From the NCBI RefSeq assembly GCF_014854695.1, contig NZ_CP027557.1:1302001-1366000 (forward strand): DNA of 64,000 nucleotides, in the 5' to 3' direction. Of this stretch, positions 1-64,000 are shown piece after piece. Positions within the stretch are counted from its first letter, which is position 1. Each line of letters starts with the position of its first letter. The translations under genes and the position numbers were made by a program. Source of the DNA: Rhodococcus rhodochrous. Its GTDB lineage: Bacteria; Actinomycetota; Actinomycetes; Mycobacteriales; Mycobacteriaceae. The notes beneath the pieces were generated by a model. The model saw only the letters and a program-made list of their open reading frames with translations. It was not told the origin of the DNA and searched no databases.

Positions 1-137
1 GGTCAGGGTGTCACCCTCACATTTCACCCGTAACGGAAGGGTCGAAGGTCCCGACTCTTCGAGTGATGGTCCCTGTCACCTCCCCCGAACGGCAGGCCAT
101 CGGTCTGCGCACGCCTCCCCCTTGCGTGGACGATGAA

Positions 138-173
138 GGGCCCGTCGGTGAACTCCGACGGGTCCTTTCTTCT
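138..173 (+). terminator. Rho-independent terminator of a gene left of the window
   Basis: An 11-bp inverted repeat (138-148 with 155-165, one G-T wobble) closes a 6-nt loop and is followed by a T-rich tail at 166-173. It reads as a plus-strand terminator for a gene upstream of the window. Nothing else is evident in bases 1-237. Confidence 0.7.
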
Positions 174-237
174 GCCGTTTCCGTAGACCCGACTCCCGCA
201 ACGGTGTTCAATACGCACGAACCGATCGGGGGATGGG

Positions 238-2022
238 ATGCGCGCAAGGATGGGCGCAGCACTGGCTGCGGCGGTGATGGGAAGTGTGCTCACGGCATCG
301 GTGGTGTCGGCAGAGCCGATCGGACACATCGCTTCGGAGCCGATCGGACGCACCGCGTCGGAGCCGACCGGACGCACCGCGTCGGAGCCGACCGGACGCA
401 CCGAAATGCCGTACACCTCGTCGGCGCCACTGGCCGGCGAGGTGCTCGGGTCCGTGGTGTCGATACCCGCGCCGCTGCCGGCGGAAGCGGGACCGCGACC
501 CGCCGCGTGCGACCGGTTGTCGTATCTGCGGTGGCGGTCGGCCGACGGACCGGAGAGTTCGGCCGACGCCGACCGGATCCTCGTCGCCCAGCCCGGGATC
601 TTCGAGGGAGCGGGCGCGTTCGAGAGCGTCGCGCGCAACACCGTCGTCGCGGCCGCGGCCCGTGGTGCCCATGTCGAGTTCTGGGCACTCGACCGGCGAT
701 CGAACTGCCTCGAGGACCACACCGGTACCCGGGCGGCGCTGCGGACGGGTTCGCTCGACACCGCGACCGACTACTACTTCCGCGGTGCTGAAGTGGACGG
801 GCGACGATTCGCCGGCCATGCGAGCGGCGCCGACGTCGCGTGGCTTTCGCAGGTCGGACTCGAGCAGACGCTGCGCGACCAGTACGACCTGTTGCGTCAC
901 GAACTTCCCGACCCGGAACTGCGGAAACGGAAAGTGTTGTGCGGCGGACATTCTCTCGGTGGTTTCATCACCGGCTACTTCGCGGAATGGGACTTCGACG
1001 GAGATCCCGCCACCATCGACGACGCCGGTTACAACCAGTGCGGCGGGTACTTCGCGCTCGATACGGTGATCAGAGCCGGAGCGCCCTTCCCCGGCCGGGG
1101 CGCGCTCCCGGATCTGCCCGACACGGTGTCCGCTCCGCTCGATGCGCTGTCCGGATCGATCTCCACTGCGTCGCCGGTGCTCGCGCTCCCCGCGGTCATC
1201 AACCCGGAGACGACGAATCTGCTCGCACTCACCGGGCTCGCGGCACGGCTCGACCCGGACGGCATCGACGGCATCGTCCCGCGCATGCCGGACAACCCGA
1301 ACATCGACTGGACGTTGCGCACTCTGCTGGCGAGGGATTACGCGATGTTCGCGACGGGCGACCCGGACGTGCGGACGTTGAACGCGACCAACGAGGCGGT
1401 GCTCGGCGCGATCCTCGACGACAATTCGCAACCGCTGGGGTTCCTGCAGGCGAGCGTCGGATTCATCACCGGGGCACCCGTGCGCGACAAGCTGTTTCCT
1501 GTTCCCGCCACGCCGGAGGTGCTCGGGTCGGGATTCTTCGGCGATGCGCTCAAGGCGTCGCCGGCGGTCTTCGCGGATCCGGGAGTCGTCTACCGGTGGC
1601 TCGACTACGACGAGGTGAGCACTGGAGCGTCGTCACCCGACGAGGCGCGGTACACCGATCAGGGGAACGAGGTGACGTCGATCGCGGAGCTGGCGCGGAA
1701 TCTGTCGGAGCCACCACTGGATTTCACCGAGTGGTACTTCCCGTCGAGGCTTCCGTTCGACCTCGCATCGGCGACCCGCTTCGAAGGTCATCTCCACCGC
1801 GACGGTGTCACGCGCAATCCTGTGGTGACGCTGGTGGCGAACGGAGGTATCTCGTTGCCCGAGACGGATCATCCGAACGAACGCAGGTGGATTCTGCCCG
1901 GATACAACCACCTCGATGTGCTCACGGCGGCCGCCGATCAGAACGACGGGCGGCCCGAGCAGGTGTCGCAGGCGCTGGCCGACTTTGCAGCCGACCGAGG
2001 CGGAAGCTTCACAGTCGGATGA
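238..2022 (+). CDS. Secreted alpha/beta-hydrolase-fold protein with an N-terminal octapeptide repeat
   Basis: 594 residues. The protein starts with a short Arg-containing n-region and an Ala/Val-rich hydrophobic core (about residues 5-22) ending near VVSA, a typical Sec signal peptide. Four copies of an eight-residue repeat of the SEPIGRTA type follow (about residues 26-57). The body carries the nucleophile-elbow motif GGHSLGG with candidate nucleophile Ser239, so an exported esterase, lipase or related hydrolase is likely; the substrate cannot be read from the sequence. Several Cys residues (for example in the CGGHS and NQCGG segments) suit an extracytoplasmic protein. The ATG at 238 follows a G-rich stretch; ATG 250 is an alternative. 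The gene stands alone between a terminator and an opposite-strand small gene. The fold is a family inference; the catalytic Asp and His were not located. Confidence 0.8.
   Translation: MRARMGAALAAAVMGSVLTASVVSAEPIGHIASEPIGRTASEPTGRTASEPTGRTEMPYTSSAPLAGEVLGSVVSIPAPLPAEAGPRPAACDRLSYLRWRSADGPESSADADRILVAQPGIFEGAGAFESVARNTVVAAAARGAHVEFWALDRRSNCLEDHTGTRAALRTGSLDTATDYYFRGAEVDGRRFAGHASGADVAWLSQVGLEQTLRDQYDLLRHELPDPELRKRKVLCGGHSLGGFITGYFAEWDFDGDPATIDDAGYNQCGGYFALDTVIRAGAPFPGRGALPDLPDTVSAPLDALSGSISTASPVLALPAVINPETTNLLALTGLAARLDPDGIDGIVPRMPDNPNIDWTLRTLLARDYAMFATGDPDVRTLNATNEAVLGAILDDNSQPLGFLQASVGFITGAPVRDKLFPVPATPEVLGSGFFGDALKASPAVFADPGVVYRWLDYDEVSTGASSPDEARYTDQGNEVTSIAELARNLSEPPLDFTEWYFPSRLPFDLASATRFEGHLHRDGVTRNPVVTLVANGGISLPETDHPNERRWILPGYNHLDVLTAAADQNDGRPEQVSQALADFAADRGGSFTVG
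313..408 (+). repeat. 24-bp tandem repeat, four copies, inside the hydrolase gene
   Basis: Four contiguous 24-bp units lie at 313-336, 337-360, 361-384 and 385-408 and encode the repeated octapeptide after the signal peptide. The second and third units carry the perfect dyad GACGC-acc-GCGTC (5-bp arms, 3-nt centre); the outer units have diverged. The unit length is a multiple of three, so copy-number change would keep the frame. Confidence 0.9.
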
Positions 2023-2029
2023 GGCGGGA

Positions 2030-2176
2030 TCAGGCGCCGCGCGCGGAGAAGATCGAGGTGTAGTCGTGGGGGCCGCTCACTTCGGCGACAGCGGTGACGG
2101 GTTCGGTCTCGGCGTCGGCCTCCGGAGTGGTGGGCGCGAGGAAGAGAGGATTGTCGAATTCTTTGTTCTGGCTCAT
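2030..2176 (-). CDS. Small acidic peptide of unknown function (48 aa)
   Basis: A 48-residue ORF begins MSQNKEFDNP and ends YTSIFSARGA. It is rich in Glu, Ala, Thr and Pro, has no membrane segment and has no Cys. The ATG at 2176 has a clear AAAGGA ribosome site, so I prefer it to the longer upstream reading. The leader carries a 7-bp GC-rich hairpin (2195-2213). It converges on the hydrolase gene, with 7 bp between the stops. I do not recognise the family. The acidic N-terminal part and conserved-looking C-terminus would suit a peptide precursor, but there is no modifying enzyme nearby, so that is speculation. Confidence 0.55.
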   Translation of the reverse strand: MSQNKEFDNPLFLAPTTPEADAETEPVTAVAEVSGPHDYTSIFSARGA

Positions 2177-2396
2177 GGCCGTCCTTTCGGGTGCGGCCGG
2201 GTAGACCCCGGCCGTCGGGCAGTGCGAAGAAGAGGGGCCGCGGTACACGCGGCGGGGAACTCTCACGTCCGGTTCGGAACCTTCGGGCACTGTGGTGCGA
2301 GGTTGCTCATCATGTGCGAGCCGAACGATGACTCCACCCTACACCAGAAGGTTCGCGCGACGTTTGACCGGCGAGTCGCGTGGGAAGACACTCGGC

Positions 2397-2594
2397 ATGG
2401 CTACCTACAGAGTGATCGACCCGACCGGGAACGTCGTGGATACCAAGGAAATCGAGAGCGCGGACGACGCGCACGCCTGGTTCGTTGACCAGCGCGCCGA
2501 CAACAGCGAACTCGGCTGGCGCATGGAGGCGCAGAACGAGCAGGACGGCACCTGGCACTTCTTCGACGACACCGAAGGCACCTCCTCGAAGTAG
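2397..2594 (+). CDS. Conserved small hypothetical protein (65 aa)
   Basis: 65 residues beginning MATYRVIDPTGNVVDTKEI and ending in a Ser/Lys tail. It is acidic and soluble-looking, with an amphipathic middle containing Trp residues and no signal or membrane segment. The ATG at 2397 is preferred over an upstream in-frame extension because the extension looks non-coding. Only a weak GGGAAG ribosome site precedes it. It is followed after 5 bp by a strong hairpin, which supports a single-gene transcript. No function can be assigned from the sequence. Confidence 0.6.
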   Translation: MATYRVIDPTGNVVDTKEIESADDAHAWFVDQRADNSELGWRMEAQNEQDGTWHFFDDTEGTSSK

Positions 2595-2599
2595 TCCCG

Positions 2600-2627
2600 G
2601 CAGCACCCCGTGAGAGCGGGGTGCTGC
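2600..2627 (+). terminator. Strong hairpin terminator after the 65-aa gene
   Basis: A perfect 11-bp inverted repeat (2600-2610 with 2617-2627) surrounds a 6-nt loop, starting 6 bp after the stop codon at 2594. It has no T-run, as is common in GC-rich actinobacteria. Confidence 0.7.
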
Positions 2628-2667
2628 ACGCACCGGCACAGCTCGGTGCGGTACCCGGACGAACGAC

Positions 2668-2736
2668 GCGGTGCCGAGCACCTCCACGACGCGGTGCCGA
2701 GCACCTCGACTGTGCGGTGCCAAGCACCTCAACAGC
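2668..2736. repeat. 23-bp tandem repeat, three copies
   Basis: Three contiguous 23-bp units lie at 2668-2690, 2691-2713 and 2714-2736. Each contains the dyad GGTGC-cga-GCACC (caa in the third). The start of a fourth copy merges into the large hairpin at 2737-2768. The array is non-coding and lies between two converging genes. Confidence 0.9.
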
Positions 2737-2768
2737 GCGGTGCCGGTAGTCGCAACTACCGGCACCGC
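2737..2768. terminator. Perfect 14-bp hairpin, probable terminator of the CsbD gene
   Basis: Arms at 2737-2750 and 2755-2768 are perfectly complementary around a 4-nt loop. The hairpin starts 12 bp beyond the minus-strand CsbD stop and can act in either direction. Its outer GGTGC/GCACC pairs are the same dyad found in the neighbouring 23-bp repeats. Confidence 0.75.
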
Positions 2769-2780
2769 GCAGTTCAGGGG

Positions 2781-2978
2781 CTACTTCTTGAAAGCGTCCT
2801 TGACGTTCTCGACGGCATCCGAGACCTTGTCGCCTGCCTGCTTCAGACCGCTGGAGGTCTGATCGCCGCGACCCTCGGCTTCGAGATCACGATCGCCGGT
2901 CGCCTGACCGGTGTTCTCCTTGATCTTGCCGCCCGCTTCTTCTGCCTTGTGCTTTGCCTTGTCGACGAAGTCGGCCAT
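2781..2978 (-). CDS. CsbD-family stress protein
   Basis: 65 residues from the ATG at 2978, which has an AGGAGG ribosome site six bases upstream; an upstream in-frame extension to 3077 looks non-coding. The charged, Lys/Glu/Gly-rich sequence begins MADFVDKAKHKAEEAGGK and has the GKIKENTGQATGD segment typical of the CsbD family. Members are small hydrophilic proteins of unknown biochemical role, induced by general stress in Bacillus and actinobacteria. A GGTTT-N15-GGGTAC element on this strand (3041 to 3016) resembles the SigB/SigF-type stress promoter, which fits the family's regulation. It is divergent from a 58-aa membrane protein gene. Confidence 0.9.
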   Translation of the reverse strand: MADFVDKAKHKAEEAGGKIKENTGQATGDRDLEAEGRGDQTSSGLKQAGDKVSDAVENVKDAFKK

Positions 2979-3015
2979 GGGGTCCTCCTGTGTCATCGAA
3001 CGTTGCTCTGACGGA

Positions 3016-3041
3016 GTACCCGGCCCGAACAGCCTGAAACC
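3016..3041 (-). promoter_or_regulatory. SigF/SigB-type promoter candidate for the CsbD gene
   Basis: On the minus strand, GGTTT (3041-3037) is followed after 15 nt by GGGTAC (3021-3016), about 37 bp upstream of the CsbD ATG. The arrangement GGTTT-N15-GGGTAY matches the stress sigma (SigF/SigB group) consensus of actinobacteria. It was found by eye and not scored. Confidence 0.5.
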
Positions 3042-3097
3042 GAACACGACCGACTCGTCCGTGTCAGACTTCGACACAGACAGCCAGGAGGAGACCG

Positions 3098-3274
3098 ATG
3101 TCGCATCCCACCAACTCCGGTCCCGAGAACAACGACCCGATCGGGGACGCGCCCGACGCCGATCCCGAACTCGTCCGCGACGGGCCGGTGCAGCGCCGGC
3201 GTTCGGCGGGTGCGGTGATCGCTGCCGTCGCGGTGGTCGTCGTGATCGTCGTGCTGCTCGTCGTCTTCCTCTGA
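3098..3274 (+). CDS. Small single-pass membrane protein (58 aa)
   Basis: A 58-codon ORF starts at the ATG at 3098, directly after a strong AGGAGGAG ribosome site. The first 30 residues are hydrophilic and rich in Pro, Asp and Asn. A basic VQRRR stop-transfer-like segment is followed by about 22 Ala/Val/Ile/Leu residues that run to the C-terminus. It is therefore a tail-anchored or single-span protein. It is divergent from the CsbD gene (120 bp apart), which suggests a shared stress-control region. Similar tiny 'acidic N-terminus plus one helix' proteins are common in actinobacteria, with no known function. Confidence 0.75.
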   Translation: MSHPTNSGPENNDPIGDAPDADPELVRDGPVQRRRSAGAVIAAVAVVVVIVVLLVVFL

Positions 3275-3302
3275 ACAGAGCCGTTCACCGAGCAACGCGG
3301 GT

Positions 3303-4355
3303 TCACAACCAGTCGCGGCGCTTGAACAGCACGTACAGCACGATCGCCGACACGACCATGATCCCGACCCCACTCATCAGTCCCCACGCCTCGCCTACTC
3401 CGGGATAGGGCACGTTCATCCCGTACCAGCCGGTGACGGCCGTGGGGACGGCGATGATCGCGGCCCATCCCGTCAGTTTCTTCATGACGATGTTCAGGCG
3501 CGCGTCCTGCAGCGACAGGTTCGTCTCGAAGACGGTGTTCACCATCTCGCGCAGCGAGTCGGTCCACTCCGCAGCACGCATCACGTGGTCGTAGAGGTCG
3601 TTGTAGGAGCTGTCGAGCTCGGGGTGGTGGTTGCTCTCGGCGCGGGTCCGCAGGACGGCGTTGACGACCTCGCGCATCGGCAGCACGACCCGCCGGAGCT
3701 GCACGAGTTCCTTGCGGAGCCGGTAGACGCGTCGCTGGATCTGCCGGGTGGAGGCACCGTCCTCGAAGAGGCAGTCCTCGAGGTCCTCGGCGGCGTCGTC
3801 GAGTTCCTGGATGGTCTCGAACTGCCCGTCGACGACCGTGTCGAGCAGGCCGTGGATCAGCGCACCCGGCCCGTACTGCAGCAGGTCGGTGTTCTCGTCC
3901 CACCTACGTACCACCTCGTCGATGTCGAACGGAGTGCCGCGGCGAACGGTGACGATGCCGTGGGGCAGGACGAAGGCGGAGATCCGCGTGGTGCGAAGCC
4001 GGGACTCGTGCGCCTGATCCGCGTCCTCGGAATCCGGAAACAGGTGCGTCGCGTAGACCGTGAGGAAGGTATGGGTGGCGTAGCGGGTGGCCTTCGTGCG
4101 CTCGCCGTGTGCTAGCGAATCCTCGACGGCATGCGGGTCGAGGTTCCATTCCTCGGCGAGTTCGAGCAGAGCGGCGTGTTCGGGATCCCACAGATCTACC
4201 CAGACCAAGGCCTCGGGATCGGCGAGATGCTCCGAGACAGCGGACAGCGGGAAACCTTCGTCGACGAGTTTCCCGTGGGCCCACCGCCGGGTCCGGATGG
4301 AGTTGTCGTATCGGTCCGTCACCTCGGCAGGATCCCCGCAACATGCGGTGTTCAC
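3303..4355 (-). CDS. corA: CorA-family magnesium/cobalt transporter
   Basis: 350 residues. The large N-terminal cytoplasmic region (about 1-285) is rich in charged helices, as in the CorA funnel. Two C-terminal membrane helices follow, and the first ends in the family signature YGMN, in the context WYGMNVPYPG. The C-terminus KRRDWL is basic, as expected. It carries Mg2+ (and Co2+/Ni2+) into the cell as a pentamer. The ATG at 4355 gives a Cys-containing start (MNTACCGD); GTG 4322 (VTDRYDNS, with a GGGGAT-like ribosome site) is a plausible alternative giving 339 residues. A 26/25-bp tandem repeat lies across and just upstream of the annotated start. Confidence 0.92.
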   Translation of the reverse strand: MNTACCGDPAEVTDRYDNSIRTRRWAHGKLVDEGFPLSAVSEHLADPEALVWVDLWDPEHAALLELAEEWNLDPHAVEDSLAHGERTKATRYATHTFLTVYATHLFPDSEDADQAHESRLRTTRISAFVLPHGIVTVRRGTPFDIDEVVRRWDENTDLLQYGPGALIHGLLDTVVDGQFETIQELDDAAEDLEDCLFEDGASTRQIQRRVYRLRKELVQLRRVVLPMREVVNAVLRTRAESNHHPELDSSYNDLYDHVMRAAEWTDSLREMVNTVFETNLSLQDARLNIVMKKLTGWAAIIAVPTAVTGWYGMNVPYPGVGEAWGLMSGVGIMVVSAIVLYVLFKRRDWL

Positions 4356-4410
4356 ACCACGTCTCCGCCGTGGGGGTTCACACCACGTCCCGCCGCGGGG
4401 GTCACACGAC
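4351..4410. repeat. 26/25-bp tandem repeat at the corA start / pknK end
   Basis: Two units, 4351-4376 and 4377-4401, share the start TTCACACCACGTC and a GC-rich end, and a partial third copy (TCACACGAC) follows to 4410. The array spans the region from the corA ATG to the pknK stop at 4402. The first unit is preceded by GGTG, so GGTGT-tc-ACACC forms a small dyad there. Confidence 0.75.
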
Positions 4411-7400
4411 AGGACGATGCTCGGTGTTCACCAATCGCAGCACCTCGTCGACGAACCCGAGGTCGATCCGTGGCCGAACGTCCGGCCACAGACCCTGCTC
4501 GATCCGCGCCCGCATCGAGGTGAGCGTGGCGATCACATGTGGTCCGCCGTCGGTCAGATAGCGCACCATCCCGCGCGCCGCGCACGCGTCGACCACGACG
4601 GCCAGGGTCTCCTCGGCCTCCTCGATGCGCCCGGCCGCGTGCAGGCAGGAGGCGAGCAGACGGTGGGCCTGCAGGTGGGCGCGGGGACGCGAGGCGGTGC
4701 GCTGCACCCACATCCGCGCCCAATCGACGGCCTGCTCCGCTGCCTCGGGCTCCCCGCTCTCGCTGAGCAGCCGGATCGCGGTGGAGTCCTCGATCTGGAG
4801 GGTGATCTCGACGGTTCCGTCCGGGTGGGGTGTGGTGTTCTCCGGCATCGTGCGCGTCGAAGGGCCGGGGGTGGTGATCCCGAGCCGGACCCGTTCGTTC
4901 TCGATGCGTGCCCGCAGGCGTGGCAGGTCGTGCAGCGCCGCCACCCGCAGTCCTTCGGCGAGCAGGGCGACGGCTGCCTCCCGGTTGCCCTGCAACATCT
5001 TCAGGCGCGCAGCGGTACCGAAGCGAGCGATGAGGAAATCCGTTCCACCGCCTTCTATTCCGAGCAGGTTGCTCTCGTCGAGCAGTGCTTCGGCCTCGGC
5101 GATCCGTCCCTGTTCGTAGAGCAGCTCTCCGAGCATGGCAGCGGCGAGACGCCCTCCGTGGGTGTGGATCCCGCCGTTGCGTCGCGCTCGGCGCAGCGCT
5201 GTGCGGAAGTACTTCTCGGCCGCGGCGACGTCGAGTCGTTCGTTCGCCGCGATGCCGCACAGGCACTGACCGTAGATCGACGCGAACGGTCCGCGGGTCT
5301 CGCGGTGGTAGGGCTCCGCCCATTCCTGCCGCCCGATCGCGGAGGCGAAGTCGAAGCGGAAGATGTCGGCGTACGAGGCGAAGTCGGCTGCGGCCGCCAC
5401 CACCCACGGGTGCACGGAGGTCGGATTCTCCAGGCACGGCGCGATGAGCTCGTAGATGCCGTCGATGCGGTCGGAGTTCATCAGGATCGACGCCTCGACG
5501 GCATCCGCCTCGATGCGCAGTGCTTCGACGTCGTAGCTGTCCGTCACCCCCCGGTCGAGCAGTTCCCGTACCGCCGCGAGGGTTCTGCGACACCGGTCCA
5601 ACCGCAGCAGCGCACTGTTCGCCCAGGCCTGCGTGAGCAGCAGGCGCGGATCGTTCGCGACGGCCCGCGGCGGCAGTTTGTCGATCAGGGCGAGCAGCGT
5701 GGCGATGTGACCGTGCTCCATCAGGTACATGCCGTCGTCGGCGAGCAGGTCGACGGCGAAGTCGGTGTCGTTGGCGGCGAGGGCGTGGTCGACGGCCTCC
5801 TGCAGCATGCGGTTGCGGGCGAACCAGTCGGCGGCGGTGCGATGCAGATCCGCGACCTTGTCGGGATGGTCGCGTTCGAGACGTCGCCGCAGGAAGTCGA
5901 GGAACAGGTGGTGATAGCGGAACCACACGCGTTCGTCGTCGACGTGCCGCAGGAACAGGTCGCGTTCCTCCGCCTCCTCGAGCATCGCCTGGCTGCGCGG
6001 ATCGCCCGTGAGTGCCGCGGCGAGGCCGCCGCTGATCGATTCGGTGATGCTGGTCGCGAGGAGGAATTCGTACATCCGGGGTTCGAGACCGGCCAGCACG
6101 TTGTCGGCGAGGAACTCACCGATCGCGTGGTGCCGGCCGGTGATGTTCTCGATGAGCCATGACGGATCGTCGCTGTCGCGCAACGACAACGACGCGAGCT
6201 GCAGGGCTGCGGCCCACCCCTCCGTGGTGCGGGTGAGATCCTCCACGTCCTCGGGGTCGAGGTCTATCCCGCCGATGTCGCGCAGGAAGGCGTTCGATTC
6301 GTCCACCCCGAACCGCAGTGCCGTCGAATCGATCTCGACCAGCTCGTCGCGAACGCGCATGCGGCTGAGCGGAAGTCCGGATCGGTTGCGGCTCGTCACC
6401 ACGAGCTGCAGGTGATGGCATCCGCGGTCGAGCAGGAACTCGAGAGCGGCGACGGTCTCCGTCGACGTGACGCGGTGCCAGTCGTCGATCACCAGCGTCG
6501 CCGCGGTGTCGGTGCGGTGCAGCTCGTCGATGAGCGTGCACAGCACGTACCGTTCGGCCTCGTCGCCGTGCGCGTCGAGGATCTGGCCGAGCTCGCGCGC
6601 AAGCACGGGCCGGATCTGTTTCATGGCCTCGACGAGGTGCGCGAGGAACCACAGCACGTTGTTGTCGTCGCTGTCCACCGTCAACCACGCGACCGGCACT
6701 CCCTCGGCGGCGAGAACGGTGCGCCACTGCGCCGCGAGGGTGGACTTGCCGAAGCCGGTGGGGGCGTGGATGGCGATGAGACGGCGCCGTCCGCCGGCCC
6801 GCAGGAACGAGATCAGACGACTGCGTTCGATCAGGGGACGGGACGTCGAGGGCGGCCGGAACCTGGTCGACGGTGCGGTGGACGGACCGGTGCGTCCCGA
6901 GACCGTGGACGACCGGCCGGAGACCGTCGAGGCCGGCCCGGTGAGCGGTGGCGCCGAGCGCGGCGGGAACGGGCCGGACGGCGGTGATCCGGGCAGCGCC
7001 ATCTCGTCGATCGGCAGGTTGTGGGCGCGTTGGACGTCGCGGAGCAGATCACCGAACTCGGCGGCCGTCTGCGGCCGGTCCTCGGCATCGGTCGCCATGC
7101 CGCGCTCGAGGGTCTCGCACACGTCGTCGGGGATGCCCTCGCCGCGCAGGTCGGGGACGGGCTCGGAAGTGATGCGCACGAACTGCGCGACGATCTTCTC
7201 GCCCTCCTTCCGCTCGAAGGCGGCGTGACCGGTGATCGCCGCGAACAGGGTCGCGGAGAGGCCGTAGACGTCGGCGGCCGGAGTCGGGGCATGACCGCGC
7301 AGCACCTCCGGTGCCGTGAACGCGGGGGAACCGGTGATCTCACCGGCAGTGGTGCGGAAGCCGCCGCCGACGCGGGCGATACCGAAATCCGTCAGCTGCG

Positions 7401-7902
7401 GTTCGCCGTACTCGGTGAGCAGGATGTTGCCGGGCTTGATGTCGCGGTGCAGGACGTCGGAACGATGCGCCGTCTCGAGTGCACCGGCGACCCTCACCCC
7501 GATCCGGACCGCCTCCGGCCAGGTGATCGGCCCGTGCCGCCGGATGCGGGTGTCGAGAGAGTCGTGCGGGTGATAGTGCATCACCAGATAGGGCAGGCCC
7601 GTGTCCGTCGCCCCGGCCTGCAGCACGGTGACGATGTTGGGGTGGCCGGAGAGCCGCCCCATCGCGCGTTGCTCGCGCAGGAAGCGTTCGAGATCGGCGG
7701 GTTCGGGGGAGCGGCGCAGCACCTTCACCGCGACGTCACGGTCGAGTTCGGCCTGCCGGCAGCGGTAGACCACACCGAAGCCGCCGCGGCCGATCTCCAC
7801 GGCGTCGGTGAAACCGGCATCGTGCAGCGCGCGCACGATGTCGGTCTCTGCGACGTCGACAATCGGCGCGCGCTGAGTGGCGGCCGGATCGTTCTCGGTC
7901 AT
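4402..7902 (-). CDS. pknK: PknK-type serine/threonine protein kinase fused to a MalT-like signal ATPase
   Basis: 1166 residues. The N-terminal kinase domain (about 30-290) has the Gly loop GRGGFGVVY, the VAVKVL lysine, the catalytic loop HRDIKPGN (about 151), the DFG motif and an APE segment. A Pro/Ser linker follows. A STAND-type ATPase then starts with Walker A PTGFGKST (about 380) and is followed by a helical TPR-like region to the C-terminus. This is the architecture of mycobacterial PknK (about 1110 residues), a soluble kinase that links signalling to transcriptional regulators. There is no membrane segment and no C-terminal LuxR-type HTH that I can see. The ATG at 7902 is preferred because GAGGTG lies 9 bases upstream; the reading frame is open to 8562 but the extension is antisense to other genes. 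Confidence 0.9.
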   Translation of the reverse strand: MTENDPAATQRAPIVDVAETDIVRALHDAGFTDAVEIGRGGFGVVYRCRQAELDRDVAVKVLRRSPEPADLERFLREQRAMGRLSGHPNIVTVLQAGATDTGLPYLVMHYHPHDSLDTRIRRHGPITWPEAVRIGVRVAGALETAHRSDVLHRDIKPGNILLTEYGEPQLTDFGIARVGGGFRTTAGEITGSPAFTAPEVLRGHAPTPAADVYGLSATLFAAITGHAAFERKEGEKIVAQFVRITSEPVPDLRGEGIPDDVCETLERGMATDAEDRPQTAAEFGDLLRDVQRAHNLPIDEMALPGSPPSGPFPPRSAPPLTGPASTVSGRSSTVSGRTGPSTAPSTRFRPPSTSRPLIERSRLISFLRAGGRRRLIAIHAPTGFGKSTLAAQWRTVLAAEGVPVAWLTVDSDDNNVLWFLAHLVEAMKQIRPVLARELGQILDAHGDEAERYVLCTLIDELHRTDTAATLVIDDWHRVTSTETVAALEFLLDRGCHHLQLVVTSRNRSGLPLSRMRVRDELVEIDSTALRFGVDESNAFLRDIGGIDLDPEDVEDLTRTTEGWAAALQLASLSLRDSDDPSWLIENITGRHHAIGEFLADNVLAGLEPRMYEFLLATSITESISGGLAAALTGDPRSQAMLEEAEERDLFLRHVDDERVWFRYHHLFLDFLRRRLERDHPDKVADLHRTAADWFARNRMLQEAVDHALAANDTDFAVDLLADDGMYLMEHGHIATLLALIDKLPPRAVANDPRLLLTQAWANSALLRLDRCRRTLAAVRELLDRGVTDSYDVEALRIEADAVEASILMNSDRIDGIYELIAPCLENPTSVHPWVVAAAADFASYADIFRFDFASAIGRQEWAEPYHRETRGPFASIYGQCLCGIAANERLDVAAAEKYFRTALRRARRNGGIHTHGGRLAAAMLGELLYEQGRIAEAEALLDESNLLGIEGGGTDFLIARFGTAARLKMLQGNREAAVALLAEGLRVAALHDLPRLRARIENERVRLGITTPGPSTRTMPENTTPHPDGTVEITLQIEDSTAIRLLSESGEPEAAEQAVDWARMWVQRTASRPRAHLQAHRLLASCLHAAGRIEEAEETLAVVVDACAARGMVRYLTDGGPHVIATLTSMRARIEQGLWPDVRPRIDLGFVDEVLRLVNTEHRPVV

Positions 7903-8061
7903 CGGCGCAATCACCTCGGGAAGCCGTTTCCCCAGGATAGTCTCGAAATGTGCACGCCCGCTGCAGATCGTGCGTCGCCCCTGGTCTAACGTGGTCCGGC
8001 CGGACCACGGTGCCTCACCGGGAACGGACGAAACGACACTGCGACCAGAAGTGGGACATAG

Positions 8062-17557: not shown

Positions 17558-17588
17558 ATACACGGCCCCAAAGGGTGGAACCGTGTAT
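17558..17588. promoter_or_regulatory. Inverted repeat in the greA upstream region
   Basis: ATACACGG (17558-17565) and CCGTGTAT (17581-17588) are perfect 8-bp arms 15 nt apart. On the minus strand a TAAAAT hexamer (17600-17595) lies just before the repeat, so the repeat would sit at the start of a long greA leader. It could be an operator or an RNA hairpin. The rest of the 17412-17658 gap shows nothing else I can name. Confidence 0.4.
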
Positions 17589-17658
17589 CCGGCTATTTTA
17601 GCATCACTCCCGTCGCTGCTCCGGGAAAGCGCAGGAAGACGCTGGTCGCGGCAGGTTC

Positions 17659-18087
17659 CTAGGGTGCGCGGAGGTACTCGGGGGCCTCGGTGGCGCAGCC
17701 GTAGGTGTCGCCCATTCCGGGGCGTTGTGACGTCTTGACCGTGGAGGTCAGCACGACCGTCTGCGAATCGGATGCCGGGATGAGCACCTCGCGCCGTCCG
17801 GTCTCGCTGCCGTCCTTCGACCGGGCCCGGATGATGCAGACGGCGTCCTCGGACGGATCGTCGCGCGTGACCTTGAGCTGGATGTCGATGGTGCTGTCGT
17901 CGATGATCTCGAAGGCGACGACCTCCGACTCGATCGGAGCGGAGTTGTTCTGGAACAGAACGAACGCCACGACGAGCCCCGCGAGCAGACCGGCGAGGGT
18001 GAAACCCCAGCGCTTGCCGCGTGTCGACACGCGGGGTCCGGGGTACCGGGAGGAGGGGTACCGGTCGGTGGGCACGGTGTTGCTCAT
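17659..18087 (-). CDS. DUF4307 membrane protein
   Basis: 142 residues from ATG 18087 (GAAAG ribosome site); a longer reading to 18249 overlaps the mca promoter and is unlikely. A Pro/Arg-rich N-terminus (about 1-28) precedes one membrane helix (about 30-52, GFTLAGLLAGLVVAFVLF). An extracytoplasmic beta-rich domain with two Cys (AVCIIRARS and YGCATEAP) follows. This is the layout of DUF4307 proteins, such as Rv1081c beside mca. No function is known. Confidence 0.85.
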   Translation of the reverse strand: MSNTVPTDRYPSSRYPGPRVSTRGKRWGFTLAGLLAGLVVAFVLFQNNSAPIESEVVAFEIIDDSTIDIQLKVTRDDPSEDAVCIIRARSKDGSETGRREVLIPASDSQTVVLTSTVKTSQRPGMGDTYGCATEAPEYLRAP

Positions 18088-18249
18088 CACTTTGCTTTCA
18101 CAGCGGAACGATGGATCGGGCGTCGCCGCAGGGTCACGGCTGACGTCGGAATTATCAGGTGGAACTATAGAGGACGGATCCGAAGCGACCGCGACGCGGG
18201 CGCAGGGTCGGTTCCGGCGAAGCAGACGACGTGAGGTGGAGGAATACAC

Positions 18250-19128
18250 GTGAGCGGACTACGGCTCATGGCCGTGCACGCCCATCCCGACGACGAGTCG
18301 AGCAAGGGCGCGGCCACGATGGCCCGGTACTCGGCCGAGGGGCACGAGGTCCTGGTGGTCACGCTCACGGGCGGAGAGCGCGGCGACATCCTGAATCCCG
18401 CTATGGACGTGCCCGGCATCCGTGAGCGCATGAGCGAGGTGCGCCAGGAGGAGATGGCCGAGGCGGCCCGCATCCTCGGGGTGCGGCAGCAATGGCTCGG
18501 CTTCGTCGACTCCGGACTGCCCGAGGGCGACCCCAAGCCCCCGCTGCCGGAGGGCTGCTTCGCAGCGATCCCGCTCGACGAACCGGTCCGCCGGCTCGTG
18601 CAGTCGGTGCGCGAGTTCCGCCCCCATGTCATGACCACCTACGACGAGAACGGCGGCTACCCGCACCCCGACCACATCCGGTGCCACGAGGTGTCGGTCG
18701 CGGCCTACGACGCGGCCGCGGATCCGGATTTCCATCCCGAGCTGGGCGAGCCCTGGGCGGTGAGAAAGCTCTACTACTCGCACGGTTTCATCCGTAAGCG
18801 GCTCGAACTGTTCCGCGAGGAATACGAGCGTCGCGGGGAGCCCTTCCCGATGGAGCAGTGGCTCAGCAAGTGGCGCACCGAGCAGGGCGACATCATGGGG
18901 CGCGTGACCACCCAGATCACCTGTGGCGACTACTTCCCGAAGCGCGACGATGCGCTGCGGGCCCACGCCACCCAGATCGACCCCAACGGATCGTTCTTCG
19001 CGGTGCCGTTGGACATCCAGCAGAAGGTGTGGCCGACCGAGGAGTTCGAGTTGGCCAAGACCCGCGTGAGCACGGAGCTTCCCGAGACGGATCTGTTCGC
19101 GGGCATCGAGGACGGACAGGGCAAATGA
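18250..19128 (+). CDS. mca: Mycothiol S-conjugate amidase
   Basis: 292 residues of the LmbE/MshB-like zinc amidase fold. The AHPDDES motif supplies zinc ligands His12 and Asp15, and [12 protein letters not shown] supplies the third His. Length, motifs and neighbours match Rv1082. The enzyme cleaves mycothiol-toxin conjugates to a mercapturic acid, which is exported, and glucosaminyl-inositol, which is recycled. The GTG start has GGTGGAGG 7-9 bases upstream. It overlaps the next gene by 4 bp (ATGA), so the two are translationally coupled. Confidence 0.96.
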
Positions 19129-19448
19129 CGATAGGCACGCTCGCGGTCGATGTTCTGGCCGTCGAGATTCTGGCTCAGGAGCCGACCGGCCCCGAGTTCG
19201 GCAAGGCGTCCCCGCTCGGACTGGCCATCGTGGTGGTCCTGCTGGTCGCGACCGCTCTGCTGATCTGGAACATGAACAAGCGGCTGAAGAAGCTGCCCGA
19301 GAACTTCCAGCCGGAGCACCCCGAGCCCGACCAGGCCGTGGACGACGGCACGCTGCCGGGTGCGATCCCCGGCGGTGCCGAGGAGGAGAAGGCCGGCGGC
19401 ACGAAGGCCACCGGTCCGGAACGTCCGGAACCCACCAAGGGAAGCTGA
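19125..19448 (+). CDS. Small membrane protein coupled to mca
   Basis: 107 residues. A short N-terminus is followed by one strong membrane helix (about 29-51), a basic [10 protein letters not shown] segment and then a Pro/Glu/Gly-rich tail. The ATG overlaps the mca stop by 4 bp. The position and layout match Rv1083. There are no catalytic motifs; it could tether Mca or help conjugate export, but that is inference from coupling only. Confidence 0.85.
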
Positions 19449-19491
19449 CGACCGGCCGTCACCGACGATGCTCCTTCCGTAGCGTGGGGGC

Positions 19492-21486
<1,995 letters not shown>

Positions 21487-21490
21487 CCTG

Positions 21491-22153
21491 TCACGGCCAC
21501 GCGGAGACGGTGCGCGAGCCGAGGAAATCGCCCGTGCTCGTCACCGGTGCTTCGAGCATTCCGGCGATCGCGTCGACGAGGAACAGGGCGAAACCCGTCC
21601 AGTCGGGTTCCACCCGTTCCCGTTCCAGGCGTGCTTCGTAGTCGGCGCATGCGTCCACGACGAGTTTCCCCAGTAGCCACGACCGGCCGGTGATCACCAC
21701 GTCGGGGATGTCGGCGACGCACGCCCTGGCCCGTTCGATCAGAGCGTCGAGATAGGGATCCTCGACGACGTTCCGGGCCGCGATGTCGACCATCGAGGGG
21801 ACCGTCCGCAGCTGTCGGAGGAACCGGGCGCGCCAACCGGGGACGGGCATCGATGCGAGCTGATCGGTGAACGGGACGACGAGGCAGCTCAGGTAGTCGC
21901 GCAGTCCCGGTTCGGGGCCGAGCAGCCCGACGAGTTCGGCTCGTCGTCGGCGGGTGTCCTCGGCGTAGCGGGTGACCATGGCACGGACGAGTTCTTCCCT
22001 GCTCCCGAAGTGATAGTTGACGGCCGAGTGGTTCGCGTTGCCCGCGTGCTCGGCGATGCGCCGGTTCGAGACACCGTCGACGCCGTGGGTCGCGAACAGC
22101 TCCTCCGCGGAGTCGAGTAGTGCTCGCCGTGCCTGGTCGCCGTAGGTGCTCAC
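21491..22153 (-). CDS. TetR-family transcriptional regulator
   Basis: 220 residues. The N-terminal HTH (about 5-55) has the typical FATHGVDGVSNRRIAEHAG ... NYHFGSREELV pattern. The C-terminal ligand/dimer domain is variable and includes a RTVPSMVDIAARNVVEDPYLD segment seen in several actinobacterial TetRs. It is divergent from the YhgE/Pip-like gene across 187 bp and so probably represses it. The start is GTG 22153; no strong ribosome site is visible. The stop lies 5 bp from that of the convergent DUF255 gene. Confidence 0.88.
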   Translation of the reverse strand: MSTYGDQARRALLDSAEELFATHGVDGVSNRRIAEHAGNANHSAVNYHFGSREELVRAMVTRYAEDTRRRRAELVGLLGPEPGLRDYLSCLVVPFTDQLASMPVPGWRARFLRQLRTVPSMVDIAARNVVEDPYLDALIERARACVADIPDVVITGRSWLLGKLVVDACADYEARLERERVEPDWTGFALFLVDAIAGMLEAPVTSTGDFLGSRTVSAWP

Positions 22154-22217
22154 GCTGGAACCCGCTGCTCTCTCGTTCTGCCGTACGGCTCATCGGTGGG
22201 TGGGACGAACGTCACCA

Positions 22218-22265
22218 GTGTCTCAGGTTGTCCACTTTAAGACACGCGGCGTAGATTTTTAAGTC
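22218..22265. promoter_or_regulatory. Divergent promoter/operator region for the TetR and YhgE genes
   Basis: This is an AT-rich patch in the 187-bp divergent gap. GTGTCT (22218-22223) and AGACAC (22240-22245) form an inverted repeat with a 16-nt centre, and TTTAAGAC (22236) and TTTAAGTC (22258) are direct repeats 22 bp apart. Both are plausible TetR contacts; neither is a known box. Confidence 0.35.
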
Positions 22266-22340
22266 AGTCAGCGTATTTCCGAGGTGCCGGTACCGGCCGG
22301 GAAGCGTTCAGTCCGTGACCGGATATCGAGGAGTTCGTCA

Positions 22341-24446
22341 GTGACCGACACCGCCACGACCGAGAAGAACGATCCACCGGGAGGCGACGGCCCGACCGAG
22401 GCCGAGCTCGCCCGCGCCCGCAAGGAACAGATCGGGCGCTACGTCGCGATCTTCGTGATGCCGCTGTTGATGGTCGGCATGATGATCACCGGCTACCTGT
22501 ACGCGATGCATGCGCCTGCTCCGCACGACATGCCGATCGCCGTCGCCGGATCGTCGCAGCAGGCCTACGACTTCGCCCGCGCGCTCGAGGGCGCCGATCC
22601 GGAGGCGGTCGACGTCCGCGTCGTCGGAACCGACGAGCAGGCACGCGACCTCGTGCTCTCGCGAGAGGTGGCGGGCGCGGTCTCGTTGTCCGACGCGGGC
22701 ACCGCCACCGTGTACACCGCCGGCGCCGCCGGGGCCTCGCAGTCGAACATGGTCACCGGTCTGGTGGCCCCGCCGATCATCGGATCGGGCCTCGACCTCA
22801 CCGTCGAGGACCTGGCTCCGCTGCCGGACCACGACATGGCCGGTCTGGGCGTGATGTTCATGGCGCAGGCATTGATGCTCGCGGGCTACATGCCGCTGAG
22901 CATCATGCTGTCCAACTCGCCCGAGCTGCTGCGCTTCCGTCGCATCGTGCCCCTGCTCGCAGGCTGGTCGGTGCTGATCGGCACCCTCGTGTGGGTCGTC
23001 GCAGGCCCGATCCTCGGCGCGGTCGAGGGCCCCACCGCGACGCTGCTGGGAATCAGTTGGCTGTCCATCTTCGCCGTGGGCTCGGTGCAGTTGTTCCTCA
23101 CCCGGATCCTCGGACCGATGGCGGTCCTGGTGGGCATGCTCTTCGTGATGGTCCTCGGCGTCCCCGCGTCGAACCTCGGCATGTCGATCTACGCGTTGCC
23201 GTCGATCTACGTCCCGCTCCACGGTTTCCTGCCCACCGCGGCCGCAGGAGAAGCCCTGAGGTCGGTCGTCTACTTCGGTGGTGACGGACTCGGCGGCCAC
23301 ATCACGGTCCTGGTGATCGGCGCGCTGCTCGCCCTCGCCGCGACGCTCGGTGTCGATGCCCTCAAGCGTCGCCGCAACCCCGACGCGGGCGATCCCGAGA
23401 TCACGATGCCCTCGCTCACCTCCGGCCCGCGTCCGAAGAGCGACCGCGTCCGGTACCTGACGCTGGCGTTCTTCCCGTTCGCCATGGTCGTGCTGATGCT
23501 CTCGATCATGCTCGGCGCGATGTACCAGCCGACGCCGCGCGAGATGCCCGTCACCGTCGTCGCCGCGAGCACCGAACAGGCCGAGCAGACGGTCGCCGGG
23601 CTCGAGCAGAACATGTCGGGCCTGTTCGACCTGCGTACGTCCGACTCCATCGACGACGCCCGCGCCGCCGTTCAGGACCGTGAGATCGTCGCCGCCTTCG
23701 TCCTGCCGTCCGCCACCTCGCCCACCGCGACCATCATCACCAACGAGGCCGCAGGGATGAGCCAGCAGCAGGTCGTGCGGCAGACCTTCGAGCAGGTCGC
23801 CGCGGGTATGCAGCTGCCGCTCGTCGTCGAGAACATCGCGCCGCTGCCGGGCTCCGACACGATGGGCACCGTGACGCTCTACGTCGCCATGGGCTGGATC
23901 ATGTCCGGTTTCATGGTGATCGTCGTAGCCGGCGGTGCGCAGCCCGCCGCGATGGTCCTGCGACAGATCGTGCCCATCTCCGCCGGGTGGGCGCTGTTCA
24001 TGCCGGCCCTGCTCTGGGTGATCGCCGACCCGATCACCGGAGCCGTCGACGGGCATTTCCTCCCGCTGTGGGGTGTCGGCATCGTCGCGACGTTCACGAC
24101 ATCGATGTTCACTTTGGCGCTGCACCGCCTGTTCGGTCTGCTCTCCGTCATCCCCGCCGTCGGCATCTTGATGTTCATCGGCGTACCCGCCTCGAACGGT
24201 GCGATGTCGGTCTACATGACGCCGGAGATCTTCAAGTTCCTGCACGGCGTGCTGCCGATGCCGGCGGCTGTGGAATCGGTGCGGTCGATCCTCTACTTCG
24301 GGGGCGATGCCGTCGGAACGCACCTGATCACGTTCGTGATCTGGGGTGCGGTCTCGTTGCTGTTCGTGGTTGCCTTCGACCGGTTCCGCGGAGACCCGCA
24401 GACCGCCGAGGAACCGGCGCAGGAGCGCGCGACCGAGAAGGTCTAA
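22341..24446 (+). CDS. Internally duplicated YhgE/Pip-like membrane protein
   Basis: 701 residues made of two homologous halves about 340 residues apart. Each half has one N-terminal membrane helix, an extracytoplasmic domain of about 120 residues and a cluster of five membrane helices. The duplication is plain in the paired motifs GVPASN (about 273 and 613) and LHG-LP-AA-ES/AL-RS-YFGGD. YhgE/Pip proteins act as phage receptors or ABC-2-type export components. The start is GTG 22341 with GAGGAG upstream; a longer frame to 22284 overlaps the control region. It is probably under the divergent TetR gene. Its stop overlaps the convergent mscS stop by 3 bp. Confidence 0.85.
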   Translation: MTDTATTEKNDPPGGDGPTEAELARARKEQIGRYVAIFVMPLLMVGMMITGYLYAMHAPAPHDMPIAVAGSSQQAYDFARALEGADPEAVDVRVVGTDEQARDLVLSREVAGAVSLSDAGTATVYTAGAAGASQSNMVTGLVAPPIIGSGLDLTVEDLAPLPDHDMAGLGVMFMAQALMLAGYMPLSIMLSNSPELLRFRRIVPLLAGWSVLIGTLVWVVAGPILGAVEGPTATLLGISWLSIFAVGSVQLFLTRILGPMAVLVGMLFVMVLGVPASNLGMSIYALPSIYVPLHGFLPTAAAGEALRSVVYFGGDGLGGHITVLVIGALLALAATLGVDALKRRRNPDAGDPEITMPSLTSGPRPKSDRVRYLTLAFFPFAMVVLMLSIMLGAMYQPTPREMPVTVVAASTEQAEQTVAGLEQNMSGLFDLRTSDSIDDARAAVQDREIVAAFVLPSATSPTATIITNEAAGMSQQQVVRQTFEQVAAGMQLPLVVENIAPLPGSDTMGTVTLYVAMGWIMSGFMVIVVAGGAQPAAMVLRQIVPISAGWALFMPALLWVIADPITGAVDGHFLPLWGVGIVATFTTSMFTLALHRLFGLLSVIPAVGILMFIGVPASNGAMSVYMTPEIFKFLHGVLPMPAAVESVRSILYFGGDAVGTHLITFVIWGAVSLLFVVAFDRFRGDPQTAEEPAQERATEKV

Positions 24447-25360
24447 CCGGTCGCAGGGGCTGCGACCGCGAGATTCGGCGACTCGATGCCGTGCTGATCG
24501 AACGCCTCGAGCACCGCGCGGGTGAGGCTGCGGCGGATCGCCCACTGCTTGCCGGCCCGCACGCGCACGGTCAGCCGCAGCGTCACCGCACCCGCCGTCA
24601 CGGAGTTGACCCCGAGCAATTCGGGCTTCTCCAGGACGTCGGGTGCGATGTCGTCGCGTTCGACGCCGTCGAGCACGGCCCGCAGCGCGATCTGGCAGGC
24701 GCGGTCGACATTGGAGGTCGGCGCGATCGGCACGTCGATCACGGAGACGGCGTGGCCCTGGCTCATGTTGCCGACGCGCAGGATCTCGCCGTTACGGCAG
24801 AACCACAGGGTGCCGTCGATGTCGCGGACGGTCGTCACGCGCAGGCCGACCGACTCGACGGTGCCCACCGCGTCGCCGAGGTCCACCACGTCGCCCACGC
24901 CGTACTGGTCCTCGAGCAACATGAACATGCCCGAGATGAAATCCCGCACGAGGTTCTGCGCACCGAAACCGAGCGCGACACCGGCGATACCGGCCGAGGC
25001 GATGAACGGCGCGACATTGAAGCCGAGGGTGTCGAGCGTCTGCAGCACCACCCAGACGAGCACGACGACCGACACGCCGGACTTGAACACCGAGCCGATC
25101 GTCTGGGCACGCTGGATCCGACGTTCGCGCGCGTAGGGATCACCGATGGCGCGTTCGGCGCGTTCCTGAAGCGGCGCGAGGAACGATCGGCGCGGCTTGC
25201 CGGATCTCTCGCGCGGCTTCGTCATGCGGTCGATCAACCGGTGGAGGACGAAGCGAAGCGCGATCGCGACGGCGATGTAACTCACGATCGCCAGCGGCCG
25301 GTGGATCAGCCAGTCCCGGTTGGTCTCGGTCAGTTCGAAGGCGAGCAACGGAATAGACAT
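24443..25360 (-). CDS. MscS-family mechanosensitive channel
   Basis: 305 residues. There is one clear N-terminal helix and, after a charged linker, two further helices. The last contains the pore motif of the family (FIASAGIAGVALGFGAQNLV, then RDFISG), followed by the beta domain (DQYGVGDVVDLGDAVGTVESV). The channel would release osmolytes on hypo-osmotic shock. No calcium- or nucleotide-binding extension is present. Convergent overlap with the YhgE-like gene limits transcription read-through between them. Confidence 0.93.
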   Translation of the reverse strand: MSIPLLAFELTETNRDWLIHRPLAIVSYIAVAIALRFVLHRLIDRMTKPRERSGKPRRSFLAPLQERAERAIGDPYARERRIQRAQTIGSVFKSGVSVVVLVWVVLQTLDTLGFNVAPFIASAGIAGVALGFGAQNLVRDFISGMFMLLEDQYGVGDVVDLGDAVGTVESVGLRVTTVRDIDGTLWFCRNGEILRVGNMSQGHAVSVIDVPIAPTSNVDRACQIALRAVLDGVERDDIAPDVLEKPELLGVNSVTAGAVTLRLTVRVRAGKQWAIRRSLTRAVLEAFDQHGIESPNLAVAAPATG

Positions 25361-25434
25361 CCCTCGCGAGTCTACAAACGGGTGCCGGTTGCTTCAGGTG
25401 GTGTGAGAAGTTGCACGAAGCAGCTCGTGAGGTT

Positions 25435-26103
25435 TCAACCGAGAATCACGAGCCACACCGCTACCGCATGACACAGGGCTGCGATCACCGTGGCGGCGTG
25501 GAAGAACTCGTGGTGTCCGAAGGTCGCGGGCCACGGATCGGGCCAGCGGGTCGCGTAGAGGATCGCTCCGCCGCTGTAGAACAACCCGCCGACCAGCAGG
25601 AGCAGCATGGGGGCCAGACCGACCTCGGCGACCAGCTGTCCGGCGACGGGCACGATCGCCCATCCGAGCAACAGATACAGCGGCACACCGACCCAGCGCG
25701 GCGCCGTCGGCCACAGCATCTTCAGGGCCACGCCCGCCAGCGCGCCCGCCCATACGACGATCAACAGCGGCCGCCCGGACTCCGGAGGCAGGGCGAGCGT
25801 CGCGAACGGCGTGTAGCTGCCGGCGATGAACACGAAGATCATCGAGTGGTCGGCGCGCTTCATCCACACGCGGGCCCGGGGACCCCAGTTCAGGCGGTGG
25901 TAGAGGGCGCTGACTCCGAACACTCCGCACACGGTGAGGCTGTAGATCGTCGCGGGGAGTACGGCGTCCGGACGGTCGGCGAGGAAAGCCGCGGCCGCGA
26001 CGAGCGCGGCACCGGCGACGACGGCCACGCCGAACGCCCACGCGTGGATCCATCCGCGCATCCGCGGTTTGACGGGCAGTTCCTCGAGGCCGAAGGCCGT
26101 CAT
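25435..26103 (-). CDS. Hemolysin III / PAQR-family membrane protein
   Basis: 222 residues with seven hydrophobic segments. The three PAQR signatures are present: SALYHR, DHSMIFVFIAGSYTPF and HHEFFHAAT, supplying the conserved Ser, Asp and three His of the predicted zinc site. The family includes bacterial 'hemolysin III' (YqfA) and eukaryotic adiponectin receptors. The order before the Z-prenyl synthase matches Rv1085c. The ATG at 26103 is preferred over 26142, because GGAAGGAG lies 7 bases upstream and the longer reading runs into a palindromic operator. Confidence 0.9.
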   Translation of the reverse strand: MTAFGLEELPVKPRMRGWIHAWAFGVAVVAGAALVAAAAFLADRPDAVLPATIYSLTVCGVFGVSALYHRLNWGPRARVWMKRADHSMIFVFIAGSYTPFATLALPPESGRPLLIVVWAGALAGVALKMLWPTAPRWVGVPLYLLLGWAIVPVAGQLVAEVGLAPMLLLLVGGLFYSGGAILYATRWPDPWPATFGHHEFFHAATVIAALCHAVAVWLVILG

Positions 26104-26131
26104 GCGTGCGCTCCTTCCGGTACCGAGGGGT

Positions 26132-26151
26132 AACCTACGCACCCGTAGGTT
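26132..26151. promoter_or_regulatory. 20-bp palindromic operator candidate upstream of the hemolysin III gene
   Basis: AACCTACG-cacc-CGTAGGTT is a perfect 8-4-8 palindrome, 29-48 bp upstream of the hemolysin III ATG and about 110 bp before the divergent Z-prenyl synthase gene. Size and symmetry fit a TetR-type dimer site. I cannot name the regulator. Confidence 0.6.
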
Positions 26152-26260
26152 TGTTCCGTCGCCACGTTACCGCCTGCGAGGGCGCTCCGGGAGACTCTGT
26201 GACCACCGCCGCGACCGTCCGTACGCCTGGGCGTAATGTGACTCGCGTGGTGATGACGGG

Positions 26261-27028
26261 GTGAGCGTCCGCGGACTGCTGTACCGGCTCTACGAGCGCC
26301 GGCTGCTGAAGGAACTCGACGGAGCACGGCATCCGCGACACGTCGCGGTCATGTGCGACGGTAATCGGCGTTGGGCGCGCGAGAACGGTTTCACCGACGT
26401 CAGTCACGGCCACCGCGAAGGTGCCAAGAAGATCGCCGAGCTGCTGAGCTGGTGCGATGCGGCCGGCATCGAGACGGCGACGATCTACCTGCTGTCCACC
26501 GAGAACCTCCGGCGCGATCCGGAGGAGCTCGATGCGCTGCTCGAGATCATCTCCGACGTGGTGGAGGAGATCTCCGCGCCCGGCCAGAACTGGGGCGTGA
26601 AGATCGTCGGCACCACCGACCTGCTCCCGGCCGACCACGCCAAGCGACTGCACGAGGCCGCCGCCGGCACTGCGGGCCGGACGGGCACGCACGTCAACGT
26701 GGCCGTCGGGTACGGCGGTCGCCAGGAGATCGTCGATGCGGTGCAGTCGCTTCTGCGGGTGCGCTACGCGCAGGGGCTGCGTGGCGAGGAGCTCGTCGAG
26801 TCGGTGACGGTCGACGGCGTCGACAGTCACCTCTACACCTCCGGTCAGCCCGATCCGGACCTCGTGATCCGTACCTCCGGTGAGCAGCGACTGTCCGGAT
26901 TCCTGCTCTGGCAGTCCGCCTACTCGGAGATCTGGTTCACCGAGGCGTACTGGCCCGAGTTCCGCCGGGTCGACTTCCTGCGCGCGCTGCGCGACTACGC
27001 CGCACGGCACCGCCGGTTCGGCGCCTGA
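26261..27028 (+). CDS. Short-chain Z-isoprenyl diphosphate synthase (Rv1086-like Z-FPP synthase)
   Basis: 255 residues of the UPP-synthase fold. Motifs seen are AVMCDGNRRWAR (catalytic Asp and substrate-binding Arg), HREGAKKI, LSTENL, VGYGGRQEI and DLVIRTSGEQRLSGFLLWQSAYSE. The sequence is close to Rv1086, which condenses geranyl and isopentenyl diphosphate to (2Z,6E)-farnesyl diphosphate, the precursor used to build decaprenyl phosphate for arabinogalactan. A long-chain UppS cannot be excluded from sequence alone. The start is GTG 26261; no good ribosome site is seen and a leaderless mRNA is possible. The stop codon lies inside the first unit of a 24-bp tandem repeat. Confidence 0.9.
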   Translation: MSVRGLLYRLYERRLLKELDGARHPRHVAVMCDGNRRWARENGFTDVSHGHREGAKKIAELLSWCDAAGIETATIYLLSTENLRRDPEELDALLEIISDVVEEISAPGQNWGVKIVGTTDLLPADHAKRLHEAAAGTAGRTGTHVNVAVGYGGRQEIVDAVQSLLRVRYAQGLRGEELVESVTVDGVDSHLYTSGQPDPDLVIRTSGEQRLSGFLLWQSAYSEIWFTEAYWPEFRRVDFLRALRDYAARHRRFGA

Positions 27029-27125
27029 CGGCACCGCCGGTTCGGCGCCTGACGGCACCGCCGGTTCGGCGCCTGACGGCACCGCCGGTTCGGCGCCTGA
27101 CGGCACCGCCGGTTCGGCGCCTGAG
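27006..27125. repeat. 24-bp tandem repeat, five near-perfect copies, at the prenyl synthase 3' end
   Basis: Units lie at 27006-27029, 27030-27053, 27054-27077, 27078-27101 and 27102-27125. The copies are identical apart from the last base of the fifth. Each contains the dyad CGCCG-gtt-CGGCG (5-bp arms, 3-nt centre). The first unit encodes the conserved C-terminus HRRFGA and the TGA stop of the prenyl synthase, so the array grew outward from coding sequence. It ends 24 bp before the convergent coaA stop and may serve as a multi-hairpin terminator. Confidence 0.97.
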
Positions 27126-27148
27126 GCAGGGCCGGGCGGCGGGCCGCG

Positions 27149-28081
27149 TCAGAGCTTGCGCAACCGGAGCCGGTTGATGGCGTGATCCGAGTCCTTGCGC
27201 AGGACCAGGGTCGCGCGCGGTCGTGTGGGCAGGATGTTCTCCACCAGGTTCGGCAGATTGATCGAGTGCCAGATCTCCTTCGCGGCACTCATCGCGTCCC
27301 GGTCCGACAGGTTCGCGTAGTGGTGGAAGTGCGCCTCGGGATCGGCGAAGGACGTCTTGCGCAGCGCGAGAAAGCGCTCCACGTACCACTTCTCGATGTC
27401 CTCGATGCGTGCGTCGACGTAGATGGAGAAGTCGAACAGGTCGGAGACCATCAGACGCGGACCGGTCTGCAGCACGTTGAGGCCCTCGATGATGAGGATG
27501 TCCGGCTGCCGCACGATGTGGTACTGACCCGGGATGATGTCGTACGAGATGTGGGAGTAGATCGGCGCCGCAACCTCTTTCGCTCCCGACTTGACCTCGG
27601 TGACGAACCGCAGCAGTTTGCGCCGGTCGTAGCTCTCGGGAAAACCCTTGCGGTGCATGATGTTGCGCCGCACCAGCTCCTTGGTGGGGTGGAGGAACCC
27701 GTCGGTGGTCACGAGATCCACCCGCGGGTGGTGGTCCCAGCGTGCCAGCAACGCCTGCAGCACACGGGCCGTGGTGGACTTGCCGACCGCCACCGAACCG
27801 GCCACACCGATCACGAACGGCACCTGCTGGTCGGGATGCTTCTCCCCGAGGAAGGTCGCGGTCGCGGCGAACAGTCGCTGCTTCGCTGCGACCTGCAGGT
27901 GGATCAACCGGGCGAGGGGGAGGTACACCTCCGCGACCTCCGCGAGGTCGATCTGCTCGCCCAGGCCCCGAAGCCCGATCAGTTCGTCCTCGGTGAGGAC
28001 GAGGGGAGTCGACTTCCGCAGCGTCCGCCACTGCTTGCGGTCGAACTCGACATACGGGCTCGGTTCGTTCAGACGAGCCAT
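27149..28081 (-). CDS. coaA: Pantothenate kinase, type I
   Basis: 310 residues with the P-loop [17 protein letters not shown] (about residues 92-108). The bacterial CoaA signatures [48 protein letters not shown] and [11 protein letters not shown] are present. It phosphorylates pantothenate in the first step of CoA synthesis and is normally feedback-inhibited by CoA. It is highly similar to Rv1092c. The ATG at 28081 has GGGAAG 8 bases upstream; GTG 28087 would add two residues. Confidence 0.96.
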
Positions 28082-28232
28082 CGGCACGGCTTCCCGGTGG
28101 CGCGGCGGATGCGGCGTTGCATGTCCATGTAACGGATTGTGCTCGCTGACACAGGCGGATGCCTCCTCGGGGTCCCCACTCCGGCGGGTTCTCCCGTGTC
28201 GGGTCGCCGACGAGCGACTAGGCTCGGCCGGT

Positions 28233-29423
28233 ATGGGAGCCGACGACTTCGTGAACGAATATCTGCTGCTGGGCCTGGCTTTCGACCGGCTCGAGGAAGG
28301 GTTCGTCGACGCCTACACCGGCGATCCCGCCCTGCGGCGGAAGGTCGAGAACGCCCCGACTCCCGATCCCCGTGATCTATCACACACCGCGCGACGGCTG
28401 CGGGACGAACTGCCCGGTGTGGCACTGTCCGACGAGCGCACCCGTTTCCTCGAGGTGCATCTGCGTGCCCTCGACTGCTCGGCCCGCAAGTTCGCGGGGG
28501 AGGAGATCGGGTTCGTCGACGAGGTCGAGGCGTACTTCGACGTCCGCATCGCGCCCGGCGACGAGGACGCCTATCGCGACGCGCACCGTCGCCTCGACGC
28601 GTTGCTGCCCGGCACCGGATCGCTCACCGAACGGATGCAGGCCCATCGCAAGTCCGAGGTGATCCCCGCCGATCGTCTCGCCGAATGCGTCGAAGCGTTC
28701 TCGAGCGCGCTGCGGGAGAAGGTGCGGGCGGTCTACCCGCTGCCCGACACCGAGCGCGTCGAGTACGAGGTTGTCGGCGACAAGCCGTGGTCGGGCTTCA
28801 ACTACTACCTCGGCGACTACCGTTCGCGGGTCGCGATCAACTCCGATCTCGAACAGACGATGGCGCACCTGCCGCGGCTGATCGCGCACGAGGCGTATCC
28901 CGGTCACCACACCGAGCACTGCCGCAAGGAGGCCGGTCTCGTCGCCGGCGGACAGGCCGAGCAGACGCTGTTCCTCGTCAACACCCCGCAGTGCCTCATG
29001 GCCGAAGGACTCGCCGATCTCGCGCTCGAAGCGATCGTCGGCCCGGGCTGGGGAACGTGGGCACAGGGGATCTACGCCGATCTCGGGCTGCGGTTCGACG
29101 GCGAACTCGCCGAACAACTGTCCGAGGCGTCCGAGCAGTTGCTGTCGGTGCGGCAGGACGCCGCGCTGCTGCTCCACGACCGCGGGCGCAGCCACGACGA
29201 GGTCGTCGAATTCCTGCAGCGCTGGTCGCTGTCGAGCCCCGAACGTGCCCGGCAGTCGCTGCGGTTCCTGTCGTCGCCGTTGTGGCGCGCCTACATCAGC
29301 ACCTATGTCGAGGGCTACCGGCTCCTCGGCGGCTGGCTCGAGCAGGTTCCGGCCGGAGCCGAGCGCGCCGACCGTTTCCGGCGCCTGCTCGACGAACCCC
29401 TGGTGCCCAGCAGCCTGCGGTGA
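28233..29423 (+). CDS. DUF885-family protein with HExxxxHH metal motif
   Basis: 396 residues. The motif [11 protein letters not shown] (about 219-229) and a downstream ... [11 protein letters not shown] segment match DUF885 proteins, which are probable zinc hydrolases. Most family members are 500-600 residues with a signal sequence; this one is shorter and has no signal peptide or membrane segment, so it is probably cytoplasmic. The ATG at 28233 has no strong ribosome site (CCGGT precedes it). It lies alone between coaA (divergent) and glyA. The substrate is unknown. Confidence 0.8.
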
Positions 29424-29518
29424 ACCGCAGGTCGCTCGGGGACCGGCTTCCGCAGCGGTGGACGGCCTTCGTAGACTGGAGGCCGTATCCCTGACGCCCT
29501 CTGCTTGGAGAAACCTCG

Positions 29519-30814
29519 ATGACCGCTGCGCCCGGCGCCGACGTGAACACTGCCGCACTGAACGACCTCGACCCCGAGGTCGCCGAGGCCATGGCCGGCG
29601 AGCTGTCGCGTCAGCGCGACACGCTCGAGATGATCGCGTCGGAGAACTTCGTGCCGCGCGCCGTCCTCCAGGCCCAGGGCAGCGTCCTGACCAACAAGTA
29701 CGCCGAGGGTTACCCCGGCCGTCGCTACTACGGCGGCTGCGAGAACGTCGACGTCGTCGAGGACCTCGCCCGTAACCGCGCCAAGGAGCTTTTCGGCGCC
29801 GATTTCGCGAACGTCCAGCCGCACTCGGGTGCGCAGGCGAACGCGGCGGTGCTCATGGCGCTGATGACTCCCGGCGAGAAGCTGCTCGGTCTCGACCTCG
29901 CGCACGGCGGCCACCTCACGCACGGCATGAAGCTCAACTTCTCCGGCAAGCTGTACGACGTCGCGTCCTACGGGGTCAGCAAGGACGACCACCGCATCGA
30001 CATGGACGAGGTCCGCGACATCGCGCTGCGCGAGAAGCCGAAGGTCATCGTCGCCGGCTGGTCCGCTTACCCGCGCCACGAGGACTTCGCCGCCTTCCGC
30101 TCCATCGCCGACGAGGTCGGTGCCTACCTGTGGGTCGACATGGCGCACTTCGCCGGTCTGGTCGCCGCGGGCCTGCACCCGTCGCCCGTGCCCTACGCCG
30201 ACATCGTCTCCACCACCGTGCACAAGACCCTCGGTGGACCGCGTTCCGGTCTGATCCTCGCCAAGCAGGAATGGGCGAAGAAGATCAACTCGGCCGTCTT
30301 CCCCGGCCAGCAGGGTGGCCCGCTCATGCACGCGATCGCCGCGAAGGCCGTCGCGCTGAAGATCGCCGCGAGCGACGAGTTCAAGGACCGTCAGCAGCGC
30401 ACCCTCTCCGGTGCCCGGATCATCGCCGACCGCCTGTCGCAGTCCGACGTCACCGACAAGGGCATCTCGGTGCTCACCGGCGGCACCGACGTGCACCTGG
30501 TGCTCGTCGACCTGCGCAATTCGCAGCTCGACGGCCAGCAGGGTGAGGACGCCCTCCACGAGGTCGGCATCACCGTCAACCGCAACGCCGTGCCGTTCGA
30601 CCCGCGTCCCCCGATGGTCACCTCGGGTCTGCGCATCGGCACCCCGGCGCTCGCGACGCGCGGTTTCGGCGACGAGCAGTTCACCGAGGTCGCCGAGATC
30701 ATCGCGCAGACGCTCATCGGTGGCGCCGACGCCGAGTCGCTGCGCACCCGCGTGAGCGCTCTGGCGCAGTCCGTGCCGCTGTACGAGGGCCTCGAGGACT
30801 GGCGTCTGATCTGA
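29519..30814 (+). CDS. glyA: Serine hydroxymethyltransferase
   Basis: 431 residues. The PLP lysine is Lys236 in [48 protein letters not shown] and [14 protein letters not shown] are all typical of the family. It interconverts serine and glycine, charging tetrahydrofolate with a one-carbon unit. The ATG has a GGAG site about 9 bases upstream. It corresponds to glyA1 (Rv1093) and is the last housekeeping gene before the siderophore island. Confidence 0.97.
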
Positions 30815-30845
30815 CGGTTTTCCGCTGACGGTTTCCGCTGTCGCC

Positions 30846-30880
30846 GACCGGCCCGCACCGATCTCCGGTGCGGGCCGGTC
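30846..30880 (+). terminator. Perfect 15-bp hairpin terminator of glyA
   Basis: Arms 30846-30860 and 30866-30880 surround a 5-nt loop, 32 bp after the glyA stop. It marks the left edge of the siderophore island. Confidence 0.88.
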
Positions 30881-30912
30881 GCGTATCGGGGGGCGAGACC
30901 TCCCACCGCAGG

Positions 30913-30931
30913 GTTGGTTAGGGTAGCCTAC
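30913..30931. promoter_or_regulatory. DtxR/IdeR iron box before the isochorismatase gene
   Basis: The 17-bp core TTGGTTAGGGTAGCCTA (30914-30930) matches 14 of 17 positions of the iron-box core TAGGTTAGGCTAACCTA. It lies 57 bp before the isochorismatase ATG. Binding of Fe2+-loaded repressor here would shut the gene off in iron-replete cells. Confidence 0.75.
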
Positions 30932-30987
30932 GCATGCCGACACGGTCGGTGACCGCACGCGTACCCCGAACAGTAGAAGGAAGTCGC

Positions 30988-31674
30988 ATGGCCATCCCGA
31001 GCATCGATCCGTACGAGTTGCCCACCGGCGACGAGATTCCCGCTGCTCGGGTGGACTGGACGCTCGATGCGTCCCGCTGCGCACTGCTGATCCACGACAT
31101 GCAGAAGTACTTCATCGACGCGTACCAGCGCGACGCCGAACCCCTCGCGACCGTGGTCCCCAACATCGTCCGCCTCCGCGAGGCGTGCCTGGCCGCCGGT
31201 ATCCCCGTCGTCTACACGATGCAGCCCGGCGACCAGCATCCGTCGCGTCGCGGCATCCTCGCCGACTTCTGGGGCGTCGGACTGAGCACCGGCAGCGACA
31301 CCGAGGTCATCGACGAGCTGACCCCCGGCCCGGACGACATCCAGGTCACCAAGTGGCGGTACTCGGCGTTCCAGCGCACCGACTTCCGTCAGCTGCTCGC
31401 GCACAACGGCCGCGACCAGCTCATCGTCACCGGCGTCTACGCACACATGGGCTGCATGCTCAGCGCCGCCGACGCCTTCATGAGCGACGTCGCGCCGTTC
31501 ATGGCCCTCGATGCCACCGCCGACTTCTCCCGCGACGAGCACCTCATGGCACTGCAGTACGTCGCCAAGCGGGTCGGCCGGGTCGAGACCACGGACGCAC
31601 TGATCGAGTCGATCACCGCGTCAGCGCGTCGCCGCGACCGCGAGACCGAAGAACTCACCGCGTCGCTGCGCTGA
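30988..31674 (+). CDS. Isochorismatase (EntB/DhbB N-terminal type)
   Basis: 228 residues. The hydrolase domain has [10 protein letters not shown] (catalytic Asp), [12 protein letters not shown], and [17 protein letters not shown] with [15 protein letters not shown], all characteristic of EntB/DhbB/VibB. It converts isochorismate to 2,3-dihydro-2,3-dihydroxybenzoate for a catechol siderophore. Unlike EntB it stops after the hydrolase domain, so the aryl-carrier domain is missing and must be supplied elsewhere. The ATG has an AGAAGGAAG site. An iron box lies upstream, and a panD remnant and strong terminator follow. Confidence 0.93.
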
Positions 31675-31707
31675 TCGACACGGTCCGAGAATCGGGACCT
31701 TCAGCAC

Positions 31708-31818
31708 ATGCAGCGAATTCTTGTGTCCGGCAAGATCCATTGCGCGATCGTCACCCACGCCGATCTGCACTACGTCGGATCGGTGACGATCGACCGCGAC
31801 CAACTCTCACCGCGCTGA
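31708..31818 (+). pseudogene. panD: Truncated aspartate 1-decarboxylase (panD) fragment
   Basis: A 36-codon ORF begins ATG CAG CGA and reads like the start of PanD: Lys9, Tyr22 and the Gly24-Ser25 self-cleavage site (HYVGSVTID) fall at exactly the PanD positions. It then stops after [10 protein letters not shown], whereas full PanD has about 130-140 residues. No continuation is found in the other frames. So the pro-enzyme's beta chain is complete but nearly all of the alpha chain, including active-site residues, is gone. It lies 33 bp after the isochorismatase stop and ends just before a large terminator. It is most likely a remnant from a rearrangement at the island. Confidence 0.75.
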
Positions 31819-31828
31819 CGCGAGAAGC

Positions 31829-31877
31829 GATTTCGGTGTTCTCGACGTCGCCGGGCGCTGTCGAGAACACCGAAATC
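31829..31877. terminator. Perfect 18-bp hairpin between the panD remnant and the ferric reductase gene
   Basis: Arms 31829-31846 and 31860-31877 pair without mismatch around a 13-nt loop. It lies between converging transcripts and should terminate both. Confidence 0.9.
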
Positions 31878-31888
31878 GTCCGGATCGT

Positions 31889-32764
31889 CTAGGTGGTGCC
31901 GCGACGACGCGCCTCGAGCGTCTCGACGGCCTGCTCGCGCAGCAGCCGCAGGCGGGCCAGCGGACGATCGGACTCGGGGCTGCGCCAGTAGCCCGAGGCG
32001 TCGAGCATCGGCTTGGCGATGCCGAGTCGCTTCGACACGGCGCGCAGTTCCTTCACGATCGACGCCTCACCGGCGATCCACATCCACCCCTCGCCGCCGC
32101 GCGGCGCACCCGACTCGACGGCCTCGGCGAGCACGGTGGCGTCGGAGACGCCGGGGCGGCGGTGCACCCACGTCACGCCCGCGAGATCGGACTGTTCCTC
32201 CTGCGGACCGTCGACCAGCGCGAAGACGTGCATCGGCACCGTGCCGCCGTAGGTCTCGACGAAGCGACCCAGCGCGGGAAGCGCGGTCTCGTCGCCGGCG
32301 AGCAGCCACCAGTCGGCGCCCTGCGGCGGGATGATCGCGACCTTGGGTCCCGCGAGATGGAGCACACTGCCGGGTTCGGCGGTGCGGGCCCAATTGCCGG
32401 CCGGGCCGTGGCCGTGCAGGACGAAGTCCAGATCGAGTTCCCCGGCCACGGGATCGAAGCGACGCACCGTGTAGGCGCGGGCCACGGGTGCGGGTTTGCG
32501 AGGCCAGTGCAGGTGCCCGTCGTGCTGTTCGGGCAGGGCCGGGGTGTCGCTGCCGGGTTCGGGCAGGAAGATCTTGACGTAGTCGTCGGCACCCTCGGTG
32601 GTGAACGCCGGGGCGTCGTAGTCGCCGCTGCGGAAGGCGCCGAGCTGCTCGCCGCCCAGGGTGATCCGACGCATCCGCGGTGTCACGTCCACCGCGCGGA
32701 GCACGGTCAGGCGCCGCAGGACGATGGGCAGAGAGACGCGGGTCGGGGGCGTCGTCACCGGCAT
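31889..32764 (-). CDS. Siderophore-interacting protein (ViuB-like ferric-siderophore reductase)
   Basis: 291 residues of the SIP/ViuB family. The flavin-binding segment is RAYTVRRFD in the N-terminal beta barrel (about 105). The NAD(P)H-binding domain starts with WWLLAGDETALPAL. Such proteins release iron from imported ferric siderophores in the cytosol. The ATG at 32764 has a GAAGGAG site. It is divergent from the first NRPS gene, sharing an iron box at 32823-32841, so uptake and synthesis should be co-induced. Confidence 0.93.
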   Translation of the reverse strand: MPVTTPPTRVSLPIVLRRLTVLRAVDVTPRMRRITLGGEQLGAFRSGDYDAPAFTTEGADDYVKIFLPEPGSDTPALPEQHDGHLHWPRKPAPVARAYTVRRFDPVAGELDLDFVLHGHGPAGNWARTAEPGSVLHLAGPKVAIIPPQGADWWLLAGDETALPALGRFVETYGGTVPMHVFALVDGPQEEQSDLAGVTWVHRRPGVSDATVLAEAVESGAPRGGEGWMWIAGEASIVKELRAVSKRLGIAKPMLDASGYWRSPESDRPLARLRLLREQAVETLEARRRGTT

Positions 32765-32822
32765 GGTGAGCTCCTTCCGGACGGGACCGGCCGGACAGTT
32801 CGGGCGGGCGCGTCGCTGCTGG

Positions 32823-32841
32823 TATGGTTAGGCGGCCCTAA
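32823..32841. promoter_or_regulatory. DtxR/IdeR iron box between the reductase and NRPS genes
   Basis: TATGGTTAGGCGGCCCTAA matches 14 of 19 positions of TTAGGTTAGGCTAACCTAA. It lies in the 137-bp divergent gap, 59 bp from the reductase start and 61 bp from the NRPS start, and so can control both. Confidence 0.75.
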
Positions 32842-32901
32842 CTATATCCGGACGGAGGGGCGGATCCGAGGGGGCGGGTCCAGGAATGTCGAGGAGTACC
32901 C

Positions 32902-43524
<10,623 letters not shown>

Positions 43525-43543
43525 TATGGTTAGCCTAACCATC
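43525..43543. promoter_or_regulatory. DtxR/IdeR iron box between the two NRPS genes
   Basis: TATGGTTAGCCTAACCATC contains the perfect palindrome GGTTAGCCTAACC (43528-43540) and starts one base after the stop of NRPS 1. The second NRPS therefore has its own iron-controlled promoter, 57-75 bp before its ATG. Confidence 0.82.
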
Positions 43544-43599
43544 AGCTAGTCGGTATGCGCCCGCGGCTCGTCGCGGCATCCGTGGGAGAGAGAAATTCG

Positions 43600-46500
43600 A
43601 TGCAGTCGGTGTATCCCGTCACGCGCGCGCAGCGGACCATCTATTTCGGTCATCAGCTCGACGCCACCGGGCACCTCTACAACACCGGCATGTACACCGA
43701 GACCATCGGCGACGACATCGACATCGACCGGATGATCACGGCGATCCACTCGGTGCTCGACGTCGCGGAGACCCTGCACGTCAACTTCCACATCGACGCC
43801 GACGGCAACGTCGTCCAGGTCCCGCGCGCGACCCGCGAATGGGACCTGCCCGTCATCGACTTCCGCGGCGAGGACGACCCGGCGGCGGCGTCCGACCGCT
43901 GGATGCGCGAGACGATGAGCGAACCGCAGGATCTCGCCCGCGACCTGCTGTTCCGATTCGCCATCCACCGCCTGGCCGACGACACGGTGCGGCTGTACCA
44001 GCAGTACCACCACATCGTGAACGACGGCTACGGCATCGGCCTGGCGACCACCGCGATGACCAAGGCGTACGTCGAGGGAAAGGGACCCGACCGCGCCACG
44101 GAGTGGACCCTCGAACGATACGTGCACGTCGACGAGGAGTACGTCGCGAGCGAACAGCGCGAACTCGACCGCCGCTACTGGCTCGACGAACTCGCCGACC
44201 TCCCGCAGGTGACGCGCCTGCTCGGCTCGGGTCGCCTGTCGAGTCCCGGCGAACTCGTCGCCTGGTCGCACATCGACGCCCACGGACGCGGCCGGCTCGA
44301 GCGGTACGCCAAGGCCCATGGCACCCGGCCCGCCACCGTGCTCATCGCCCTCCTCGGTGCCTATCTGGCCCGGGCCACCCGCCGTCGCGACGTGGTGATC
44401 AGCCTGCCCACGACCGCGCGTGGCACCCGCGAACTGCGCACCGTACCCGCGATGGTCGCCAGCGTCCTGCCCCTGCGTTTCGACGTCCCCGACGACGCGC
44501 GTCTGGCCGACGTCGCCGAGGTGATCGACGGCAAACTGCTCGGCCTGCTCAAGCACGGCCGGTACCGCGGTGAGGATCTCGGTCGCGAACTCGCCGAGAT
44601 CGACCCGGACTGGCGGCCCCCGACCGTCGGTGTGAACATCATGCCCGCAGCTGCCTCGCGGTACTCGGTCGGCCGGGAATCGCAGGCGCACATGCTGTCC
44701 TCCGGGCCGGTCGGCGAACTCGAATTCATCCTCGTGCTCGAGAAGGCCGGGCACCCGATCGAGATCGGACTGCGCGGTCACGCCGACGACGCACCGCTCG
44801 CGCAGCGCTGCGCCGCCGATCTCGACGACTTCCTCGCCGCGATCCTCGACGACCTCGACGCGCCGCTCGGCACCTTCGACGTCGCCCCGGCACCGTCGCT
44901 CGCCGAGAGCTCCGAGGCCGATCGGATCGGCGTTGCCGCCGGGCACGAAGACACCATTGCGGGGCCGCTCGCGCTCATGCCGGCCACCGCGCGACGCCGC
45001 GACGCCGGAGTTTCAGTGGATGCCGGCCTGCGCGAATACCGCATCCCGGCAGCGGAGGATCTCACCGAGGACGCCGTGGTCGCCGCCGTCGCCGCCGTGG
45101 TCGCGCACCACCCGGCGCTGCGGACGACTCTCACCGCACCGGCCCCGGTGCTGTGGCTGCTGTCGGTGAACGACACCGCCGCCGTCGACGCCCGGACCCT
45201 CGTCGCGGACGCCGCGCTGCCCGCGGGGACCGCGACCGCCGACCTGCCCCTGCGCCCCGACGCCACCGCCGGCCGGATCCTGACCGCGGTGCGGCTCACC
45301 GGTGCGGACGAGACCGCCGGGGAACTGGTGTTCCTCGCCCCTGCCGGACTCGTCGACGAGACATCCTGGTCGATCGTCACCGCCGACCTGCACCGTGCCC
45401 TGCGCGCCGCCCGGCGCGGCACGCAGATCGCACTGCCGCCCGTGCCCACCTCACCGGCCACCCACGCCCGCGTCTTCACCGAGCAGGCGGCCTCGCCGCA
45501 GCGACTCGCAGAACTATCCGACTGGATGACCACCGTCGCACCCGGCGCCGAGTTCGCCGCAGCGGCGGCCACCGGCCGCACACGGACCCCCGTGACCGTC
45601 ACGCTGACCGACGACGAATACGCTACGGCGACAACCGCGATGGCCGGACTCGTCTCGGGTGACGCAACGGATGTGTGGACCGCGGTGACCGCAGCCGCGG
45701 TCGCGAACACCCGCGAGAGCGCCGAGGGTGAACTGCTCGTCGACATCGTCCGCGACGGCCGCGTCGCCCTGACCCCCGACGCCGATCCCACCCGCACCGT
45801 CGGCGCGCTGGACTGGACGACGCCGGTACGACTGGCGCTCGCCCCCGATCCGCTCGACGCCCTGCGCACCGCGAAGGAACGCCTGCGCGCCGCCCCCGAC
45901 CGGGGCATCGGCTGGCCGATGCTGCGCTACGCCAACGTCCAGGCCGGGCCGGCCCTCGCGCCGCTCGGGCAGCCGCAGGTGCTCGTGCGGAGCGGCGGAG
46001 ACCGCATCGGCGACTACCTGCTCGACATCCACGTCGAACGGGGAATCGACGGCGCCGCGGTGCATCTCACCGCCGACGAGGCGCTCGACCCCGATCTCGT
46101 GGTCCGGCTTGCCGAGGCATGGCGCGCGGCGTTCGACGACCTGCTCGGCCGCGCCGACGCAGCCGCGGGAAGAACCTCTCTCACCCCGTCCGATCTCGGA
46201 CACGTCACGCTCACGCAGAACGAGATCGACCGCGTCGCACGGATCGCGCCGGCGCGGATCGAGGACATCTGGCCCCTGTCGCCGCTGCAGCGCGGCCTGT
46301 ATTTCCAGTCGGTCTTCGACTCGTCGAAGGACATCTACACCGCCCAGTTCTCGCTCGACTTCGGCCACCGCCTCGACGTCGCGCGCCTGCGCCGCGCCGC
46401 CGCACGCCTGCTCGCCGAGAATCCCACCGTGCGTGCCGGTTTCACCGACGACGGCCTGATCGATCCGGTGCAGTTCATTGCCGCCGCGGATCTCGAGGTG

Positions 46501-49500
46501 CCGTTCACCGAGGTCGACCTCACCGACCTCGCCCCCGCCGAACAGCAGGCCCGCGCCGAGAAACTGATCGAGGAGGATCGGCTGCAGCCGTTCGACCTCG
46601 CGTCCCCGCCGCTGTGGCGCATGCTGCTGCTGCATCTCGACGGCATCGACCGTCTCGTCGTCAACCGCGAATTCATCCTCTGGGACGGCTGGTCCGGCGC
46701 GCTGTTCGTCGACGAACTTCTCGCCCGCTACGCCGGTGACGAGATCGCCGCGCCCGAAGCAGGTTTCACCGACTACCTGCAGTGGCTCGCCGCCCGCGAC
46801 CGCGCCGCCGCCGAGCAGGCCTGGCGCGACGAGTTCGCCGATTTCGACAAGCCCACCCTGCTCGCCGGATCCACCCGCGACCGCGCCGCCATCGTGCCGC
46901 TGCGCATCGAGTCGTACATCGACGAGACGCTCACCGCGGCACTGCGTGACCGGGCCCGCAGTACGGGCGTCACCCTCAACGCGTTGATGAACGCCGTCGT
47001 CGGCCTGCTCCTCGCCGCCGAATCCGGCAGCACCGACGTCGTGTTCGGCTCCACCGTCGCCGGGCGGCCCACCGAGATCGTCGGACTCGACCGCGTGATC
47101 GGCATGTTCCTCAACACCGTCCCGGTGCGGGTGCGTCTGTCGGGTGCCGAGACCGTCGCGGAGCTGCTGCGCCGCATGCAGGACGAGTACGCCGACCGCA
47201 TGGAGTTCGAATATCTCGGGCTCGGCGACATCCTCCGCGCCGTCGGCCATTCCGAACTGTTCGACACCCTGTTCGTGTTGCAGAATTTCAAGGACGCCGA
47301 CGAGATGGCCCGGCAGTCCGCGCGGCACGACATCGTCGCCGAGGACAGCCTCGACCACACCCACTACCCCCTCGCGATCGTCGTGTCGCCGGGGCAGACC
47401 ATGCACGTCAAGATCGACTACCGGCCCGACGTCGTCGACGGAGCGCGTGCCCGGGCCCTGCACGACCGCTTCGTGGCGCTGCTCGGCTTCGTCGCCCGCG
47501 GCGTCGATCTGCCGGTCGCGTCCGTGCCGGCACTGACGGCCGCCGAGCATGCTGTCACCGAAGCCCGGCTGCGCGCCGAGATCCCCGAGGTCGAGGACGC
47601 CACCGTCGCCGAGATGCTCATCGCGCGCGCCGCGACCGACGCCGACCGCATCGCCCTCGTCTCCGGTGAGCAGAGCTGCACCTACGGCGAACTCTCCGGA
47701 CGCGTCGAAGCGCTCGCCCGCACCCTCATCGACGGGGGAGCGGGACCCGAGACCATCGTGTGCCTCGGCCTGCCCCGCAGCATCGACACCGTCGTCGCGC
47801 TCTTCGCGATCCTGCGCACCGGTGCCGCCTATCTGCCGCTCGAACTCGACCAGCCCGACGAACGGTTGCGTACCGTCATCGACGACGCGCAACCGGCGCT
47901 GTTCCTCACCACCACCGCAGTGCAGGATCGTCTCGGCCTGCCCGCCGACCGCAGCATCCGCCTCGACGAGCCCCTCACGGCGGATACCGCGCCGCTGACC
48001 GACGCCGAACTCGGCGCGTTCGCCCCGGGCCGCCCGGGCCGGCTCGAGCACCCCGCCTACGTCATCTACACCTCCGGGTCCACCGGCAAGCCGAAGGGTG
48101 TGGTCACCCCCTATCGGGGCCTGACCAACATGCAGCGCAACCACCAGGACGAGATCTTCGATCCGGTGGTCTCGTCGGTGGACGGACGCCGGATGCGGGT
48201 CGCGCACACCGTGTCGTTCGCCTTCGACATGTCGTGGGAGGAACTGCTCTGGCTCGTCGAGGGCCACGAGGTGCACGTCTGCGACGAGGACCTGCGACGC
48301 GACGCCACCGCGCTCGTCGAGTACTGCAACACCCACGCCATCGACGTCGTCAACGTCACCCCCACCTACGCGACGCAGCTGATCGCGGACGGCATGCTCG
48401 ACGAGGGGCCGGGACAGCACCGCCCGCCGCTCGTCCTGCTCGGCGGTGAGGCCGTGTCGGATTCGGTGTGGACGCGCCTGCGCGAGACCGGCGGCACCCT
48501 CGGGTACAACCTCTACGGCCCCACCGAGTACACGATCAACACCCTCGGCGGTGGCACCGACGACAGCGCGACCCCCACGGTCGGCGTCCCGATCCGCGCG
48601 ACCCGCGCCTACATCCTCGACCCGTGGCTGCGACCCGTCGTCGACGGTGTCGTCGGCGAGTTGTACATCGCCGGTGTCGGTCTCGCCCGCGGCTATCTGA
48701 ACCGCTTCGGCCTCACCGCCGACCGGTTCGTCGCCGACCCGTGGTCGGCCGGTGGTCGCATGTACCGCACGGGCGACCTCATGCGCCGACGGTCCGACGG
48801 CAACCTCGACTATCTCGGCCGCGTCGACGACCAGGTCAAGATCCGCGGCTACCGCGTCGAACTGCACGAGATCGCGGCCGTGCTCGAGGAGCATCCCGAG
48901 GTCGGCACCGCCGCGGTGATCGCCGTCGACGACCCGCTCGTGCCGGGCACGAAACGACTTGCCGCGTACGCGGTTCCGGTGGGAGATGGTGATCCGTCCG
49001 ATCTGTCCTCGCGGCTCGTCGCCCACCTGCGTGCCCAGCTGCCCGACTACATGGTCCCGGCCGGAGTGCAGCTCATCGACTCCGTGCCGATGACCGTCAA
49101 CGGCAAGCTCGACACCCGCGCCCTGCCCGAACCGCAGGCCGCGACCGGCCTCGGTGGACGCGCCCCGCGCACCGAGACCGAGAAGGTCCTGTGCGAGATC
49201 TTCGCCGACGTCCTCGGCATCGACGAGGTCGGCGCCGACGACGACTTCTTCGAACTCGGCGGGCACTCGATGATCGCCATGCGGATCATCGGCCGCATCC
49301 GCTCCGAACTCGGCGTGGACGTCACCATCCGCGACCTGTTCGAGGCCCGCAGCGTCGAGGAACTCGCCCGCCGCATCCCCGGCGCCGCAGCGGCGCTCCC
49401 GCCGGTCACCGCGCGGACGCGCCCCGACCGGGTGCCGCTGTCGGCCGCCCAGGAACGCCTGTGGCTGCTCCAGCAGTTGCAGGACGACAGCCTCGCCTAC

Positions 49501-52500
49501 CACTACGCGCACGTCGCCCGTCTCGACGGTGCGGTGGACGCCGATGCCCTCGCTGTTGCGGTCGCCGACGTCGTGGAACGTCACGAGAGCCTGCGCACCG
49601 TCGTCGAGTCCGAGGACGGCACGCCCTACCAGCGAATCCTGTCCACAGCCGAGGCCGTGCGCTTCGACCTGCACGAGACGGAGTCCGAGGACGCCGTCCG
49701 GGCGCTGCTCACCGAGCGGCTCACCGCGTCGTTCGATCTGCGCACCGACCCGCCGCTGCGTGTCGTGCTGGTGCGCGTCGCGCCCGACCGGCACGTCCTC
49801 GCGGTGGTGCTGCACCACATCGCGACCGACGAATGGTCGGACGCGCCGCTGCTCGGCGACCTCACCCGCGCCTACCTCGCGCGGTCGGCCGGTGCGGCAC
49901 CAGAGTGGTCGCCGCTGCCCGTCCAGTACGCCGACTACACGCTGTGGCAGCGCGAACTGATCGAGGCCGGCCGGATCGACACCCAGATCGACTACTGGAC
50001 CGACACTCTCGCGCAGTTGCCCGACGAGATCGTCCTGCCCACCGACCGGCTCCGCCCCGCGCGGCCGACGGGCGCGGCGGGCAACACCACCGCGACGGTC
50101 CCCGCCGACATCGCCGTCCGCCTGCGAGCGGTCGCGGATGCCCTCGGCGGCACGATGTTCATGGCGCTGCACGCGGCCGTCGCGGCACTGCTCTCGCGGC
50201 TCGGCGCGGGCGACGACATCGTCGTCGGTACCCCGGTCTCGGGCCGGTCCGACACCGTCCTCGACGAACTCGTCGGCTTCTTCGTCAACACCCTCGTGCT
50301 GCGCACCGACCTGTCCGGCGAACCCACCTTCGCCGAACTCCTCGACCGGGTGCGCGAGACCGACCTCGCGGCGATGGCGCACCAGGAGGTGCCCTTCCAG
50401 CAGCTCGTCGAGCGACTCGCACCGCCGCGCGTCGAGGGACGGAACCCGCTGTTCCAGGTGATGATGAGCTACCTGCAGCGCCCCGCGCAGCTGCCCGACC
50501 TGCTCGGTGTGCCCACCCGCTGGGAGCCACTGAGCAACGTCCGCGCCAAGTTCGACCTCAACCTCACCTTCGTCGACGCCCCGGACACCGGCGAGGTCGC
50601 CGTGTCGGTGGAGTACGCGACCGACCTGTTCGACGCCACCACGGCCGACACGTTGCTCGCTGCGCTGCTCACGCTGCTCGAGCGGGTCGCGAGCGCACCC
50701 GAGGCCCGGATCGGCGACGTCGCGATCCTCGACGCCGACGAGACCGCGGGACAGCTCGCCGTGGGCACCGGCGAGCGCGTCGACTTCGCTCTCGTCCCGC
50801 TGAGCGAGGTGCTCGCGCGCAGCGCCGCCGAGTACGCCGAACGGCCGGCTCTCGTCGCAGCCGACCACACCCTCACCCATGCTGCGCTCGACGCCGCCTC
50901 GAACCGCCTCGCGCGCGAACTCGTCGCGCTCGGTGCCGGCCCGGACGCGATCGTCGCGGTCGCGGTGCCCCGCTCCGTGGAACAGGTCGTCGCGATCCAC
51001 GCCGTCGTGAAGTCCGGTGCGGCCTACCAGCCGATCGACACCACGCTGCCCGACGCGCGCATCGAGTACCTGCTCGGTGACGCACGTCCGCGAGTCGTGC
51101 TGACGCGCAGCGATATCGCCTTGCCCGGTGACCATCCGCGACTCGACCTCGACGACGCCGAGGTCCGTGCCCGCATCGACGCCCGTAGCCCGGAGCCGGT
51201 CACCGACACCGACCGGATCGCGCCGCTGATCCTCGACCACCCGCTCTACGTCATCTACACCTCGGGGTCGACGGGTCTGCCCAAGGGCGTCACCGTGTCG
51301 CACCGCGCCGTGGCGAACCGGTTGGAATGGGTGCGCCGCGAACTGCCCGTCTCGCCCGACGACCGGGTCCTGCTGCGCACGCCCGCGACCTTCGACGTGT
51401 CGGTGTGGGAGTTGTTCGCACCGTTCGTCGACGGTGCGAGCGTCGTCGTCGGCGGACCCGACGCGCACCGCGATCCCGTCGAATCGGCGACCCTGCTGCG
51501 CGACGGGAACATCACCGTCGCCCATTTCGTGCCGTCGATGCTCGAGGAGACCCTCGCCGTGTCCGCCACCGCGGACGCCGCGAACCTGCGGCGCATCGTG
51601 TGCAGCGGTGAAGCACTGTCGCCGCGCACCGTCGAACGCGCGGCGAAGGTGCTGCCGCAGGTGAAGGTCCACAACCTGTACGGCCCGACCGAAGCCGCGG
51701 TCGAGGTGACCCTCGACACCGACCCGGAGGCCCGGATCGGTTCGCGCACCCGCGGTTCCGTCATCGGACGGCCGGGCGCGAACGTGTGCCTGTACGTGCT
51801 CGACCGGTATCTGCGCCCCGTGCCGGCCGGCACCCCGGGCGAGCTGTACATCGGGGGAGTGCAGGTCGCGCAGGGCTACCTGCGACGCCCGGCGCTCACC
51901 GCCCAGCGGTTCGTCGCCGACCCCTACGGTGATCCCGGCGACCGGCTCTACCGCACCGGCGACCTCGCGCGGTGGGACGCCCGCGGTGACCTCGAATATC
52001 TCGGCCGCGGCGACGACCAGATCAAGCTGCGCGGTCTGCGCATCGAACTCGGCGAACTCGAAGCGGCTCTCGACGCCGTCGACGGTGTCGCCCGTGCCGT
52101 AGCGGCGGTCAAGCCCGGTCCCGCCGGCTCTGCCGGTTCGACCGGCACAGGCGATTCGGTGCTCGTCGGATATGTCGTTCCTGCAGCGGGTGTCGCGGTG
52201 GATCCGGTGGCGGTCCGCGAGACACTCGTCGGACATGTGCCCGATTACCTGCTGCCCGCACGGGTTCTCGTGATCGACGCGGTTCCGACGAGTTTCAACG
52301 GCAAACTCGATCGCAGTGCCCTGCCGGCACCGGAGTTCGACACCGGATCCGGGCGGCAGCCGCGCACCGAACTCGAAGCGACGATCGCGACACTGTTCGC
52401 CGATGCGCTGGGACTCGACGAGGTCGGCATCGACAACGACTTCTTCGCGTTCGGTGGGCATTCGCTGGCCGCGATCCGGCTCGTCAACGCGATCCGCTCG

Positions 52501-55500
52501 GAGCTCGGCGTGGATCTGGCCCTGCGCACGGTCTTCGACGCCCCGACCGTGGGGTTGCTCGCGCAGCGGTGCGCGGCCGCCGGGCAGGGGTCGCCCCGAC
52601 CCGCGCTGGTCGCGGCCGACCCGCGACCGGCGATGGTGCCGCTGTCGTACGCGCAGCAACGCCTGTGGATCCTCGACCAGCTCGGAGCCCGCGGCGGCGT
52701 GTACAACGTGCCCGTCACGTGGCGGGTGCACGGACGCGTCGACGTCCCGGCACTCGAAGCCGCCGTGCGCGACGTCGTCCTGCGCCACGAGGCGCTGCGC
52801 ACGGTCTTCCCGAGCTCGGACGGGCAGGCCTACCAGATGGTGCTCACGCCCGACGAAGTCCGCGTGATCGCCGACCACCGTCCGGTCGACGCGGCCGATG
52901 TCCGCGATGCGCTGGCCGAGGCGATCGATCACCGCTTCGATCTGTCGGCAGAGCTGCCGGTGCGGTTGTCGGTCCTCGACGCCGGGGACGACACCGTGGT
53001 GGCACTGGTGATCCACCACATCGCCGTCGACGAGTGGTCGACCAAGGCGCTGCTCACCGACCTCGCCACGGCCTACGCGTTGCGGCAGGCGGGGCAGGCA
53101 CCCGAGTGGACGCAACCCACCGTGCAGTACGCCGATTTCACGCTGTGGCAGCGCGAACTGCTCGGCGACCCGGCGGATGTGGAGTCGCTCGCCGCGCGTC
53201 AGCGCGCCTACTGGCGCGACGCCCTCGCCGGCCTGCCCGAGGAACTGCCGCTGCCGACCGACCGGACCCGTCCGGCCCGCACCTCCTATCGCGGTGGCGC
53301 CGTGCCGTTCGCGCTCGACCCGGAGGTCGTGCGCGCACTGCGGGAACTCGCACGCGCACAGGACGTCTCGATGTTCATGGTCGTCCAGGCCGCGGTGGCG
53401 GTGCTGCTCGCGGCCTACGGTGGCGGCGAGGACATCCCGCTCGGCACCCCGGTCTCCGGCCGCGGCGACGCACAGCTCGAGGATCTCGTCGGCTTCTTCC
53501 TCAACACCCTCGTGCTGCGCACCGACCTGTCCGGCGACCCCACCGTCGCCGAACTGCTCGACCGGATCCGCCGCACCGACCTCGAGGCGTTCGACCACCA
53601 GGACCTGCCGTTCGAGCAGGTCGTCGACGCGGTGCTCGGCTCCGACCGATCCGTCTCGCGCGCCCTGCACCCGCTGTTCCAGGTGATGATCGTCTATCTC
53701 GTCGAACCCGATCCGCGCAGCGCGGGTGGGCTCACCGCGGGTGTCACCCCCGAACCGCACCCGATGGAGACCTCGAAGTTCGACCTGTCCTTCGACCTCG
53801 TCGAATATGCGGGCACCGACACCGTCGTCGGCGTCGTCGAGTACAGCTCCGACCTGTACGACCGCGGCACCGTCGAACGTCTCGCCGCCGGACTCGACCG
53901 GGTGCTACGCACGCTGGCCGGGGGAGAGGCACACCGGCGCCTGTCCGCCATCGACGTGCTGCCGGCCGACGAACGCGCCCGGCTCGAGCAGTGGCGGACC
54001 ACACCGGCACAGGCCACCGAAGCCGTTACCGTCGCGGACCTGTTCGACGACGCGGCCACCCGCCACCCGCACGAGACGGCGCTCGTGGCAGGCGATCTCG
54101 AATGGACCTTCGCCGACCTCGCGTCCCGGGTCCGCCGATGGGCGCGCCTGCTCGTCGACCACGGTGTCGCTCCCGAGACCCGCGTGGCGCTCGTGCTGCC
54201 CCGCACGGCCGACACGATCGCGGCGATGCTCGCGGTGCTCGTCTCCGGCGGCGCCTACGTCGCGCTCGAACCGCGCACTCCCACCGAGCGTCTCGCGACG
54301 ATCCTCGGCACTGCGGAGCCCGTCGTCGTGCTCACCACCGGAGAACTCGTGTCGTCGCTGCCCGCAGGGGACGCGCCGGTGCTCGCGCTCGACGACGAGA
54401 CGCTCGCCGAGCGGGTCGCCGGTTACGACGACGCCCCGATGACCGACGCGGACCGGCTCGCACCGTTGCGCGCAGACCACCCGGCCTACGTCGTGTACAC
54501 CTCCGGTTCCACCGGCACACCCAAGGCGGTCCTCGCCCTGCACCGCGGCCTGACCGAGCTGTTCCACAGCCACCGCGCCGATCTGTACGAACCGACGCAG
54601 GCACGGACCGGACGCGACCGGCTCCGGGTCGGCCACGCATGGTCGTTCGCCTTCGACGCGTCGTGGCAGCCGCAGCTGTGGCTCTTCGACGGCCACGCGG
54701 TGCACGTCGTCGACGAAAAGGTCCAGCGCGACCCGGCCGAGATGGTCCGCGTCGCCCACGAATCCCGCTGGGACTTCGTCGAGGTCACCCCGTCACACCT
54801 CGCGCAGCTGCTCGATCACGGACTCGCGGACGATGGACGGTGCCCGGCCTCGCTCGGTTTCGGCGGCGAGGCAGTCTCCCAACCGATGTGGGACCGGCTG
54901 CGCGGGCTGGACGGCGTGAGCGCCTACAACCTCTACGGGCCGAGCGAGAGCACCGTCGACGCGCTCGTCGCACGGGCCTCGGACGCGGACGCGCCCGTTG
55001 CCGGCCGACCGGTGGCCGGCACCCGGGCCTACATCCTCGACCGGTGGATGCGCCCCGCGCCGATCGGCGTGGAGGGCGAGCTCTACCTCGCCGGTCGTGG
55101 ACTGGCCCGCGGTTATCTCGCCGACCCGGGTCGCACCGCCGACCGTTTCGTCGCGGACACGATCGATCCGGAGTTCCCCGGTGATCGCATGTACCGCACG
55201 GGTGACCGGGCCCTGTGGACGCCCGACGGACACATCCGATACCGCGGACGCGGCGACGACCAGGTCAAGATCCGTGGTTACCGGATCGAGCCGGCCGAGA
55301 TCGAGACCGTGCTCTCGTCGCGACCGGACGTCGCGACCGCCATGGTGCTCGCCCGCACCGATCTCGGCGCGACGGCGCGTCTCGTCGCCTACGTCGTCCC
55401 GGCCGCCGGGTACACCCTCGATACCGAGATGCTGCGGCGGGCGGTGGCGCGGGTGCTGCCCGACTACATGGTGCCGTCGGCGACGGTCGTCCTGGACGCC

Positions 55501-55902
55501 CTGCCCACGCTCGCCAACGGCAAGATCGACCGCGCCGCACTGCCACGACCGGAACTCGCCCCTCGAGCGCACCGGGCACCGTCCACACCGGCCGAAGAAC
55601 TGCTGTGCGCCCTCGCCTCCGAGGTCACAGGCATCGAGCAGGTCGGTGTCGACGACGATCTGCTCGACCTCGGATGCGACAGCATCTCGGTGATGCGGAT
55701 CCTCGGCGGACTGCGCGCGGCCGGATACGTGATCGACGCCGAGTCGATCCTCACCGCCGGGTCGATCGGCGAACTCGCCGCAACCCTCCACGAACCGACT
55801 GATCGTTCCACCACAGAGCCGATTGGTTGTTCCACAACAGAGTCGACTGATTGTTCCACCACAGAGTCGATTGGTTGTTCCACAACAGAGGAGAATCGAT
55901 GA
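43600..55902 (+). CDS. Siderophore NRPS 2: C-E(degenerate)-C(degenerate)-A-PCP-C-A-PCP-C-A-PCP
   Basis: 4100 residues from the ATG at 43600 (GGGAGAGAG site); the in-frame ATG at 43555 has no ribosome site. Domains: EntF-like C1 with intact HHIVNDG (137); an epimerase-like region (about 430-890) with PAGLVDE at the HHxxxDG position (about 580); a second C region opening DIWPLSPLQRGLYF, with EFILWDG in place of HHxxxDG (about 1025); A1 (core 1487); PCP1 (LGGHS, 1886); C (HHIATDEWS, 2072); A2 (2549); PCP2 (FGGHS, 2951); C (HHIAVDEWS, 3139); A3 (3629); PCP3 (LGCDS, 4024). By-eye codes are DMENLGLINK (N5-hydroxyornithine), DVWHVSLVEK (Ser) and DAQEGGLVDK (unassigned; its A-domain resembles the hydroxyornithine one). 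There is no thioesterase. The C-terminus is a Thr/Ser/Cys tail encoded by a 24-bp repeat. Confidence 0.93.
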   Translation: MQSVYPVTRAQRTIYFGHQLDATGHLYNTGMYTETIGDDIDIDRMITAIHSVLDVAETLHVNFHIDADGNVVQVPRATREWDLPVIDFRGEDDPAAASDRWMRETMSEPQDLARDLLFRFAIHRLADDTVRLYQQYHHIVNDGYGIGLATTAMTKAYVEGKGPDRATEWTLERYVHVDEEYVASEQRELDRRYWLDELADLPQVTRLLGSGRLSSPGELVAWSHIDAHGRGRLERYAKAHGTRPATVLIALLGAYLARATRRRDVVISLPTTARGTRELRTVPAMVASVLPLRFDVPDDARLADVAEVIDGKLLGLLKHGRYRGEDLGRELAEIDPDWRPPTVGVNIMPAAASRYSVGRESQAHMLSSGPVGELEFILVLEKAGHPIEIGLRGHADDAPLAQRCAADLDDFLAAILDDLDAPLGTFDVAPAPSLAESSEADRIGVAAGHEDTIAGPLALMPATARRRDAGVSVDAGLREYRIPAAEDLTEDAVVAAVAAVVAHHPALRTTLTAPAPVLWLLSVNDTAAVDARTLVADAALPAGTATADLPLRPDATAGRILTAVRLTGADETAGELVFLAPAGLVDETSWSIVTADLHRALRAARRGTQIALPPVPTSPATHARVFTEQAASPQRLAELSDWMTTVAPGAEFAAAAATGRTRTPVTVTLTDDEYATATTAMAGLVSGDATDVWTAVTAAAVANTRESAEGELLVDIVRDGRVALTPDADPTRTVGALDWTTPVRLALAPDPLDALRTAKERLRAAPDRGIGWPMLRYANVQAGPALAPLGQPQVLVRSGGDRIGDYLLDIHVERGIDGAAVHLTADEALDPDLVVRLAEAWRAAFDDLLGRADAAAGRTSLTPSDLGHVTLTQNEIDRVARIAPARIEDIWPLSPLQRGLYFQSVFDSSKDIYTAQFSLDFGHRLDVARLRRAAARLLAENPTVRAGFTDDGLIDPVQFIAAADLEVPFTEVDLTDLAPAEQQARAEKLIEEDRLQPFDLASPPLWRMLLLHLDGIDRLVVNREFILWDGWSGALFVDELLARYAGDEIAAPEAGFTDYLQWLAARDRAAAEQAWRDEFADFDKPTLLAGSTRDRAAIVPLRIESYIDETLTAALRDRARSTGVTLNALMNAVVGLLLAAESGSTDVVFGSTVAGRPTEIVGLDRVIGMFLNTVPVRVRLSGAETVAELLRRMQDEYADRMEFEYLGLGDILRAVGHSELFDTLFVLQNFKDADEMARQSARHDIVAEDSLDHTHYPLAIVVSPGQTMHVKIDYRPDVVDGARARALHDRFVALLGFVARGVDLPVASVPALTAAEHAVTEARLRAEIPEVEDATVAEMLIARAATDADRIALVSGEQSCTYGELSGRVEALARTLIDGGAGPETIVCLGLPRSIDTVVALFAILRTGAAYLPLELDQPDERLRTVIDDAQPALFLTTTAVQDRLGLPADRSIRLDEPLTADTAPLTDAELGAFAPGRPGRLEHPAYVIYTSGSTGKPKGVVTPYRGLTNMQRNHQDEIFDPVVSSVDGRRMRVAHTVSFAFDMSWEELLWLVEGHEVHVCDEDLRRDATALVEYCNTHAIDVVNVTPTYATQLIADGMLDEGPGQHRPPLVLLGGEAVSDSVWTRLRETGGTLGYNLYGPTEYTINTLGGGTDDSATPTVGVPIRATRAYILDPWLRPVVDGVVGELYIAGVGLARGYLNRFGLTADRFVADPWSAGGRMYRTGDLMRRRSDGNLDYLGRVDDQVKIRGYRVELHEIAAVLEEHPEVGTAAVIAVDDPLVPGTKRLAAYAVPVGDGDPSDLSSRLVAHLRAQLPDYMVPAGVQLIDSVPMTVNGKLDTRALPEPQAATGLGGRAPRTETEKVLCEIFADVLGIDEVGADDDFFELGGHSMIAMRIIGRIRSELGVDVTIRDLFEARSVEELARRIPGAAAALPPVTARTRPDRVPLSAAQERLWLLQQLQDDSLAYHYAHVARLDGAVDADALAVAVADVVERHESLRTVVESEDGTPYQRILSTAEAVRFDLHETESEDAVRALLTERLTASFDLRTDPPLRVVLVRVAPDRHVLAVVLHHIATDEWSDAPLLGDLTRAYLARSAGAAPEWSPLPVQYADYTLWQRELIEAGRIDTQIDYWTDTLAQLPDEIVLPTDRLRPARPTGAAGNTTATVPADIAVRLRAVADALGGTMFMALHAAVAALLSRLGAGDDIVVGTPVSGRSDTVLDELVGFFVNTLVLRTDLSGEPTFAELLDRVRETDLAAMAHQEVPFQQLVERLAPPRVEGRNPLFQVMMSYLQRPAQLPDLLGVPTRWEPLSNVRAKFDLNLTFVDAPDTGEVAVSVEYATDLFDATTADTLLAALLTLLERVASAPEARIGDVAILDADETAGQLAVGTGERVDFALVPLSEVLARSAAEYAERPALVAADHTLTHAALDAASNRLARELVALGAGPDAIVAVAVPRSVEQVVAIHAVVKSGAAYQPIDTTLPDARIEYLLGDARPRVVLTRSDIALPGDHPRLDLDDAEVRARIDARSPEPVTDTDRIAPLILDHPLYVIYTSGSTGLPKGVTVSHRAVANRLEWVRRELPVSPDDRVLLRTPATFDVSVWELFAPFVDGASVVVGGPDAHRDPVESATLLRDGNITVAHFVPSMLEETLAVSATADAANLRRIVCSGEALSPRTVERAAKVLPQVKVHNLYGPTEAAVEVTLDTDPEARIGSRTRGSVIGRPGANVCLYVLDRYLRPVPAGTPGELYIGGVQVAQGYLRRPALTAQRFVADPYGDPGDRLYRTGDLARWDARGDLEYLGRGDDQIKLRGLRIELGELEAALDAVDGVARAVAAVKPGPAGSAGSTGTGDSVLVGYVVPAAGVAVDPVAVRETLVGHVPDYLLPARVLVIDAVPTSFNGKLDRSALPAPEFDTGSGRQPRTELEATIATLFADALGLDEVGIDNDFFAFGGHSLAAIRLVNAIRSELGVDLALRTVFDAPTVGLLAQRCAAAGQGSPRPALVAADPRPAMVPLSYAQQRLWILDQLGARGGVYNVPVTWRVHGRVDVPALEAAVRDVVLRHEALRTVFPSSDGQAYQMVLTPDEVRVIADHRPVDAADVRDALAEAIDHRFDLSAELPVRLSVLDAGDDTVVALVIHHIAVDEWSTKALLTDLATAYALRQAGQAPEWTQPTVQYADFTLWQRELLGDPADVESLAARQRAYWRDALAGLPEELPLPTDRTRPARTSYRGGAVPFALDPEVVRALRELARAQDVSMFMVVQAAVAVLLAAYGGGEDIPLGTPVSGRGDAQLEDLVGFFLNTLVLRTDLSGDPTVAELLDRIRRTDLEAFDHQDLPFEQVVDAVLGSDRSVSRALHPLFQVMIVYLVEPDPRSAGGLTAGVTPEPHPMETSKFDLSFDLVEYAGTDTVVGVVEYSSDLYDRGTVERLAAGLDRVLRTLAGGEAHRRLSAIDVLPADERARLEQWRTTPAQATEAVTVADLFDDAATRHPHETALVAGDLEWTFADLASRVRRWARLLVDHGVAPETRVALVLPRTADTIAAMLAVLVSGGAYVALEPRTPTERLATILGTAEPVVVLTTGELVSSLPAGDAPVLALDDETLAERVAGYDDAPMTDADRLAPLRADHPAYVVYTSGSTGTPKAVLALHRGLTELFHSHRADLYEPTQARTGRDRLRVGHAWSFAFDASWQPQLWLFDGHAVHVVDEKVQRDPAEMVRVAHESRWDFVEVTPSHLAQLLDHGLADDGRCPASLGFGGEAVSQPMWDRLRGLDGVSAYNLYGPSESTVDALVARASDADAPVAGRPVAGTRAYILDRWMRPAPIGVEGELYLAGRGLARGYLADPGRTADRFVADTIDPEFPGDRMYRTGDRALWTPDGHIRYRGRGDDQVKIRGYRIEPAEIETVLSSRPDVATAMVLARTDLGATARLVAYVVPAAGYTLDTEMLRRAVARVLPDYMVPSATVVLDALPTLANGKIDRAALPRPELAPRAHRAPSTPAEELLCALASEVTGIEQVGVDDDLLDLGCDSISVMRILGGLRAAGYVIDAESILTAGSIGELAATLHEPTDRSTTEPIGCSTTESTDCSTTESIGCSTTEENR
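55796..55891 (+). repeat. 24-bp tandem repeat (ABAB, four copies) at the NRPS 2 / binding-protein junction
   Basis: Units lie at 55796-55819, 55820-55843, 55844-55867 and 55868-55891. Units 1 and 3 are alike, and 2 and 4 are alike, giving a 48-bp higher-order repeat. Units 2 and 4 carry the dyad GTTGT-tcc-ACAAC. The array encodes the last 32 or so residues of NRPS 2, and the end of the fourth unit supplies part of the GAGGAG ribosome site of the next gene. Confidence 0.95.
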
Positions 55903-56942
55903 GGATCCACACGCGACTGCGCCGGATCGGCGTCGCCCTCGCCGCCACCGCCATGCTGGTCGGTGTCACGGCGTGCGGCTCGGGCACCGACAGCGGTAGC
56001 TCGTCCGGCAGCGCGACTGGGGCGAACGGCGAGTTCCCGGTCACCGTCTCCGGCAAGTTCGGCGACACGACCGTCGAGTCCGCCCCGACCCGGGCCCTGC
56101 CGCTGTCGCCGCAGGACGCCGACATCCTGCTGTCGCTGGGCGTCACCCCGCTCGCGCTCCCCGTCGATGCCCAGAACCTCGCCGCGACCGGCGGCACCGG
56201 TGTCTGGCCGTGGGAGGCCGAAGCGCTCGGCGCCGACGTCCCGCCGCTGCTGAACATGGACGGCGGTGCCACGGTGATCGCCGAGCAGATCGCCGCGCTG
56301 CAGCCCGACATCATCGTCTCCACCGGTTTCTGGGGACTCGAGCAGAACACCTACGATCAGCTCGCCGAGCAGTTCCCCGTCGTCCACTTCGACTACCGCG
56401 CCAACGGTGAGCCGTGGCAGGACTCCACCCGCAAGATCGCATCGGCCCTCGGCATCCCCGAGAAGGCCGAGGAGGTCATCGAGCAGGCCGAGGCCGATCT
56501 CGACGCCGCCAAGGAGCAGTACCCCGCACTCGAGGGCACGACCTACAACGCGATCATCGGCGACACCGGTGGCCAGCTGTCGGTGCTCGCCGCCGACGAC
56601 CGCGGCATCGGACAGTTCCTGAACTCCCTCGGCCTCGAGCTCAGCGAATACGCGAACACACTCCAGGTCGATGCCGACGGACGCGGTGTGCTGTCCTACG
56701 AGGAGATCTCGCAGCTCGACGCCGACCTGCTCGTCGTCGTCTCGCCCACCGGCGATCTCGGATACCTGACCAAGTTCGAGGCCTGGAACCGTCTTCCGGC
56801 CGTCGAGCGTGGCGCGGTCGTCTCGCTCGCCCGCAACACCGGCATGCCGAACGCCGTGGGCTTCCCGTCGGCGCTGTCGCTGAAGTGGGCCACCGCCGAG
56901 ATCGCCCCGATGCTCGCCGACGCCGCCGCGAAGTCCGAGTGA
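55899..56942 (+). CDS. Iron-siderophore ABC transporter binding lipoprotein (FepB-like)
   Basis: 347 residues. The signal peptide ends in a lipobox (VGVTAC, Cys at about 27), followed by a Gly/Ser linker and a class III (TroA/FhuD-like) periplasmic-binding fold (segments ESAPTRALPLSPQDADILLSLG, split at ALQPDIIVS, and YEEISQLDADLLVV). It should capture the ferric siderophore at the outer face of the membrane. The ATG overlaps the NRPS 2 stop by 4 bp (ATGA), so translation is coupled. Its ribosome site lies at the end of the 24-bp repeat array. The permease and ATPase partners are not in the window. Confidence 0.92.
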   Translation: MRIHTRLRRIGVALAATAMLVGVTACGSGTDSGSSSGSATGANGEFPVTVSGKFGDTTVESAPTRALPLSPQDADILLSLGVTPLALPVDAQNLAATGGTGVWPWEAEALGADVPPLLNMDGGATVIAEQIAALQPDIIVSTGFWGLEQNTYDQLAEQFPVVHFDYRANGEPWQDSTRKIASALGIPEKAEEVIEQAEADLDAAKEQYPALEGTTYNAIIGDTGGQLSVLAADDRGIGQFLNSLGLELSEYANTLQVDADGRGVLSYEEISQLDADLLVVVSPTGDLGYLTKFEAWNRLPAVERGAVVSLARNTGMPNAVGFPSALSLKWATAEIAPMLADAAAKSE

Positions 56943-56952
56943 CGGACCGGCA

Positions 56953-58206
56953 ATGAGCAACGGCGCCCTCTTCGATCTGCGGCCGCTGCGCGAGAGCGCG
57001 GCCTTCCGCCGGATCTTCATCGCTCGCACCATCTCGATCTTCGGTATCGGGATGCTCATGGTCGGCGTGCCGATCCAGGTCTACGACCTGACCGGATCGT
57101 CGCCGATGGTGGGTCTGGTCTCCGCGCTCGAAGGGGGTGCTGCGATCGGTGGCATGCTGCTCGGCGGCATGCTCGCCGACCGCTACAACCGCAAGTTCCT
57201 GATCCTGTTCGCCCGCACCGTCTCAGGCCTCACCTTCGTCGGACTGGCCGTCAACGCCGGTCTGTCGTCGCCCTCGGTGCCGGCGATCATCGCCCTGACG
57301 GTCGTCAACGGCCTGATCGGGTCGATCAGCATCGCGGCTCTGCTGGCGGTCGTGCCCACGCTCGTCCCCAAGGACCAGCTCGTCGCCGTCGGCGCGCTCA
57401 ACGTCCTCAGCGCCCGCGCCGGAGCCGTCCTGTCCCCGGCGCTCGGCGGTCTCGTGATCGCGACGTTCTCGGTCGCGTGGAACTACTGGGTGGCCGCGAT
57501 CGGCACCGCCGTGACCGTCACCCTGCTCTCGGGCCTGCCTGCGCTGAACCCGCCGAACTCGGATGCCGGGCACGACGCCGACACACCCTCGGAGACGGTG
57601 ACCGGCTTCCTGCGCCGCGAACGCGTCGTCGGTGGCGTGATGATCGCCGGTGTCGTCGCGATGCTCGGTGGCGGTGTGCTCGTGCTCGTCCCGGCCTTCG
57701 CCGACGCGCGCTTCGAGGGCAACGCCGTCGCCATCGGCGTCATGTATGCGGCGATCGCGCTCGGTGCCGCCGCAGCCACGGTCACCAGCGGGTGGCTCGG
57801 CCGGTCGGTGCGGCCCGGTCGCGTGCTGCTCACCGCACTGATCCTCGGATTCGTCGTCCAGGCACTGGTCGGCTTCACGTCCGTACTGGCGCTCACCGCC
57901 GTGCTGCTCGTGATCGTCGGTGTGTTCGGGGCCGTCCAGGAGGTGCTGCGCTACTCGCTGATCCAGACGCACACGCCCCACACGCTGCTCGGCCGGGTGA
58001 ACGGCCTGTGGTCCGCCCAGGAGGTCGCGGGCATGTCGGTCGGTGCGCTCGTCGCGGGCCTGTTCGGCGGCATCTTCGACGCCCCGGACGCGGTCGTCTG
58101 GTACAGCGCCGCGATGGCGGTCCTCGCGCTGCTCGTGACCCTGGTGCTGCGGCGCCTGCGCGGCGCGGCGGTGGAACCGAGCGCGTATCCGGTCACGGTC
58201 GAGTGA
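56953..58206 (+). CDS. MFS exporter, EntS-like siderophore efflux protein
   Basis: 417 residues with about twelve membrane helices. The N-terminal helices carry GMLADRYNRK, the MFS motif-A loop, and the central loop is short and acidic. The family (EntS/YbdA, MFS_3) exports enterobactin-type catechol siderophores. It is the last gene of the island, 10 bp after the binding-protein gene, so it is cotranscribed with NRPS 2. It has no strong ribosome site. The role as exporter is inferred from family and position. Confidence 0.9.
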   Translation: MSNGALFDLRPLRESAAFRRIFIARTISIFGIGMLMVGVPIQVYDLTGSSPMVGLVSALEGGAAIGGMLLGGMLADRYNRKFLILFARTVSGLTFVGLAVNAGLSSPSVPAIIALTVVNGLIGSISIAALLAVVPTLVPKDQLVAVGALNVLSARAGAVLSPALGGLVIATFSVAWNYWVAAIGTAVTVTLLSGLPALNPPNSDAGHDADTPSETVTGFLRRERVVGGVMIAGVVAMLGGGVLVLVPAFADARFEGNAVAIGVMYAAIALGAAAATVTSGWLGRSVRPGRVLLTALILGFVVQALVGFTSVLALTAVLLVIVGVFGAVQEVLRYSLIQTHTPHTLLGRVNGLWSAQEVAGMSVGALVAGLFGGIFDAPDAVVWYSAAMAVLALLVTLVLRRLRGAAVEPSAYPVTVE

Positions 58207-58214
58207 CCGTACGC

Positions 58215-58237
58215 CGCGCGATCCACGGGTTCGCGCG
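58215..58237 (+). terminator. Hairpin at the right end of the siderophore island
   Basis: A 7-bp GC-rich stem (58215-58221 with 58231-58237) has a 9-nt loop, 8 bp after the exporter stop. It is a weak terminator candidate. The rest of 58238-58409 holds the presumed phoH2 promoter, but I see no clear box in it. Confidence 0.45.
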
Positions 58238-58409
58238 CTCCTGACGCAGCGGAGTCGACTGTGTTTGCTGGGGTTCAGGGGTACTTACGAGGTGTCGTTA
58301 ACGCAATCTTCACCGACACGCTTCCCCCTGCCGAGCGAATCGTCCGTATCGGGGTTAGCGTCGGGGGTGTAGGCGGCGCAGGTGCCGTCTACACGGGAGG
58401 TCCCTGATC

Positions 58410-58535
58410 GTGTGGCTGACACAGTCCGAGCGAGGGGGCCGGCACCGGGCCTCCGTGGTCGTGACGACACCGGGGACCCACCGGCCCACCGAATACGTCC
58501 GGGCGGTGCCGTCCGGGCCGAGGAGCCCCACGTGA
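58410..58535 (+). CDS. Small ORF overlapping phoH2, candidate PhoAT-type antitoxin
   Basis: A 41-codon ORF starts at GTG 58410 ([10 protein letters not shown]...) with a strong GGGAGG site 8-9 bases upstream and ends TGA at 58535, overlapping the phoH2 GTG by 4 bp (GTGA). The peptide is basic, with Arg, Pro and Thr residues. In mycobacteria a short gene, phoAT, precedes and overlaps phoH2 and limits its toxicity. Position, overlap and ribosome site are seen here; that it is a PhoAT counterpart is inference, because I cannot align the sequences. Confidence 0.55.
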
Positions 58536-59896
58536 ACGCAACACGCTCCGTCCCCACCCGCTCCGGCCACGCCTCCGGTACCGCCGCTGCGAAAGAATCC
58601 GCTGTACGCACCTACGTGCTGGACACTTCAGTGTTGCTCTCCGACCCTTGGGCGGTCACCAGGTTCGCCGAGCACGAAGTCGTCCTCCCGCTGGTCGTGA
58701 TCGGCGAACTCGAAGGGAAACGGCACCACCACGAACTCGGCTGGTTCGCCCGCGAATCGTTGCGCCTGCTCGACGACCTGCGGCAGCGGCACGGACGCCT
58801 CGACCAGCCCATCCCCATCGGGGACGAGGGTGGCACCCTCCACGTGGAGCTCAATCACACCGACCCCATGGTCCTGCCCGCGGGATTCCGCACCGACACC
58901 AACGACTCCCGCATCCTCGCGTGCGCCCTGAATCTGGCCACCGAGGGTCGCGACGTGGTGCTCGTCAGCAAGGACATCCCCTTGCGCGTCAAGGCCGGTG
59001 CCGTCGGCCTCGACGCCGACGAGTACCACGCCCAGGATGTGGTGATCTCGGGATGGACGGGCATGACCGAACTCGAAGTCGACCGGGCCCTCATCGACGA
59101 GATGTTCACCGAGGGCATCGTCGACATCGACGACGCGCGGGATCTGCCGTGCCACACGGGGATCAGACTTCTCGGTGGTTCGTCCAGCGCACTCGGCCGG
59201 GTCACCGCCGACAAGCGGGTGCAGCTCGTCCGCGGCGACCGGGAGGCGTTCGGACTGCACGGACGCTCCGCCGAACAGCGCGTCGCCCTCGACCTGCTGC
59301 TCGACGAATCCGTCGGCATCGTCTCCCTCGGCGGCAAAGCCGGAACCGGAAAGTCCGCCCTGGCACTGACGGCCGGACTCGAGGCCGTCCTGGAAAGACG
59401 AACCCACCGCAAGGTGGTCGTCTTCCGGCCGCTCTACGCGGTGGGTGGGCAGGAACTCGGCTACCTGCCGGGTACCGAGGCCGAGAAGATGAATCCGTGG
59501 GGCCAGGCGGTCTTCGACACCCTCGAAGGACTTGCCAGCCCGGCGGTGCTCGAGGAGGTGCTCAGCCGCGGAATGCTGGAAGTGCTGCCGCTCACGCACA
59601 TTCGCGGCCGGTCGTTGCACGATTCGTTCGTCATCGTCGACGAGGCGCAGTCGCTCGAACGCAACGTGCTGCTCACCGTCCTGTCGCGGCTCGGTGCGGG
59701 ATCGCGCGTCGTGCTCACCCACGACGTCGCCCAGCGTGACAACCTGCGTGTCGGCCGGCACGACGGTGTCGCGGCGGTCATCGAGAAGCTCAAGGGGCAT
59801 CCGTTGTTCGCGCACGTCACGCTCACCCGCAGTGAGCGGTCGCCGATCGCGGCCCTCGTGACGGAGATGCTCGAGGAGTTCGCTCCGGGCGCCTGA
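58532..59896 (+). CDS. phoH2: PIN-domain / PhoH-domain RNA helicase-RNase (PhoH2)
   Basis: 454 residues. The N-terminal PIN RNase domain (about 25-165) has the acidic residues of [19 protein letters not shown] and TNDSRILA. The C-terminal PhoH ATPase domain (about 245-450) has Walker [14 protein letters not shown] and Walker B FVIVDEAQ. This is the arrangement of Rv1095/PhoH2, an ATP-dependent enzyme that unwinds and cuts RNA. The GTG at 58532 has GAGGAG upstream; the frame is open to 58382, but that part is covered by the overlapping small ORF. Confidence 0.93.
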
Positions 59897-59951
59897 CGCC
59901 CGAGCACGGTCGACGCGGCGTGTCCGGCATCCGCCGGGCGCGCCGTCGTCG

Positions 59952-60380
59952 TCAGGCCTCGTCGGAGGCGTCGGTGTCCTCGGAGAGGGGGCCGAGTTCG
60001 GCCTCGAGCACTTCCTGGACCACGCGCATCGCAGCGAGTCCGGCGGGGGCGCCGCAGTACGCCGAGCAGTGGATGACGGATTCGACGATCTCTGTGCGGC
60101 CGAGCCCGTTGCGCAGGGCTCCGCGGACGTGTCCGCGCAGCTCGTTCTCGGCGCGCAGCGCGATGAGCATGCCGAGGTTGAGCAGGCTGCGGCTGCGCCG
60201 GTCCAGGCCGGGACGCGACCATACGGCACCCCAGGCGTGCTCGGTCACGAACTCCTGCATCGCCTCGGAGTCGGTGCCGTGGGAACGCTCGAATGCCCGC
60301 TCGACGAAGTCGTCACCCATCACTTCGCGCCGGATCTCCAGACCCGTCGTGAATCCAGGAGTGTGCTCGGCGTCGGACAT
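59952..60380 (-). CDS. Carboxymuconolactone-decarboxylase-family protein
   Basis: 142 residues. The CMD domain includes the motif RSLLNLGMLIALRAENELRGHVRGAL and a downstream EIVESVIHCSAYCGAPAGLAAM segment, with the Cys-containing HCSAYCG typical of the PcaC/AhpD superfamily. PcaC decarboxylates 4-carboxymuconolactone in protocatechuate breakdown, but no other pathway gene is near, so the real reaction is open. An AGGGAG ribosome site precedes the ATG at 60380. Confidence 0.85.
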   Translation of the reverse strand: MSDAEHTPGFTTGLEIRREVMGDDFVERAFERSHGTDSEAMQEFVTEHAWGAVWSRPGLDRRSRSLLNLGMLIALRAENELRGHVRGALRNGLGRTEIVESVIHCSAYCGAPAGLAAMRVVQEVLEAELGPLSEDTDASDEA

Positions 60381-60471
60381 GTCATCGCTCCCTGCTGATC
60401 CGTCGCCGAACGGTTCGGCGACGAACGGATTCTATGCGGGCGCCCTCAGGGGAGCGGTGGGGTGAGGATCG

Positions 60472-60894
60472 TCAGGAGCGACGCAGCACGGCGCGCAGGA
60501 CGCCCACCACGGTTCCGCGGAGGAAGGTGAGGACGTCGAAGTGGTCGTCCCACACGGCGATCCGTCCGTCACGCACTTCGAAGGTGCCGCACACCCAGAA
60601 CTCGATGCGCACCGGCCCGAAGCGCAGGATGTCGGTGCGTTCGGTGAGCACGATGTCGTCGTCGGCCGCGATGTGGTGGACGACGACGCCGAAGCCCATC
60701 GAAGGTCGCGCGAGACCTGCGAGGATCTTCCGGACCCGGGCGCCGCCGCGGATGGTGGGGAGCCAGGTGTTGTGCCACGCGATGTCGTCGGTGATCAGCG
60801 AGGCGGCGCGGTCGATGTCCTCGGCGGCCGTTGCCTCCAGGAAATCGGTCACCGTGGCGACGGCGTCCTGCGCGGTGGCGGTCTGGGTGCTCAT
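60472..60894 (-). CDS. Limonene-1,2-epoxide-hydrolase-family protein
   Basis: 140 residues of the LEH cystatin-like fold. The catalytic Arg and Asp appear as RTD in TERTDIL, and the second catalytic Asp in VWDDHFD, as in Rhodococcus limonene epoxide hydrolase and mycobacterial EphG. It would add water to an epoxide; the substrate is unknown. The ATG at 60894 has a GAGGAG site; the upstream in-frame extension to 60963 looks non-coding. Confidence 0.85.
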   Translation of the reverse strand: MSTQTATAQDAVATVTDFLEATAAEDIDRAASLITDDIAWHNTWLPTIRGGARVRKILAGLARPSMGFGVVVHHIAADDDIVLTERTDILRFGPVRIEFWVCGTFEVRDGRIAVWDDHFDVLTFLRGTVVGVLRAVLRRS

Positions 60895-61055
60895 CGTTCT
60901 CCTCGGCGTCGGCTGCGTCGCATGGTAACGGCAGGATGCCGGGGATGGGGTGGATTCGTGCACGTCACGGAATCACCGGAAACCGGGTTGTGTCGCGGAG
61001 GAGTCGGGCACCCTGAGATCAGGTACCCGTCCTCTCGAGTGACAGGAGCGAACCG

Positions 61056-61646
61056 ATGAATCGAATTCCCCGACGCAGAGCAGCGTTGGTGGCGGCCGCA
61101 GCGGCGGTCGGGCTGGTGGTCGCGGGCTGCAGCGACGACCAGTCGGCGGAGGAAACGGTGGGCAGCGCGACCAGCGCGGTCCAGTCCGCCGCGGAGAGCG
61201 TGGCGTCCGAGGCGGAGAGCGCCGTCGAATCGATCACGCAGGGCGACGATTCGCCCGAAGCCGAGGAGCCCGCGGCGGATCAGTCCAGTGCGGTGCCGGG
61301 ACCGGACGGCGAGCAGGTCGAACTCAGCGGGCCGATCCTGCAGAAGTACGACGAGGTCGGCGGTGCGTCCAGCCCGCTCGGTGCCGCGACCGGCCAGCAG
61401 GAGGAGGTCGGCGACGGCTACGTCGCGGAGTTCGAGGGCGGCATCATCGCGTGGAGCCCCGACACCGATTCCCACATCGTGTGGGGTGAGATCCGCACGG
61501 CCTGGGAGGCCGCGGGCGGTGCCGGTGGCGATCTGGGCTTCCCGATCACCGACGAGGAACAGACCCCCGACGGTGCGCGGAGCAACTTCCAGTTCGGTTA
61601 CATCACCTGGGCGCCCGGCGCCGGGACCGAGGTGGTCCAGGAGTGA
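61056..61646 (+). CDS. LGFP-repeat lipoprotein
   Basis: 196 residues. The signal peptide ends in a lipobox (VVAGC, Cys at about 25). An acidic Ala/Glu/Ser linker (about 26-85) leads into two or three LGFP-type repeats (segments with GGASSPLGAATG, AEFEGGIIAWSP, GGDLGFPITDE and NFQFGYITWAP). LGFP repeats occur in cell-envelope proteins of mycolic-acid bacteria and probably bind wall polymers. An ACAGGAG site precedes the ATG. It is convergent with fumC across a perfect hairpin. Confidence 0.9.
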   Translation: MNRIPRRRAALVAAAAAVGLVVAGCSDDQSAEETVGSATSAVQSAAESVASEAESAVESITQGDDSPEAEEPAADQSSAVPGPDGEQVELSGPILQKYDEVGGASSPLGAATGQQEEVGDGYVAEFEGGIIAWSPDTDSHIVWGEIRTAWEAAGGAGGDLGFPITDEEQTPDGARSNFQFGYITWAPGAGTEVVQE

Positions 61647-61691
61647 GGTGACTCCCAGCTCGCTGAGTCCTCGCTATCCGCTCGCGTTTTC

Positions 61692-61726
61692 GCCATCCTC
61701 TACAGCAAATTGCCGTAGAGGATGGC
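61692..61726. terminator. 12-bp hairpin between the LGFP gene and fumC
   Basis: Perfect arms 61692-61703 and 61715-61726 surround an 11-nt AT-rich loop between the converging stops. Confidence 0.8.
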
Positions 61727-61771
61727 CGAACATGTAGCGGATGCAGGCGGGGTCGGTCGGGGCCCTGCGTG

Positions 61772-63187
61772 TCAGGACTCCTCGTCCACCCGCGTCATCG
61801 CCAGGACGTCGAGGCGGCGGTCCAGTTCCTCCTCGCTCAGGCGATCGCCGACGAGGCCGCGGTCCACGACGGCCTGACGGATCGTCTTCTTCTCCTTCAG
61901 CGCCTCCTTGGCGACAGCGGCCGCCTCCTCGTATCCGATCGCGGAGTTGAGGGGAGTGACGATCGACGGCGACGACTCCGCCAGCGTGCGCAGATGTTCG
62001 ACGTTCGCCACCAGTCCGGTGATGCAGCGATCGGCGAACAGCCGGGAGACGTTGGCGAGCAGACGAATCGACTCGAGGACGTTGCGGGCCATCACCGGGA
62101 TGTAGACGTTGAGTTCGAACGCCCCGGCGGCGCCGCTCCACGCCACGGTGGCGTCGTTGCCCACCACCTGTGCGGCGACCTGCGTAACCGATTCGGGAAG
62201 AACGGGATTGACCTTGCCCGGCATGATCGAGCTACCGGGCTGCAGATCGGGGAGCTGGATCTCGGCCAGACCCGTGAGCGGGCCGGATCCCATCCAGCGG
62301 ATGTCGTTGGCGATCTTCGTCAGCGACACGGCGACGGTTCGCAGCGCGCCGGACACCTCGACTAACGCGTCACGCGCGGCCTGCGCCTCGAAGCTGTCGC
62401 GGGCCCGCTGCAGGTCGTCGAGCCCCGTGGTCTCGACGAGCACGGCCACGACGCGCGGACCGAAATCCGCCGGTGCGTTGAGGCCTGTGCCCACCGCGGT
62501 ACCGCCGATCGGCAGTTCGCCGAGGCGGGGGAGGGTTGCGCGGAGGCGTTCGATCCCGGCCTCGATCTGTCGGGCGTAACCACCGAACTCCTGGCCCAGG
62601 GTCACCGGGACCGCATCCATCAAGTGGGTGCGGCCCGACTTGACGACCGTGCGCCACTCCTTCGCCTTCTCGTCGAGGGCACCGTGCAGATGCTCGAGGG
62701 CGGGGATCAGATCCTTGACTGTCGCCTCGGTCGCGGCGACATGCGTCGCGGTGGGGAAGGTGTCGTTCGACGACTGCGACATGTTGACGTCGTCGTTGGG
62801 GTGGACCGTGACGCCGGTCTTGGCGGCGATCGACGCGATGACCTCGTTGGTGTTCATGTTCGAGCTCGTGCCCGAACCGGTCTGGAAGACGTCGATCGGG
62901 AACTGGTCGTCGTACTCACCCGCGGCGATGGCATCGGCGGCCGCGACGATCGCGTCGGCCTTGTCGGGGTCGAGCAGACCCAGGTCCTTGTTCACCCGGG
63001 CACACGCGCTCTTGAGCAGACCCAGCGCGCGGATCTGTGCGCGTTCGAGTCCACGGCCCGAGATCGGGAAGTTCTCCACGGCGCGCTGCGTCTGGGCGCG
63101 CCACAAGGCGTCGACCGGAACCTGGACCTCGCCCATCGTGTCGCGTTCGATACGGAACTGCTGAGAAGACTGTTCGGTGTCGGTCAT
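61772..63187 (-). CDS. fumC: Class II fumarate hydratase
   Basis: 471 residues. The superfamily signature [11 protein letters not shown] (with the catalytic Ser), the [14 protein letters not shown] loop and the [12 protein letters not shown] segment identify a class II fumarase, which interconverts fumarate and malate in the TCA cycle without an iron-sulfur cluster. It corresponds to Rv1098c. The ATG at 63187 has a GGAGG site; the frame is open to 63322 but crosses a terminator. It lies downstream of glpX on the same strand but is separated from it by a strong hairpin. Confidence 0.95.
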
Positions 63188-63215
63188 GTCCTCCACGTTA
63201 TGCCGCCGGAACGAA

Positions 63216-63260
63216 CGAGGAGGGGCACTGCACCAGAACTCGGTGCAGTGCCCCTCCTCG
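63216..63260 (-). terminator. Perfect 19-bp hairpin between glpX and fumC
   Basis: Arms 63216-63234 and 63242-63260 are fully complementary around a 7-nt loop, between the glpX stop (63291) and the fumC start. glpX and fumC are therefore probably not a simple operon. Confidence 0.85.
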
Positions 63261-63290
63261 GAACGATCGCTTGGATCAGTGCGGTGAGGA

Positions 63291-64000
63291 TCAGGGCATG
63301 GGCGGCGGCGAGCCGGCGACACCGTGGAAGTCGATGGACGAGAACTCGCTCAGCTTCTGCAGGCGGTGGTACGCCTCGATCATGCGGACCGTGCCGGACT
63401 TGCTGCGCATCACGATCGACTGAGTCTCCGCGCCACCGGCGGAGTAGCGGACGCCGCGGAGCAGCTCACCGTCGGTGACGCCGGTCGCGCAGAAGAAGAT
63501 GTTCTCGCCGGTGACGAGATCGGTGGTGGTGAGGACGCGGTCGAGATCGTGTCCGGCGTCGATGGCCTTCTGGCGCTCGGCGTCGTCCTTCGGTGCCAGG
63601 CGGCCCTGCAGCGCGCCGCCCATGCAGCGCATCGCGGCCGCGGCGATGATGCCCTCGGGGGTACCGCCGATGCCGAGCAGCATGTCGACACCCGAACCCG
63701 GACGTGCAGCGGCGATCGCGCCGGCGACGTCGCCGTCGGAGATTAGACGGATGCGGGCACCCGCTTCGCGCACCTCCTTGATGATCTGCGCGTGGCGCGG
63801 ACGGTCGAGGATCGTCACGGTCAGGTCGGCGTGCGCGATGTTCTTCGCCTTCGCGACGCGTCGGATGTTCTCCGCGATCGGGGCGGTGATGTCGATGACG
63901 TCGGCGGCCTCGGGGCCGACGGCGATCTTCTCCATGTAGAACACGGCGGACGGGTCGAACATCGCGCCCCGCTCGGCCACGGCGAGCACCGCGATCGCGC
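63291..64000 (-). CDS. glpX: Class II fructose-1,6-bisphosphatase GlpX, 3' part
   Basis: The reading frame is open to the right edge, so the start of the gene lies outside the window. The visible 236 or so residues contain [44 protein letters not shown] and the [15 protein letters not shown] segment of GlpX-type FBPases. It dephosphorylates fructose-1,6-bisphosphate in gluconeogenesis and corresponds to Rv1099c. The order glpX-fum matches M. tuberculosis. Confidence 0.94.

Follow-up and report, generated by a model that had tools for sequence, protein, structure and literature searches.

The window, that is, the whole 64,000-nucleotide stretch of Rhodococcus rhodochrous DNA analysed here, contains two nonribosomal peptide synthetase genes, NRPS1 and NRPS2, accompanied by frames of siderophore-interacting, siderophore-binding and transporter types:

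31889-32764, minus strand: siderophore-interacting protein (FAD_binding_9 and SIP)
32902-43524, plus strand: NRPS1, 3540 aa; starter-type C-A1-PCP-C-A2-PCP-C-A3-PCP-E, the E apparently dead
42703-42723, plus strand: HPIVADG in the C-terminal E-like domain of NRPS1; Pro replaces the second His
43555-55902, plus strand: NRPS2, open frame of 4115 aa; C1-E'-C2-A4-T4-C5-A5-T5-C6-A6-T6
43603-44904, plus strand: C1, residues 17-450; starter-type (EntF/MxcG-like); HHIVNDG at 44008-44028
44953-46194, plus strand: E', about residues 467-880 (bounds approximate); epimerase-like; PAGLVDE at 45340-45360
46261-47559, plus strand: C2, residues 903-1335; His-free hydroxyornithine-type C; EFILWDG at 46669-46689
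47620-49122, plus strand: A4; code DMENLGLIN
49180-49383, plus strand: T4 (PCP), presumed hydroxyornithine carrier
55851-56942, plus strand: open frame with Peripla_BP_2 (siderophore-binding protein type)
56953-58206, plus strand: MFS transporter

The A-domain codes of NRPS1 are DILQLGMVW (A1), IDTTFSSGD (A2) and DVWHISLVD (A3), which we take to be Gly-like, perhaps beta-Ala and Ser-like, respectively; the code of A4 is presumably of the N5-hydroxyornithine type. Within residues 1-1448 of NRPS2, Pfam finds three PF00668 stretches (the best at 903-1332), and AMP-binding starts only at residue 1358. Every A and PCP domain of the protein, three of each, lies downstream of C2, and no thioesterase was found in NRPS2 by Pfam. 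This bears out the first-pass annotation, which had described a C-E-C stretch with neither A nor PCP; a normal A-PCP is not there. Its view that the motif of C1 is intact and that the E-like domain has no catalytic motif also holds. In NRPS2, HHxxxD occurs at residues 152, 2087 and 3154 only, the single HH within residues 451-1340 is at residue 518 (HHPALRTTL), and the motif of E' and C2 is not recovered in any in-frame register.

Homologous clusters share this arrangement. C1-E'-C2 is complete in ten further genomes, and the eleventh (G295) lacks part of C1, where its contig ends. The C1 domains of these genomes are 0.50-0.97 identical to that of the window; the ranges for E' and C2 are 0.39-0.91 and 0.70-0.97. 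Rhodococcus sp. RD6.2 (L095) and R. globerulus (L098) carry C1-E'-C2. Counting the window, HHI(V/I)NDG of C1 is kept in all 11 genomes that cover this domain, E' has no HH at the motif place in 11/11, and the C-terminal E of NRPS1 lacks its second His in 11/11. The first-pass annotation names neither this second dead E nor the family of C2. In place of the HHxxxDG of canonical active C domains, C2 has EF in 12/12 genomes, window included, and the surrounding REFI(L/V)(W/F)DGWSGAL is kept in the same number.

C1 has the features of a starter C domain (it is N-terminal, carries HHxxxDG and is nearest to starter C domains). It matches MxcG at 199.8 bits and EntF at 83.5 bits over the C region, below the cut-offs of these whole-protein models, but differs from both in having no A-PCP of its own module; E' comes next. 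MxcG is the best match of C1, as it is of the NRPS1 and G154 starter domains. The tree places the first C of the G154-type lines, which we take to be erythrochelin/rhequichelin-like, as the sister of C1 (96). The first A domain of these lines has the code DINYWGGIG, presumably formyl-hydroxyornithine-like. The earlier suggestion that an A-PCP was lost is plausible, as these C-A-T-E-C-A-T-E-C-A synthetases supply the closest relatives of C1 (their first C domain) and of C2 (their third). Omega of C1 is 0.13-0.23 against G005, G006 and G008, and 0.49 against G120.

E' scores 38.2 bits against TIGR01720 (cut-off 74.2), and its dN is the highest among the five C/E domains of NRPS2. The dead E of NRPS1 and E' have omega values of 0.26-0.33 against G005, G006 and G008 and are thus not neutral; E' looks dead yet still constrained. 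A structural scaffold, the role once offered for the dead domains, may be what E' provides, and C1 may do the same. The two dead E domains are sisters in a quick tree (support 98), a relationship that falls to 57/25, with a long-branch warning, in a careful tree from which the longest branches were removed.

The first-pass annotation had both later domains decayed. This seems to hold for E', but C2 is conserved and constrained. When the seven C domains of the two synthetases are ranked by dN, C2 comes lowest against G005, G008 and G120 and second lowest against G006; ranked by omega, it comes lowest against G005 and G008 and second lowest in the comparisons with G006 and G120. Against G120, omega is 0.34 for C2, not far from 0.47 for E' and 0.49 for C1. 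In the tree, all 26 His-free rows included group together as a single clade (support 100), next to canonical C domains. C2 lies inside this clade; it has no second His, a W before DG and a hydroxyornithine-code A domain next.

How general this is can be seen in a survey of 402 C-A rows, reduced to 329 unique modules by dropping 50 incomplete rows (none with the code DMEN(L/M)GLIN) and 23 duplicates; one more hydroxyornithine A domain (L275) has its C domain beyond the retrieved stretch. The C domain lacks the catalytic second His in 141 of the 146 unique modules with the code DMEN(L/M)GLIN (139/142 for DMENLGLIN and 2/4 for DMENMGLIN) and keeps it in 183/183 modules with other codes. Each of the five hydroxyornithine-code modules with canonical HH is the last module of its protein. 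In two cases, G800 and G844, a hydroxyornithine module upstream is His-free, which indicates that the C type is not dictated by the A code alone. Another A domain lies further on in the same frame in 94 of the 141 His-free modules, which means that chains must pass them. The second-His position of the clade is taken by L, F, V or M. Among 113 His-free rows, W precedes DG in 106, Asn occupies the position of residue 1142 in 110, and two positions ahead of the catalytic one R is found in 62, H in 36 and Y in 11. One of these conserved polar positions may supply a replacement catalytic residue. A single clade means a single origin, and the correlation between motif and code may reflect old co-inheritance of C and A rather than repeated evolution.

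Judged by its sequence, then, C2 is a member of a widespread, conserved C type that precedes hydroxyornithine and not a wreck; a recent wreck was rejected on motif conservation, low dN and the module count. The missing second His is shared with lines whose preceding modules are ordinary, so its loss is older than the C-E-C arrangement. Decay of C2 after loss of the A-PCP, as had been suggested, does not fit this, and because C2 is not decayed, C1 need not have taken over condensation. We found no description of a His-free C domain before hydroxyornithine in the open-access literature, where most subscription papers are missing, as far as the available portions of PMC12971057, PMC4786211, PMC10212144, PMC5550956, PMC4519757, PMC7502451, PMC12305651, PMC4757757, PMC13126170, PMC11546977 and PMC6024995 go. 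In PMC10212144, the motif outside heterocyclization (Cy) domains is described as almost always HHxxxD.

We consider it probable that C2 is a working condensation domain which acylates the N5-hydroxylamine, giving a backbone hydroxamate without the second His, and that it sits beside dead E domains and a leftover C1. Together, NRPS1 and NRPS2 would make a siderophore peptide. C2 would take the chain from the last carrier of NRPS1, the Ser-PCP, and pass it to the N5-hydroxylamine of the T4-bound hydroxyornithine, and the backbone hydroxamate would result from this transfer. The second His of HHxxxDG would be dispensable, since a hydroxylamine is a strong nucleophile and is unprotonated at neutral pH; the clade has Leu, Phe, Val or Met there and, two positions earlier, a polar residue, for the most part Arg, His or Tyr. 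Neither E' nor the terminal E of NRPS1 would be catalytically active; if they are kept for anything, it would be to position carrier and C domains. C1 would be an intact starter-type C left behind by an internal deletion. The proposed hydroxamate linkage draws on siderophore product structures. In particular, L149 and G361, which we take to be exochelin-like, have His-free C domains before hydroxyornithine-code modules, presumably at the positions of the hydroxamate bonds of exochelin MS. The five modules with canonical HH count against this explanation. So does albisporachelin, from an Amycolatopsis, for which PMC6024995 reports an alpha-linked N5-formyl-hydroxyornithine; the linkage claim fails there should its synthetase combine this code with a His-free C domain.

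It is very unlikely that C1 forms the bond onto hydroxyornithine while E' and C2 are dead remains, as first proposed. The kept motif and constraint of C1 and the absence of both His from C2 agree with such a division of labour, but C2 has a lower dN than C1 against each of G005, G006, G008 and G120. Moreover, other lines have a His-free C before hydroxyornithine with no second C alongside, leaving E domains out of account. Hardly any weight falls to C2 being a Cy domain with ExxxxDxxS as a variant of DxxxxDxxS. The first-position E, D and S are indeed present; against this, clade members elsewhere show HL, HF, QF or RF, the nearest tree relatives of C2 are canonical C domains, bacillamide Cy domains come last among 42 matched solved sequences, and the downstream code is for hydroxyornithine, not Ser, Thr or Cys. 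With ExxxxDxxS in the window where Cy domains have DxxxxDxxS, and with both the tree and the solved-sequence ranking against it, the Cy assignment was rejected.

The remaining alternatives concern what C1 and E' do. Possibly, although we doubt it, they only join NRPS1 to NRPS2, the dead E domains flanking the junction being the interface. The two dead E domains occur together in 11/11 genomes, window included, under the constraint given above, and a dead E (HP) also precedes the His-free C in the four Amycolatopsis lines that have an E-sized gap. There, however, the dead E and the following C share one protein, and docking leaves the kept HHIxNDG of C1 unexplained. Alternatively, C1 could acylate the free alpha-amine of the same hydroxyornithine that C2 acylates at N5-OH, bringing in a second aryl acid or peptide, which we regard as unlikely. 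An N5-linkage would leave the alpha-amine free, and both the MxcG match of C1 and its kinship with the first C of G154-type lines suit a tandem acylation. In 7/8 orthologs outside the genus, the NRPS1 frame has a DHB-AMP ligase 2.6-5.6 kb away (in the eighth it is on another contig of a fragmented genome), whereas within the window genus it is elsewhere (4/4). At 1e-150, no DHB ligase match was found in five of the eight genomes taken as having G154-type lines (three complete lines, five judged by frame length and C match), which indicates that the C type of C1 does not need DHB. A siderophore branching at one module, C2 making the hydroxamate at N5 and C1 reaching across the dead epimerase to acylate the alpha-amine, is distinctly unlikely.

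A working C2 would resemble canonical C domains (PF00668; tyrocidine and surfactin synthetases) in Pfam family, similarity to solved C domains, the DG and WS of the motif and the place before an A domain. Canonical domains have the second His where the hydroxyornithine clade has a hydrophobic residue, and the clade is also unlike them in the W before DG and in the polar residue two before the catalytic position. Exochelin-like (G361, L149) and G154-type synthetases have a His-free C before a hydroxyornithine-code module, as NRPS2 does, but in them an A-PCP separates C from E and the E is intact, whereas NRPS2 has neither the A-PCP nor the motif of E'. The interface domain of siderophore beta-hydroxylases and the X domain of glycopeptide synthetases are inactive condensation-superfamily domains kept in assembly lines. 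Their lines recruit an oxygenase in trans; none was found among the 20 window frames searched by Pfam. According to PMC11546977, the stand-alone C domain ORF18 of streptothricin (HQxxxDM) works with an altered second His, as C2 would; it acts on an aminoglycoside acceptor, unlike the proposed C2.

The role of the second His of C domains is an open dispute, as PMC11546977 describes it. A large natural clade that lacks this residue at places open to a hydroxylamine acceptor amounts to an experiment already set up; the prediction is that condensation depends on the second His when an amine accepts the chain but not when a hydroxylamine does. Should this hold, genome miners could read from a single residue whether N5 or the alpha-amine links a hydroxyornithine, and the predicted siderophore structures of many actinobacteria would change. 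C1-E'-C2 also offers an example of dead domains long kept beside live ones. Separately, terminal C domains with HYxxxDEWS also lack the second His; no A domain follows them, and they stand outside the module count.

Pfam finds three condensation-superfamily stretches within residues 1-1448 of NRPS2, and neither an A nor a PCP domain before residue 1358, where AMP-binding begins. The gene and its first three domains are as follows:

NRPS2: 43555-55902, + strand, single open frame of 4115 amino acids
C1: NRPS2 residues 17-450, starter-type C domain, motif HHIVNDG
E': NRPS2 residues about 467-880, epimerase-like domain, motif PAGLVDE
C2: NRPS2 residues 903-1335, C domain lacking the second His of HHxxxDG (His-free), motif EFILWDG

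HHxxxD occurs in NRPS2 at residues 152, 2087 and 3154 only, and a second E-like domain, at the end of NRPS1, reads HPIVADG. Domain order and motif readings together show that the C-E-C stretch without A-PCP, proposed in the first-pass annotation, is real. Pfam finds no thioesterase in NRPS2. The protein ends in a repeat-bearing tail (CSTTES...; 55800-55902 of the window), and the next gene's open frame overlaps it.

The arrangement is old and its three domains had different fates. When the two top candidates in each of 401 genomes from the family were scored, 12 long matches (own included) separated at 780 bits or more versus 567 for the next; within the genus, an ortholog is present in 4 of 18 genomes, again counting our own. 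The same C-E-C, sought in these homologous clusters, is complete in ten of the 11 other orthologs, the C1 of G295 being interrupted by a contig end. With G295 set aside and the window included, all 11 genomes lack the His pair at the motif place of E', as the first-pass annotation had read it in the window, and all 11 have lost the second His from the terminal E of NRPS1. HHI(V/I)NDG of C1 is kept in 11/11 genomes and REFI(L/V)(W/F)DGWSGAL of C2 in 12/12 (window included in both). Compared with the G081 ortholog, the window has identities of 0.51 (C1), 0.39 (E') and 0.70 (C2).

Pairwise Nei-Gojobori omega was computed for the window against orthologs in G005, G006 and G008 and in the distant G120. 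Against the first three it ranges over 0.11-0.15 (C2), 0.13-0.23 (C1), 0.26-0.31 (E') and 0.26-0.33 (terminal E of NRPS1); against G120 the values are 0.34, 0.49, 0.47 and 0.50, respectively. All lie below one, so the dead E domains, too, remain under some constraint. The dN of C2 is the lowest among seven C domains in three of four comparisons and second lowest in the fourth (versus G006, only the third C of NRPS1 lies below it). Within NRPS2, none of the other four C/E domains reaches the dN of E' in any comparison; in NRPS1, two C domains exceed it versus G008 and one versus G006. The earlier view that C2 had decayed along with E' is thus not upheld, since decay would give the opposite pattern to a motif kept in every ortholog and a dN among the lowest.

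What C2 is instead emerges from the module that follows. The code of A4 is DMENLGLIN, which we take to be the N5-hydroxyornithine code of coelichelin. One account links a Glu at position 239 with the activation of hydroxyornithine and cites the first A domain of FxbC, the exochelin synthetase, as a case (PMC4786211). We surveyed C-A pairs from 16 genomes read at length, the best 80 of at least 587 relatives in named genomes, 16 places from a phylum sample (246 genomes), all 54 places from an order sample (397 genomes; 53 with a C domain in the fetched stretch), 11 plasmid records out of the 258 that matched, and our own genome's catechol cluster. Removing 50 incomplete rows (none with DMEN(L/M)GLIN) and 23 duplicates from 402 left 329 unique modules. 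The second His is missing in 141 of the 146 DMEN(L/M)GLIN modules (HL 93, EF 15, QF 13, HF 9, HV 4, QV 3, HM 2, RF 2) and kept in five. It is kept in 183/183 modules with other codes (HH 180, QH 2, PH 1), the survey having been drawn by likeness to A4 and these being mostly neighbours in the same lines. Before the plasmid and order samples, through which all five exceptions entered, the counts were 93/93 and 175/175. By these motifs, C2 is a member of a wide family of His-free C domains preceding hydroxyornithine-code modules. No account of such a rule was found in an open-access library, which covers few subscription papers.

Outside the count stand C domains with HYxxxDEWS, which lack the second His (replaced by Tyr) and have no A domain after them. 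Such a domain ends each of the synthetases G154_240 (residues 5191-5610) and G163_1122 (5168-5591), after a module with code DVFILGAVN, and is perhaps a cyclising release domain.

A quick tree was built from 131 C and E domains (HH exceptions left out). The 26 His-free rows included group as a single clade (SH-aLRT 100) next to canonical HH...DGWS domains, which implies one loss of the second His. C2 groups with the third C (93), and C1 with the first, starter C (96), of synthetases of the C-A-T-E-C-A-T-E-C-A type (G154-type); in a separate, careful tree without the longest branches, the grouping of E' with the E of NRPS1 has a low support of 57/25. Three features mark the clade in the 113 His-free rows scored: DG is preceded by W in 106, the position two before the catalytic one is mostly polar (R 62, H 36, Y 11), and Asn occupies the place of residue 1142 in 110.

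A further A domain follows in the same frame after 94 of the 141 His-free modules, so these are elongation modules, which a chain can pass only if they function or are skipped. In exochelin MS, beta-Ala and allo-Thr are joined to the N5-OH of hydroxyornithine, and diketopiperazine closure in erythrochelin requires a free alpha-amine on its hydroxyornithine. One His-free C (L149) comes after a module whose code, IDTLISSGD, we read as beta-Ala solely by its position in the line, and another (G361) follows a Thr-like module (DFWNVGMVH). Probably, then, the His-free clade, C2 included, makes hydroxamate bonds, and a hydroxylamine acceptor would render the second His dispensable.

The five HH exceptions are L256 (G844), the second module of L274 (G800), L290 (G071) and L291 (G052), both with DMENMGLIN, and the following plasmid locus:

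L230: NZ_CP013855.1 58303-64780, Pseudonocardia plasmid pLS2-1, hydroxyornithine code with HH C domain, last module, then an E domain

All five stand last in their proteins; this place alone is insufficient for HH, as several His-free modules also close their frame. A His-free hydroxyornithine module lies in the same frame as the exception in G800 and upstream, in a frame of equal length, in G844. That the same A code pairs with either C type favours the C domain having a role in the way hydroxyornithine is joined. Pyoverdine carries a C-terminal hydroxyornithine lactam, for which joining must use the alpha-amine of that residue. Kasichelins have such a lactam according to an excerpt of their description (PMC12305651). 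In G071 (L294) and G052 (L295), the synthetase with the HH last module also has a C-PCP unit without an A domain by profiles.

Dead E domains also occur elsewhere. Among 96 hydroxyornithine C domains (genomes common to both sources counted twice), a PCP precedes within 100 residues in 43 and at 101-118 residues in seven; an E-sized stretch intervenes in 28, and no PCP is in view in 18. Four of the 28, all from Amycolatopsis (L103, L111, L118, L169), have HP for HH in the E between PCP and His-free C, so a dead E can precede such a C within an unsplit gene.

C1 is of the EntF/MxcG type. In seven of eight orthologs outside the genus, the NRPS1 frame has a DHB-AMP ligase 2.6-5.6 kb away; in the window genome the distance is about 0.56 Mb. 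A single strong ornithine-monooxygenase match is present in every one of the 12 genomes, either on another contig or distant from the cluster. These occurrences point to a mixed catechol-hydroxamate siderophore, in which the starter C of NRPS1 would load the aryl acid. For C1, the possible roles are transfer of a second acyl group onto the free alpha-amine of hydroxyornithine or docking alone. C domains of its type do not generally use DHB as donor, as five of eight genomes taken as having G154-type lines have no DHB-AMP ligase match at 1e-150. In G108 (C16:18650-27601), the strong ornithine monooxygenase and a G154-type line are only a few kb apart, away from the NRPS1-NRPS2 pair. Our own genome holds a separate catechol-type cluster (contig C1:755000-794000; L226, L227) with a DHB-AMP ligase and two NRPSs, in which the module sharing the A6 code (DAQEGGLVD) also has an HH C domain.
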